Origin: Cherax quadricarinatus
Lineage: Eukaryota; Arthropoda; Malacostraca; Decapoda; Parastacidae
Direction of reading: 5' to 3'
Assembly (NCBI RefSeq): GCF_038502225.1
Contig: NC_091292.1
Coordinates: 102,146,128-102,210,127 of the forward strand
DNA length: 64,000 nucleotides
Part shown: piece after piece, positions 1 to 64,000 of the stretch
Layout of the letters: each line of letters starts with the position of its first letter
Position numbering within the stretch: the first letter of the stretch is position 1
Made by a program: the position numbers and the translations under genes
Notes under the pieces: generated by a model
Databases searched by the model: none
What the model was told of the DNA's origin: nothing
The model's input: only the letters and a program-made list of their open reading frames with translations

Positions 1-141
1 TCTTATTCTAATTTTGTAAGCACTTACATTTTTGCTCTATTCTCTGATGCAGTATTGGATTTTTTTTAATATACCATATGCAATATTTTTTTTAAATATT
101 TTAAGTACTTAAACATGAGCCTGTTTTTGTACACATTTCAG

Positions 142-341
142 GAGTTCAGATTGTAACTGCATGACAACTCCCAGACTGGGCGGAGGCATTGCACTGGACA
201 CTTCAAATACATCTGATCTCTCTCTATATTTTGTTGCATCTCAGCCACTTCTGGAGCCTCTCAGAACTACAACTGTTTATAAAACTGATCTTTCTGGATG
301 TTTTTGTGAAGCCATTTTTGTGCCCGAAGACTATGGATATG
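142..341 (+). CDS. ROS1-like exon a: beta-propeller segment
   Basis: Begins after acceptor ...TTTCAG and ends before GTAAGACTG. The first base completes a codon from an upstream exon outside the window. Translation contains [10 protein letters not shown] and [13 protein letters not shown], the spacing of a YWTD/LDLR class B propeller blade, plus several cysteines (DCNC, GCFC). Leaves phase 1. Confidence 0.88.
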
Positions 342-3300
342 GTAAGACTGCAGTATTAATGTTGATGTTTTACATTATTTTGTGTTTGTCTCTTAAATTG
401 AGTGTTGTTATTCATAATATACATAAAATTTATGATTATTTTTTATAGAATAAGACATTATTATACTGCTGACAGCTAATTCACAATTTAGAAACAAGAT
501 GTGGATACATTGTGTAGTTGTAACTGGTCATTGTCCAGTTTTCATTTCCAATTTCTGTTTACATGAATTGTTTCATTATTGTGACTTGAATTCATAACTT
601 TTCTGCATTTATGAATATTAATATCCTCAGGTGCCTGTACTGAAATAGCAGTTGATTATGCTTATCTATACTGTTTTATGGCAAGTAATCAGACTCTTCT
701 GTGGCTGCCTAAAAGGGGTATAGAAAAACCTGAAGACTTGCACTCTCAGCCACTGCACAATACAACATCTCTTATTCCAGTTGATCTTGCCATACAACCT
801 ATGCCAGGTAAAATATGTTTGGTGTTTTTTAAAGTGGTGTGAATGTGCTGAGGGGCCAAAGTTGTTGCCTCAGGAAGATGATGAGGGAAAACCTGGAAAC
901 TTATTGAATATGTATATACTACACTTACCATACATAACGTATATTCACAACTGTTTTTGGCATAACTCATATTTTTATTATTTGTTATTTCAGCAGAAAA
1001 TTCCTATTATGAAATATGTACTGAATACTACATCTTGAGGTGGTATGGGTATTTAAAGAGGATGGAGCAGAATAGGATGATGCAGTGAGTGCATGAATCA
1101 GTGTGTGAGAGGTCATACATTGCCTGGGGAATAGGAGGCATTCAAGCTTGATCCATGGAAATGTAGGGTAGCTCCAGTTCCTTTGATCACAAACCTATCA
1201 CCAGCATCTTGGTATCTCCCTTGAAGCATCCAATTTAATATCTCATATCTCACTTAAGTTGATACTTTAATGTGCCTAATGTCACCTTGCCTTGGTGAGA
1301 GACAGCCAGTGTATTAAGAAAATATTTTGTGAAGGGCTCCAGGTGGGCATCAACCAAATCTTTCAGTGGGCTGCAGAAAACAATATGAAGTTCAACGATG
1401 AGAAATTTCAATTACGCAGATATGGTAAACGCGAGGAAATTAAATCTTCATCAGAGTACAAAACAAATTCTGGCCACAAAATAGAGCGAAACACCAACGT
1501 CAAAGACCTGGGAGTGATCATGTCGGAGGATCTCGCCTTCAAGGACCATAACATTGTATCAATCGCAGCTGCTAGAAAAATGACAGGATGGATAATGAGA
1601 ACCTTCAAAACTAGGGATGCCAAGCCCATGATGACACTCTTCAGGTCACTTGTTTTATCTAGGCTGGAATATTGCTGCACACTAACAACACCTTTCAAGG
1701 CAGGTGAAATTGCTGACCTAGAAAATGTACAGAGAACCTTCACGGCACACTTAACAGAGATAAAACACCTCAATTACTGGGAGTGCTTGAGGTTCCTGAA
1801 CCTGTATTCACTGGAACACAGGCAGGAGAGATACATGATTATATACACCTGGAAAATCCTAGAGGGACTAGTACCGAACTTGCACACGAAAATCACTCGC
1901 TGCGAAAGCAAAAGACTTGGCAGACGATGCAACATCCCCCAATGAAAAGCAGGGGTGTCACTAGCACGTTAAGAGACCATACAATAAGTGTCAGGGGCTC
2001 GAGACTGTTCAACTGCCTCCCAGCATACATAAGGGGGATTACCAACAGACCCCTGGCAGTCTTCAAGCTGGCACTGGACAAGCACCTAAAGTTGGTAACA
2101 GCCTGGTTGATCAGGCTCTGATCCACCAGGAGGTCTGGTCACAGACCGGGCTGCGGGGGCGTTGACCCCCGGAACTCTCTCCAGGTAAACTCCAGGGAAA
2201 CTGGATAGCCGGACTTAAGTCCTGGAGGTGGAAAGTACAGTGCCTGCACTTTGAAGGAGGGGGTTGAGATATTTGCTGTGTAGAGTGACATCTAATCTGT
2301 TGTATCTTCACACCTCTGGCAAGACAGTGATAGTGTGAATAATGGTGAAGGCATTTCTTCTTCAGGTCACCCTGCTTTGGTGGGAGTGACATCTAAACTG
2401 TCATATCTTAGTGCCTCTGCAAGGACAGTGATTATGTGTGAATGATGGTGAAAGTGTTTCTGTTTATTTGACTCACCTGCCTCAGCGGGAAACAGCCGAC
2501 GTGTTGAAAAAAAATGTAAAAGAGCTATTTTAACATTGAAGAATTTTATTTGCTATTTGTTTTCTGTTCTCTCCTTAAAGGCCATCCATTTGTAATGTGT
2601 TAATTTTGCCTAAGATTATTAACCCATATAGTACAGTACTATTTTCTCCTAGATTTATCATAAATGAGAAAATTGTAATTGTTCATATCTTGTTATGACA
2701 GTAGGGCATTAAACATTTACCCTTTTTTGTCTGTCTTTGTTTTTATATATGTATATTATCCATGTGTTTCTGGTAATCTCATTCATCAGATTATGACTTG
2801 TGTGTATTACGTACTTGTATTTTGCTCAGTGCTAGTTTTAAAGTGAATGTTATACTGCGGTTTACTAAAATAATTCTCTGCATACTAGTGAACAATCATT
2901 TATATATTTATTAAATTTTTCAATTCTCTCCCATATTCCACTGAGGGAGGGCGACCTTAAAAGAAAAATGAAAGCTTTTCTTTTTAAATTTAGTAATTTA
3001 TACAGGAGAAGGGGTTACTATCCCCTTGCTCTCAGCATTTTAGTTGCCGCTTACAGTACGCATGAAGAAGAATTCTCTTCCACTTCCTTATGGAGAATAT
3101 TAATATTCTTCTTTTAACACACCGGCCATATCCCACCAAGGCGGGGTGGCCCACAAAGAAAAACGAAAGTTTCTCCTTTTACATTTAGTAATATATGCAG
3201 GAGAAATGGTTACTAGCCCCTTGCTCCCAGCATTTTAGTCGCCTCTTACGACACGCATGGCTTACAGAGGAAGAATTTCATTGCACTTCCCCATGGAGAA

Positions 3301-6300
3301 TATTAATATTAGGTTCTTAAAATTTAGTTTCTTGTTTCTGACCTTACTGGTAATAAAGAAACCCTGTTTATTCTCACAGATGCAGAATGCTTAGTCACAT
3401 CCAATTACACAGAAGCTCCCACGAATGCTGGCACAACAGAAACGGTTATTGCCATACAGTTGACAGCTCCGGAAGCTAAGACAGATAACTGCAGATTGAT
3501 AATTCCACCACCTGTTACCTACATTGGATATTATGCTCCTGTAACACACAATGAGTCAGTCTCCTGCTTCACTGATATAACTCACTGCCAGTATATGGTA
3601 AGCTTGAATATTTAACACATCAGTTAATTTCTGATACTGTACTGTAAGTAAAAGTTAATATTTTTTCCATTTTACATAATAAAATTTTTACAGTTGACCA
3701 CTGAACATTCAGAAGAATCCAGAAGAAAATTAAGAAAATCTCATAAAAATATAAGTACATACCAGTATACTAATGAGAGATAAGCAAGCACCTGAAGCTA
3801 GTGTGTGAGCTTGTGCTCCTTTGTTTTGCTCTGTACTAAATTTCCTAAGGGTGGCTCTCTGGTTGGAAGAGTGGGCTAGGAGATGTGTTTTGAAGCAACA
3901 GTATTATTACTTTTTATTTGGGAGGCTGAGGGATTTTGGAGGGTTTGAGCCCCCTGAACCTCCCATTGGGGTTGACCCCAACCTTGAAAAACCTAGTGTC
4001 ACCTCACCTTGAAATACCAAACATTTTGAGTTCCAAGTGATGGGAAAATCAATGGAAGTCTCTCTTTAATAATGTGTCCCCAACAAATTCATGACTAATA
4101 GATACAACACCAGTTCTGTAGCATTTATCATTTAATTTAATTCTTGTTTACATTTGCCTAAAATGGTATTGATAATTAAGAATATTTTCAGTCATTGTAA
4201 ACATTTTAAATTGTGAATTTAAATTGAGTCAATTAGCATGTATAACATGGAAAGTTAAGTTTATTTCTTCATTTTTGTTTATTCAAAGACTTGAATTTTT
4301 GGTGTTTGGGATTTTTAAGATGATGATGATGATGATTATTATTATATTCTTAGATGAACATTGCACACTGGAAATTTCTGTTTTCATTATACTGAATAGC
4401 ATCCATATTTAACAAATGCAAGATTACCTTAAATGAATAATTCATATTTCAGAAGAGTATGAGAAATGTCATAAGAGTAACTGGACTGCAGCCATACACT
4501 CAGTATGTGTTTCGTGGTGCCGTAGAGACAATCTATAACAAAAGAATGGGAATCAAATCTGTAGCAGGTCCAGCTGCCATATTTAAAACAAAGGCCAAAG
4601 GTATGTTTTATTTATGAAGATTTTAACTTTTGCACTGTGTAATATATACTAAAGATATATACTAAAGGAGAGGCTTGGGATATTGGCTGTTTGGAGTGAC
4701 ATCTAAACTGTCATATCTGGGAGCCTCTGCAAAGACAATGATTGTGTGTGAGTGAAGGTGAAAGTGTTTCTTGTTTAGATCACCCTGCCTCAGTGAGAGA
4801 TGGCTGATGTGTTGATAAAAAATAAGCTTTATACAGTGGATTACTTTATTCCTGAGAGCATTTGTTAAATTTCTTTGTATATAGTATGTCTGTTGGCCAT
4901 TGATATAAAAATCACTTGTGAGGTCAGAACCAGTGGCATCGTGAGAGGGGGCAGGGGGGGGCGGGCCACCCTGGGTGACACCATAGAGCCTCTAAAGAAG
5001 GTAATATTAATGCCCAAAACAGTGCTACAGCAACATAATAGAAGAATCCTTCATTTCTATATATGTAGCCTCTTATGTGATTTTTTTTTTTCAACAAGTC
5101 TGCCGTCTCCCACCAAGGCAGGGTAACCCAAAAAGAAAGAAAGTCCCCAAAAAGAAAATACTTTAATCATCATTCAACACTTTCACCTCACTCATACATA
5201 ATCACTGGCTTTGCAGAGGTGCTCAGATACAACAGTTTAGAAGTCCCTCCAAACTGTCGATATCCCAAACCTCTCCTAAAATGTAGACAGTAAACGTACT
5301 TGGTAATTCTCAAAATCCTCCCTTGGGCCTAGTTCCCTAAGTCCCCACCAGAGGGCAGGTCCTCAAATTAGACATACCTGGCCATGCCTCTTTCTCTCTT
5401 GACAACTGGCAACCTACCTGTGAACAGCTTCCCTCCTGGACTGGCTTTGGCTTAAAGTGCAGGCATTGTACTTCCCACCTCCAGGACTTGAATCCAGCTA
5501 ATCAGTTTCCCTGAATTCCCTCACAAAATATTGCCCTGCTCACATTCCAACAGCTTGTCAGGTCCCAAAAACCATTTGCCTCCACTCACTCCTAGCAAAC
5601 ATGCTCGTATATTTTTTTATTAACACACTCGCTGTTTCTTACTGAGGCAGGGTAACCCGAAAAAGAAAACTTTCGCCATCATTCACACTATCACTCTCTT
5701 GACAGAGGCACACAGATACAACAGTTTAGATACCACTCTAAACAGTAAATATCCCAAATCCCTCCTGTAGTGTGCAAGCACATATATTTACAAGAAACTT
5801 AAAATTCAAGTACGTATATTTTTATGCACAAATCAAAATATTATTTGTTTTCTTTTTTTTTTTCTTTCCAATATTTATTTTTATTTTATTATTCTGATAT
5901 GCAGATTATATTTTAAATGTTTAACTTGCAGCACCAGAGGGTGTAGACAAAGTAACAGCTGAAGCACTGTCTCCAGAAGAAATTAAAGTGACTTTTAACG
6001 TCAGTGAAGGACAGATGTGCGAAGTTTATTGGCAAAGAGCAGACACCAACCTTGGCCCCATTCATCCCACAGTTAACAGCACGCAGGAAATATCAGTCAG
6101 AATTAACAGACTGCTTCCTAACACTAAATATGAGGTCCTACACTTCTTTTTATTTTCCATTGAGTAATCCATTATTTGTTCTTTATGAAAGTTTAGTACA
6201 GTTTTCTGTGCTCAGTCTTAAGATTATGAAAAAAATAGGAAATAGTAAGAATTTATCATGAGTATAGCAGTAAAGTTTTATGATTAAAACTCTCAATGTA

Positions 6301-9300
6301 CATGTCTTTTAATATTTATTAGTTTAAGTATTTTATTACAGTATATTCAATTTAGAACATAAAACTATGAAAATTAAGGGTATTAGAATCTTCTTTAAAA
6401 CTATTTCTTGAATGTATTTTTGCTTTATATACCTATGGCACTATATCTGAATTAAAATTTAATATTTTAATACAGTATAAACTAGAAGTGTTTATATACT
6501 TAAAATTCATCCATTGCATTGTGTATTCTTGCAACTTAGGTCTGGGTAAGAGTCTATTCCCAAGATAGACTTGTGCATACAAACAGTCCACGAGTGACTG
6601 TCATCACCCTTCCTGAACTACCACACATCAGATTGAAAAATGCAACCGCACGCACACTTTTCATTAACTGGAAGGCACCATCAGACAGATCTGTTTTGCG
6701 ACACGCTGTAAGTACATTGCCAATTACTAAATTTTTGAAGTATGATGATAAACCTTTCAGCTTATTTTATTAACTGGATTTCAGCTTCATTCTGTAATGT
6801 ACATTTCTTTCAGTGATAGAATAAAATGCTTCAGAGAGAAGTTTATTTTGTGGAGCACTTAAGTCTCATTCTTATTTAAATATAAAATTAATACCCCTGA
6901 ATTCACTTCTATGAGCACGCATACATTGTCTTTGGCGTGTCCTTTTTGGATAATGGGACAGTACGCTATATATCTTTTGACCATTCTTCTGTATATAATG
7001 TCACTTTAACATACGTACCTAGCAATGTAACTTTTGAATTTTATTCAATCACTCATCACTGACTTTCTCTGCCATCACGTTATGAGTGCTAACTCAAGTT
7101 ATTTCACATACATTACACTTAATAAATACTAATCATTCTCATTATTTTTATGTCAGTTTCAGTATACAGCCTTTGGTGACAGTATCTGGGAAAATCTCAC
7201 CATGGAGCAAACAACTGCTGGACAAACCTATTTTGCCAACATCACCCATCTGGCACCTGCCACCTCATACATATTTAGAGTTCAGGTTATATACAATAAT
7301 ACTTACTACAGTTATACATGGCCTGAACAACCTCTCTTTAATTTTTCCACATTGGGTGAGTTCTTTCATTGGCACTATATTTTTGTTTATTTTTGTGAAT
7401 ATAATAACAATTGCTCCGTATATACATATTTATTGCAGAAATTCATTTTGATTTTGGTAAAATTTAATCAGTTCATGCACACTTTTGAAAGTTTGTTGTC
7501 TGATGAATGTTTCAAATTAATAAGATTTTTCAAAGTTAAAAATTAGTTAACCAGAAGTAAGTTAACAATAAGTATTTGGTGTGTAGCTGAGATTCCAGGT
7601 GAACCAGGACAAGTGATGCGGCAGCAGGTGGGCGGGGTCTTGCCTGGCGGTGGCTTGAGGCTCTGGTGGAGTGAGGCAAAACCAAATGGTGCTCCAGTTA
7701 TTGCATACACCCTGCAAGCTTCCCTGTATAATTCCAATGACTTCGACAACAATATTACCTATGCTACCATATATAATGGATCGGGTAAAGTGCACGAGTT
7801 ATTTTTGTATAAATTTTCTATAATCCTACTGTATTAGAATTTGGCATTTTAAGTAGATGATCTTACATGAAGTAAATGCGAGGGTCTTGGCAAGAGGCGT
7901 GGAGTTAAAAGATAAAGAATCACACACAAAGTGGGAGTTGTCACAGCTGCTCTTTGCTGATGACACTGTGCTCTTGGGAGATTCTGAAGAGAAGTTGCAG
8001 AGATTGGTGGATGAATTTGGTAGGGTGTGCAAAAGAAGAAAATTAAAGGTGAATACAGGAAAGAGTAAGGTTATGAGGATAACAAAAAGATTAGGTGATG
8101 AAAGATTGAATATCAGATTGGAGGGAGAGAGTATGGAGGAGGTGAACGTATTCAGATATTTGGGAGTGGACGTGTCAGCGGATGGGTCTATGAAAGATGA
8201 GGTGAATCATAGAATTGATGAGGGAAAAAGAGTGAGTGGTGCACTTAGGAGTCTGTGGAGACAAAGAACTTTGTCCTTGGAGGCAAAGAGGGGAATGTAT
8301 GAGAGTATAGTTTTACCAACGCTCTTATATGGGTGTGAAGCGTGGGTGATGAATGTTGCAGCGAGGAGAAGGCTGGAGGCAGTGGAGATGTCATGTCTGA
8401 GGGCAATGTGTGGTGTGAATATAATGCAGAGAATTCGTAGTTTGGAAGTTAGGAGGAGGTGCGGGATTACCAAAACTGTTGTCCAGAGGGCTGAGGAAGG
8501 GTTGTTGAGGTGGTTCGGACATGTAGAGAGAATGGAGCGAAACAGAATGACTTCAAGAGTGTATCAGTCTGTAGTGGAAGGAAGGCGGGGTAGGGGTCGG
8601 CCTAGGAAGGGTTGGAGGGAGGGGGTAAAGGAGGTTTTGTGTGCGAGGGGCTTGGACTTCCAGCAGGCATGCGTGAGCGTGTTTGATAGGAGTGAATGGA
8701 GACAAATGGTTTTTAATACTTGACGTGCTGTTGGAGTGTGAGCAAAGTAACATTTATGAAGGGATTCAGGGAAACCGGCAGGCCGGACTTGAGTCCTGGA
8801 GATGGGAAGTACAGTGCCTGCACTCTGAAGGAGGGGTGTTAATGTTGCAGTTTAAAAACTGTAGTGTAAAGCACCCTTCTGGCAAGACAGTGATGGAGTG
8901 AATGATGGTGAAAGTTTTTCTTTTTCGGGCCACCCTGCCTTGGTGGGAATCGGCCGGTGTGATAATAAAATAAAATAAATAAAAATCTTACATGTGTATT
9001 AATTTATGTTACTGCTCTGTGGAGTTGTATATTAATTTATAAAATCCGTAGGACAGTAATTAATAGATACTAATTTTTTACAGATAATTATTGGCTTATC
9101 AAAGGATTAGAAGCAGAATCCAGTTACATCTTTCGAGTCCGTGCCATAAATGAACTTGGAGCTGGCCCTTGGGGAGAAGTCAATGTGATTGACACAGTAG
9201 TTGGGCCAACCATGCTGACACAGACTGATCTCCCTACAATTCTTGCATCAACTATACCAACATCTCTGATTTTTTTTGGAGTGTTTTTTACAAGTCTTAT

Positions 9301-12300
9301 ATATGGTAAATACAGTATAGTGTACTGTTATTAATTTTTTTTTTCACAACAGTCGTCTCCCACCAAGGTACGGTGACTGTCAGTCATTCAGAGACTGTCT
9401 TACCAGAAGCATGCTTATGTCACAATTCAGATTACCCTCCAAATGAAGCATCCCCCACCCCTTCTGAGTGCAGACACTGCCTCTCCCACCTCCAGGACTC
9501 AAGTACAACTAACCAGTTTCTCTGAATCCCTTCATCAGAGTTACCTTGCTCACACTCCAACAGCACATCTATGAAAAACCACTTGCCTCTATTCACTTCC
9601 ATTTAAAATGCTCTCACAAGTCTGCTGAATGCTCAAGCCCCTAAAACTCATAGCCTCTCATACCCCCTCCCTCCCCCAGATTTATTAACCTCTTAGTCAA
9701 CCTATCCCTCTCCAACCTCTACATGACCAAACCACTTCACCAACCCCTCCTCAGCCTAGTAAAGTTTTTAAGTGATGCTCAAATTTTCAACTTTGTATAG
9801 TAGTACAGTGGACCCTCAGTTAATGCCTTTAATCCGTTCCAGAGAGCTAGGCTTTAATCGATTTAGCCTTTAACCGAATTAATTTTCCCTATAAGAAATA
9901 ATGGAAATCCAATTAATCCGTTCCAGACACCCAAAAGTATTAAACAAAATAATTATTTTACATGAAATATACATTTTCCTACACAGAAAACAATGATACA
10001 TGAAGAATAAAACAATAATAACATCACACTTACCTTTATTGTGGACTTGTTGATGAGTGATGAAATGGGAGAAGGGCAGAGGATGAAGATGTTCTATTGT
10101 TTGGAAGGGGAATCCCCTTCCATAAGGACTTCAGGTAATAAGTCCTTTTCTGGCTTGTGTCCTAGGAGTATCTTTTCCTCTTGAGTAATGTAGGTCCTGT
10201 TTGGCATTTTCTTCCTAAACAGTCCTTTTTCGTCACAATTGAACACTTGGGGTTTTAATTTTTCAGCCTCTATGTACCCCTTAAAGTCCTGCACATATTT
10301 TTCAGTCGCTTTTTTGTCAGAACTGGCAGCCTCTCCATGCCTTATCAAACCATACCACCATCACAACCACTACCATCCTCTACCACCATCACAATTGCTA
10401 CCATCCTCTACCATCATCACTGCAACCCTCTACCATCATCACTACCACCCTCTACCACCATCACAATCGCTACCACCCTATACCACCATCACAGTCTCTA
10501 CCACCCTCTACCACCACCACTACCACCATCACAACCACCATCACAACCACTACCACCCTCTACCACCACCCCTTTCGTATTTTTCTACAAACTTTTTCTA
10601 AATTATATGTGTTTCTCACATTCTTTACCATAGGGCTGGCACTAGAAGCTGTCTTGGGGCCCTTGGTGGCTTATTTAGCAGTTACAAGCACCAAAAACAA
10701 TGGAATAATACAAAATGTATCGCATGTACGCGCGGAATCATCTTCACTGGCTTTGTAAACAATGGCACACTGGTTGGTACGTACACGGAGTGAGTGGCCG
10801 GCCCTGCTAAGGGCGCCGTGCTGACACGTTCAGGACGAAAGCTCCTAACCGAGTTTTTAGGTGTTATCCGAGCCAATTTTTTTATGCCAAAGCGAGGCGT
10901 TATCCGATTTTGGCGTTATCCACTACAGGTGTTAACTGAGGGTCCACTGTATTTATTTGTGTCGAGCATTTATGCTCAGTGCATTTATCATTTTGTGAAT
11001 ATTTTTGATGGCTGTAAGTATTGAGTGACCTATATGGTCAGTGTATATTTAAACATTTAACAAGTCTTTCTAACCATCCTAACTTTTTTTTTTTTTTTTT
11101 TTTGCTAAAAATTATGTGCCAAAGGGCTTCTTATATACAGTGGACCCCCGCATACCGTACGCATCGCATAACGTTCAATCCGCATACCGCTCGCTTTTAT
11201 TGCAAAAATTTTGCCTCGCATACCGCTCAAAAACCCGCTCACCGCTCTTCGTCCGAGACGCGTCCAATGTGCGCCCTTAGCCAGCCTCACATGTGCCGCC
11301 GGTGGCATTGTTTACCAGCCAGCCTCCGCGGTAACATCTAAGCATACAATCGGAACATTTCATATTATTACAGTGTTTTTGGTGATTTTATCTGGAAAAT
11401 AAGTGACCATGGGCCCCAAGAAAGCTTCTAGTGCCAACCCTACAGCAATAAGGGTGAGAATTACTATAGAGATGAAGAAAAAGATCATTGATGAGTATGA
11501 AAGTGGAGTGCGTGTCTCCGAGCTGGCCAGGTTGTATAATAAACCCCAATCAACCATCGCTACTATTGGTGGTACAGCTGCTGCTGCTGCTGTACCACCG
11601 TCAGCTGCTGCTGCTGCTGCTGCTGCACTGTCAGCTGTAGCACCGTCAGCTGCTGCTGCTGCTGTACCACCGTCAGCTGCTGCTGCTGCTGTAGTACCAT
11701 CTGCTGCTGCTGTAGCATCGTCTGCTGCTGCTGTAGCACTGTCAGCTGCTGCTGCTGTTGTACCACCGTCAGCTGCTGCTGCTGCTGTAGTACCGTCTGC
11801 TGCTGCTGTAGCATCGTCTGCTGCTGCTGTAGCATCGTCTGCTGCTGCTGTAGCACTGTCAGCTGCTGCTGCTGTTGTACCACCGTCAGCTGCTGCTGCT
11901 GCTGTAGTACCGTCTGCTGCTGCTGTAGTACCGTCTGCTGCTGCTGTAGCATCATCTGCTGCTGCTGTAGCACTGTCAGCTGCTGCTGTAGCACCGTTGT
12001 TGGTGTGGCTTATTGAGAATACCAAGAAACAATTAACCCCAGAGGATTTGCCACCCAGGATAACCCAAAAAAGTCAGTGTCATCGAAGACTGTCTAACTT
12101 ATTTCCATTGGGGTCCTTAATCTTGTCTCCCAGGATGCAACCCACACCAGTCGACTAACACTCAGGTGAACAGGGAAAAATGCCTGGAACTAGTGCTCAT
12201 ATTGGTGAATTTAAAGCCAGCAAAGGTTGGTTTGAGAGATTTAAGAATCGTAGTGGCATACACAGTGTGATAAGGCCTGTTCTGGAAGAAAATGCCAAAC

Positions 12301-15300
12301 AGGACCTACAGTACTCAGGAGGAAAAGGCACTCCCAGGACACAGTGTCTCATCAGTCATTGCTGCATCTTCAATAAAGGTAAGTGTCATTTATTCTTCAT
12401 TTAGTAGAGTAGTACATGCACAGTATATATTGTGCATGTACTACTCTACTATTGTGCATGTATCCTTCTCTTTGTGTGTAGGAAAATGTATATTTCATGT
12501 GGTAAAATTTTTTTTTTCATACTTTTGGGCGTCTTGCACGGATTAATTTGATTTCCATTATTTCTTATGGGGAAAATTCATTCGCATACCGATCATTTCG
12601 CATAACAATCAGCCCTCTTGCACGGATTAAAGTCGCTATGCGGGGGTCCACTGTATATGATAAATGAGTTATATTGCTTCACATTAATTTTTATTTTGTA
12701 ATAAATAATTGTAAGTTTGGAGGTGTTTTGGCAGGTTATGAAATGGATGTACGTACATTATTATACCATTGTTAGGTAAGACACACATGCAACAGTTAGG
12801 TATCTTTATTTTAAAACGTTTTGCCTACACAGTAGGCTTCTTCAGTCGAGTACAGAAAAGCTGATAGAAGCCCAAGAGACGTGAAGACGATGTAATCAGT
12901 CTTCACTTCTCTTGTGCTTCTATCAACTTTTCTGTACTCGACTGAAGAAGCCTACTGTGTAGGTGAAGCATTTCGAAATAAAGATACCTAACTGTTGCAT
13001 GTGTGTCTTACCTAACAACCTGTCGGTATTTTCTACCATTTTATTATTCACATTATTATACCATTGTTACTGTTCTAATATTTTAGTGTCTAATTTTCAC
13101 AGTAGTATTCACTAATGCAAAGAATATAGCTCGAATTCTTGTAGCAGTCACAAGCAGTTTTGTAAATTTAGTTTCTCATTTGAATTTGACATAAAAATTA
13201 ATAGCATTCTTGGATCATGTTTTCTTTAGGTATGAAACGAGCAGAGAGGAGGAGGAGGAAAGTTAAAGCAGCTTCTCTGAATGATTCTCACCACCACCAC
13301 CACCACCACCCACGATCTCGTGAAGTAGAATTAGCAACTCTTCGACAGTTGCCAATAAATAATAACTTTGTTACAGAAAATAATGTTCTCTATAACCTTC
13401 ACACTTTTCCAGGTAGGTGAAAAATAAAAACATGTTTTGCTTATTACAGTATTCTATATTAATATCTTACATACACAGCTTTTAGCTGCACAATGAATAA
13501 CAGTACATCTCAGTCTGATAAAAAGGCAACAGTATTGTACCCCTTGAATCTTCATAAAAAAGATAATTTGATAAATCCTTTTCTTCATCTGTGAGAATAA
13601 TTTTTTGCTGTCTTATTAAACATCCAGCTGTATATCTACAAAAAAAAAAGCTCAAGTATTTTTTCAAAATGTAATTTCAGGAGATGACCTGGATCTGCCC
13701 CATGTGTCACGGCATTGTATCAACCTCACCAAGTTTCTGGGTTGTGGAGCGTTTGGTGAAGTATTTGAAGGGACAGCCTGTGGACTGCCATGTTTACCTG
13801 AGGTCACAAAGGTGGCAATTAAGGTATGTGTATCCATTAATTCTTATTTTTCATGTATACATGAGTATACATTTTATATGATTGGCAAATATGAGTACAG
13901 CCTCTCCTCACTTAGCGACGTACTCTTTTACCGACGGCCCAGACTTACAACAGGCTCTCTGACCTGTATGCATACATAAATAATGTTTATTAGAGCTGAT
14001 TTCTGCTATTTTGTTTAATACAATATATAGTACACTACTGTATAAACATTTAAAAATATAGTACCAGAAATGTTATAAATGGTGCAAAGGTGACATTAAA
14101 ACACTATCAAAGATGGTTCACAAGCCCACTACCATTATAGCTCCTCATTTAGCGACAATTTTGTTTACCAACATGGTCTTAGGAATGGAACTTTGTCATT
14201 GAGTGAGGAGAGGCTGTATATTTTTTAGCCACTACGTATATGGAAACTGAAAAAATATATGCATTTTCAACATTTTAAGAATTTAATTTTGTATTACTCT
14301 GTAAACAATGAGTGCCTTTGATGCTTGTCAGACTCTCCGTAAAGGAGCAACAGAGACAGAAAAAGCTGAGTTCCTGAAGGAGGCTCAGTTGATGAGTCAC
14401 TTCCAGCATGAACATATCTTGCGTCTTCTGGCTGTATGTACAGACCATGATCCTTTCTTCCTTATCCTTGAACTGATGGAAGGTGGCGATCTTCTGTCCT
14501 ATCTTCGTACAAGTCGTGGAGTAAGTTTGAAGTTTATTATTATTATTATTTTATACATGAGTTTGAAATTTATAGAAAATGTTAAGTCATATTCATATTG
14601 CAGAGTCAAATGTTTAGTCACATTCATATTGGATGGCGCCTTAGTGTCTGAAGTTTGAGCTGTCTCCCACAGAAGTAGAGTGACTCAAAAAAGAAGAAAC
14701 ACTGTCACTATCACTCACTCCACCACTCTCCTGCCAGAGGCATATTGATATTACAGCTCATATTTCCCTCCAAACTGCAGACACAGTGTATGTAACAATG
14801 AGCATTATTGTATCCACCTTTTAAATCAATTCTATTCATTTTTTAGGTTGAGTGTAGCTTGACATTAGCAGACTTGGTGGCCATGTGTCTGGATGTGGCT
14901 AAAGGTTGTGTGTATTTGGAAGAAATGCACTATGTCCACCGTGACTTGGCTGCAAGGAATTGTCTTGTCTCAACAACTGACCCCGAATCTCGTATAGTGA
15001 AAATTGGTGATTTTGGGCTAGCCAGAGATATATACAAAAATGATTACTATAGAAAAGAGGTACTGTATATCTATAGATCATTTTATTTATAACTTAATGC
15101 CATATTTATAAGAGTAGGCTTGTGAAATTCACGAGTGAAAAAACTTTAAACTTATTAAAATACCCCTAAAATTAATGAAGCTTTTTATTTTTTATATAAT
15201 AAGTTATTGTCATCTGTACAGTACTGAAAAAACATACATTGTCTTTACTTTTGATGAGTTCTGTGAGTTTTTCTATTCCCAGAGCCCAGCCTTAGGCTAG

Positions 15301-17873
15301 GCTTGTCTGGTCAACCAGGCATCTCTTATTTAGCAAAATCTTTTTTGTATAGGGAGAGGGGCTGTTACCAGTGAGGTGGCTGTCTCCAGAATCTCTGGTT
15401 GATGGAGTGTTCACAAGTCACTCTGATGTTTGGGCATTTGGAGTGCTGTTGTGGGAGATCTTGACTCTTGGACAGCAGCCATACCCTGCACGCACCAACC
15501 TTGAAGTGCTACATTATGTCAGGGGCGGAGGTCGCCTTAATCGTCCTCCCAATTGCCCAGAGGAACTGTAAGTTTTTCAATACTCCAAAAAATATATTAT
15601 AGTTTAATTGCAAATGATTTATTAACATGATACATGTTAATAAATATTTTTTTGTGAATCATCCATTTCATATAATGTACTGTATTTTGAAAACAATACA
15701 TTTAATATAAATGTCTGGGATCTATTTGGATTGTATAAAATCTTAAAATATTTTTCATAGATATTTTTTGTAAAGATCTATTATCTATTTCATTTCTTGC
15801 CTTAAATATCATTGGACATTGTATTTTCTCCAAACTAATTTAAAAGTTATCACATTGTCTTGTTAGGACAATGCTAACCTTATTTATGAGCTTAAAAAAG
15901 TGTTCTCAGGTAAAGTTTTATGTAAGTGTCAGCATGCTCAAGTTGCAAGATAAAATAAAAATGCAGCAGATAAATAGATAGAAGCTTCAACTTTTCTTTT
16001 TAGCCATAAACTGATGGAGCGATGTTGGAGCTACAGTCCAGAGAACCGACCAACTTTTAAAGAATGTCTTAGAGCACTATTGATGTTGGAGGAAACTATC
16101 TCAGCTTTGCCAGCCCTTGCAGTTCACAATGTTCACTATATTGGTTCAAATGGTAAGTAGACCATTCATATCTTCCATGCTTTGTGATTTATAAATTAAT
16201 CTGTTTCTGATGAATTTGCTGCAGATCTTATTTTAATTGAGAGAACTGTAAAATGTCTTAGATGGTTGAACTGATTAACATGTTTCTTGTTCATTGTCTG
16301 GTAAAGAATTAATGCGTTGTGTGATTTGCTGTAAATTTTCATTACTAATTATGCCTGATTTTGGACAGCATACGTAAATTGCAAAATATATGATGTCCTT
16401 GTATAATATGTGGAATATGTCGTGCTTTTTTCTTACTCCTGCAGTTGAAATACTGTATGTAAAATTGAGAGTTGTTCCATCTTTTGCATGATATACCCTT
16501 CAGCTTTTATATTGCCATAACTTGCTTGTTCTCTTGATGTTTGCATCTTGATAACAATAACAGTTTTTATGTCTTGATTGCCACCAGATTCCTAATTTTT
16601 TACTACCACATAAAGGAATTCAAATGAAATGACTACTGATTTATGCTGATAAGTATTAAATTACTTGGTAAAAAATGAGGAATGTAAAGGTATTGGATAG
16701 AATGCCAAAGTTTGTGCTGTCATATATGCTTATGTTTGCTGTTTTAGGTGAATGTGGCCTTGATAACCTGGCTTATGCTGAAGAACATGATGAGAATTAC
16801 AACACTAACTCAGGTGGGGAATTTTGTTTTCATTTAGGCAGCTAATTCTTTGACAATTTTCTAAATTCAGAAAAGATAGACTTGCTGCATTTTTTTTTTT
16901 AGCTTAGATATATAGTGAAACCTGTGAATTATGGCAAAGTAATATTTTCTTGCACAAGCAGAGAAAATTTCAGCTAATTTTCTACTTCAGTATTACTTTC
17001 ATTTCTGTTTAAAACTCAAATCCATTTACTTTAACAGGAAACTCCTTAGTTAGTGGGAATGATTGCTCGCCAAGTAATTCATGGTCAGCCCAAACAAGTG
17101 GCAGTGTTATCAACCTTGGAGGGAGAAATGGAAGTCAAGATGATGCAGGGAATGGAGTAGAAGTTGAAGAGTGCGATTCATTCTCAGGAGCAAGCACCCT
17201 ACCTCTGACAGCTCCTTTAAGGAGGCATCAGCAATACCTACAGCTGGTCAGTGAACCATCACTGTCATCTCCACCAGTTTCTCCAAGATCACCTCCAGCT
17301 AGTCTTCCATTAGGTGCTGAAGCCTCATTTGACTTGCCAAGGTTTTCTGCACAAACCTCAACAGATTTTCCCCGTTCTCCTACAAGCCTCATCACAACAG
17401 CTCAGGTATCAATTCCATCCACTCCACTTAGCCCAAGTATCGCATCTCCTATTCCAGACTCTCCTACCAGTGTCACCTTTACTTTCCCATTGACCACAAT
17501 GTCAAGTGTTATGTCTCCACAGCACTACCTCAAGCCATCAAATAATAAGGTCTATACTGGACCTTGTTTACAAGCAGGCCCTTATGATAATGAAGGCCAA
17601 GACATTGACCTGGATTCCAATTACAATCCACTCTTGGATAATTCCTATGTAAACATGTCGGCTGGAGACTTAAAACAGCGAAGTGATTTAACAAATACCA
17701 AAGATTTTGGAAAAATAAATGGGGTTAATTTAAGACACAAGAGAGATTGTGATATTATAGCTGAACTTGATAATCACCGTCTGAGTGGCGTATCAGCTCT
17801 TTCTGCTGTAAGTGGGATGACCTCTGCATCTACAGTTGATCTTGACCATAGCCCCAGTCAATCTTGGTGCTAG
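142..17873 (+). CDS. ROS1/sev-like: ROS1/Sevenless-like receptor tyrosine kinase, 3' part (17 exons, 5' end outside window)
   Basis: Single-pass cell-surface tyrosine kinase of the ROS1/Sevenless family, which binds an extracellular ligand and phosphorylates itself and cytoplasmic partners. I joined 17 exons by GT-AG sites. Summed length is 3,727 nt, giving 1,241 residues and a stop with no phase conflict. Domain order: end of a YWTD-like beta-propeller (exons 1-2), four fibronectin III domains (exons 3-9), one membrane span (exon 9), basic juxtamembrane stretch (exon 10), kinase domain (exons 11-15) and tail (exons 15-17). Kinase landmarks: glycine loop [12 protein letters not shown] lysine, [11 protein letters not shown], and a [24 protein letters not shown] activation loop nearly identical to ROS1. 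The two- or three-Tyr YxxxYY loop is also shared with insulin-receptor kinases, but the [10 protein letters not shown] hinge and the FN3/propeller ectodomain favour ROS1. The 5' exons (start codon, signal peptide, other propellers) lie upstream. Introns hold many transposons. Confidence 0.97.
631..807 (+). CDS. ROS1-like exon b: beta-propeller segment
   Basis: Acceptor ATATCCTCAG, donor GTAAAATATG. Reads [19 protein letters not shown] and ends [10 protein letters not shown], resembling another propeller blade with one N-glycosylation sequon (NQT) and a second (NTT). Joins exon a in frame (G split across the junction) and leaves phase 1. Confidence 0.88.
1292..2195 (+). mobile_element. CR1/L2-like LINE fragment (reverse transcriptase C-terminus and 3' tail)
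   Basis: Two overlapping frames encode a degenerate LINE ORF2 end: the first contains [15 protein letters not shown] and [13 protein letters not shown], the second [20 protein letters not shown] and [18 protein letters not shown] frameshift separates them around 1900. The non-coding tail (2100-2195) matches tails at 24556, 28208, 40515, 41495, 49010, 52370 and 60750. Sits in a ROS1-like intron and is inactive. Confidence 0.88.
2196..2515 (+). repeat. RTE-like LINE 3' end, two partial copies
   Basis: Carries the signature of the family: AGTCCTGGAGGTGGAAAGTA, a TTGAAGGAGGGG block, GCCTCTGCAAGGACAGTGAT and the end ACAGCCGACGTGTTGAAAAA. Two tails are fused (ends near 2388 and 2513). Compare the full RT-bearing copy at 30225-35645. 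Confidence 0.8.
2935..3305 (-). repeat. RTE-like 3' end relatives, two tandem copies (minus)
   Basis: Two similar blocks each contain, on the plus strand, a CCACCAAGGCGGGGTGGCCC-like stretch, then AAACGAAAGTTTCTCC, CCCTTGCTCCCAGCATTTTA and TGGAGAATATTAATATT. A third copy is at 36195-36365. They resemble the RTE-like tail but have a different internal part. Confidence 0.65.
3380..3597 (+). CDS. ROS1-like exon c: first half of fibronectin III domain 1
   Basis: Acceptor TTCTCACAG, donor GTAAGC. Encodes a cysteine-bearing linker ([14 protein letters not shown]) then FN3-like strands ([28 protein letters not shown]). Leaves phase 0. The 2.6-kb intron before it is filled with CR1- and RTE-like fragments. 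Confidence 0.88.
4453..4600 (+). CDS. ROS1-like exon d: second half of fibronectin III domain 1
   Basis: Acceptor TCATATTTCAG, donor GTATGT. The motif [18 protein letters not shown] is the classic FN3 E-F region (L-x-P-x-T-x-Y). Leaves phase 1. Confidence 0.92.
4655..4832 (+). repeat. RTE-like LINE 3' end (truncated)
   Basis: Matches the family tail: TGGAGTGACATCTAAACTGT, GCCTCTGCAAAGACAATGAT and CACCCTGCCTCAGTGAGAGA followed by GTTGATAAAAAAT. Non-coding, intronic. Confidence 0.8.
5085..5790 (-). repeat. RTE-like LINE 3' ends, two copies (minus)
   Basis: On the plus strand each copy starts with T-rich sequence and CCCACCAAGGCAGGGTAACC or its variant (5086 and 5630). This is followed by the reverse complement of the family tail (CATCATTCA, TTGCAGAGG, CAACAGTTTAGA, TCCAGGACTTGAATCC). 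Severely 5'-truncated and without an RT domain. Confidence 0.78.
5932..6134 (+). CDS. ROS1-like exon e: fibronectin III domain 2, main part
   Basis: Acceptor TTAACTTGCAG, donor GTCCTA (non-optimal at +3/+4). Starts [20 protein letters not shown], a typical FN3 A-B strand, and ends with [11 protein letters not shown] just before the F strand, which is supplied by the next exon. Leaves phase 0. Confidence 0.92.
6540..6707 (+). CDS. ROS1-like exon f: end of FN3 2 and start of FN3 3
   Basis: Acceptor GCAACTTAG, donor [26 protein letters not shown] completes FN3 2, and [20 protein letters not shown] opens FN3 3. Phase 0 at both ends. Confidence 0.92.
7157..7355 (+). CDS. ROS1-like exon g: rest of fibronectin III domain 3
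   Basis: Donor GTGAGT. Two in-frame acceptors lie 6 nt apart (TGTCAG then TTTCAG), so the protein may or may not include Phe-Gln before YTAFGDSIW. Contains [20 protein letters not shown], the FN3 E-F signature. Leaves phase 1. Confidence 0.9.
7587..7784 (+). CDS. ROS1-like exon h: fibronectin III domain 4, first half
   Basis: Acceptor GTGTAG, donor GTAAAG. Starts [29 protein letters not shown] matches the ROS1-type W-x-x-P-x-x-x-N-G-x-x B-C loop. Several N-glycosylation sequons follow (NNIT, NGSG). Leaves phase 1. Confidence 0.92.
7857..8985 (+). mobile_element. RTE-like LINE, 5'-truncated, RT open for 288 codons
   Basis: Uninterrupted frame 7857-8723 covers the end of a LINE reverse transcriptase: [12 protein letters not shown] (catalytic Asp pair FADD), then [16 protein letters not shown] and [19 protein letters not shown]. 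The 3' tail ends GGTGGGAATCGGCCGGTGTG then an ATAAA-rich end. It lies inside the intron between FN3 4 exons h and i. The intact frame suggests a fairly recent insertion, but the element lacks its endonuclease. Confidence 0.9.
9084..9305 (+). CDS. ROS1-like exon i: end of FN3 4 plus transmembrane segment
   Basis: Acceptor TTTTTTACAG, donor [26 protein letters not shown] completes FN3 4. A hydrophobic run ([20 protein letters not shown]) near the end is the single membrane span. The basic stop-transfer residues are in the next exon. Leaves phase 1 into a 3.9-kb intron holding two Tigger elements and a Penelope-type foldback. Confidence 0.93.
9343..9785 (-). repeat. RTE-like LINE 3' portion (minus)
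   Basis: Plus strand begins CGTCTCCCACCAAGGTACGG and continues with the reverse complement of the family tail and C-terminus (GCTCACACTCCAACAG, CACTTCACCAACCCCTCCTC). No open RT frame remains. Confidence 0.75.
10094..10348 (-). pseudogene. Tigger transposase fragment (DDE domain)
   Basis: Frame reads [20 protein letters not shown] and [18 protein letters not shown], which matches the first catalytic Asp region (N-x-D-E-x-G-L) of Tigger/pogo-type transposases. Only about 84 codons remain and the rest is deleted, so no activity is expected. Confidence 0.88.
10357..10575. repeat. CCACCATCACAA-type tandem repeat inside Tigger
   Basis: Irregular repeats of CTACCACCATCACAACC with CCTCTACCA variants. 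Open in several frames only because of the composition, and not a gene. Confidence 0.85.
11409..11568 (+). pseudogene. Tigger transposase N-terminus (helix-turn-helix)
   Basis: Begins [18 protein letters not shown], then [20 protein letters not shown] and [13 protein letters not shown]. This is the CENP-B/pogo-type DNA-binding helix-turn-helix at the start of Tigger transposases. Downstream the frame runs into the alanine-coding array. Confidence 0.88.
11569..11996 (+). repeat. GCT/GTA-rich tandem array (poly-Ala frame) within Tigger transposase
   Basis: About 430 bp of (GCT)3-5 separated by GTAGCACCGTCA-like spacers, forming higher-order repeats. The plus frame reads [17 protein letters not shown] and the minus strand frame reads [12 protein letters not shown]. 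It stays in frame with the transposase start (251 codons from 11403), but long open frames on both strands show this follows from the repeat. Confidence 0.9.
12045..12178 (-). repeat. tRNA-derived SINE body fragment inside Tigger
   Basis: GGATAACCCAAAAAAGTCAG, ATTTCCATTGGGGTCCTTAA and CCAGGATGCAACCCACACCA occur in the same order as in the SINE copies at 36430, 38820, 48620 and 52437. Orientation is inferred from copies with a tRNA-like head on the minus strand. Confidence 0.75.
12180..12380 (+). pseudogene. Tigger transposase middle fragment
   Basis: Frame contains [20 protein letters not shown], the Tigger CENPB-HTH2 region (K-x-S-x-G-W-x-x-x-F). It then shifts to [17 protein letters not shown], the DDE-proximal motif also seen at 10094. 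A deletion joins the two parts. Confidence 0.87.
12771..13016. mobile_element. Penelope-type terminal-repeat foldback with hammerhead-like cores
   Basis: Two arms in inverted orientation (about 12771-12889 and 12899-13016). Both arms carry the reverse or forward form of CTGAAGAAGCCTACTGTGTA. Arm ends are GTTAGGTAAGACACA and TGTGTCTTACCTAAC. The forward arm has TGAAG where an intact copy has CGAAA, and the reverse arm has CAAAA, so both ribozyme cores look damaged. Confidence 0.75.
13230..13412 (+). CDS. ROS1-like exon j: juxtamembrane region with His tract
   Basis: Acceptor TTTCTTTAG, donor GTAGGTG. Starts with [12 protein letters not shown] (stop-transfer), then seven consecutive His codons (all CAC). 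It then reads [10 protein letters not shown]...[12 protein letters not shown], matching the ELAELR and NALY-type stretch that precedes the kinase in ROS1/Sevenless. Confidence 0.93.
13681..13823 (+). CDS. ROS1-like exon k: kinase glycine loop and VAIK lysine
   Basis: Acceptor GTAATTTCAG, donor [27 protein letters not shown] contains the nucleotide-binding loop. The exon ends exactly at the catalytic VAIK lysine codon (13821-13823). The next intron carries a 319-bp MITE. Confidence 0.97.
13898..14216. mobile_element. MITE with TA target duplication in kinase intron
   Basis: 319 bp with terminal inverted repeats CAGCCTCTCCTCACTTAG and GAGTGAGGAGAGGCTG, flanked by TA on both sides. Subterminal motif TTAGCGAC recurs at the right end. 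No coding capacity. TA duplication and CAG start fit a Tc1/mariner-type non-autonomous element (inference). Confidence 0.85.
14332..14520 (+). CDS. ROS1-like exon l: kinase alpha-C helix and hinge
   Basis: Acceptor GATGCTTGTCAG, donor [26 protein letters not shown] contains the alpha-C glutamate that pairs with the VAIK lysine. [16 protein letters not shown] is the gatekeeper and hinge region, with Leu at the gatekeeper position as in ROS1. Confidence 0.97.
14655..14795 (-). repeat. RTE-like LINE 3' end fragment (minus)
   Basis: GAGCTGTCTCCCACAGAAGT, then ATCACTCACTCCA, CCTGCCAGAGGCATATTGAT and CCTCCAAACTGCAGACA are the reverse complement of the family tail. Ends about 50 bp before kinase exon m. 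Confidence 0.7.
14847..15059 (+). CDS. ROS1-like exon m: catalytic loop, DFG and activation loop
   Basis: Acceptor TTTTTTAG, donor GTACTG. Contains [29 protein letters not shown] and [11 protein letters not shown]. Catalytic Asp, metal-binding Asn and DFG Asp are all intact. Tyr residues of the YxxxYY loop are the expected autophosphorylation sites. Confidence 0.98.
15353..15567 (+). CDS. ROS1-like exon n: kinase C-lobe
   Basis: Acceptor TTTTGTATAG, donor [26 protein letters not shown] has SPE in place of the usual APE. Then [20 protein letters not shown] and the ROS1-like [20 protein letters not shown]. Leaves phase 2. Confidence 0.98.
16004..16152 (+). CDS. ROS1-like exon o: kinase C-terminal helices
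   Basis: Acceptor TTCTTTTTAG, donor [25 protein letters not shown] contains the invariant kinase subdomain XI Arg. The kinase domain ends in this exon. Confidence 0.97.
16748..16813 (+). CDS. ROS1-like exon p: small tail exon
   Basis: 66-nt exon, acceptor GTTTTAG, donor GTGGGG. Reads [20 protein letters not shown] with two tyrosines in acidic surroundings, which could be phosphotyrosine docking sites (inference). Confidence 0.85.
17038..17873 (+). CDS. ROS1-like exon q: C-terminal tail and stop
   Basis: Acceptor CTTTAACAG; stop TAG at 17871-17873. A Ser/Pro/Thr-rich cytoplasmic tail of 278 codons including the stop. Features seen: proline clusters ([15 protein letters not shown]), KVYTGP, PYDNEG and NSYVNMS. 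YVNM (Tyr codon 17646-17648) fits the YxxM consensus for p85/PI3-kinase SH2 domains. Low sequence conservation is expected in such tails. Confidence 0.93.
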
Positions 17874-17946
17874 ATACAAAGAGATCAAGATGATTTTTTA
17901 AGTGGGAAAATACCTCTTGTGAATATTAAGGCTGCTCTATGTACAA

Positions 17947-17977
<31 letters not shown>

Positions 17978-20900
17978 CGTATATGTATAAAAGGATTTAT
18001 TAATTTTTTTTTGTACAGTGTGAATTTCTTCAATAACTTTTATACTTTAACAGTCATTAAGACTTACTTTATATATGAACATTTTTGGGGTTATGTAATT
18101 TATTTGATAAATATATTCTCGCCCTCTAAAACAAATAATACCATTCTTTTAATTTAAATTTAATGAGAACCTATTATTTTATGTGCTTTGCTTCATTTAT
18201 TTAATGAAATCCTACAAGTCAGTATAATTCGTAGAAATTAATGTGTTTTGCTTTACATAGAATACAAGCACTGTGCTTAGATTCAAATTAATGAAATCTG
18301 CTAAATTTTACAAAATACAGATGGCACATGAAACCCTAATCATAGAATAAAATTTTTTACCAAGTTTTTTCACAGCTCCAATTAAATTCAGTGGAACTCC
18401 AAGCTTATTTGCTCATCTTGAAAGCTATCAAGAGATGTTAAAGCAATGTTTGGGTATTTTGTTAATTTAAGTAACAAGAACTGAACATCAGTTGTTCTAA
18501 TGTTTTGCTGTTTGTTTTTACCGAGAGTGCAATTTTTAACTGTTACGTTGCAGCGCCGTATGACCCTTGTGGGTTTAGCGCTTAGTTATGATTATAACAA
18601 TAATTAACTGTTGTGTATTGATATCTGCTATGATAATTCTTATAATTTCACATGGGAAGATGTATATATTTTTATTTGTACAGTTAACCATTACTAAAGT
18701 TGTTGCCAATTCAGTATTAAGGTTTATTTTACTCCTAGTGTTAAGATTGTCATTTATGTGAATAGGTTTATGCTTTAATTTCTCAGTGGCAAAATTTTTC
18801 CTTTACAGTATCAGTTATTTGCTACTAAAATCTGGAAAACCCATTTAGATATATCTATGATTTTTTTTATAAATGTGGAATAACCAAATCGGTTGAGACT
18901 TGATATGTTTATATTTGTGAATATCTTGTTCATTAATAATTTTTTTCCAAAAAGTCCTAGTAAGTACAGTAATAGGATTTAGTAGTTTATTGCTTCATTT
19001 GGATGTTATACATATCATGAGCACTTGAAATACATTACATGAAGCATATAATAACTACTGAAAACTGATGTGTGGGCAGTGTATCAGTAAATATATATGT
19101 ATAGTACAGTGCTGTACTGTACTTACTTAGTGCCTGTATAGTTACAAAGTCGTAAAATTCTCCTGTGATAAAACTGACGTGTTTTTTAAAGTGTAAAAAA
19201 AATGCACATTACAATATTTTGGTGTACTTGATGGGGCATGTTGCTTACATGTATGAAAACAGTAAACCCTTATAAAATGTGTATGTGACTTATTTCTAAT
19301 ACAGCACATTTTGTTTGAGATTTAAATGCCACTGTCTTCTCTACTTCAAATGTGAACTTTTTAAATATACTTGTGCATTTTAATTACTGTACTGTATAAT
19401 TCTTAAATATGTGATTAAAGCAAGGAAAGTGATGAATTAGATGCATACAACATCTGGGTATATATTTTCTAGATGTTTGGTTATCCAATGTCTCTCAAAA
19501 CAGTGGCAAAGACTGTAGAAGAGTAGGTAATCAGTCCCTCAGCCTTGCAGAATTATATACAGAAGACAGTAGAAGACTAGGTAATCAGTCCCTCAATGTA
19601 GAAACATGTGTTAAACACCCTCTCTTCTAGGCAGATGTTCAATAAGGAACAAATTGCATTATTTGGATTTAGGTACAGAAATACTCAATGTCCTTAGCTT
19701 TCTTAATTTCTGTAAATCCTGGCTAACACATTGGCTGCTGGAAGCAGGAGCAGACTACTGACCCAGTCTATCAAGTTACCTGTATACACGACCTAAATCC
19801 TCACATGCACAAGTTTCACAAACATCCCACGTGTCCCCCTTAAATCAAGACCAGATTAATTTCTAGTTTGTTAATACAGGCAAGAAAGGCCATAAAGATG
19901 TAGTAGAATAATTACAGTAATGTCTACATCAGTGTCTCCTAGCCAGAAAGGGCCTCTTCTGCACTTATCTTTGGGACAGAGCATTTGCATATCTGACTAG
20001 GATGACTCCATGTACTGTCATTCAGAGTTTCCACTGTCCAGTGCCATTCAAATGTTGGCAAGGGGCAAGAAGCTGACAACTTTCTGTAAAGACATGTAAT
20101 GTATAACAAGCTTTTATTTCAGAAGACATTTCATTAGACATTTTGCTTTGTTATTTCATTAGACATTTTGCTTTGTTATTTGTGTATCGTTCCAGTCACG
20201 GTATTGTGCCTTTTTGTTATTTATTTTGCTTTATCAAGTTCAGCCCTGAGCAAAACATCTAAAACAAGTGTTTGACATTATATGCCTTTATACCTGCCAT
20301 GCAACATTGTTCAGGTGCCAGTGTTGGTATATGGCAGGCACACAGTTTATTGTACACTAACATTCATTCATTTATTAAAAACTTCAAACATGCCCTAATA
20401 TTTACTGAAATCAAATATAAAAAATAGACAATTAAATGTGAAATAAATTTGCAAGACACTAATCACCAGTTATCTTCTTGAATGCCCACTCTGACCCACC
20501 TCCATGATCAAGATTAGTAGGTGCTCTGTATATGTATGTAGCATGAATAAATAGAAGGATGAGAGGACTGAACCATGGTAGACAGTACAGAATCAGACTG
20601 TCAATTTACAGACCACAGTTTGATCCACTCATCCACCCTTCTGTTTATTCATTAACAGTTATTTAATTTGAGTTCGTGTGCAACATATTTAGTGCTACAG
20701 TTTATAATTTTTTTTTTTTTTTACCAAAACCTTCAATATTAGCTTTCTGTTATCAAATGTCAATCATATTCTTTATATTACAAAAGAAAATAGACAATTT
20801 CAGGGTGCTCTTAAGAAATTTTACATTACAATAATTTAAATATAACACTGGGGCATTCTTCACAGAATAATAAATCTCAATTTTAGCATTCATTTCTCAT
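17874..20900 (+). other. 3' UTR and downstream intergenic DNA of the ROS1-like gene
   Basis: AT-rich sequence without a coding signal. A TA dinucleotide run lies at about 17949-17977. AATAAA at 18346-18351 is the first clear candidate poly(A) signal, but others follow, so the transcript end is undetermined. The segment holds a small TAA-tail insertion (18545-18603) and a Penelope terminal-repeat fragment near 19500-19620 (phrase GGTAATCAGTCCCTCA twice). Confidence 0.5.
18545..18603 (-). mobile_element. TAA-tail SINE-like element, 5'-truncated, with target duplication
   Basis: GTGGGTTTAGCGCTTAGTTA then TGATTATAACAATAA. Flanked by the direct repeat TTAACTGTT (18536-18544 and 18604-18612). Confidence 0.75.
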
Positions 20901-20924
20901 TCATTCATTCTAAACTGTTGTATC

Positions 20925-21055
20925 TCAGTGCCTCTACAAAGGCAGTGATTATGTATGAGTGATGGTGAAAGTGTTGAATTATGATTGAAAGTTTTTTTCT
21001 TTCTTTTTTGGGTCACCCTGCCTTAGTGGGGAACGGCCGACGTGTTAAAAAAAAA
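20925..21055 (+). repeat. RTE-like LINE 3' end
   Basis: GCCTCTACAAAGGCAGTGAT, then CACCCTGCCTTAGTGGGGAA and CGGCCGACGTGTTAAAAAAA, the canonical end of the family. Confidence 0.82.
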
Positions 21056-21214
21056 AAAATCCCATTCGGTGCATGGAAAGAAAAAATATTTTTATGCTGC
21101 AATCAATTTGGGGTATGTCAATATGAGATATGCTCAAACATTGTATAGAAGTATAGTATACAGTACAGGAGAGAGAAATGACAAAATACTGACATGAAGG
21201 ATAAGGACAAATGC

Positions 21215-21300
21215 AGTATAATGAGATCCTTTAATGACAACATTTCACCCACAAAGTGGGCTTTATCAAGCGTAGTGACATGAAAAAAACAGGCAAGGTA
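21215..21300 (-). ncRNA. Hammerhead-like motif in Penelope-type terminal repeat (degenerate)
   Basis: Minus strand reads TTGATAA, hairpin AGCCCAC-TTT-GTGGGT, then GAAATG. Stem I pairing is weak and the expected GAAACG is GAAATG, so activity is doubtful. It shares the U3-A8 type core with copies at 42174 and 62448. Confidence 0.5.
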
Positions 21301-21708
21301 TGTTGGAAAAAAGGCAAAAGATTTATTTAATTTGAAGGGAAATCAGAGTTAAGGTATGTTGAAGCTAATTCTTGGGTAGACTGGTGTTGGGTTGGACAAA
21401 TATATGGCTGAGAAGAGGCTAGATTAATGAAAGACCTGCCTAGCTTGAGCCAGAAGGCCTGTTGCAGTGTTCTTCCATATGATTAAGAAGTTTCCTGGTA
21501 AGTGGCTCAGCTCTGTTGTAGAAGCCATTGTTCTGGATGAAGTTGTTTAGTGATGAAGTTTATTAAAGTGACAATTACAGAATCCTGCATTTTGAAGTGT
21601 CATCTTTGATAATCAGTCATGCGTCATTGTAACTGATCAGGTGGTTGTGGAAGTTTCTATATGAAACTGGCATTAAAGTGCTCCATTCTGCTGGCATATT
21701 TGTGTTCA

Positions 21709-21746
21709 TTATTATTATAATCAAAAAGAAGCGCTAAGCCACAAGG
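21709..21746 (-). mobile_element. TAA-tail SINE-like mini insertion (38 bp)
   Basis: Plus strand TTATTATAATCAAAAAGAAG then CGCTAAGCCACAAGG. Flanked by the 12-bp duplication TATTTGTGTTCA (21697-21708, 21747-21758). Confidence 0.85.
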
Positions 21747-21946
21747 TATTTGTGTTCAGAAATGTGTGTATGAGAGTCCCTTGATGCTTCCTCCATATAT
21801 ATTTGGTCACAAATCATTGTAAAGGATTGTGTATATCTCTACTGTGGTTCTGACTGGGTCCCTTACTGATGATGTCCTTGACTGTAGTGGAGGTGGTAGT
21901 GTATATTGAAAATTGGCATTAGAGAGAATGCTGGGGATGTGTTTAA

Positions 21947-22155
21947 CCCTTAAACGGTCCAAACGTATATATACGTTTTTTCAACATCTGAAAGTATGTA
22001 AAAAAATGTAGATCTTCTTTTTTGTTTTACATTTGAAAACGTGTGAAAAAACTTATCTACATTTTTTTTTTGTTATATTTGAAAATATGTAAAAAAAGTA
22101 ATTACTTTTGTAGCACTATGAATTTGAACATCGATCTGTTTGGACCGTTTAAGGG
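21947..22155. mobile_element. piggyBac-like MITE in TTAA site
   Basis: 209 bp bounded by TTAA on both sides (21943-21946, 22156-22159). Inverted ends CCCTTAAACGGTCCAAAC and GTTTGGACCGTTTAAGGG are perfect over 18 bp. CCC start and TTAA target are hallmarks of piggyBac. The interior is non-coding and contains the palindrome CGTATATATACG. Confidence 0.88.
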
Positions 22156-22194
22156 TTAATAGTAGTTTGGGAGGCCTGTTTACTGTACATTTTC

Positions 22195-23400
22195 AGTTAT
22201 GTGTACTTGCCTAATTGTGGTTGCAGGGGTCGAGCTATAGCTCCTGGCCCTGCCTGTTCAATGATTGCTACTTGGTCCTCTCTCCCTGCTCCATGAGCTT
22301 TATCATACCTCTTCTTAAAGCTATGTATGAATCCTGTCTCTACTATGTTACTTTTCATACTATTGAACTTCTTGACAACTCCATGACTGAAAAAATACTT
22401 CCTACCATCCCTGAGACTCATCTGAGTCTTTCAACTTTCAATTGTGACCCCTTGTTGTTGTGTCCCATCTCTGAAACATCCTGTCTCTGTCCACCTTGTC
22501 AATTCCTCGCAGTATTTTATATGTTTTCATGTCCCCCCATCTCTCCTGTCCTCCAGTGTCATCAGGTCAATTTCCCTTAACCATTCTTTGTAGCACATTA
22601 TCCTTAGCTCCAGGACTAGTCTTGTTGCAAACCTGTGCACTGTCTCTAATATCTTGACGTGCTTAACCAGGTGTGGGTTCCAAACTGGTGCTGCATACTC
22701 CAATGTGGGCCTGACATACACACTGTACAGTTCTGAACCATTCCTTACTGAGGTGTCAGAACACTACTCTTAGGTTTGCCAGGCGCACATGTGCTGCAGC
22801 AGTTATTTGATTGATGTGCGCCTCAGGAGATGTGCTCAGTATTATATTCACCCCAAGATCCTTTTCATTGAGTGGGTTTGCAGTCTTTGGCCCCCTAGCC
22901 TGTACTCTGTCTGTGGTCTTTTTTGCCCCTTCCTCAATCTTCATGACTGCATTTGGTGGGGTTAAAATCCAGAAGCTAGTTGCTGGACTAGGCTTGCAGT
23001 CCTTTGTAGTCCTGCCTGATCCCCGTCCAATATAATTCTCCTCATTAGCTTCACATCATCTGCAAACAGGGACACTTCCGAGTCTATCCCTTCTGTCATG
23101 TCATTCACATGTACCAGAAACAGAACCGGTCCTAGGACTGACCCCTGTGGAACCCCATTTGTCACTGGCGCCTACTATAACACCTCGTCACATACCATGA
23201 CTTGTTATTACCTCCCTGTCAGGTATTCTCTGATTCATTGCAGTACCTTTCCTGTTATGTGTGCCTGATCTTCTAACTTTTGCACTAATCTCTTGTGTGG
23301 AACTGTTGAAAGCCTTCTTGCAGTCCAAGAGAATGCAATCTACCCACCCCTCTCTCTCATCTTATTTCTGTTACCTTGTCATAAAACTCCAGTAGTTTGC
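22195..23400 (-). mobile_element. CR1/L2-like LINE reverse transcriptase, frameshifted (minus)
   Basis: Minus-strand pieces in order: DCILLDCKKAF (catalytic Asp of motif A), [20 protein letters not shown] (motif B), LFADDVKLM (FADD), LNEKDLGVNI, then YVRPTLEYAAPVWNP. Several frameshifts and stops show it is dead. Related 3' ends lie at 45025-45230 (minus) and 53780-54140 (plus). Confidence 0.9.
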
Positions 23401-23584
23401 AATGAAGGATTAGGCAAGCTGAAGATGTGTGTATGGCACCTGCAATCTCGGATGAAATGATGAGAATAGTTTAGAAAAGACTTGTTTTAGGAAAGAGCAT
23501 TCTGCAAGGAATTCACTGCTGCAGATATGAAGAGCATGTAGGAAGAAGTGCACTGATGATGCCACATTTAGTATTGGTATCGTG

Positions 23585-24010
23585 GTACAAGTAGTAGTAG
23601 TAGTCATAGTAGCGGAGAGAATTACAGAGGTCAACAACTATGAATCACTACTTGTTCTTGCGAAGCTAAACTCGCTAGAGCAGGTGACAAAAGGTGTACT
23701 AATGCACTACTGGCTCAGGACCAAGAAGGATGGTAACATACCAATAAGGCAGATCCTGATCCAACACACAGGACCTCTCCCAGCTCAACTGGATCTCGGC
23801 TCCTATGAAAAATAACCAATTTAGGGCATACAATCCAGAACCTCTGAGGTGCTCCAGGTGCCAAAAAATACAACCATCTCAGTGCCCAATGCCACTTTAG
23901 GGAAAAGTGCACTGTCTGCAATGGTTCTCACCCAAGACCAAAGACTGCTTGGATAAACTAAAGTGGTCTGAAGCTATGGAACTTCAGTGTCTGAGCTGCA
24001 GGAAGAAGAA
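23585..24010 (+). pseudogene. LINE ORF1 (Gag-like) fragment with zinc-knuckle cysteines
   Basis: Fragments in changing frames: ESLLVLAKLNSLEQVTKGVL, then a Cys-rich part (PLRCSRCQK, then CTVCNGSHP after frameshift). The spacing resembles CCHC knuckles of Jockey/I-type LINE ORF1 proteins. The stretch to about 25046 may continue the same degraded element, but I cannot align it. Confidence 0.6.
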
Positions 24011-24177
24011 TCATGCCTGGAACCTGCACTGGTCTGGAGTTTTGAGACTGATCGCGGGTTCTATCCCCACCCATGGTATGGTTTGTTTGCAATCGTGTCA
24101 TTACGATTTCGTGAGTCAGGCTCTGCCTGGTCAGGGCAGCATGGAAAACCCTGGCTGTCCAGCCTCTAAGAGTAGAG

Positions 24178-24235
24178 GGCAGCGCTGTATAGCCCTTGTG
24201 GCTTAGCGCTTCTTTTTTGATTATAATAATAATAA
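24178..24235 (-). mobile_element. TAA-tail SINE-like element, truncated
   Basis: GGCTTAGCGCTTCTTTTTTG then ATTATAATAATAATAA. Flanked by TCTAAGAGTAGAG (24165-24177, 24236-24248). Confidence 0.88.
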
Positions 24236-24555
24236 TCTAAGAGTAGAGCATGCACCACTTAGCAGCAGTGTCATCCAGAGGAGGCTACACTATCACAGAA
24301 CCCAGGGCCATTTTCCCTGCTACAATGACAGAGGAAGCCGAGAAAACATCCATAAAGCTGTGCCCTTGCTCAGCCAATTCCTGACATTTCCACTCAAACT
24401 CCCACCTCACAGCAGCTGGCAGGGTCCATGCTGCAGGAACAGACTACCACCATTGTGTATCTGACACCACAATAGCCATACCCCAAGGGAAGAAGGCAAA
24501 CCATACCACATTACCCCTTAGTAATCAATGATGTCGACAATCACATCCTTCACTT

Positions 24556-24715
24556 GGAGTATACCTGGAGACAGTTCCGGGGGTCAACACCCCCGTGGCC
24601 CAGTCTGTGACCAGGCCTCGTGGTGGATCAGGACCTGATCAACCAGGCTGTTATTGTTGGTCGCACGCAACTCGGCATATGAACCACTGCCCGACTGGTC
24701 AGTTACTGACTTTAG
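24556..24715 (-). repeat. CR1/L2-like LINE 3' tail (minus)
   Basis: ATACCTGGAGACAGTTCCGG, GGTCAACACCCCCGTGGCCC, TGATCAACCAGGCTGTTATT. Reverse complement of the tail at 2100-2195. Confidence 0.85.
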
Positions 24716-25269
24716 GTGACAGACTTGGTAGAAAACAAAGATATTCAAAAACATTGTGAAGATGATCTTGTATATATGCATGATGTGCAAAACAGAGTAC
24801 ACGTGTTTATTAGCAAATGCACCTGACCACCCAGCTGTATTACGTAAAACTTCTAGTGGAACACACAAGCAGTACAGAGACATCCTGATCATAGCCAAAG
24901 CACAGAACATCAACCCCACAGGTGAAGACTCCATAGCCATCATTAGCAGAGCCACAAAGACATCTTCAGGGGTCATCTTAGGACTAAGACTTGTCACAAT
25001 ACAGTCATTGAACAATAAATCAATCTTCTCTTCTTTATCACCTTAGTGTGACTTCACAATGGTGCAGGGCATATTGAACTGTTCTCTCCTAAGTGTGGGT
25101 GTTTGGTAAACGAGGGATGATCTACGTTGAAGATAAAGTTGTTCCACATAAACCTTGTAATTTCAACACCAAATTTTGGTGCCTTTCTTGTTAATTACAA
25201 CCATATTTTTAGCTGGATTTAGAATTTTGCATTTAAATATCAAAACTGTAACTGAAGGCTGAATTTTGT

Positions 25270-25275
25270 TTTATT
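25270..25275 (-). terminator. Candidate poly(A) signal of the IR gene
   Basis: TTTATT on the plus strand is AATAAA on the minus strand, about 140 nt past the IR stop codon. Not confirmed by cDNA. Confidence 0.5.
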
Positions 25276-25415
25276 AAGTGAACAAATTAAATAAAAAAAA
25301 TAGCTCAGATCAGTAAGTTATGAAAGGTATTTAGTACAGTATGTATTCCTAGTTGTTAATATATAACCATTAATCTGCTAACTACAGTACACGTGCTTGT
25401 ATCCTTAAAGTGAAA

Positions 25416-25749
25416 TTATGTTTTGCAAAGTTCTACCAAAAACAGTAAAAGTGCAATAATGTTGCCTATAACAAGGATGTAGAAAGCCCCTGCCAGCTGG
25501 GCGAGGGTGATAGGCTGGGTACCTTCCAGGGCTGGCATTTTCTTAGTGTCTACTTCCTCCCGTCTCTTGGGGTCTTTCATAATCTGCGAGATCCACTTGC
25601 TGATGAGCCCAGCTTCTAGTAGCCGCCGGATCTGCTGGTTGAACTTGCTTCGGTACGGACACCCAGCATTGAAGGCCCAACCGATATCCGAGGGAAAGAA
25701 GTTGTTGGTGGCTATGTGTAGCTTCTGTTCTCCCGTCACAGAAGTGAAC
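25416..25749 (-). CDS. IR exon 10: S2 lobe end, last membrane segment, stop
   Basis: Acceptor GAATTATAACAG. LHIATNNFFPSDIGWAFNAG and PYRSKFNQQIRRLLEAGLIS are the S2 end (IR-type G-W-x-x-x-x-G...F-N). AFYILVIGNIIALLLFLVEL is the last span. Stop TAA at 25418-25416 leaves a two-residue cytoplasmic end. Confidence 0.97.
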
Positions 25750-28700
25750 CTGTTATAATTCACCATCACATAAAGCAGTTCAGTCTATACCTCACCACAG
25801 TAAAATTAATTTCATGAACTTAAACTTCACTATTTATACCCTATCATAGTGAAAAGTTTACCCTTTGTATCTCACTACTGTGTACTGTTATTAGCAATTT
25901 CATGTGGGAGTGCTAAATCCATAAGGGTCAAATAGCACTTAAGGAATGAGGGGCAATAAAATATGGGACATGAAAGGGGTGAAGAATACCAGACTTACTT
26001 TCAATTTTTAGTTAATATTTAAGTGAGGGAAGATTAACAAGGTGTCAAGTCAACCTCCAGTCTTTTTTCTTGACATGGGCAAATTTACTAGTGTGATTTA
26101 TTTCTCGACAGCTTCAAGGGTAGAGGTCAGATGGTCTATGGTCTGTCTCAACTTAAGTGGACTAATGCAGAAATTCAGTTCAAGGGCTAATACTACACAG
26201 TAGGTCCAACTTTATGGGACTGCCTATTTCGGAGAGAGAGAGAAGTTTGCTGGATATTGTAGGAATGGCTAAGAAGGTCCACAAGAACCTTTTGAAATGA
26301 CAGCATGAAGGAAATTTTTTTGGGGCAGACTAGAGAGAATTTCTGGGGAAAGATACAGAGAACCACACAGGTCTGGTGTGGAGGATGAGGCTGGAGAAAT
26401 GGACGTATGAGAAAATTTGTATGGGGCATCAGACTTGTGGGGACGTCTGTGTGGAAGAAGAATATGAATACAATACATTGTTTTATTTCTTTATGTAGTA
26501 CATGTAATAAAACATTGGTAGGCACAATAAGCCACTAAAATGCAATGCATTTCGAGAAAACTGATCACTAATTAGACCCAATGACTCAAAAAAATGAGTG
26601 TTTAATTTAAAGTATAAGTGTATCCTTTTTGTCAGTTATAAGTTGTATCCCCAGCTTTCTAAAATGTTAATCAATAATTTATCATTCTCCACTCACTATA
26701 TGTGCTCAGTTAACCAGAATTAGTATTCAGTAAAGAACTATCACTTTAATAATTGGTTCATGACTTGTTCTCATTAAGATTTCCCTTTAAATATTTTATA
26801 CAATTAATTAGTAAAGTAGTTAAGTGGTAAGTGTGTTTATCAGGTGGGAGGAAGTGGTGGGCTTATGGAGTGATAATGAAAGCCTCTTTAGTATAAGCGG
26901 CTCTACAGAGGAGTATTGAAAACTCTGCCCATCTACATTCCTACACCTGGTATGATAAGGGTAACTAATTTCTGGAATAAAACGCCCTTGACCAGCATCA
27001 AGATGATAATAGATCATTATTATAATATTCTTGGGGAAGCAGTAACCCAGTAGGGGTCATATCGCACATGAGGAATGGGAGGAAAGATAATTTAAATGGA
27101 ATAAACTGATTTTTAGGTAAGGATTTATACCACTAGCACCAGATAAAAGATGGCTAAGCCACTCATGGCAAAATGTTTCCTTAAAAAATACCCTCACGAG
27201 TGCAAGTGTGTCTTTTACCTACTTGTCAGTATCACCATACCAGTTCCACCACCAGTGCCAGTATATAAGCCATAGATATAAATGATGTAGGGTGCTGTAC
27301 CTGATAGCGATCCTGTCCTCCATGTAGAGCCTCCAGGCGATGAAAGCATACTTGGTGTCCCTGGCCCTGATGAGGCAATCATCCAAAGAAGGACATACCT
27401 TCAGCCCCTTGTACACCTTCTGGTAAAGTGGTACTTCTGATAACTTCAGCAGCTGGTAATCTGCAGCTTCATGTTGCTGCACCGAAGGTAAGATAAAATC
27501 GAGTATTTACTAGCTAGATGTCAGTTAGGTTTGAAGTTTATTGACCCTTCATAGCTGTATTTTACCAGTCCACAAATTTTTAAGGATAATTTAATCACTG
27601 AGGAGTTTGTGGAGACAAAGAATTTTATCCATGGAAGCAAAGAGGGGAATGTATGAGAGTATGGTTATACCAACGCTTTTATATGGGTGTGAAGCATGAA
27701 TGGTGGATGCTGCAAAATGGAGACGGCTGGAGGCAATGGAGACATGTCTGTGGGCAATGTGTGGTGTGAATATAATACAGAGAATCTATAGTTTGGAGAT
27801 TAGGAGGAGGTGTGGGATTACCAAAACTATATTATCCAGAGGGCTGAGGAGGGGTTATTGAGGTGGTCTGGACGTGTAGAGAGGGTGGAACGAAATAGAA
27901 TGCCTTGGAGTGTATAAATCTGTAGTGGAGAGAAGGCAGGGTAGGGGTCGGCCTAGGAAAAGTTGGAGGGAGGGGAAGGGTAGAGGTTTTGTGTGCAAGG
28001 AGCCTGGACTTCCAGTAAGCATGCGTGAGTGTATTAGATAGGAACAAATGAAGACAAATGGTTTTTAGGACTTGACATGTTGTTGGAGTGTGAGCAAGGT
28101 AACATTTATGAAGGGATTCAGGGAAACCAGCAGGCCGGACTCGTGTCCTGGAGATGGGAAGTACATTGTCTGCACTCTGAAGGAGGGGTGTTAATGTTGC
28201 AGTTTTATAAATGGCACTGGACAAGCACCTAAAGTCGGTTCCTGATCAGCCGGGCTGTGGCTCATACATTGGTTTGCGTGCAGCCAGCAGTAACAGCCTG
28301 GTTGATCAGGCTCTGATCCACCAGGAGGCCTGGTCACAGACCGGGCCGCGGGGGCGCTGACCCCCAGAACTCTCTCCAGGTAAACTCCAGGTATAAGTGC
28401 ACCTCTGGCAAGACAGTGATGGAGTGAATGATAGAAGTTTTTCTTTTTTGGGCCACCCTGCCTTGGTGGGAAACGGCCAATGTATTAATAAACAAAAATA
28501 ATTATTTAAAGTACTATACTCTTAGATGTTCACTGTTACACACATCTCAGTTTTTATATATGAAGCTGTAATAATGTTGGTTGAATTACCGACAATGTGT
28601 AAAGTAAAAGGACACAAGTGCAACTAATGTGGCATTTTTATTGTGGCAACGTTTCGCTCTCCAGGAGCTTTGTCAAGCAGTTACAAACAGTGGAGTCAGT

Positions 28701-31700
28701 GCACATGCTGTGGATTCCAAGATAGAACTGTTGAACTGGTTAGATTATACTCTTTCAGAGAGAGAGCAGATTACAATCTTGGGTTGTCAGTTGGCAGTTT
28801 GGGAACAATAACACGAAAAGAACTTTAAACAGGGAGGCTATCATCATCCTATCATGCAGGAGCCACATGTCTATGGTGCATCCAACAAAATAACCAAGAG
28901 TTTTGGATGTCACCACCATCTGTCTCCGGCTTGGTTATAAGTATCTTTGTACCTCTGTAATCTTTTGACTACCGCCCACAGGATGGGTATGGGGTGCATA
29001 ATGAATATATTAAGCTAACTAAATATGCCATACGATCAAAATTTTGTTGTCATTGTCACTATATGCATAACTAGTGGTAAGGTTTTGTTCTATAGTATAT
29101 GTAATAGATGAAAAGCATTACTCCTTGTATAGTGATGGCAAACGTTTAGTATTATAAGACGGTAAAATTAAGTAATCAAGACGTAACTCAAAATGGTGGA
29201 TATAGGTTGGATAAATTCAAATTTAGAAAATGCTATATATAAAAAAAAACTGATAGTAATGAGCTGAAGTTAGCAGAACTAAGTGCCAAATAATGTCATT
29301 GAAGCAAATACTGGATGGGTTTAATTAAAAATTGGTATAATAGATTAACACTTTTTTGTGAATAATTTTAAAATCGTTTGTCCAATGTATGCTGTGCATT
29401 CTATGGAATTTTCAAATGTTATGCTCGTGTACAATGTTCCGAAAATATTTGATTATTTTTCTGAACAAACACTAGCTTTGTGATGACCTCCATTATTATT
29501 ATTATTATAATCAAGGGGGAAGCGCTAAACCCGGAGGATTATACAGCGCCTGGGGGGGGATGTGGAAGGCATTCAGGCTTAATTCGGGGAACTGGAGCAC
29601 AGATCCAATTCCCTAAATCAAGAGCCCCTCACCAACATCAAGGAACCTTCCTTGAGGGGTGTGATGACCTCCAAATATAGTCAATACACTAGGCACTGAC
29701 ATTTTATCTCTACTTACCTGGATGCCCCAAGCAAGGTCTGACTGTACAAGATCCTCCAAGGAGTTAAGAGTTGGGGAGAGCTTAGGCAGAGTGAAGGAGG
29801 CAGTAAGCATGGCTATATATGAAGTAAGAGTCACCATAGAGAAAATAATCCAGGTGGCTACCAGCAGTCGTGGTCCATTACCCACACTCCACTCACAACC
29901 TTGTCTGTAAAAAACAATAGAAATAATGAAACACAGGGTTTTTAACTTCTGTGTTTTAGTAAATACTAGAACTCGGCCAATGTAGTCTTTTGGCTACTGG
30001 TGGATAAAATTATCAAACTTTTAATATATATACATTTCAGCACACACACAAAAAATACATAGGCTACATGTATATCAATTATTTGATATTTCACGTTACA
30101 TAAAAATAATAAATAAAATTCAAATATTTTTGATGACATCAAGCAGATAATTTGCAGGATTAATGACCCACGTGTAAAAATCAACTAACTTTAAACGTAA
30201 ACTAAGAACTAACTTCTTAATTTTTTTTTCAACAAGTCGGCCGTCTTCCACCGAGGCAGAGTGACCCCCAAAAAAGAAAGAAAATCCCCAAAAAGAAAAT
30301 ACTTTCATCATTTAACACTTTCACCACACTCACACATTATCACTGTTTTTGCAGAGGTGCTCAGAATACAACAGTTTAGAAGCATACACATATAAAGATA
30401 CACAACATATCCCTCCAAACTGCCAATATCCCAAACCCCTCCTTTAAAGTGCAGGCATTGTACTTCCCATTTCCAGGACTCAAGTCCGACTATATGAAAA
30501 TAACCGGTTTCCCTGAATCCCTTCACTAAATATTACCCTGCTCACACTCCAACAGATCGTCAGGTCCCAAGTACCATTCGTCTCCATTCATTCCTATCTA
30601 ACACGCTCACCCACGCTTGTTGGAAGTCCAAGCCCCTCGCCCACAAAACCTCCTTTACCCCCTCTCTCCAACCCTTTCGAGGACGACCCCTACCCCACCT
30701 TCCTTTCCTTATAGATTTATATGCTTTCCATGTCATTCTACTTTGATCCATTCTCTCTAAATGACCAAACCACCTCAACAACCCCTCTTCTGCCCTCTAA
30801 TATTTTTATTAACTCCACATCTTTTCCTAATTTCCACACTCCGAATTTTCTGCATAATATTTACATCACACATTGCCCTTAAACAGGACATCTCCACTGC
30901 CTCCAACCGTCTCCTCGCTGCTGCATTTACCACCCAAGCTTCACACCTATATAAGAGGGTTGGTACTACTATACTTTCATACATTCCCTTCTTTGCCTCC
31001 ATAGATAACGTTTTTTGACTCCACATATACCTCAACGCACCACTCACCTTTTTTCCCTCATCAAATCTATGATTAACCTCATCCTTCATAAATCCATCCG
31101 CCGACACGTCAACTCCCAAGTATCTGAAAACATTCATTTCTTCCATACTCCTCCTCCCCAATTTGATATCCAATTTTTCTTTATCTAAATCATTTGATAC
31201 CCTCATCACCTTACTCTTTTCTATGTTCACTTTCAACTTTCTACCTTTACACACATTCCCAAACTCATCCACTAACCTTTGCAATTTTTCTTTAGAATCT
31301 CCCATAAGCACAGTATCATCAGCAAAAAGTAACTGTGTCAATATCCATTTTGAATTTGATTCCCCATAATTTAATCCCACCCCTCTCCCGAACACCCTAG
31401 CATTTACTTCCTTTACAACCCCATCTATAAATATATTAAACAACCATGGTGACATTACACATCCCTGTCTAAGACCTACTTTTACCGGGAAGTAGTCTCC
31501 CTCTCTTCTACACACCCTAACCTGAGCCTCACTATCCTCATAAAAACTCTTTACAGCATTTAGTAACTTACCACCTATTCCATATACTTGCAACATCTGC
31601 CACATTGCTCCTCTATCCACTATCATATGCCTTTTCTAAATCCATAAATGCAATAAAAACTTCCCTACCTTTATCTAAATACTGTTCACATATATGCTTC

Positions 31701-34700
31701 AATGTAAACACTTGATCTACACATCCCCTACCCACTCTGAAGCCTCCTTGCTCATCCGCAATCCTACATTCTGTCTTACCTCTAATTCTTTCAATTATAA
31801 CCCTACCGTATACTTTTCCTGGTATACTCAGTAAACTTATTCCTCTATAATTTTTACAATCTCTTTTGTCCCCTTTCCCTTTATATAAAGGGACTATACA
31901 TGCTCTCCTCCAATTCCTAAGTACCTTCCCCTCTTTCATACATTTATTAAACAAAAGTACCAACCACTCCAACACTATATCTCCCCCTGCTTTTGGCATT
32001 TCTGTCATGATCCCATCAGTTCCAGCTGTTTTACCCCCTTTCATTCTACGTAATGCCTCACGTACCTCCCCCACACTTACATTCTGCTCTTCTTCACTCC
32101 AAAAGATGGTATACCTCCCTGGCCAGTGCATGAAATTACCGCCTCCCTTTCTTCCTTAACATTTAAAAGTTCCTCAAAATATTCTTGCCATCTACCTAAT
32201 ACCTCCCTCTCCCCATCTACTAACTCCCCTACTCTGTTTTTAACTGACAAATCCATACTTTCCCTAGGCTTTCTTAACTTGTTTAACTCACCCCAAATTT
32301 TTTTCTTATTTTCATTAAAATTTCTTGACAGTGCCTCTCCCACTCTATCATCTGCTCTCCTTTTACACTCTCTCACCACTCTCTTCACCTTTCTTTTACT
32401 CTCCATATACACTGCTCTTCTTATAACACTTCTGCTTTGTAAAAACCTCTCATAAACTACCTTTTTCTCGTTTATCACACCCTTTACCTCATCATTCCAC
32501 AAACAAACGGCTTGGTTGCCCATGGCTAACCAGCACCATTCTGAAATCCATTGACAAGAAACACCAATATGAAAAGCAATATAGACATGGCTTAATACAC
32601 AAATTTATTCTTAAACACTATTCATCAGTTCTCACCAAAGTAATAAAGAAAGCCAAACAACTATACTACTCCAGTAGATTCACAGACACTAGAGAAGATA
32701 TAAAAAAGACCTGGAAAACACTCTCTCAGATTCTAGGGACCCACAAACTGAAAAAAACCAAGAACATTGTCCTAACTAAACCTAATGAAACACCACTACA
32801 TCCCACTGACACAGCTAACAAGATAAACGACTTCTTCTCAACCATAGGATCTAATCTCGCCAATAAAATCCCACATACCAATGCCCATGCCGGGGACTAC
32901 CTAGATGGGAATTTCCCAAATTCCTTCTGTCTTGCACCAACTGAGCCCACGGAAGTCACCGAGATTATAAAGTCACTTAAAAATAACTCAGGGAATCTGT
33001 CTCATGTCCCACCATTACTGAACAAGCGAGCAACCCATGTCCTTTCGCATGCTATTTCATTACTTTTTAACAAGTCACTAGAAACTAGCACCTTCCCGAA
33101 ACTACTCAAGATGGCAAGGGTTACACCAATACATAAAGGTGGTGACCCTACAGACTTAAACAACTATACGCCAATATCTAACTTACCATTGCTATCCAAA
33201 ATCTTTGAGAAACTCGTGCACAGGAGACTGTATTCATTTATAACGGCACAAAACATACTCAACCCCTGCCAATTTGGATTCAGGAAAAATAAAAGCACTA
33301 ATGATGCAATCATAAAAATGCTAGATCTGCTTTACACAGCATTGGAAAATAAGGAATATCCACTAGGGATTTTTATTGACCTAAGAAAAGCTTTCGACAT
33401 CCTACTCCACAAACTTGACCATTACGGTATAAGAGGCCATGCGCTTGCTTATTTCAAATCTTACCTTACTAATAGGTATCAGTATGTCACCATTAAAGAC
33501 ACAGCATCAACAACACGGCCACTTGATAATGGAGTTCCGCAGGGAAGTGTCCTTGGTCCCCTGCTCTTCCTCATATACATCAATGATCTTCCAAACGTAT
33601 CCCAACACCTGAAACCCATTCTCTTCGCTGACGACACGACTTATGTCATCTCTCACCCTAATCTTGCCACCCTCAACACCATTGTTAACGAGGAGTTGAT
33701 CAAAATATCGACTTGGATGACAGCCAATAAACTTACGCTTAACACTGACAAATCTATATTATGTTTGGTAGCAGAGCAGGAGATGCACAAATTAACATTA
33801 AGATTGACAACACTCTAATTACCAGACATAATGAGGGCAAATTCCTAGGCCTATACCTTGACAACAACCTGAATTTCAGCACCCATATCCAACACATAAC
33901 CAAAAAAGTATCCAAAACGGTTGGGATCCTCTCCAAGATACGATACTATGTGCCACAAAATGCCCTTCTCACACTATACCACTCACTTATTTATCCATAC
34001 CTCACCTATGCTATTTGTACTTGGGAATCAACTGCAGCAACACACCTAAAGCCAATAATAACCCAACAAAAAGCTGCAGTAAGAATAATCACTAAATCCC
34101 ATCCCTGGCAACACCCCCCCCCACTCTTCATAAATCTAAACTTACTCCCTGTTCAGTACATCCACACTTACTACTGTGCAATCTACATCTACAGGGCCTT
34201 AAACTCTAATATCAACCTTGACCTAAAATGCTTTCTTGATAGTTGTGACAGAACCCACAGGCATAACACCAGACACAAACATCTCTACGACATTCTCCGT
34301 GTCCGACTAAACCTTTACAAAAATTCAATGTATGTCAAAGGCCCTAAAATCTGGAACACCCTACCTGAGAACTCTAGAACTGCAGACACATTCATCACCT
34401 TCAAAACTACCATTAGAAAACATCTTATCTCCCTGATACACCCCATCAACTAACTACACGAATACCACCTGGTGGTTCACACTTACACTCACTCACCCAT
34501 TTGACCATAAACAGAAATATTAATCTCAATCTTAAAATAATGAATCCTGTGATACTCCAATACTGAAACTATTTACTGTGCCAAAACAAAAGCATTCACA
34601 TTGCTAAACTCACAAACTAGTATTTAGTCACTTAGCCATAATACCAACTTACCTCATAATTTGTAATATTTTAAAATTAAGAATTAAACTAAGTCTGCCC

Positions 34701-37384
34701 GAAATGCCTAGCCATAGTGGTACACTCTGTAATCATTATTTTACTACATGTAAACCACACAATAACCAAATTCTGTAAACTCAGCATTGTAATCCTTATA
34801 GAGAATAAACTTTGAATTTGAATCACTCCTCTTTCCTCCTGCCCCCACCCTCCTATAACCACAAACTTCTGCCCCACATTCTAATACTGCGTTTTTAAAA
34901 CTATTCCAACCCTCTTCAACCCCCCCCCCCACTACTCATCTTTGCACTAGCCCACCTTTCTGCCAATAGTCGCTTATATCTCACCCGAACTTCCTCCTCC
35001 CTTAGTTTATACACTTTCACCTCCCTCTTACTTGTTGTTGCCACCTTCCTTTTGTCCCATCTACCTCTTACTCTAACTGTAGCTACAACTAGATAATGAT
35101 CCGATATATAAATTGCTCCTCTATAAACATGTACATCCTGGAGCCTACCCATCAACATTTTATCCACCAATACATAATCTAACAAACTACTTTCATTACG
35201 TGCTGCATCATACCTTGTATATTTATTTATCCTCTTTTTCATAAAATATGTATTACTTATTACCAAATCTCTTTCTACACACTGCTCAATTAAAGGCTCC
35301 CCATTTACATTTGCCCCTGGCACCCCAAATTTACCTACTACTCCCTCCATAACATTTTTACCCACTTTATCATTGAAATCCCCAACCACCATTACTCTCA
35401 CACATAATTGAAAACTCCCCACGCATTCACTCAACATTTTCCAAAATCTCTCTCTCTCCTCTACACTTCTCTCTTCTCCAGGTGCATACACGCTTACTAT
35501 AACCCACTTTTCACATCCAACCTTTATTTTACTCCACATAATCCTTGAATTTATACATTTATAGTCCCTCTTTTCCTGTCATAGCTTATCCTTCAACATT
35601 ATTGCTACTCCTTCTTTAGCTCTAACTCTAACAGGTGTTAATTCTTATTAATAAGGTCAAAGTATTATAGTTGAGAGGTAATGGAGGTAACGTACGAGAG
35701 GGAGGCACCGAAGATTTTGAGTAGCACCAGAGAGTAGGAAGTTGAGGTATTTTGACCAGTAACCTGACAGGTAATGTAGTACATCACACACATCAACATC
35801 AACGCTCCTGTGATTCCCATCCACATCTGCAAAACACACACATAACACCTGTAGAACAATAACACGTGTGGAAGATTGAGACACTTGTGTAACATATGGG
35901 AATCTTTATTAAGGTAACGTTTCCTTAAAGATTCCCATATGTTGCACAAGTGTCTCAATCTTCAACTTGTCTGTTTTCACACCATTTATCATAAATAACA
36001 CGTGTGGCACAACACAATAACATTTATTGTTCAATCAATAACTTTCATGCCTGCATAACCATAACATTTTTTGTGAACTGAATAATTTTATTTACATTTT
36101 ATTAATTACATATACAGCCAACTGTTGCACAACAAACTTTTATTATTGTTTTAATTTACTATAAATTTCTTTAGCTTTGTACTGAATTACTTTTTTTTTC
36201 AACATACCAGCTGTACCCCACCGAGGCAGGGTTACCTGAAAAGAAAAACGAAAGTTTTTCTTTTTAAATTTAGTAATTTATACACGAGAAGGGGGAGGGG
36301 GGTTACTGCTACCAGCATTTTACTCGCCTCTTACAATACGCATGGCTTACGGAGGAAGAATTCTTCTCCACAAATTGCGCAGTCAAACTTTTGGCAATAA
36401 AAATTTAAATTCAGAATGAGATGAGATTTCGTTCGGATTTTTAACCCCGAAGGGCTAATAGCCATCCAGGATAACCCAAGAAAGGCAGTGCGTCATCGAG
36501 GACTGTGCCTTACTTCCATTGGGGGTCCTCAATCTTGTCCCCAGGATGCAACCCACACCAGTCGCCTAACACCCAGCCATCTACTTGCTACTAGGTGAAC
36601 AGGACAATAGGTGTAAGGAAACGCGAGGAAGATCAAAAGAAAAGTACTATACCAAGGGCTGGAAGGGTCTGATGAGAGCGAGGGCCTGGCTGAGGGGTCG
36701 AGGCTTGCTGGTGCAGAAGGTGAGAGGATCATTGAAGTAGCCCACAGTGTAGTCCACCACCTCCCCCCTCTCACCTGTTATGGCAAGGTTGAGGGAGAAG
36801 TCTGCTGTGTACTTCTGCAGCTCTCCTATCACACCTACACACGGAGATCACAAGTTATGACATGGACTGTGGGGAAGTGGAACCATGCAGTAATTTAAGA
36901 AAAGGACAGACCAGAGAAGAAAGATGCATGATGCTATATAAATTTAACTCAGTATAAAAAAAAACATTACACCATAAATTGAAGTATCAGGTTTCCTAGC
37001 ACATGCAGTCTCTCGCAAATGAAAATAAAAGGTTTCCTATTACAGTAACTAATTGAAATTGAAAATACTTTCAAGAGGGAGTGAGGGAAGGAGGAAGGGG
37101 GGGTTCTTATGATGCTGGTGGTCTTTATCTCGAACAATAAGAACTACCATCGTCTTCCTCTGATCAAGCTTGAACTATCTCCCAGCCCTCAGATGTTTAA
37201 CAACTCTGTAGAGTCTAGCGCTTCTCAGCGATTATACCCCTCAAGGAAGATTCCTTGATGTTGGTGAGGGGCTCTTGATTTAGGGAATTGGATCTGTGCT
37301 TCAGTTCCCTGAAGTAAGCCTGAATGCCTTCCACATCCCCCCCAGGCGCTGTATAATCCTCCGGGTTTAGCACTTCCCCTTGAT

Positions 37385-37420
<36 letters not shown>

Positions 37421-40400
37421 CAGACCAGTGTAGGAGCCGTTGTCAAGTCTTAGACCCCACTGGCCGTCTGGAGGCTCCCTGATGATGTAGGTGAAGTTAA
37501 GCACTGAAGATATAACTCTGAGGATGCGTGCGTCCACACAATCCTTCAGGTGGACAACTCCTGACTTAACTTCATAAAAGGTGAAGGGAGCATAATTCAT
37601 AGTCACGACGGTGAAAGTATGGCCATGGAAATTCTGCAACAACGAGGAAATTATCAATAACCTAGCCACAACACAGGTTAATTTTTAGCCTATAACTTAA
37701 TCATAACACGAGCACAAAACCTACAGGGTGTGCATAAATTTTCTTTGCCCATACGCTTTTTCAAACTTTTCTTTAACATTGATAGCCTGATGCTTGATGT
37801 AGTTCACCGGTATTGTCCCGGCAGTTGAATATCATAAAAGGCAATACTCGAGGGTTATTATCCAGGCATCAGCATCCAAAAACCAATTTAAAAAAAGCAA
37901 GGTCCAAAACTGAGTTATTGTATGTTGTAAGGTTTGGCCTAATAGTTCCTATGCCATCAAGAGCCTCTTCCAGTCCATCTTCAAAGTGTATTTAAGATAT
38001 CAAACTGTGAGGGCAACACAGCTGAATTAGCTGTTTTAACTTTTAAAGATTTAAATAAGATATTATAAGGACCACAATGGAAATAAGTCACTGACTTTTT
38101 TGGGTTATCCTAGATAATTACACATTTGCTATGTATGATCCCCTCAAGGGAGGCTCGTTGACGCTGGCGAGGGGCTCTTGATCTAGGGAATTGGATCTGC
38201 GCTCCAGTTCCCTGAATTGAGCCTGAATACCTTCCATCCCCCCCCCCCCTCTGCATGCGCTGTATAATCCTACGGGTTTAGCACTCCCCCATGATTATAA
38301 TAATAATAATAATGCTATGTATGATAATTTATGTATATGTATACCTATACTCTAATAGACTTACATAATGTGTCGAGTATGAGACACTCTTGTAGCCTAG
38401 AGACTATCATCAACACGAGAACACTAAACTTAGTTTAGTGTTCTCGTGTTGATGATAGTATCTGTTAGGCAAGACACATATGCAACAGTTAGGTATCTTT
38501 ATTATGAAACGTTTCGCCTACACAGTAGGCTTCTTCAGTCGAGTACAGAAAAGATGATAGTATCTACATAACGAAGTCTCAATTCACATCTTTCATTCAT
38601 GTGGTTGGATTACAAGCAGCTTCACTTTAGTATTTTTGTGAACTGCAGAAATTATAAAAAAACTTTAATATTTATTATTTAAAATTACAAACAGCTTTGT
38701 GCAAAGTGTTTATTAAGCAGATTGGATTTTTAAAGTGCTGTACCATGATATGTATTTTTTTTCCAGTGCTTGTCTTGGCATCTGCGTTAATAATGCAGAG
38801 CATTTCGGGTAACTTTGGTTTTGTCCCCAGGATGCGACCCACACCATCGGTTAACACCCAGGTACCTACTTACTATTAAGTAAACAGGGACAGCAGATGT
38901 CTTAAGGAAACAGGCCCATGTTTCCACCCGTACCGGGGATCGAACCACATGCACTCAATGCGCGAGCTGAGTGCGCTACCAACCAAGCTACGGGACACTG
39001 TAGACTTATTTCATAGGTAGGTGAACTTAGGCAAAATAATAATCATTTTTCCCCCAGAAATAGGCCCCCCTCCCCCACAAATCATGCACCTTAGGCAGCA
39101 GAAGTGATAATAGCAATAGCAGCAGCAAAGGGGTGTGAGAGGAGGTGTCAGTATAAATCTGTATCAAACTCTAAGGCTTAGAGTGTGATACACAAAGTCT
39201 AAACCACATCCAATTTCGTGCCAAATTACAGGTCATTAGTCTGTTTAGACACCAGCAGAGGCGACGACGTAAGGCCATTAACCTCAGTTCAAACTTCATC
39301 CATAATCAGCTTTATGCCATAAGTAATAATCGGTAGCAAATTCTGACGAAAGGGGAAATTTCCTTTCAGTTAGGCTGAGAAAAGGAAAGGAGATACTGGG
39401 ATGTTATTCAGGCAAAGCTGCTCAAACTTCACTCCCACAGTAATGTGACCAAAGTCTGTCAGTTCAGTCAAATTTTACCCCATTGAGATAGAGGGTGAAA
39501 TAAACCGCACAGAGTGAAACTTGACGATTCTGCCCGGCTGGGATTATTAACTAGTCACAGTAACTAGTTAATAGTCCAGGTGGGACCGAAATGAGTTTTT
39601 CTCCATCTGCAGCTCGTGTGTCTGTGTCCCAATTAATATTTGCACTAATAACTCATTACAGTTGTGACCGTGTGAATGGCTCATTACTTTGCAATTTGTT
39701 CATGTTTGTAACCATGTATAGACGTGTAGATGATTCATTACATTTGTAACTTGATCACGATTGTGACTAGATCTACCTGGAGTTCATTACCTTTGTAACT
39801 AGTTCAGCTATCATAACTTTGGGGTCCAGTTCCTGGACCCATTATGTACCTCTGTAATCTTTTGACTACCGCCCACAGGATGGGTATGGGGTGCATAATA
39901 GATATTAAACTATCATATGCAGGTTGTTTTGTATTGTTCCAGCCATGGTATTGTGCCTTTTATTTTCTACAGGCAGAAACAAAAATTATATCACCTGTTG
40001 ATTTTATTTAGCGTACCTTAAATTTGTCAGTATAGAGTGGATTGTTCCAGACTTGTCCTACTCCAGGTACCCAGACGTCGACAAGAGCCATTTGGGGTCC
40101 TCCAGTAGAGCAGGGGAACGAGGAAACTAGGTGATAGACAAGGTCATTGTAGAACACCTGACCAGTGTTCCTTAGGACACTCTTCTCCCAGGGCAACCAC
40201 GATGCTATCACAGTGCCATACCCAGAACCTACACACAAATACTGGGTTTAGCATTTTCGTGAATAAGAATAAATAAGAATGGGTAACAATACTGCGTATA
40301 TTCTCTGCCGCAAGAAGAGGTTTTATACACAATTTATTTCATGTTAATTGCATTTAAATTAAAGAATCTGAAATATTACCAAGAACATAAGAATAGATTC

Positions 40401-43400
40401 AGTAGAGGAAGATTCCTTCAGCTTAAGTTCGATATTTGCAGCATCACTGATGCACGAAATATTGACAGTATTGACATTATATCCAGTTTCTTCTTTCAAT
40501 AAAAAGTAGGGGCGCCATTGGTACACTAAGAGGAAACACCGTAAGTGTCCGGGGCCCAAAACTGTTCAACAGCCTCCCATCAAGCATTAGGGGAATTGCC
40601 AATAAACCCCTGGCTGCCTTCAAGAGAGAGCTGGACAGATACCTAAAGTCAGTGCCGGATCAGCCGGGCTGTGGCTCGTACGTTGGACTGCGTGCGGCCA
40701 GCAGTAACAGCCTAGTTGATCAGGCCCTGATCCATCGGGAGGCCTGGTCATGGACCGGGCCGCGGGGGCGTTGATCCCCGGAATAACCTCCAGGTATGTC
40801 GAGTAGTTAATACAGAGGGAAATTACCAAGTGAGTGGCGTTACATACGTGACTCAGCAGAAAAGAGAAAGCTATAAGAGAGCTCGAAATTATTTATAACA
40901 TTCAGCGGTAAGCGTTAAAGCTGTAGGAGTTATACAACTCCTGGGGAATGGGAAGCAACTGAGTTGGATCCAGTGGGAGAAAAAGTGAGATTCCTTGGAT
41001 CAAGTGCCCTTTACCAGCATCAGAGAACCTCCCTTGAAATGTGTAAGCAGCAGTAAAATGAGGCATGTTTACAATTAGAGGAGTACTGAGGAAGTGGTGT
41101 CGAGCAAGCGTGCACAGGGACATTTTTCATTACATCGGCTGTCTTCCACCAAGGTAGGCTGAGCCCCCCCCCCCAGTAGTGACTTCCCCAAGAAGTACAG
41201 TACTTTCACTCTTTCAGAGTGGAAGCACTGTACTTCACACCTCCAGGTCTCAAGTCCGGCTAACCAATTCCTCTGAATTATTTCATGTTACCTTGCTCAC
41301 ACTCCAACAGCATATCAAGTCATAAAAACTAATTGTCCCCATTCCGACACGTTCACATACACCTGCTAGATGTTTGAACCCTTATCACTTAAAACTTTCA
41401 CACCCTCCTTCTAACCCTTCCATGGATGGCCTCTACCCGTTCTTTCTCCCAACCCGGATTAATACATCCTTTTCATCATCCTATCCTGTTCTATTCACTA
41501 GCACGTTAAGAGACAATACAATAAGTTTCAGGGGCCCAAGACTGTTCAACTGCCTCCCAGCATATATAAGGGGGATTACCAATAGACCCCTGGCTGTCTT
41601 CAAGCAGGCATTGGACAAGCACCTAAAGTCGATACCTGACCAGCCGGGCTGTGGTTCGTACGTTGGATTGCGTGCAGCCAGCAGTAAAAGCCTGGTTGAT
41701 CAGGCCCTAATCCACCATGAGACCTGGTCACAGACCGGGCCACGGGGGCGTTGACCCCCGGAACTCTCCAGGTAAACTGCAGGTATCCCCTCTAAGTGCT
41801 CAAACCATCTCAAAAGCTTCTCCGCTCTGAATCAGACACGTTGTAAACAGCAGTGCTGTAAGGAATACTGGTGTTAGATAAGTACCGAGGAAGTTTTGTT
41901 GGGTTAAAGTGCTGAGGGGAAGTGCTGATCCCGTGTAGACCAGCAACATCTTGTTTGCGTCCTGGAACCACTTGCTCCTCTGTATCGTCATCGTCACACG
42001 GCCCACATCCTTAACGTCAAGAGATAATACTCATATTACTACTAATAAAAGTACATAATAGTGGTGCAAGACTTGGATTCGAGTAAATTATGGTCTGAAT
42101 TCACGTTGGAGACAGTGTATTGATGATTTGATGAGAGTTAAGACACATGTGCAACATCTGGTTATCTTTATTGTAGACGTTTCGCCATCCAGTGGCTTTA
42201 TCAATACAGAGTCTAGGACATAATTAGAAGACAGTAAAACTATATACAAAAGATGAGGTAATCAGTCCCTCAGCCTTGGAGTTGGCGTGACGAGCACCGT
42301 GGCTGCAGAGATTCTTGAGCACAGGCAAGGAGGCTGGCGCTTATATAGGCATCAGTGGACAGGGACATGTAGCAAGATGGGAGGTGACTCCAATTCCTTC
42401 AATCAAAAATCCTTAAGAGGCACGTAATTTCCCCAGTCTTCTAATATGTTCGTAAGGTGATGTCCAGGATCTTTCCTTAATTCATGGTATAACTTAACAA
42501 ATCTTTGAGGACAGTAGTGTTGTAGTGATTATACCATGAATTAAGAAAAGATCCTAAACTTCACCTTACGAAACAGAGAAAGCCAATGCGTTAGTAATTA
42601 TGGACAAGGTAGATTATAGTGGAAAAATGAAGATGTTATTAGAAGACGAAGGAACTAACATGCCTCTTAAACTCAAGGATTGAGATCTTACCTGGAGGCG
42701 AGCGAGGATAACATAGGCGACGCAGAAGGAGCCGTGTGCGTGGTGATGGGTGGTAGTGAGCACAGTGTATGGAGGTGGAGGAGTGTGCAAGAAGGTGTTC
42801 ATCTCCCACAGTAAGGTAGCATCACCCAGGCTTGACACCACAGCTTCCACCAGCCCCAGATATGGTTCCTCCGGGGTATACAGCACCATCTGGGGAACAC
42901 AAATGGCTTACGTGTTGGGTTTCAAGCCCATCGACTACACGAGGGTCATCGTGGCTTCCTTATAAACATTTACATCACTGAGGAATAATTTATTACCTTG
43001 CATAAGGCTTAATGTAAACTCTAAGAGACACACCCCTCTCAGTATAAACATTTTATAGCATGCTCATAGGGAAGCGTTAAAATCCTAAGGGCCACAGCGC
43101 CTGGGATATTGGCAGGAAATCAGGTTTGATCCAGGATGCAGGAGGTCAGTATTAAATGGTATAGTGATAGCTACAAACTGTGGAAAAGGACACTCTTGTA
43201 CAGTTCAGAACATTTATTATTATTATAATCAAAAAGAAGCGCTAAGCAGAACATTTATTAAAGGAAACGTTTCGCCCGAGTGCCTTCATCAGTCCATTAG
43301 AGCTGAAGAAGTCACTGAGCGAAACGTTTCTTTTAATAAATGTCCTGAACTGAACTCCAGTGTTCGTTTCCACACAAAGGGGAGGGTTAAGTTTAATTCG

Positions 43401-44504
43401 GTGGATCAAGAGCCGCTTGCTGGCGTCTAGTAACCTCCCTTATAGGGTCGGTATACATAATTTTACCAGCAACAGGTAATGCGAACATCACAAACTACTA
43501 CAATGCATTGTTTCGTTTTATACAAATTAATAAAAGCTACTTTTGTATTTTCACTGGAACGCGACTATTATAGAAATGAATGTAATAAAGTATATTAGTG
43601 TTGGGGAAGCACGAAACTCGAATGTATCACACAGCGCCTCGGGAATGGGAGGAAAAATATCAAGAGCCCCTCACCGGCATCAAGGAAGAGTGAAGGATGA
43701 AATACCTTATAGCATCCGGTTAGATGGCGAGTCAGCAAGGCTGAGATCATGCTGGCCACCTCTTCTGCAGCAGGTTCCTCTTCCTCTCTAGCCGAAAAAG
43801 TTCTTTCATATTCTCCCAAGACCGCAGCGTAGGTCCTAGCTCCTGGTAATACCACCCTGGGTCTGGTACATTCCTCTAGGTCTTTAGTTAAAAGTATTTT
43901 TCCCAGAAGCGAATCGTGGTCACGGTTTGGGTCTGCAGCTGTGATAACGGTGCGTGAGGCTTGCAGTTCTTGTAGAGCTGTGGGCAAGGTAGGTCTTGTG
44001 TACGACTCCAGGGAAGCCTCGTCACTGACGACAGGTAGTCAGTCAGTCGTTAATAATGATCTCTTAACTGTGTGCTTGTCTGCTGGTGAATTGTTTGCGT
44101 AGTCGTCTGCTGGTGGATTGCTCATATAGTCTGTTGAGGGATTGTTTGTATTGTCTGTTTCCGTTGGTGAGTTGTTTGTATTGTCTGGTTTTGGATTATT
44201 TGTTAAGTCTGATGGTGAATTGTTTGTGTAGTAGTCTGCTGGTGCATTTACATTGTCTACTGATGGATTAATTATGTAATCTGCTAGTGGAATGCTTGTG
44301 TGGTCATCAGCTGGTGGACTGTTAGTATTGTATGCTTTTACAATGCCTATGTAGTCTCCTACTGGATTGTCTGTAGCGTGGTGGTCTTGTGTGAGTGTGG
44401 TAGTAGAGCGAGAGATGCTGGTAGCAAGGGAGTATCTGAGTGTGCGAATCTTGTGCTGCTGCTGTTGCTGCTGCTGTTGCTGCTGCTGCTGTTGCTGCTG
44501 CTGT

Positions 44505-44557
<53 letters not shown>

Positions 44558-44641
44558 CAGCAGCAGAGGCGTACTGGAAGCAACATACAACATAGTCCAG
44601 ATGTTGACCACCACCACACACACTTCGAAGATCAACTGCAT
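25416..44641 (-). CDS. Variant ionotropic glutamate receptor (IR family), 10 coding exons, one in-frame UGA
   Basis: Ligand-gated cation channel subunit of the divergent ionotropic receptor group, used mainly for chemosensation in arthropods. Coding exons (minus): 44641-43706, 42889-42692, 42009-41886, 40228-40017, 37633-37426, 36834-36653, 35826-35696, 29904-29718, 27476-27301, 25749-25416. Total is 2,688 nt (895 codons plus stop) with every junction in phase. Order: signal peptide, poly-Gln, Asn/Asp/Pro-rich part, N-terminal domain, S1 lobe with a conserved Arg (GERGEVVDYT), M1 (ITGALMLMCVMYYIT), pore, M2/M3 (RLLVATWIIFSMVTLTSYIA), S2 lobe, M4 (AGAFYILVIGNIIALLLFLV). It does not look like the co-receptors IR25a or IR8a. 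A TGA at 44041-44039 (codon 201) breaks exon 1. AATAAA (minus, 25275-25270) is a plausible poly(A) signal about 140 nt past the stop. Confidence 0.93.
25770..27300. other. IR intron 9, no gene seen
   Basis: AT-rich intronic DNA between S2 exons. I see fragments of SINE-like text (for example near 26940-27000) but no clear element or RNA gene. Confidence 0.5.
27301..27476 (-). CDS. IR exon 9: S2 ligand-binding lobe, first part
   Basis: Acceptor CTTCGGTGCAG, donor GTACAG. QHEAADYQLLKLSEVPLYQK and DTKYAFIAWRLYMEDRIAIR fit the S2 region. Leaves phase 2, completed by G of exon 10 to Arg. Confidence 0.94.
27600..28495 (+). mobile_element. RTE-like LINE 3' part with nested CR1 tail
   Basis: GGGGAATGTATGAGAGTATG, then a GGTCGGCCTAGGAAAAGTTG block aligns with the C-terminal RT region of the copy at 8270-8720, but with frameshifts. 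A CR1/L2-like tail (28208-28394) is inserted in the 3' UTR. The end is CACCCTGCCTTGGTGGGAAA then CGGCCAATGTATTAATAAA. Confidence 0.85.
28208..28394 (+). mobile_element. CR1/L2-like LINE 3' tail nested in RTE-like element
   Basis: GGCACTGGACAAGCACCTAA codes the end of ORF2, followed by the tail CCGCGGGGGCGCTGACCCCC and CTCCAGGTAAACTCCAGGTA. It interrupts the RTE tail between TGCAG... and GCACCTCTGGCAAGACAGTG. Confidence 0.88.
28602..28690 (-). ncRNA. Hammerhead-like motif, Penelope terminal repeat (same family as 62430-62520)
   Basis: Minus strand reads TTGACAA, hairpin AGCTCC-TGGA-GAGC, then GAAACGTTGCC. It is followed by AATAAAAATGCCACATTAGT and AGTGCACTTGTGTCC-like sequence seen at the 3' end of the GIY-YIG element at 62430. 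Core position 7 is C here, as allowed in hammerheads. Stem I retains only two or three pairs. Confidence 0.6.
29493..29659 (-). mobile_element. TAA-tail SINE-like element, longest form
   Basis: Plus strand: (TTA)n, TAATCAAGGGGGAAGCGCTA, AACCCGGAGGATTATACAGC, then GGCATTCAGGCTTAATTCGG and CCCTCACCAACATCAAGGAA. Flanked by TGTGATGACCTCCA (29479-29492, 29660-29673). No A/B box for tRNA was recognised. Confidence 0.92.
29718..29904 (-). CDS. IR exon 8: pore and M2/M3 segment
   Basis: Acceptor GTTTTTTACAG, donor GTAAGT. QGCEWSVGNGPRLLVATWII, then FSMVTLTSYIAMLTASFT, the IR equivalent of the SYTANLAAF gate motif. Confidence 0.97.
30225..32523 (-). mobile_element. RTE-like LINE, RT and C-terminal part (minus)
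   Basis: Frames in order on the minus strand: WNDEVKGVINEKKVVYERFL; VREALRRMKGGKTAGTDGIM; IVPLYKGKGDKRDCKNYRGI; FIAFMDLEKAYD (motif A); GLRQGCVMSPWLFNIFIDGV (motif B); [12 protein letters not shown] (FADD); [21 protein letters not shown] few frameshifts separate them. The 3' end at about 30225 is the CGGCCGACTTGTTGAAAAA tail shared by many fragments here. The endonuclease half is at 34829-35645, separated by a nested LINE. Confidence 0.93.
32524..34828 (+). mobile_element. CR1/L2-like LINE nested in the RTE-like LINE (plus)
   Basis: RT domain with motifs NLPLLSKIFEKLVHRRLYSF, GIFIDLRKAFD (motif A), [20 protein letters not shown] (motif B) and LFADDTTYVI (FADD). The C-terminus contains FLGLYLDNNLNFSTHIQHIT and VKGPKIWNTLPENSRTADTF. 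One frameshift near 33780 and no endonuclease at the 5' side. The 3' end reads GAGAATAAACTTTGAATTTG and abuts the resumed RTE-like sequence. Confidence 0.92.
34829..35645 (-). mobile_element. AP-endonuclease half of the interrupted RTE-like LINE
   Basis: Minus strand: VIVSVYAPGEERSVEERERF, VMVVGDFNDKVG (catalytic GDFN), SLLDYVLVDKML (D-Y-V-L), AIYISDHYLVVATV (SDH). It continues to EVCGYRRVGAGGKRS, where the nested LINE begins. The true continuation is QAVCLWNDEVKG at 32515. 5'-truncated at about 35645, 50 bp from IR exon 7. Confidence 0.92.
35696..35826 (-). CDS. IR exon 7: first membrane segment
   Basis: Acceptor GTGTTTTGCAG, donor GTACGT. MWMGITGALMLMCVMYYITC is M1, and SLVLLKIFGASLS leads to the pore. 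Phase 0 in, phase 2 out, matching exon 8. The exon is squeezed between a truncated RTE-like LINE (ends about 35645) and a Penelope-type foldback (from about 35861). Confidence 0.9.
35861..35990. mobile_element. Penelope-type foldback, short
   Basis: Arms contain GATTGAGACACTTGTGTAAC and, inverted, GTTGCACAAGTGTCTCAATC, meeting at AAGGTAACGTTTCCTTAA. The hammerhead core is missing. The same arm sequence flanks the palindrome at 49438-49954. Confidence 0.75.
36195..36620 (-). repeat. RTE-like 3' end relative followed by tRNA-derived SINE body
   Basis: 36195-36365 matches the 2935-3305 repeats (CCACCGAGGCAGGGTTACCT, AACGAAAGTTTTTC). 36430-36610 is the SINE body (ATCCAGGATAACCCAAGAAA, CTTACTTCCATTGGGGGTCC, CCCAGGATGCAACCCACACC) without a preserved tRNA head. 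Confidence 0.75.
36653..36834 (-). CDS. IR exon 6: S1 lobe, second part
   Basis: Acceptor CCGTGTGTAG, donor GTATAG. VIGELQKYTADFSLNLAITG then ERGEVVDYTVGYFNDPLTFC. The Arg aligns with the iGluR residue that binds the ligand carboxylate. Ends ALIRPFQPL, the IR hallmark before M1. Confidence 0.95.
37230..37420 (+). mobile_element. TAA-tail SINE-like element next to IR exon 5
   Basis: CCCTCAAGGAAGATTCCTTG, then GCTCTTGATTTAGGGAATTG, CCAGGCGCTGTATAATCCTC, CGGGTTTAGCACTTCCCCTT and GATTATAATAATAATAATAA. The tail ends at 37420; IR exon 5 ends at 37426. No clear target duplication was seen. Confidence 0.88.
37426..37633 (-). CDS. IR exon 5: S1 ligand-binding lobe, first part
   Basis: Acceptor CGTTGTTGCAG, donor GTCTGA. 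FTVVTMNYAPFTFYEVKSGV is the start of S1; QWGLRLDNGSYTG precedes the conserved G-x-I/V-G. A TAA-tail SINE lies only 5 nt past the donor GT (see findings). Leaves phase 1. Confidence 0.93.
38140..38313 (+). mobile_element. TAA-tail SINE-like element
   Basis: Same order of blocks as at 37230. Flanked by GCTATGTATGAT (38128-38139, 38314-38325). Contains a C-rich tract (CCCCCCCCCC). Confidence 0.92.
38466..38562 (-). ncRNA. Hammerhead-like motif in Penelope terminal repeat
   Basis: Minus strand reads CTGAAGA, hairpin AGCCTAC-TGT-GTAGGC, GAAACGTTTC, then ATAATAAAGATACCTAACTG. All core positions expected of a hammerhead (CUGANGA...GAAA) are present. Stem I shows only UC/GA pairing next to the core. 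Confidence 0.65.
38820..39002 (-). mobile_element. tRNA-derived SINE (minus)
   Basis: Minus strand begins with a tRNA-like head: TAGCTTGGTTGGTAGCGCAC (A-box-like) and GTGGTTCGATCCCCGG (B box), then the body ending in GGATGCGACCCACACC-complement sequence. As a tRNA gene it would lack a proper acceptor stem, so it is called a SINE. Confidence 0.85.
39640..39965 (+). repeat. Dispersed repeat (GTACCTCTGTAATCTTTTGA family)
   Basis: TTGTAACTAGTTCAGCTATC, GTCCAGTTCCTGGACCCATT, CTACCGCCCACAGGATGGGT, GGGGTGCATAATAGAT. Inverted copy at 50225-50430, short copy at 28930-29000. Family not recognised. Confidence 0.75.
40017..40228 (-). CDS. IR exon 4: region before S1
   Basis: Acceptor TTTGTGTGTAG, donor GTACGC. 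Contains SGYGTVIASWLPWEKSVL and VDVWVPGVGQVWNNPLYTDK. The stretch F-x-N-x-x-G-x-x just before S1 is typical of IRs. Leaves phase 0. Confidence 0.9.
40515..40797 (+). mobile_element. CR1/L2-like LINE 3' end
   Basis: Codes the ORF2 end (GPKLFNSLPSSIRGIANKPL, AAFKRELDRYLK) then the tail GACCGGGCCGCGGGGGCGTT. Confidence 0.88.
41130..41787. repeat. RTE-like tail (minus) followed by CR1/L2-like 3' end (plus)
   Basis: 41130-41470: reverse RTE-like tail (GGCTGTCTTCCACCAAGGTA, TCTCAAGTCCGGCTAACC). 41495-41787: CR1/L2-like end with [20 protein letters not shown] and AVFKQALDKHLKS and the usual tail. IR exon 3 starts about 100 bp further right. Confidence 0.82.
41886..42009 (-). CDS. IR exon 3: N-terminal domain
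   Basis: Acceptor GACGTTAAG, donor GTACTT. DVGRVTMTIQRSKWFQDANK then MLLVYTGSALPLSTLTQQNF. Leaves phase 1. Confidence 0.87.
42130..42400 (-). mobile_element. Penelope terminal repeat with hammerhead-like motif (minus)
   Basis: Minus strand: CTTATATAAGCGCCAGCC-type promoter-like TATA sequence, GAGGGACTGATTACCTCATC, then CTGTA, TTGATAA, hairpin AGCCACT-GGAT-GGC, GAAACGTCTACA and AATAAAGATAACCAGATG. The bases flanking the core pair perfectly over four positions (UGUA with UACA), with C at the expected cleavage position. Confidence 0.65.
42415..42665. repeat. Penelope-associated foldback fragment
   Basis: GTCCAGGATCTTTCCTTAAT and the inverted ATTAAGAAAAGATCCTAAAC form arms, followed by TTATGGACAAGGTAGATTAT. 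The same sequence is at 48115-48260. Ends next to IR exon 2. Confidence 0.7.
42692..42889 (-). CDS. IR exon 2: N-terminal domain
   Basis: Acceptor GTTCCCCAG, donor GTAAGATC, phase 0 at both ends (66 codons). Reads MVLYTPEEPYLGLVEAVVSS and ends CVAYVILARLQ. Weak similarity only; assigned by phase and by position upstream of S1. Confidence 0.85.
43190..43370. mobile_element. Penelope-type foldback split by a 28-bp mini insertion
   Basis: Inverted arms TTCAGAACATTTATT and AATAAATGTCCTGAAC surround two hammerhead-like cores: minus CTGATGA...GAAACG (43261-43297) and plus CTGAAGA...GAAACG (43302-43330). The left arm is broken by the TAA-tail element at 43219-43246. Confidence 0.7.
43219..43246 (-). 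mobile_element. TAA-tail SINE-like mini insertion (28 bp)
   Basis: ATTATTATAATCAAAAAGAA then GCGCTAAG. Flanked by the 13-bp duplication CAGAACATTTATT (43206-43218, 43247-43259). Confidence 0.9.
43706..44641 (-). CDS. IR exon 1: signal peptide, poly-Gln, low-complexity region, start of N-terminal domain; in-frame TGA
   Basis: ATG at 44641-44639 follows an acceptor-like TTTACGTTGCAG, so a 5' UTR exon may precede it. MQLIFEVCVVVVNIWTMLYV is a signal-peptide-like start. Poly-Gln is followed by imperfect repeats such as DYIINPSVDN and DDYANNSPADKH. After LLTTD a TGA (44041-44039) interrupts. The same frame continues LPVVSDEASLESYTRPTLPT to LLTRHLTGCYK and ends at donor GTATTT. Either a stop in this allele, readthrough, an unseen small intron, or a sequence error in the GACTGACTGACT repeat. 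Confidence 0.65.
44455..44560 (-). repeat. CAG/CAA repeat coding poly-Gln in IR exon 1
   Basis: About 35 triplets, CTG with interspersed TTG on the plus strand. Minus strand gives a long run of Gln codons after the signal peptide. The CAA interruptions usually stabilise such tracts. Open frames on the plus strand (poly-Leu, poly-Cys) are by-products. Confidence 0.93.
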
Positions 44642-44984
44642 CTGCAACGTAAATATTTTACAACCATATCATATATGTTATTACTTTTCTGGGGTTCGAA
44701 TTGAGGCGGTGCAAGTAGCAGGCCCTCCTGCCTCAGGCGCTACATAACCCATACAGGTTTAGCACATTTACACGAATATAATATTATAACCATAAATATG
44801 CCAGTATGCCGTAGATAAAGTTCATATGACGGTAAACCCGTAGGAATGATACAACTGCCTGGGACATGGGAGATGATCCAGTGTGATCCATCACCAGGAC
44901 AGCCACACTGAATGAAGATAATCACAGCCTGCAATAATTTGCTATATTAATAAAAATTCTGTCTCAAACTAATTCTAATAATTA

Positions 44985-45330
<346 letters not shown>

Positions 45331-45463
45331 CCCCCAGACTAAATGCTGCAATTTCAAGTTGTGCGAGATTATTACTTCACGAATACTGTCATAATTATCG
45401 ATTGATTCGTTTAACTTTATTTAATCTTTCATGTCCTTTTATGAGATCTCCTTCTTGCTGCTG

Positions 45464-47017
45464 TCAGCCAGGGAGTCTACTTACCTGGAGGGTGGGTAGA
45501 CTCCCTTGACTCTACCCACCTGGAGGGTGGACAGACTCCCTTGATTCTACCCACCTGGAGGGTGGACAGACTCCCTTGATTCTACCCACCTGGAGGGTGG
45601 ACAGACTCCCTTGATTCTACCCACCTGGAGGGTGGGTAGACTCCCTTGATTCTACCCACCTGGAGGGTGGACAGACTCCCTTGACTCTACCCACCTGGAG
45701 GGTGGGTAGACTCCCTTGACTCTACCCACCTGGAGGGTGGACAGACTCCCTTGACTCTACCCACCTGGAGGGTGGGTAGACTCCCTTGACTCTACCCACC
45801 TGGAGGGTGGGTAGACTCCCTTGACTCTACCCACCTGGAGGGTGGGTAGACTCCCTTGACTCTACCCACCTGGAGGGTGGACAGACTCCCTTGACTCTAC
45901 CCACCTGGAGGGTGGGTAGACTCCCTTGACTCTACCCACCTGGAGGGTGGACAGACTCCCTTGACTCTACCCACCTGGAGGGTGGGTAGACTCCCTTGAC
46001 TCTACCCACCTGGAGGGTGGGTAGACTCCCTTGACTCTACCCACCTGGAGGGTGGACAGACTCCCTTGACTCTACCCACCTGGAGGGTGGGTAGACTCCC
46101 TTGACTCTACCCACCTGGAGGGTGGACAGACTCCCTTGATTCTACCCACCTGGAGGGTGGGTAGACTCCCTTGACTCTACCCACCTGGAGGGTGGACAGA
46201 CTCCCTTGATTCTACCCACCTGGAGGGTGGGTAGACTCCCTTGACTCTACCCACCTGGAGGGTGGACAGACTCCCTTGATTCTACCCACCTGGAGGGTGG
46301 ACAGACTCCCTTGATTCTACCCACCTGGAGGGTGGGTAGACTCCCTTGACTCTACCCACCTGGAGGGTGGACAGACTCCCTTGATTCTACCCACCTGGAG
46401 GGTGGGTAGACTCCCTTGACTCTACCCACCTGGAGGGTGGACAGACTCCCTTGACTCTACCCACCTGGAGGGTGGGTAGACTCCCTTGATTCTACCCACC
46501 TGGAGGGTGGACAGACTCCCTTGATTCTACCCACCTGGAGGGTGGACAGACTCCCTTGATTCTACCCACCTGGAGGGTGGACAGACTCCCTTGATTCTAC
46601 CCACCTGGAGGGTGGACAGACTCCCTTGATTCTACCCACCTGGAGGGTGGACAGACTCCCTTGATTCTACCCACCTGGAGGGTGGACAGACTCCCTTGAC
46701 TCTACCCACCTGGAGGGTGGACAGACTCCCTTGACTCTACCCACCTGGAGGGTGGACAGACTCCCTTGACTCTACCCACCTGGAGGGTGGACAGACTCCC
46801 TTGACTCTACCCACCTGGAGGGTGGACAGACTCCCTTGACTCTACCCACCTGGAGGGTGGACAGACTCCCTTGATTCTACCCACCTGGAGGGTGGACAGA
46901 CTCCCTTGACTCTACCCACCTGGAGGGTGGACAGACTCCCTTGATTCTACCCACCTGGAGGGTGGACAGACTCCCTTGACTCTACCCACCTGGAGGGTGG
47001 ACAGACTCCCTGGCTGA
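45464..47017. repeat. Large 35-bp minisatellite bounded by inverted repeats
   Basis: About 43 units of 35 bp (45479-47002). Each unit: CTCCCTTGA, then C or T, TCTACCCACCTGGAG, then GGTGGGTAGA or GGTGGACAGA. TCTACCCACC and GGTGGGTAGA are perfect complements around a 5-nt loop, so the first unit type is a hairpin; the second has two changes in the stem. The flanks TCAGCCAGGGAGTCT (45464) and AGACTCCCTGGCTGA (47003) are a perfect 15-bp inverted repeat. Confidence 0.95.
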
Positions 47018-47194
47018 GAGTAACTTCGATAATTCAGTCTTTCATCATAACTTGTGTTTTAATTCTGATCATTAGTTTGTAGTCTTGTCTGAACCTCTAA
47101 CTTATCCACAGGAACCATCAGTTCATCTGGTAAAGTTTCTGGTCAGCGAAACATCTTCATAAATCGCATACATTTCGGTCACTCCACGAGACAA

Positions 47195-47570
47195 GAAAGG
47201 TATCCCCCCTGTTGCATAACCCCAGCCTCCGAAAGGTATCCCCTTGTTGCATAATCCCAACCCCAGAAAGGTATCCCCTTGTTGCATGATCCCAACCCCA
47301 GAAAGGTATCCCTTTGTTGCATAATCCCAACCCCAGAAAGGTATCTCTTTGTTGCATAATCCCAACCCCCGAAAGGTATCCCCTTGTTGCATAACCCCAG
47401 CCTCCGAAAGGTATCCCCTTGTTGCATAATCCCAACCCCAGAAAGGTATCCCCTTGTTGCATAATCCCAACCCCAGAAAGGTATCCATTTGTTGCATAAT
47501 CCCAACCCCAGAAAGGTATCCCCTTGTTGCATAATCCCAACCCCAGAAAGGTATCCCCTTGTAGCACAAC
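47195..47570. repeat. Second 35-bp minisatellite
   Basis: About 10.7 units of GTTGCATAATCCCAACCCCA plus GAAAGGTATCCCCTT, unrelated in sequence to the neighbouring array but of equal unit length. All three minus frames stay open (repeating GDTFLGLGLCNK, IPFWGWDYATRG, YLSGVGIMQQ) because 35 bp shifts frame each unit. Not treated as a gene. Confidence 0.93.
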
Positions 47571-48600
47571 ACCCCCCTGTACCTCGGTGCCCACAACTAC
47601 AAAGGTGCAGAATACGGCGTAAATTTGTAATGGAAATATTAGCAATGAAGAAATTAAACAAACCAGAAGAGGCATTTACAAATCCATATGGAAGCTAATA
47701 TTCCGATTTCTTCAATAAAAATAATTAATTAGAACATACACAGGACAAATGTGTTTCAAATCTTCCAGTAAAAACACCATTTTTAAAGCTAAACTGAAGA
47801 GGGATACTATATTTGTAGATGAATGGTTCAGAGAACCGACATGTTGATAAATTAGACACATATGCAACTCTTGGGTATCTTTATTGAGGAAACGTTTCGC
47901 CACTATAGTTATGTAACTATTATAACCAAAGCTAAGCGGTAAACTCACCAGGGTCATGTTATTATCTAGGAGACCAATATATTAAGATAACCAACACAAC
48001 ACTTCAAGCATCTGAGTTTTAATTATCAAGTTATAGGAGTTTAAGGGTTGAAGTTAAATTGTGTTGCAGAGGTGTAAGCTTCACTCAAGACCTCTGCAAC
48101 ACTATTATCCTCAATGATTTAAGTTGTACCATGAATTAAGTAAAGATCCTGGACTTCACCTTACGAAAGCAAAGCAAATGTGATAGTAATTATGGACAAG
48201 GTAGATTATAGGGGGAAAATAACATATTAGAAAACGGGAACTGACGCCCCTCTTAAGTTACTTCACAGAAACCAGTTTAATTTATAAAAATTGGCAAATT
48301 AACTTACACAGCTTAAAATGTAGGAAAGTTTTCTTTGAGGGGGAACCCATAACTACTGAAAGTTGAAAGCCGATCAGAAGATGCATTCTCCAGGTACTGC
48401 ACAGAATCCAACAAGACTTGTATACCCGGAGAGGGTTTCGGGGGGTCAACGCCCCCGTCATACTCTCCATCCATTCCACATGATGCATCAACCGTAAACC
48501 ATTGATGCCGTTCACTCTCATTGCATTTTTAATCAGGGGAAAGCGCTAAACACGCATGGACCATATAGCACTTATGTAATGGGAAGCATTCAGCTCCTGG
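47571..48600. other. Intergenic DNA with Penelope fragments
   Basis: Contains a terminal-repeat piece at 47845-47915 (GGGTATCTTTATTGAGGAAA, CGTTTCGCCACTATAG; core lost) and a relative of the 42415 repeat at 48115-48260. No gene seen. Confidence 0.6.
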
Positions 48601-48619
48601 ACGTCATGTCCCCCGAGCT

Positions 48620-49345
48620 GCTATAAGACAAGATTTCCTTGGATTTTCAACCCGGAAACTTAGTCATCAAAATAACCCAAGAAAGTGAGTGCGTCATCGA
48701 GGACTGAGTAAGTTTACTCAGGTATACACAAATACAGTTACATAGATTATCATACATAGCAGCATATGTGTAGACAACCTGGGATAACCCATAAAAGTCA
48801 GTGACTTATTTCCATTGTGGTCCTTCAAGCTTGTCCCCCCAGGATGCCACCCACACCAGTCACCTAACACCGAGGTGATTATTATAATAAAAAAGAAGCG
48901 CTAAACCACAAGGGTTAACACCGAGGTGAACAGGGACAGCAGATGTAAGCAGACACGCTCAGTATTTCTACCCATGTAGGGCATCGAACCACTGACACTC
49001 AACGTGTTTACCTGGAGTTTACCTGGAGAGAGTTCCGGGGGTCAACGCCCCCGCGGCCCGGTCTGTGACCAGGTTTCCTGGTGGATCAGAGCCTGATCAA
49101 CCAGGCTGTTACTGCTGGCTGCACGCAAACCAACGTACGAGCCACAGCCCGGCTGATCAGGAACCGACTTTAGGTGCTTGTCCAGTGCCAGCTTGAAGAC
49201 TGCCAGGGGTCTGTTGGTAATCCCCCTTATGTATGCTGGGAGGCAGTTGAACAGTCTCGGGCCCCTGACACTTATTGTATGGTCTCTTAACGTGCTAGTG
49301 ACACTACATCAGCTACATCAGTGTGAGGTAAGAGCGTTCCCAACC
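48620..49345 (-). mobile_element. tRNA-derived SINE interrupted by two other insertions
   Basis: SINE body (GGATAACCCATAAAAGTCAG, CCAGGATGCCACCCACACCA) is broken at 48878-48915 by a TAA-tail element and, near 49010-49310, by a CR1/L2-like tail (minus). After the second insertion the tRNA-like part resumes (AGAGCGTTCCCAACCAAGCC, ACGGGACACT). A three-layer nest. Confidence 0.82.
48878..48915 (-). mobile_element. TAA-tail SINE-like mini insertion in a SINE
   Basis: ATTATTATAATAAAAAAGAA then GCGCTAAACCACAAGGGT. Flanked by TAACACCGAGGTG (48865-48877, 48916-48928). Confidence 0.9.
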
Positions 49346-49437
49346 AAGCCACGGGACACTCTATGGCGTTGTGACGTCACTAAAACCTCCAACAAAGCGC
49401 CAATATTTATAAATTTATGAAAAACCGACAAGTTGAA

Positions 49438-49954
49438 GATTGAGACACTTATGCAGCATATGGGAATCTTTATTCAGGAAACGTTTCGCCACACAGTGGC
49501 TTCATCAGTCCAATACAAAGAGGAAGGCGTAAGGAGAGGAGGAGAATGAGGTAATCAGTCCCTCAACCTGGGGTCGATGTGTTCAGTCCATCAATCTTGT
49601 AGAATGTACAGCATAGGGCCGTAGACGTGGCTTATATACTGTAGTGAGGTGACGTGAAGCAGGTGGAGGCGGGGTCATGGTGGTACCATCCACTAGTCGA
49701 AGTATGTACCACCATGACCCCGCCTCCACCTGCTTCACGTCACCTCACTACAGTATATAAGCCACGTCTACGGCCCTATGCTGTACATTCTACAAGATTG
49801 ATGGACTGAACACATCGACCCCAGGTTGAGGGACTGATTACCTCATTCTCCTCCTCTCCTTACGTCTTCCTCTTTGTATTGGACTGATGAAGCCACTCTG
49901 TGGCGAAACGTTTCCTGAATAAAGATTCCCATATGCTGCATAAGTGTCTCAATC
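49438..49954. mobile_element. Penelope terminal repeats as a 249-bp palindrome, with two hammerhead-like motifs
   Basis: Arms 49438-49686 and 49706-49954 are equal in length and nearly identical, separated by 19 bp. Each arm runs from GATTGAGACACTTATGCAGC inward through GGGAATCTTTATTCAGG, the hammerhead-like core, TCAGTCCCTCAACC, and a TATA-like GTATATAAGCC, to CATGGTGGTAC. Cores: plus 49884-49909 CTGATGA, hairpin AGCCAC-TCT-GTGGC, GAAACG; minus copy differs by one loop base. Confidence 0.85.
49884..49909 (+). ncRNA. Hammerhead-like ribozyme core, canonical form
   Basis: CTGATGA, then A, GCCAC with loop and GTGGC, then GAAACG. Stem I next to the core: GGA (49881-49883) can pair with TCC following GAAACGTT. 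Stem III would be the self-complementary ACGT, which fits a two-molecule (dimeric) hammerhead. A mirrored copy is in the left arm (about 49479-49504, minus). Confidence 0.65.
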
Positions 49955-50224
49955 ATAAACCACCTTATTTTACAACACAATTTATCACAACGAGGCAGAA
50001 GCCTGCATAACACACTCTGTGTAACACTGTGTAACACACTCTGTGTAACACACTCTGTGTAACACACTCTGTGTAACACACTCTGCGTAACACACTCTGT
50101 TTAAGGAAGCATAATCCAGTTATGTATTGCAAAATATTACTATACATTTGGAGAATAAAAGCATCACTGCAGCTACAGACGCCATTAACAACACCAGTCT
50201 TCTCCTAAGCAGGATACGCTGTTA

Positions 50225-50430
50225 GTTTAAGTTAGTTTAATATGTTTATTATGCACACCATACCCATCCTGTGGGCGGTAGTCAAAAGATTACAAAGGTA
50301 CATAATGGGTCCAGGGACTGGACCCCAAAGTTATGATATAGCTGAACTAGTTACAAAGGTAATGAACTCCAGGTAGATCTGGTCACAATCATGGCAAGTT
50401 ACAGAGGTAATGAATCAGCCTATACGCTGG
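50225..50430 (-). repeat. Inverted copy of the 39640 repeat family
   Basis: ATGCACACCATACCCATCCT, GTGGGCGGTAGTCAAAAGAT, GTCCAGGGACTGGACCCCAA. The GGTCCAGGGACTGGACC part is itself a small palindrome. Confidence 0.75.
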
Positions 50431-50717
50431 TGTGGAAATTTTGAAGTCGCCCAGAGGAGGCTTTCTAAAGTTATCTCACAGAAGCCGTGTTTTGTAATGG
50501 ACTGTATAAAATTAGGCAGAGGACACCTTCACCAGTCAATTGTTACACGAATCTTTTATCTAGTAATAGTTGACCAGCGTTGAAAATTTGAAACCGATAG
50601 GATGAGGCATTCTGGAGTTATAAAGGAACGTCTTGAAGGAAGTTAATGTTAGAAGAGAACACTAACTTATACTGTGGCGGCTCTAACACTTTCTGAAGAA
50701 TTTACTAAACTAGTGAA

Positions 50718-50721
<4 letters not shown>

Positions 50722-50806
<85 letters not shown>
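50722..50806. repeat. (AT)n microsatellite
   Basis: More than 80 bp of TA dinucleotide, with further TA runs at 50936-50952. Confidence 0.97.
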
Positions 50807-50811
<5 letters not shown>

Positions 50812-51030
50812 GGAGGTACCACCTCTAGAACTGTTATAGGGACCCTCATCCTCAGAGAAAAGAATAAACTTGCTTCAGGGAAAACTCAAGATTCTCCCTG
50901 AAGCTGTTTGAGAATTTTCTCCTACCACCCCCTATATTATATATATATATACATTTTATTTAAAGACAAAATACATTGACAAAACATTCACAAAAATATG
51001 ATACAAAGTGAAACAACAGGTAACTCAGAG

Positions 51031-53575
51031 CTACATCTCGAATACTTCGTCCAGCTCCCCGGCGGTGCGCCGCGTGCCCAGAATGCTGCAGGCATTTCCT
51101 CTCTGGATCGCAACACTCAGTCTCTGAAAGAGGAAGCTGGTCGCCCTGTGGTCCTTGGTTTCTATGATGAGCTTTTCACCTAGCTCTTTGAGGAACTTTA
51201 GAGCACACTTGCCCCATGCTCCAAGGGTCTCCGACCCTGTTGGAATGAAGTTATAGCAAGGGGGAAGGTCTTCATATTTGCGGATCTTCTGAGTCTCCCT
51301 GTGGCTGGCAGCTCCACCCCCTTCCACTACGGAGTATGGCAAGTAGGTGTCTGCCAATGTGGCGGCACATGTGTAGTCCCAGGCAATCTGCTTTCCATCC
51401 TTCCAAGGTAGCATAGTGGCTCCATCAGGACGCTTTAGACTTCCGTCAGACCTCTGCACTTGGGGTTCCCGTTGAGCTGGGCAACGGGCTGTGGCGAGGC
51501 TTCTCTTTATGATGTCATTGACCTCCTCATGCCTGGCATACTTCCCTTCTGCTGTGTGACACACGAGACCATGAAGTCCGAATTGATCAGCTGTCGCCCT
51601 GCCGCAAATACACCTATGTTCGGTGAGGATGGGGGCGGCTAGGCGAAGAGCAACACCAATCCGAATGGCCTGTGGGTCTAGTCGAGTGCCCAAGGAGGAA
51701 TTGGGAACAGCAAACAGGAAATCTCCTGAGTGTGGTGCCTTCACTGCCAGGAGACGAGCTTTGTCCTTTCCTGAGGCGTTGGAGAGCATTGTGTTGGCGA
51801 TTTTTTCCATGATCGGTTTGTCCCAGTGGGACTGTTTGTGTTCTTTGGGAGGAGCTGGTCTACTGGAGGAATCTGTAAGGGTGTCCCACCGAATCGCTGC
51901 TTCAGTAAACCTGGGGTCTTGAGCTCCTACCATGTCTCTCAAGCGTTCGGGAACAATCTTCTTGACTAATGCACTGGAAGCCAAACTCGAAGACAGAAAA
52001 GCAGGTAAGGCAACATGCGTTGCTTTGCGCACCCCTATACCTCCCAGTCGTACTGGGAGGGTTGCCTGATCCCATTGCTGATCCTCTAGTGACAGGTTCA
52101 GTGCCTTCTTAAGGGTTGACCTCAGGTGTGCGTCATATTCGTCAAGTGTTGGGTTGTCAAAAGAGGGTGCACACCTGAGGAAGTAAGTGAGTCTTGGAAT
52201 AGTAAGGCACCTTGTGAGGAGATACAGAGCATCATGGGCATCAAGATTGCTTATTCTCTCCTCCATTCTCATCAGGTCATTCAATTTGTCCTTGAGGACT
52301 GTGTCGATGGCCTGGTGACCCAGCGGTGCTCCCAAGAGGGTACTGTTGGACGGAGTGGTAGTTTATCTGGAGATCTGGAGAGAGTTCCGGGGGTCAACGC
52401 CCCCGCGGCCCGGTCTGTGACCAGGCCTCCTTAGGTCAGTGTCCCAGGATGCGACCCACACCAGTCGACTAACACCCAGGTACCCATTTTACTGATGGGG
52501 AACATAGACAACAGGTGGAAAGAAACACGTCCAATGTTTCTACTCTGGCTGGGAATCGAACCCAGGCCCTCACCGTGTGAAGCGAGAGCGTTAACCAGAG
52601 ACTTCTGGGAGAATTCTTCGCACAGCATTGATTATTTCCTGGTTTGCTGTGATGATTTCACACTTGGAGGGATTGAGGATGAGTCACAAGTCTTCTCCCT
52701 GTGTTTTCACCAGTTGTAGGTCCCCTGCCAGGGACTCTTCAGTACCTGCCAGAGTGCCATCATCCAGGTACCAGATGTTGAGCTCGCTGCGTAGGCTGGA
52801 AGTTAGTTCTCTTACTGCCAAGCAGAAGAGAAGTGGAGCGAGTGGGTCACCCTGCTGAACACCTTCTGATGAGAGAATTTCATGTTCTCCAAACAAAAGA
52901 ATTGAGGGTTTGCTGTAGCCGGCTGAAATGAATGGAAAAAGACTGGGGAAGCGATCCCGAACAGCTGGCAAGACAGCATCTCTCTTTACCATATTAAAGG
53001 CATTTCTAAAATCAAGTTTGACTATGGCCTTGTCTTCTGGTAGGTCCCTGATGTAGGCTCTTGCCGCATGAGCTGCAGCTTCACTGCCTTGAGGGACCCC
53101 AAAGCCCAGTTGGTGTGGCTGGAGTAAACTGGCAGCTTCTAGGCGAATGTTTCTTATTGCTGCTTTGGCAACGAGACGGCGAAGAGTGTTTCCAACCGCA
53201 ATGGGTCTGATTCCCCCATCCTTCTTCTTCAAGGCACACAGTGAGGCTCCAAAAAAGGTTTAATTTCTTCTGGGATTCGCCCAGCCAGGCAGTTGTTGAC
53301 GAAAGTTAACTCGGTGAGAAGAAGTGATGCAGATGCACCGAGTACTGGATTTACCATCTCCTTGAGGTGCTGAGGTCGAATTCCCGTGTAACCTCCTGCA
53401 GATCCTGCAGGAAATGACACAATCGCCTTATAGACTTCCGATTCAGGGAAAATTAATTGTTCAGTGATGGGGTCTTCCTCAGGGTTGTTGTTGATGGCTA
53501 TGGTGTCCCTGGTTGGATGCTTGTCTCTTAGTGCTTGGGCTGTGGTCTTATCTTTGGGGGCTACAGTGTCGTCAC
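51031..53575 (-). mobile_element. LINE with restriction-like endonuclease signature (R2/R4/HERO-type), disrupted
   Basis: Minus strand: GSAGGYTGIRPQHLKEMVNP, then after a frameshift KKKDGGIRPIAVGNTLRRLV, IVKLDFRNAFNMVKRD (motif A), SSEGVQQGDPLAPLLFCLAV (motif B), IWYLDDGTLAG (YLDD). The C-terminal part, open for 434 codons (51031-52335), has a Cys/His cluster (CICGR...GLHGLVCH...ARHEEVND) followed by LKRPDGATML and IAWDYTC. This resembles the zinc knuckle plus K/RPD restriction-like nuclease of R2-type LINEs. It is split by inserts at about 52365-52605 and has a stop at 52683-52681. Confidence 0.85.
52365..52605 (-). mobile_element. CR1/L2-like tail plus tRNA-derived SINE inserted in the restriction-endonuclease LINE
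   Basis: 52375-52432 is the reverse CR1/L2-like tail (GAGAGTTCCGGGGGTCAACG). 52437-52605 is a SINE whose minus strand starts TGGTTAACGCTCTCGCTTCA and has the B box GGGTTCGATTCCC. The host LINE reads NPSKCEIITANQEIINAV before and LGAPLGHQAIDTVLKDKL after the insert. Confidence 0.85.
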
Positions 53576-53707
53576 TTGTAATTATTCTTATTTAAAATTC
53601 TCAACAATCCTCCAGGAAAAAACTCAATTAATGTGTTTAGAAAACTTGATAAAAATCTATAAAATTGGCAAATTCGCTCAAAGACAAAACTCAATAAATA
53701 CTCCAAG

Positions 53708-53710
<3 letters not shown>

Positions 53711-53778
<68 letters not shown>

Positions 53779-54140
53779 GAGGACAGGTAGGATAAGGGGG
53801 GACATGATAACGACATACAAAATACCGAGAGAATTTGACAAGGCGGATAGGAACAATGTTTGAGAGATGTGACACAGCAGCAAGGAGACAACTGGAAGTT
53901 AAAGGCTTAGACGAGTCATAGGGATGTTAGGAAGTATTTCTTCAGTAACAATTGTCGGGAAGTGGAACAACGTGAAGAGTGATGTAGTGAAGGCAGGATT
54001 CATACATAGCTTTAAGAAGAGAAACGACAATGTTCATGGAGCAAGAAGAGAGTGGATCCAGTAGCGACCAGTGAAGAGGCGGTGCCAGGAGCTATCAACC
54101 AACCCCTGCAACCATAACTAGGCGAGTACAACTAAGTACA
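53711..54140 (+). repeat. (AC)n microsatellite and CR1/L2-like LINE 3' end
   Basis: About 67 bp of AC repeat, then a degenerate LINE ORF2 end (GGACATGATAACGACATACA, AGGAAGTATTTCTTCAGTAA) and its 3' end GCAACCATAACTAGGCGAGT ACA. Same family as 22195-23400. Confidence 0.85.
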
Positions 54141-54389
54141 CACATAAACAGACACACACATCAATTACGATAATTTTAAGCTGTACAGAAAAAAAATCAC
54201 ATCAACATTTGCAGGCACAAACACTAAACTTAATGAGCACTAACCTGGCTGTAAGATACATCAGATATTAAATACTGAAGCCATTGGAAAAAATAAGATT
54301 CAAATATATTTAACGCGACATAACTGGAATCAGAATGTCACAGTGTTTTATATACAGTTAAGAGATGTGCAACAATCTACACACCTCAA

Positions 54390-54715
54390 ATAAATAACAA
54401 AAAGGCACAATACCGTGACTGGAACGATACACAAATAACCCGCACATATTATTATTATTATTATTATAATCAAGGGGGAAGCGCTAAACCCGTAGGATTA
54501 TACAGCGCCCAGGGGGGGATGTGGAAGGCATTCAGGCTTAATTCGGGGAACTGGAGCACAGATTCAATTCCCTAAATCAAGAGCCCCTCACCAACATCAA
54601 GGAACCTTCCATGAGGGGAACCCGCACATAAAAGAGAGAAGCTTACGACGACGTTTCGGTCCGACTTGGACCATTGACAAAGTCACACTAACAGAGGAAC
54701 GAACGAACGAACGAA
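54390..54715 (-). repeat. Penelope-like terminal repeat variant split by a TAA-tail element
   Basis: Minus strand: ACTTTGTCAATGGTCC, AAGT, CGGACCGAAACGTCGTCGTA, then after the insert TTATTTGTGTATCGTTCCAG. Stem II GGTCC/GGACC and GAAACG are kept, but the core is TTGTCAA, lacking the hammerhead A6. A fragment of the same repeat is at 20175-20240. Confidence 0.6.
54449..54618 (-). mobile_element. TAA-tail SINE-like element, long form
   Basis: Same blocks as 29493-29659. Flanked by AACCCGCACATA (54437-54448, 54619-54630). Confidence 0.93.
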
Positions 54716-55036
54716 AGTTCAGGTAAGATCCCAAATGGGATGAGCGGGGAAGACGGGACAGACGAAGAATAGTGCTGGAGAGGAGTGTTCTTAGTCGTAG
54801 AAATAGAGCCAGGGCTTAACCCAGCAGCAAAGGCGATCGTGGGACAGATATTGAAAAGAGAAATTCCGGTTCTTCTGTTGGGACTCCGGTGGGGTGAGCT
54901 GGGAGTAAGGGACTTGCGACCTTTTGAGCTAGAGAGGAGTGCAGAACTGAGTCATGTCTTAACCCAAAAAAGCTAAGGCGAACGTGGGTCAGAGAATGGT
55001 ACCTGTCTTAGAAGGTACCTGTCAGCGGATCCAAGG

Positions 55037-57790
55037 TTATTTGTAAGTAGGGTTAGGAGCAGGATCATGCAAGGAGTAGAAAAGGTTGTGTTGGTTTGTG
55101 GGTCTGCGAATGTCTTCGTCAAGGAGAGAGGTCCAGTAGTCATGTCGTGTCTCAAGTTTGTCTATCTGTCTGTCACTGAGCCTCTTCCAGTACAGATTCA
55201 GCGCAGGGACGTCTAACTGGGCATGGAGAGACTCGCTTGTGGCGAAGTCCTCCCATCTGACATCAAGCACCCAGCGCAGCGCCTTGTTCTGGACACGCTG
55301 CAGTTTAAGTAAGTTTGTTTTTGCTGCAAGAGAGAGGGCTAGAGGAGAGTAAGTTATCAGAGGACGTATTAGGGATTTGTAGAGGTGTAGTTTGGTGCGT
55401 TGAGAGGCATGTTTCAGCTTGTAGAGGCCCGCAAGGGCCTTACTAGCTATTGCATGCCTTGAGTGAATGTGTCCGTGTAAACGAAGAAGGTAGTCAAGAT
55501 TAACGCCAAGGACAGTGACAGATTGTGTGATAGGGAAGTAAGTGCGGGTGTCAGCTGTTCTGAGTTCGACAGGTAATGGAGGATCACGTTTCCTGTAGTT
55601 AAAATACGTAATGCTGGATTTTGCTGCATTGGTTTTGATCCTCCATTTTTGTTCCCAGATGGCTATCCTGTCAACCTCATTTTGTGTTTTGTGTGTGAGT
55701 GTATCTATATTGGCATGAGTGATAAGTTGTGTAATGTCGTCTGCATAGGCTAGTGTGATGGAGTTGTGGTATATAGGTGTTGGAATATCGTTAGTGTATA
55801 AAATGTAGAGGGTAGGGGAAAGGACAGATCCCTGGGGTACTCCAGCATTTAGTGTGAAGTAGTCAGAGTAACAGCCTTGGAATTTGATTCTCATGGTACG
55901 GCCGTCTAGGAAGTTGCAGAGGAGTTTACGAGTATTGAGAGGCAGGTTGAAGTTAGTGCAGAGTTTGTACTTGAGCCCCTCGTGCCACACAGTGTCAAAA
56001 GCTTTTTCAACGTCTTTTGCAACCAGGGCTGTCCTGTTTCTTTGTTTTGTGTTTATGTGGATGTAGTTGAGAATGATGTTAATGGCATCCTGTGTGGATC
56101 TGTGTGTTCTGAAGCCAAACTGGCCATCTGAAAGTAGAGAATTATGTTCCAGGTATCTGCGAAGGCGATGATTAATGAGTTTTTCAAAGAGTTTTCCTAA
56201 AGTTTCGAGGAGGCTGATAGGGCGATAGTTTCTAGGGTCAGAGTGGTCTTTATTGGGTTTAGGAAGGAGGATAGCAGTAGCAGCTTTGAAGAGGGAAGGG
56301 AAGTATCCAGAGGCAAGGGAGGCATTGAGGAGGTTTGTGTAGGCAGTAATGATAGAGTCAGGAAGGTGTTTCAGGATAATATGGTTTAGGCCAGAGGCAC
56401 CAGGAGCCTTTGGAGGAAGGTGTCTGAGGAGAGTTTTAATGTCTGTGTTGGTGAAAGGAGTGTCGAGTTCTTGGGAGGAGGTAAGAGTGTCTAGATGTAT
56501 GTGGCTGTCTGGTGTTGTTTCTTGTGTGTGTGCAGTGTTCCAGTGTTCTATGTTCTGAATGTGTTGAATAACGTTAGGGTGAGGTGGGTGAGCGTGGAAG
56601 ATGTTCTCCCAGATGTGTTTGAAGATGTTGGTAGCAGCCTGTGGGTCTGAGATGTGTGTGTTGTTGTGGGTGATGTGTTTGAATTTGTTGGTGGGAGTAG
56701 TGCCTCTGATTTTTTTGATAAAGTTCCAGAAGGCTTTAGTGTTTTTAACACGCTGCCTGTCCGCTTGTTGTATTAGTCGTGACCAGTGATTGTTGTGGTC
56801 TTGGTCTAGGCTGTGTAAAATGTTGTTTCTAAGGTAAGTGAGATCTAATCGGACTTGATTAAATCTATGTGTGTTGTAGAGGAAGCGGTTGTGGTAGCAG
56901 ATAATTAGTCTTCTTGTTCTGAGTGACGGTTTGAAGGAATAACGAGTGGTGTGAGTTTTCTTTGGTATTGCGATGTTGGCTGCTTGTGTAATGGTGTCCT
57001 GGATGAGATCAAGTTGAGTATCGATGTCAGAGATAGGTTTGTTGTTGTAGTCATAGGTGAGGTTAATATTGTCTATGTGTTGTTTGAAAGCATCCCAGTC
57101 AGCGTTCTTGTAGGAGAATGAAGGTGTGGTTGAAATGAGGATAGGGTTGGAGGAGATGTGTAAGATGACTGGGATGTGATCAGAGCCTGTAATAGGGCCA
57201 GGTGAGATGTAATATTGAAAAAGAGAGCTGGCTCGGTTTGCCAGAATGATGTCTGGTTTGCCTTGGCCCGTGTGGTTGAAGAAGGTATTGAAGTCTGGGC
57301 CAAGATGAATTAGGTGTTTATGGTTTGTGAAGTTGAGTAATTGGTGACCAAGTTGGTTGTTACTGGTGTGATGAAAGGCAGTGTGTTTGGCATTCATGTC
57401 AGCTAGTAGGTAAGTTGGTGTGTTGGTGTAGTTGAAGACTAAGGAGAGGTCGTGTATGTTGAGAGTAGTGTTTGGGCGAGCATAGGTGGTGAAAAAGATA
57501 AAGGGACCAAGGTGGGTGTGTATTCTGACCGCAAGACAGTGTTGGTGAATAAAAGGGATTGGGAGAAATTCATGTTTTATGTTGGAATTGACAAGGATGG
57601 CAACCCCATCGTGGGGATCATAGGGGGACTGTAGTGCAGTATAACCATAATGGCGGATACATTGAGGGGCTTTGAGGCAGGTACTGTTTAGCAAAACAAT
57701 ATCTGGCCTCTCTGCTTCAAGGAGCTCGGCCAGTAGGTGTCTAATTGTAAAGTAAGAACGTACGTTGAACTGAATCGCCTTAAACGTGAT
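55037..57790 (-). CDS. Jockey-type LINE ORF2: endonuclease and reverse transcriptase, intact
   Basis: Open for 917 codons from 57790 with no stop. Endonuclease: IQFNVRSYFTIRHLLAELLE, YLLADMNAKH, KPDIILANRAS, ITGSDHIPVIL (SDH). The usual QET glutamate position reads LLNSTC. RT: NYRPISLLETLGKLFEKLIN, ALVAKDVEKAFDTVW (motif A), [20 protein letters not shown] (motif B), TLAYADDITQLI (YADD), then VTVLGVNLDYLLRLHGHI. No in-frame ATG is near the start: the frame opens after TAA at 57793-57791 and overlaps the ORF1 stop by 11 nt, so coupled or shifted translation is likely. Makes cDNA by target-primed reverse transcription. Seems recently active. Confidence 0.93.
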   Translation of the reverse strand: MTFKAIQFNVRSYFTIRHLLAELLEAERPDIVLLNSTCLKAPQCIRHYGYTALQSPYDPHDGVAILVNSNIKHEFLPIPFIHQHCLAVRIHTHLGPFIFFTTYARPNTTLNIHDLSLVFNYTNTPTYLLADMNAKHTAFHHTSNNQLGHQLLNFTNHKHLIHLGPDFNTFFNHTGQGKPDIILANRASSLFQYYISPGPITGSDHIPVILHISSNPILISTTPSFSYKNADWDAFKQHIDNINLTYDYNNKPISDIDTQLDLIQDTITQAANIAIPKKTHTTRYSFKPSLRTRRLIICYHNRFLYNTHRFNQVRLDLTYLRNNILHSLDQDHNNHWSRLIQQADRQRVKNTKAFWNFIKKIRGTTPTNKFKHITHNNTHISDPQAATNIFKHIWENIFHAHPPHPNVIQHIQNIEHWNTAHTQETTPDSHIHLDTLTSSQELDTPFTNTDIKTLLRHLPPKAPGASGLNHIILKHLPDSIITAYTNLLNASLASGYFPSLFKAATAILLPKPNKDHSDPRNYRPISLLETLGKLFEKLINHRLRRYLEHNSLLSDGQFGFRTHRSTQDAINIILNYIHINTKQRNRTALVAKDVEKAFDTVWHEGLKYKLCTNFNLPLNTRKLLCNFLDGRTMRIKFQGCYSDYFTLNAGVPQGSVLSPTLYILYTNDIPTPIYHNSITLAYADDITQLITHANIDTLTHKTQNEVDRIAIWEQKWRIKTNAAKSSITYFNYRKRDPPLPVELRTADTRTYFPITQSVTVLGVNLDYLLRLHGHIHSRHAIASKALAGLYKLKHASQRTKLHLYKSLIRPLITYSPLALSLAAKTNLLKLQRVQNKALRWVLDVRWEDFATSESLHAQLDVPALNLYWKRLSDRQIDKLETRHDYWTSLLDEDIRRPTNQHNLFYSLHDPAPNPTYK

Positions 57791-59387
57791 TTAATGGTTT
57801 CGTCTTAGCAAAGTTAATGTCGGGGGAGGAGTTTGGATTAAAGCCCGTGATAGTGGTGCCATCAGTGGATGTGTGTTTGTAGGTGCTACGGACCCGTTTC
57901 CTGGAGGGGGAGGAAGAGATGGATCTGTTTTTATGTTCTTTGGTCTGTCCGTTAGAAGTTGGGGTAGGTTTAGGTTTGAGTGGATTTTGTCTGGAGGAGG
58001 TGGAGTTGGACCTGGATGAGGTTTTGGTTGTGGTGGAGTGGGCGAAGGTGGATGCAGAGGAAGTGGAAGTTTTGGTGAGCTGTGAGGAAGTGGAAGCTTT
58101 GGAAGGGGATGAAGTGGGTAAGGAAGTGGGGGGAGGGGTGGTCGTAGCAGTAGCAGTAGGGGTGTTGGTGGGAGGTGTAGAAGTAGTGAAGAGAGGTAGT
58201 GGAGGAGGAGAGCTGGTGGGAGTAGGAAGTGGGGGGGTGGGAGAGAGGAAGGAGGGAGAGGTTGTAGGAGGCTTGGAAGAGAAGCAGGAAGGAGGGATAA
58301 TTAAAGAGGGAAGATTGTTAGCAGACAAGATTAGGTTAAGGACATGTGAGTAGTCTGATTGGTAAGCTTGTGAGATTACCATCGCAGAGTGGGCAGCAGT
58401 GGCAAGTTGACAGTTAGTTTTGTAGTCTAGTGTGGGTGTAGAAGGAGAAGTGCTTGTAGTCTGTGTGTTGGTGTTTGATGTGTGTAGAGTAGAAGAGGTA
58501 GACCAAGTGCGTGGGGAGGCCCAGGCATTGGGGGTAGGGGAGGGAGGTGTGGAAGGGGAGGGAGGTAAGGAAGGGGAGGGAGGAGCAGGGAAGGGGTTGG
58601 GGAGGGAGGGAGGTTGGTTTGCTCTGAGGGAGGAGAGAATGTGCTTTCTAGAAGGGCAGGAATTTGCAACTGCAGTGTGTGACCCGCCGCAGTTAGAACA
58701 TTTAAGGGGCAGGTTGCAAGTATTCCAGAAGTGGCCAGTTGCTGAACATCTGGAGCAGACTTGTGTAGATGTGCATGTGTTTTTGTCGTGGCCGAATTTG
58801 TAGCATTTAAGACATTGTGTGATTGGGTGGAAGTTCGGAGTGAAGAGAGCGTTTGGAGGAATGCGGATGGTCTTGGCAAAGATTCCTTGACTGAAGAGTG
58901 TAGAGGCGTCAGCAGGAGTAGAACAGCGTATTTTGAGAATGGTAGAGTTTTCTGGTCTGTAAATATCGTCAACAGAGACTTTGTTCTTAGTACTGATATC
59001 TTTTATTAAGTCTTCTTTGTCTGTGTCATAGGCTGTCAGGAGAGAGTAGTCTACGTGTTTAGCAATGACTGTGCTTTTGGCACGGTGCTCAGGAGTCCAA
59101 ATAATGGTGAAGCCTGCGTTGAGAAGTTTTTGTCTGGTATCGCTTGAGGTGTACGCTTCGTAGGAATGTTTGTCAAGAAGGAGTTTGAAGCCTGAGTTGG
59201 TTTTGAAGACTTTAAGTTGAGGTGCACCAGTGATCTGATATAATAAATTTTCCGGACAGATAGTGGCATCAGGATTAGAAAATTTGAGGTTTAGCGAGAA
59301 GGAATTGGATTTAGTAGAAGCAGAAACAAGTGTGGGAGGTTGGGGGAGAGTGGAAGGGGGGTGGGAGGTGGAAGGCAACGAAGGCAT
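57780..59387 (-). CDS. Jockey-type LINE ORF1 (Gag-like RNA-binding protein)
   Basis: 535 codons, ATG at 59387-59385, stop TAA at 57782-57780. Three Cys/His knuckles near residues 205-265: CLKCYKFGHDKNTC, CSRCSATGHFWNTC, CSNCGGSHTAVANSC. N-terminal part (LNAGFTIIWTPEHRAKSTVI) is RRM/PRE-like. The C-terminal third is Ser/Thr/Pro-rich, ending in basic RSISSSPSRKRVRSTYKHT. Likely forms the ribonucleoprotein with LINE RNA. The strong T/S/P bias produces long antisense open frames, which are shadows. Confidence 0.93.
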   Translation of the reverse strand: MPSLPSTSHPPSTLPQPPTLVSASTKSNSFSLNLKFSNPDATICPENLLYQITGAPQLKVFKTNSGFKLLLDKHSYEAYTSSDTRQKLLNAGFTIIWTPEHRAKSTVIAKHVDYSLLTAYDTDKEDLIKDISTKNKVSVDDIYRPENSTILKIRCSTPADASTLFSQGIFAKTIRIPPNALFTPNFHPITQCLKCYKFGHDKNTCTSTQVCSRCSATGHFWNTCNLPLKCSNCGGSHTAVANSCPSRKHILSSLRANQPPSLPNPFPAPPSPSLPPSPSTPPSPTPNAWASPRTWSTSSTLHTSNTNTQTTSTSPSTPTLDYKTNCQLATAAHSAMVISQAYQSDYSHVLNLILSANNLPSLIIPPSCFSSKPPTTSPSFLSPTPPLPTPTSSPPPLPLFTTSTPPTNTPTATATTTPPPTSLPTSSPSKASTSSQLTKTSTSSASTFAHSTTTKTSSRSNSTSSRQNPLKPKPTPTSNGQTKEHKNRSISSSPSRKRVRSTYKHTSTDGTTITGFNPNSSPDINFAKTKPLNHV

Positions 59388-59680
59388 CGTCTAATTACGA
59401 AAAGATGTAATTGGAGGTGACAATCGGCCAAAAAGTGAGAGTACTCAGGAGGAGCAGGACGGCTATATATAGGCAGGAAGAGGTGGAGGTAGTAGTAGTG
59501 GTAGTAGTAGTAGTAGTAGTAGTACAAGAATTGTATATAATACCGACAGGATGAAATGACACATGCACAACACCCGGGCATCCCCACCGTAGACGTTTCG
59601 CCATCCAGCCAGCCACTGGATGGCGAAACGTCCACAACAAAGACAACCAGACGCCGCACATGTTAGTCTCTCCCGTTGTT
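59388..59680 (-). promoter_or_regulatory. Probable 5' UTR/promoter region of the intact LINE
   Basis: Between ORF1 start and the next repeat: a (TAC/TAG)n trinucleotide run (59493-59524) and a TATATATAGGC sequence. The left end of the element is not defined; a Penelope terminal-repeat palindrome starts at about 59565. Confidence 0.45.
59565..59660. mobile_element. Penelope-type terminal repeat, short inverted pair
   Basis: GTAGACGTTTCGCCATCCAG and CTGGATGGCGAAACGTCCAC face each other around CCAGCCAGC. Both arms keep GGATGGCGAAACG but lack the CTGANGA half. Confidence 0.7.
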
Positions 59681-59811
59681 GAATTACGAGATTTTATTGA
59701 ACGTTTGAAGCTAAGCCGCTGAGGATTTTGCTAGTTATCATCTGAACCATTCCAGGATGATGCGCATGTTTCAGCAATTGTGGTTACTGGGTACCTGCAT
59801 GTGCTTGTAAT

Positions 59812-60252
59812 GGTGCCAGGTGAACACCTGGGGCGAGGTGAACACCTGAGGCGAGGTGAACACCTGGGGCGAGGTGAACACCTGGTGCGAGGTGAACACC
59901 TGGGGCGAGGTGAACACCTGGGGCGAGGTGAACACCTGGGGCGAGGTGAACACCTGGGGCGAGGTGAACACCTGGGGCGAGGTGAACACCTGGGGCGAGG
60001 TGAACACCTGGGGCGAAGTAAACACCTGGGGCGAAGTAAACACCTGGGGCGAGGTGAACACCTGGGGCGAAGTAAACACCTGGGGCGAGGTAAACACCTG
60101 GTGCAAGACAAACACCTGTTGCGAGACAAACACCTGTTGCGAGGCCAACACTTGGTGCGAGGACAACACCTGCTGCGAGACGAACACCTAGTGCTAGACA
60201 AACACCTGATGCTAGACAAACACCTGGTGCGAGGCCAACACCTGGTGCGAGG
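59812..60252. repeat. 18-bp minisatellite
   Basis: About 24 units of GGTGAACACCTGGGGCGA, degenerating to the right (AGACAAACACCTGTTGCG). Contains the palindrome AGGTGAACACCT. All frames on both strands are open, so the several ORFs here are artefacts. Confidence 0.95.
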
Positions 60253-60359
60253 GAGTCTTCCCACACTCATCCACATTTTAACATTGTATGTGACATTCTC
60301 AGAAGCATTTTAGTAAGGAAAAAACTCTTGGTCCCTCTACATAGAAAGGCAATTTTTGT

Positions 60360-60865
60360 AGTATTTATTATAAGTTATTATAATCACCAGAATGAACTCA
60401 GTATGACTGCCATATCCACGAGCACTAAAGCCGTACGGGTTATATATAGCCCTTGGAATGAGGGTAGGGTAATCAGGCTTAACCAGAGAAAGGGGAGGGT
60501 AGTTCCAATTCATTGGATGAAGAGCAACTTCCCTCTGCAAGGGAAGGCGACCCACATCAACACATATTTCAAGATAAAAAGAGATGTATTTAATAACGAC
60601 GTACCCAAAGTATCTAAAACCAAAATCATGGTGTATAGCATCAATGTGACGCGTTTCCAATATTTGGGTAACTTTGTTGCCTCCTGTTCCACCTGTATGC
60701 GACTGAAGAAACCTGTTATTCAGGCGAAACTGTTCGGCAAGAAAAATACCCAAATGCGGCCAGCAGTAATAGCCTGGTTGATCAAACCCTGATCCACCAC
60801 GAGGCATGGTGACGGACCGGGCCGCGGGGGCGTTGACCCCCGAAACCACATCCAGGTATACTACA
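60360..60865. repeat. Mixed repeat remnants and CR1/L2-like tail
   Basis: 60360-60540 resembles a worn TAA-tail element (TTATTATAAGTTATTATAAT, GTAATCAGGCTTAACC). 60645-60745 resembles a Penelope terminal repeat (CGACTGAAGAAACCTGTTAT, CAGGCGAAACTGTTCGGC). 60750-60860 is a CR1/L2-like tail (CGGGCCGCGGGGGCGTTGAC). Confidence 0.65.
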
Positions 60866-61042
60866 GGTAAGTGTTGAAAATGTGTGATATTGATCATGAA
60901 AAATTGTTAGTATACTAACTAGCGAGGTAACGCTCTTAAACATTGTATTAGTCACGAGTGTTGGGAAAATGTTTGCAAACACAGGTGTTAGTCATAGGAG
61001 AACTCCCTAGAAGTTTTAACCATCTGACAGGTTTATTGGTCA

Positions 61043-61660
61043 TCATGGTAAATAATTAACATGCATTCCAAGACGTGACTGAGCGTTGACAAGCGGTGTT
61101 ATCACAAAGGTTTCTTGTTCTTGTCCAGACCAGAGCTTTGGTGAGATGGGTAAGGAAGAAGGATGGGTAAGGATAGAAATTTTGGAAAAGGGTGGGAGGG
61201 GGGAGTGAGGTAGGATATAAAAGGTAAGTGGAACAAATGGATAAGTGGACAAATATAGACTGGAAAGAGGCAGGTTTTTTTCGGTGTTCACTCTCTGTAA
61301 TGTGCTTGTGTAGTATAACAGGAGAGACTATGTGATGGCAGGGTTTACTGTTTCCAGGAGGATTCTTGCTAAGACTTCGGAGATGGTGAAGCTGCCGTTG
61401 TTTTGTTTAATTGTATTCGAAACAGCGATCAGTGCTGATTCAAGGCACTTGCGTGTGCGGAAATTAGTTTCTTTGATCACTAATTGGGCGTCTCTGAATT
61501 TCATGAGATGATTGGTGGAATTTCGGTGTTGTACACAGGCGTTGTTTAAGTTGTCGTTCCTACATGCGTAAATGTGTTCATTGAGGCGGGTGTCGAGGTT
61601 TCTTGCTGTTTCACCTACGTAGATCTTGTCACAGCCTCCACAGGACCACGAACCAGTCAA
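61043..61660 (-). mobile_element. Penelope-like element fragment, left inverted copy (GIY-YIG endonuclease)
   Basis: Minus strand codes SCGGCDKIYVGETARNLDTR, LNEHIYACRNDNLNNACVQH, RTRKCLESALIAVSNTIKQN and ends LLETVNPAIT with a stop. C-x-x-C followed by K-x-Y-V-G-x-T-x-R-x-L-x-x-R is the GIY-YIG endonuclease end of Penelope-like retroelements. It continues outward into a 3' UTR matching 62178-62240. Confidence 0.92.
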
Positions 61661-61865
61661 TGCAGGAGTTTACACTATACCCTGTGGAGGCTGTGACAAG
61701 ATCTACGTCACAGCCTCCACAGGGTATAGTGTAAACTCCTATGCAGTCAATGCAGGAGTTTACACTATACCCTGTGGAGGCTGTGACAAGATCTAAGTCA
61801 CAGCCTCCACAGGGTATAGTGTAAACTCCTATGCAGTCAATGCAGGAGTTTACACTATACCCTGT
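61640..61865. repeat. Tandem array of inverted repeats made from the GIY-YIG coding region
   Basis: CACAGCCTCCACAGGGTATA and its complement TATACCCTGTGGAGGCTGTG alternate two to three times with GTAAACTCCTATGCAGTCAA spacers (unit about 92 bp). Each arm codes VYTIPCGGCD. It lies exactly at the centre between the two inverted GIY-YIG copies. Confidence 0.9.
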
Positions 61866-62177
61866 GGAGGCTGTGACAAGATCTACGTAGGTGAAACAGC
61901 AAGAAACCTCGACACCCGCCTCAATGAACACATTTACGCATGTAGGAACGACAACTTAAACAACGCCTGTGTACAACACCGAAATTCCACCAATCATCTC
62001 ATGAAATTCAGAGACGCCCAATTAGTGATCAAAGAAACTAATTTCCGCACACGCAAGTGCCTTGAATCAGCACTGATCGCTGTTTCGAATACAATTAAAC
62101 AAAACAACGGCAGCTTCACCATCTCCGAAGTCTTAGCAAGAATCCTCCTGAAAACAGTAAACCCTGCCATCACATAG
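61842..62177 (+). CDS. Penelope-like element GIY-YIG endonuclease, right copy (partial ORF)
   Basis: Open from the central repeats to TAG at 62175-62177 (111 codons): GVYTIPCGGCDKIYVGETAR, LDTRLNEHIY, KFRDAQLVIKETNFRTRKCL, ending LLKTVNPAIT. Differs from the left copy by E to K near the end. The RT domain is missing, so this is a 5'-truncated pair. The nuclease in complete elements makes the target nick used for insertion. Confidence 0.92.
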   Translation, partial: AGVYTIPCGGCDKIYVGETARNLDTRLNEHIYACRNDNLNNACVQHRNSTNHLMKFRDAQLVIKETNFRTRKCLESALIAVSNTIKQNNGSFTISEVLARILLKTVNPAIT

Positions 62178-62530
62178 TCTCTCCTGTTATACTACACAAG
62201 CACATTACAGAGAGTGAACACCGAAAAAAACCTGCCTCTTTCCAGTCTATATTTGTCCAACCTATTTTTATGTTACCCAAGTAATAGCTTTTATATCCTT
62301 TTACTCATGTACGAATTATTTGCTCTTCCATATTGTATTATTTTTTTTACTACTACTACCACTAGTGAACATCGAAATGGTACCTCACTAGTATTACACC
62401 TCACTCAAGAGCCTTTATATACCCTCTGTGTCCATGTATTGTTTGTAATGGCTTGATAAAGCTCCTGGAGAGCGAAACGTTGCCACAATAAATGTCACAT
62501 TAGTTGCACTTGTGTCCTTTTACTTTACAT
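62178..62530 (+). mobile_element. Penelope-like element 3' UTR and terminal repeat with hammerhead-like motif
   Basis: Follows the GIY-YIG stop. Around 62448-62485: ATGGC, TTGATAA, hairpin AGCTCC-TGGA-GAGC, GAAACGTTGCCAC, then AATAAATGTCACATTAGTTG. TGGC before the core pairs with GCCA after GAAACGTT over four bases. This copy directly links the hammerhead-like repeats to a Penelope coding region. Confidence 0.75.
62448..62485 (+). ncRNA. Hammerhead-like ribozyme variant (TTGATAA core)
   Basis: Core positions 3 and 8 are U and A instead of C and G, which keeps the 3-8 base pair. Other core bases (U4 G5 A6, A9, G12 A13 A14) and a stem-II hairpin are intact, and stem I has four pairs. Activity not tested. 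Confidence 0.55.
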
Positions 62531-63435
62531 TGTATTGAGTTTTCTTTTTTAGGGTGTCAAGGCGTACATTTATGGCAGTAATATCTTGTTGTATGTGTAA
62601 ATCTGCCATTTTAACTCTGTCTCTCCTCACAAAGGTTTACAATATAGGCAAAATGAGGAATTAAACATGAAGGTACGCCAGTATGTTGCACAGGTTACCT
62701 GGACTGTACAAACTAGTGCATATAGATGTGATGGTAGACGTTGATTAGATTGGATCTTATCGTATCTTCTCCTAAAACTATGTATGGAACTTTTCTTCAC
62801 CACCACTTCGAAGTCTGTTATCTATTCACTATATTTTTTACTGGTCATATTCTTTCAAAGTTCCCTTGGGAAACAAGTATTTTCTTTAGTCCTGGACGTG
62901 GACGAGCGCTCAGTTAAGCTGAACCAAACCTTGTGGCCAGTCATAATTTGTTTTCCATCCAGCAACAAGCCAGTATTTTAGCCGGAATTAGTATGGCTTT
63001 ATTTATTCTGGTGTCCACAGTTCTGATAATTTATCTAATTCATTATACTAATGAATCTTTATCATGTCATATTCCCACATGTTAACTTTCAGAGAGGCAG
63101 AGGCAGTACGGATGAGTGTTGACTCCACACGTCTGTCCTCTCTGAAGGCAAGTATTTCAGTGGTTTTATTTACGTTACAGTTTTCCACATCTGAGACATT
63201 GATACATGTCGAAGGTGGCCTAATGTGTAGACGCGTCACTGACCACAGCTGTGTCGACACGTGCCGTCATCACATCTAGATAAACAGAGCATCAAACACA
63301 TTACAACATATATATCAAAACCGACAACATGCAAATAGTTTCCCTTGTCAATACTTATACTAAATTAAAAGATATAAACCAGCAGTAGTTCACCATTCTC
63401 CATCAAGCTGTGCTAATATGCTATCTCGCCCCAGT
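62531..63435. other. Right-end intergenic DNA
   Basis: No gene recognised. 62750-62850 weakly resembles the reverse of a LINE ORF2 end (ACTATGTATGGAAC, ACCACTTCGAAGTC). Small open frames here have no recognisable motif. Confidence 0.5.
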
Positions 63436-63439
63436 GTTG

Positions 63440-63505
63440 TGGCCAGCAGGCAAGGCTACTGGCCAGCAGGCAAGGCTACTGGCCAGCAGGCAAGGCTACT
63501 GGCCC
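63440..63505. repeat. Three copies of a 20-bp repeat
   Basis: GGCCAGCAGGCAAGGCTACT three times in tandem, then GGCCCAC. Confidence 0.95.
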
Positions 63506-63889
63506 ACTTGATCTATGATATAATCAAGAAGAAACTTGGAATTATAAATGCCTTTAGGAAAAGAAGTCTGCATAATTAAAACATGCGCCTTCGAGGGTGA
63601 ATCACCTTATTGTGGTAGCTGGGGTTGTATCCCCTGACGCTGGAGTTACCTTGCTGTTGTGGCGAGTTTTGAGAGGCCCGAGTACCTGAGTAAGAATCCA
63701 GCATCACTTTTAGGCCTAAATAGTTGGGAGATTTTCCCTTCAGTCAAAATTTGCTATGAATTTGAGCTTTTACTCAAAATCAATTATAAATATAGTTAGG
63801 AGTGTAATAAACACGATTTTTTTTTTTATTATAATCTACACGATAGCAGCAAACTGATATTAAAAAACAATGACGGGAGCAAGTATAGG

Positions 63890-63903
63890 AAACACACACA
63901 CAC

Positions 63904-63936
<33 letters not shown>

Positions 63937-64000
63937 CACTGATCTCTGGCTGAAGGAGACTCGAACCTACGAACCTTGGAACAAGGTACGCAGTGCTATA
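63890..64000 (-). mobile_element. tRNA-like SINE head at the window edge, with CA/TA microsatellite
   Basis: Minus strand from the edge: TATAGCACTGCGTACCTTGT, then AGGTTCGAGTCTCC (B box), then CAGTGTTATATATATA and TGTGTGTG. A box is only partly within the window. A true tRNA gene cannot be excluded but the downstream sequence fits a SINE. Confidence 0.6.

Follow-up and report, generated by a model that had tools for sequence, protein, structure and literature searches.

U3-A8 variants of a minimal type I hammerhead motif in Penelope-like retroelements of a decapod genome

The window, by which we mean the whole stretch of 64,000 nucleotides of Cherax quadricarinatus DNA analyzed here, carries the C-terminal GIY-YIG endonuclease open reading frame (ORF) of a Penelope-like element (PLE), and the core of a hammerhead copy, named here after position 62448, lies 279 nt beyond the end of this ORF (Table 1). 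The string GCGAAACG occurs 11 times in the window, compared with 0.15 occurrences expected from shuffles. A structural descriptor demanding stem I (≥2 bp), nTGAnnA, stem II (≥3 bp), GAAA and a minimal stem III, with bases 3 and 8 left free, matched seven sites, three with C3/G8 and four with U3/A8; random 64-kb sequences with the dinucleotide frequencies of the window gave a mean of 0.04 matches (4 matches in 100 sequences). The original prediction, made from the letters of the window alone, had named U3/A8 copies at 62448 (plus strand) and at 42174, 28652 and 21240 (minus strand), and the four U3/A8 matches of the descriptor are exactly these, with position 3 at 62453 (+), 42204 (−), 28676 (−) and 21269 (−). 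A profile built from 15 copies found 18 copies in the window, with E-values up to 1e-7.

Table 1. Hammerhead copies and associated features of the window (position 1 is its first letter).
Feature	Position	Strand	Details
C-terminal GIY-YIG endonuclease ORF of PLE	61797..62177	+	Pfam PF01541, E 4.2e-06
Disrupted GIY-YIG endonuclease remnant preceding the 21240 copy	21485..21811	−	tblastn 33% identity, E 1.3e-07
U3/A8 minimal hammerhead, subfamily E (62448 copy)	62449..62485	+	Descriptor and parse
62448 copy, stem I	62449-62452 / 62482-62485	+	TGGC / GCCA
62448 copy, core	62453-62459	+	TTGATAA
62448 copy, extra A	62460	+	
62448 copy, stem II	62461-62464 / 62470-62473	+	GCTC / GAGC
62448 copy, GAAA	62474-62477	+	
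62448 copy, C-G	62478-62479	+	
62448 copy, U16.1	62480	+	
62448 copy, U17	62481	+	Predicted cleavage 3' of this residue
Subfamily E 3' pseudo-LTR (pLTR) segment after hammerhead	62486..62529	+	Conserved
U3/A8 hammerhead, subfamily D	42172..42208	−	Stem I TGTA/TACA; stem II GCCA-CTGGA-TGGC; H17 = C
U3/A8 hammerhead, subfamily E	28644..28680	−	Position 7 = C; stem I down to 2 bp
U3/A8 hammerhead, diverged subfamily F	21235..21273	−	Stem II GCCCAC-TTT-GTGGGT
C3/G8 hammerhead, subfamily A	49878..49918	+	Head-to-head with 49474-49514
C3/G8 hammerhead, subfamily A	49474..49514	−	Descriptor and parse
C3/G8 hammerhead, subfamily B	38502..38544	−	Stem I 2 bp
C3/G8 copy, subfamily B, decayed	12809..12851	−	G12 changed
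C3/G8 copy, subfamily B	12936..12978	+	Head-to-head with 12809-12851; 3' core decayed
C3/G8 copy, weak stems	43297..43334	+	Head-to-head with 43260-43298
C3/G8 copy	43260..43298	−	Stem I GGA/TCC; stem II partly broken
C3/G8 copy	60697..60739	+	Stem III decayed
Degenerate A3/U8 copy, further core damage	27144..27183	+	Parse

A type I hammerhead is a three-stem junction around the conserved core CUGANGA / GAAA / UH, and hammerhead cores are usually taken as fixed at C3/G8. The RNA of the 62448 copy comprises stem I (TGGC/GCCA), the core UUGAUAA, an additional A, stem II (GCUC-CUGGA-GAGC), GAAA, a C-G pair, U16.1 and U17. It retains U4, G5, A6, A9, G12, A13, A14, A15.1, U16.1 and H17, and departs from the conserved core in the U-A pair at 3-8, the extra A after A9, and a loopless 2-bp stem III consisting only of A15.1-U16.1 and C15.2-G16.2. 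The extra A, between A9 and stem II, is found in each of the 13 core-bearing window copies; our genome patterns required it, so the genome counts given below are silent on its fixity. The plus-strand hammerhead of chrysanthemum chlorotic mottle viroid bears an extra A at the same position, A10 between A9 and 10.1, which is described in the sections of PMC3705267 cited here as lowering trans-cleavage moderately, although that is a viroid ribozyme and the motif here belongs to a retroelement. A stem III of only 2 bp and the additional A each predict slow cleavage. Among the 78 C-G and U-A copies parsed from the fetched genomic loci, T, A and C all occur at position 7, and position 17 carries T or C except in three copies with A. 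Rfam returned no match at its gathering cut-off, and hammerheads were absent among the 51 matches obtained at E-values up to 10.

In the window, positions 3 and 8 form a Watson-Crick pair in all 13 copies that hold both (eight C-G, four U-A and one A-U), the other five of the 18 profile copies being excluded from this tally because their 5' half is missing. The single A-U copy (A3/U8) has an otherwise damaged core. Column shuffles of the 13 copies gave P values of 0.0001 for 3-8, 0.003 for I.1, 0.0005 for II.4 and a marginal 0.04 for II.3, all of them too small because the copies are kin; pairs I.2, I.3 and I.4 of stem I did not rise above the shuffles in these copies (P = 0.11, 0.07 and 0.66). 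Stem III (two pairs) and pairs II.1 and II.2 are nearly invariant. Within the same 13 copies, UGA is intact in 12, GAAA in 10 and ACGU in 9.

We extended the analysis to the genome (3,952,656,770 bp) using the pattern nTGANnAAGC, a gap of 4-16 nt, and GCGAAACG; the last element alone occurs 285,581 times genome-wide, versus 13,901 for its reversed pattern. The full pattern yielded 115,079 C3/G8, 61,826 U3/A8, 3,508 C3/A8 and 2,338 U3/G8 copies, with 0, 1, 0 and 0 in the respective reversed-pattern controls; these repeat counts may be lower bounds, and they are not independent events, the copies being related. The patterns required UGA and GAAA, so the counts are uninformative on the conservation of these residues. 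Independent variation of positions 3 and 8 was looked for in this collection, and 176,905 of the 182,751 copies with C or U at position 3 and G or A at position 8 (96.8%, the only copies included in this total) stay C-G or U-A, corresponding to an odds ratio of 867. The proposal that U3/A8 is a double change that keeps the 3-8 pair agrees with these counts, in which the class with both changes is about ten times as numerous as the two singly changed classes combined.

The relation between single and double changes was also followed in a fixed background, the subfamily D sequence GCCA-CTGGA-TGGC with T at position 7. Here the combinations at positions 3 and 8 were CA in 632 copies, UG in 173 and CG in 48, and UA was estimated at ~21,600 copies (15,900-27,900 if rows are independent) from 35 of 100 listed rows, all drawn from the initial 8 Mb of a single contig, with tandem copies among them. 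The same procedure estimated CA at 877 against a true 632 (25 of 100 rows) and UG at 187 against 173 (8 of 100 rows), indicating that an error of ~40% is possible. The 48 CG copies compare with 3.9-6.9 expected from independent single changes, a ~7- to 12-fold excess that fits both compensation and sequence exchange with C3/G8 elements. When a C3/A8 subfamily was sought in 20 fetched C3/A8 loci, these proved to be scattered over several backgrounds, two of them, L105 and L106, being alike. At G000:C1:100258957-100259144, a core-like motif, TTGACGAAGCTCTACACAGAGCGAAACG, recurs with 64- and 32-bp spacing in a different tandem array.

Comparison of six subfamily representatives revealed covariation beyond the 3-8 pair. 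Three of them carry C-G at 3-8, with stem I sequences GGA/TCC (A), CGA/TCG (B) and GGA/TCC (C), and three carry U-A, with TGTA/TACA (D), TGGC/GCCA (E) and TGAC/GTCA (F); their stem II sequences also differ. At the pairs that the search did not demand (three of stem I, and II.4), all 24 cells are Watson-Crick despite the letter changes, compared with a mean of 13.0 in column shuffles, which reached 24 in 0 of 20,000 trials, although simple shuffles of this kind are inflated by the relatedness of the subfamilies. With 3-8, three stem I pairs and four stem II pairs taken together (eight pairs), Watson-Crick pairing holds in 48 of 48 cells (shuffle mean 32.3; 48 reached in 0/20,000), a result that overstates the agreement because clean copies were chosen, 3-8 was set by class, II.1-2 were demanded by the pattern and II.3 by the filter. 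Pairings slid along both stems gave 9/42, 10/42 and 9/30.

According to the original prediction, stem I covaries between the named copies, from TGGC/GCCA at 62448 to TGTA/TACA at 42174. This holds as covariation between subfamilies, but a 4-bp stem I is present in only two of the four copies: that of the 28652 copy has 2 bp, and that of the 21240 copy consists only of a C-G and a G-U. With G-U counted, stem I reaches at least four pairs in 31 of 39 U-A copies and in 14 of 39 C-G copies, a contrast of degree, since the C-G representatives of B and C also have a fourth pair. The U-A forms may be offset by this longer stem I. The prediction had also called the changes independent and compensatory. 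Stem I and II.4 do covary between subfamilies, but a single origin of the 3-8 change was not rejected. Specifically, the backbone of the tail tree did not resolve; a version with 96 rows (68 columns) placed six changes between the C-G and U-A classes, and a cleaner one of 28 rows placed three, with a single U3/A8 clade not rejected (p-AU 0.34). It is possible, though in our view doubtful, that C-G and U-A replaced one another more than once at the 3-8 pair of an active retroelement ribozyme, owing to the importance of dimer self-cleavage for the element's spread; if so, the genome would amount to a natural experiment in compensatory evolution.

The element carrying these motifs was characterized through its endonuclease. 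A tblastn search of the window and the fetched loci (3 kb each) returned 18 endonuclease stretches of more than 60 aligned residues, which merge by genome coordinates into 14 distinct places (the overlapping sets being L090/L091/L125 and L130/L131). At 11 of the 14, a same-strand hammerhead lies no more than 300 nt downstream; the other three are two places in L117, with none in reach, and the arm of a foldback in the window. The distance from the end of GIY-YIG to the hammerhead is 279-291 nt in six distinct E copies, 201, 201 and 216 nt in F, 233 nt in an F-like C3/A8 copy and 145 nt in one C copy; the 21240 copy lies 216 nt past its broken GIY-YIG remnant. This C-terminal GIY-YIG layout is that of canonical Penelope-like elements, as outlined in PMC11167929. 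The E and F endonucleases share only ~53% identity. An endonuclease search of viral contigs returned no relative and a PDB sequence search nothing useful; pattern matches in viral contigs and public genome contigs were rejected as DNA lacking the motif structure or the tail. In the window, positions 61246-62259 hold 399-nt arms, 100% complementary, flanking three copies of a 90-nt unit in the endonuclease ORF, and these inverted arms are either a foldback of very recent origin or an artefact of assembly.

Copies often lie close together, and in several arrangements. As in PLEs, copies occur in tandem with pLTRs, and insertions end in a tail. Of 72 neighbouring pairs in the fetched loci (no more than 600 bp apart), 30 are head-to-head, 24 tandem and 18 tail-to-tail. 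Tandem units measure 421 bp in D (~99.8% alike) and 378 bp in A (identical), with a 401-bp spacing in B. Read by eye, the TGTCGGTAT...ATACC tail stands on one arm only. The TGTCGGTA tail of sister copies is not intact in the segment that follows the 62448 hammerhead (62486..62529). The protein of a lizard PLE extends both target strands, according to the experiments cited from PMC11167929, and such extension could create head-to-head joins. At window positions 35868-35966, two pLTR tails meet head-to-head, their join AACGTT being the hammerhead stem III and cleavage region, and at 59589-59635 two pLTR copies, both without positions 3 and 8, overlap head-to-head within hammerhead stem II. Four subfamily E loci with different flanks (L060, L151, L152 and L153) are palindromes with arms of 91-94 bp and at most 10% mismatch, all fused at the same AAGCTT, in hammerhead stem I.

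Taken together, we consider it probable that these motifs are minimal type I hammerheads in the pLTRs of decapod PLEs, in which entire subfamilies have U3-A8 where others have C3-G8, amounting to ~62,000 pattern copies. With the 3-8 pair kept, the core can still fold. The sequence ACGU is present in 77 of the 78 parsed copies of the fetched set, although search and parse had both required it; as it is self-complementary, two copies could pair into a 4-bp stem III, a dimer mechanism that has been described for newt and viroid hammerheads in the passages cited from PMC6155905. In tandem or dimeric transcripts, the ACGU of two copies would thus form a shared stem III, probably with assistance from the protein that the element encodes. 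The RNA would then be cut 3' of H17, and unit-length RNA would be released for insertion. The 5' ends of 123 distinct copies do not cluster where cleavage is predicted, with 0 at +1 to +4 and 6 at +5 to +9, in a sample whose ends are fuzzy by a few bases and which is biased against cleavage-site ends because the loci were mostly chosen for an intact hammerhead. For the lizard PLE, the sections of PMC11167929 used here report that hammerhead cleavage needed protein, that hammerhead mutants insert normally in vitro, and that no reads started or ended at the cleavage site.

One ancestor with both changes, or with its activity lost, could have founded the U3/A8 copies by a neutral founder effect, its descendants being copied through recognition of the RNA by the protein, with no ribozyme function. 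The unrejected single U3/A8 clade (p-AU 0.34), the absence of a cleavage-site peak among the 5' ends of 123 copies and the in vitro insertion by a PLE protein without hammerhead cleavage, as given in the cited part of PMC11167929, are all in keeping with this. We nevertheless find it unlikely, since pairing in stem I would be expected to break down without selection in subfamilies whose stem I letters differ, yet it persists in 18 of 18 cells for pairs 1-3 of the six chosen representatives; this pairing is also long-lasting, given that the E and F endonucleases are only ~53% identical. Alternatively, the hairpin could serve as an RNA signal for the PLE protein, or for translation or packaging, retaining an ancestral hammerhead shape with no role in cleavage. 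The lizard PLE, whose open reading frame begins at stem II and whose cleavage required the protein (both from the cited portion of PMC11167929), lends this reading some appeal, but it leaves the covariation of stem I and 3-8 around the hairpin unexplained, and UGA and GAAA are intact in most window copies (12 and 10 of 13, respectively). We regard it as quite improbable.

A further reading, in which the four copies named in the window are decayed C3/G8 elements that share two transitions by chance, is refuted by the genome counts and has next to no probability. Decayed copies are indeed numerous in the genome, including the 3,508 C3/A8 and 2,338 U3/G8 copies, but the 61,826 doubly changed copies belong to several subfamilies. 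U3/A8 is a successful form, and the view of the original prediction that it is not decay is borne out, as these copies fall into at least three subfamilies that differ in stem I, stem II and position 7.

Hammerheads with a natural U3/A8 pair were reportedly described by Perreault et al. in 2011. The part of that report cited here (PMC3088659) documents the same natural covariation from C3-G8 to U3-A8 in several hammerheads, and activity in vitro for ribozymes with the covarying letters; it concerns several examples, whereas here tens of thousands occur in one retroelement group, beside C3/G8 relatives. Such exchange at 3-8 is not generally free: in a cave cricket hammerhead repeat, only 4 of 198 sequences have an altered position 3 and only 2 an altered position 8, as stated in the relevant section of PMC2837043. 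Knowledge of hammerheads in PLEs goes back to 2014 (Cervera and De la Pena, as cited in PMC6155905, PMC7229834 and PMC11167929). As those citing papers portray them, the minimal type I hammerheads of PLEs share with ours the pLTR position, the lack of a real stem III and of characteristic tertiary loop contacts, and the tandem copies; ours differ in that three of six subfamilies are U3/A8 and in the extra A after A9. Another similar system, in the cited parts of PMC11167929, is Poseidon PAc of Anolis carolinensis, which likewise combines a PLE hammerhead with a C-terminal GIY-YIG ORF. Its 3-8 pair matters, C3G/G8C giving partial rescue, but its natural core is C3/G8 and it cleaved only with protein added.

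Metazoan retrozymes, as summarized in the cited portion of PMC7229834, also consist of tandem units (~170-400 nt; 378-421 bp here) with type I hammerheads, but those hammerheads are canonical, with tertiary loop contacts, and ours are minimal. Unlike retrozymes, many copies here bear the TGTCGGTAT tail of endonuclease-linked copies. An identity as retrozymes was rejected: despite the near unit length, stem III is minimal and a canonical loop-loop hammerhead is lacking. In a repeat survey of decapods, Penelope elements average 2.3% in Astacidea, and the words hammerhead and ribozyme are absent from its main text (PMC10454600). In the literature searched, the 2014 paper not included, we found no match for minimal PLE hammerheads that combine U3/A8 with an additional A and number tens of thousands of copies alongside C3/G8 sisters. 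Each of the parts is already known; their combination and scale in one genome are notable.

Standard searching, here with Rfam, overlooks these hammerheads, which suggests that those of animal PLEs are undercounted where a search demands CUGANGA. The co-occurrence of ~115,000 C-G and 62,000 U-A pattern copies in related elements allows one to ask directly whether cleavage is selected in PLEs, given that insertion in vitro proceeds without it.

The window contains other features in addition to the hammerhead copies. An ORF at 17013-17870 encodes a product with 58% identity to a Halocaridina rubra (shrimp) protein. Arrays of a 35-bp repeat occupy 45476-47011 (43.9 copies) and 47194-47566 (10.6 copies). 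On the minus strand, adjoining ORFs of 917 and 536 aa at 55037-59390 appear by eye to be LINE-like, encoding an endonuclease/RT and a zinc-knuckle protein.
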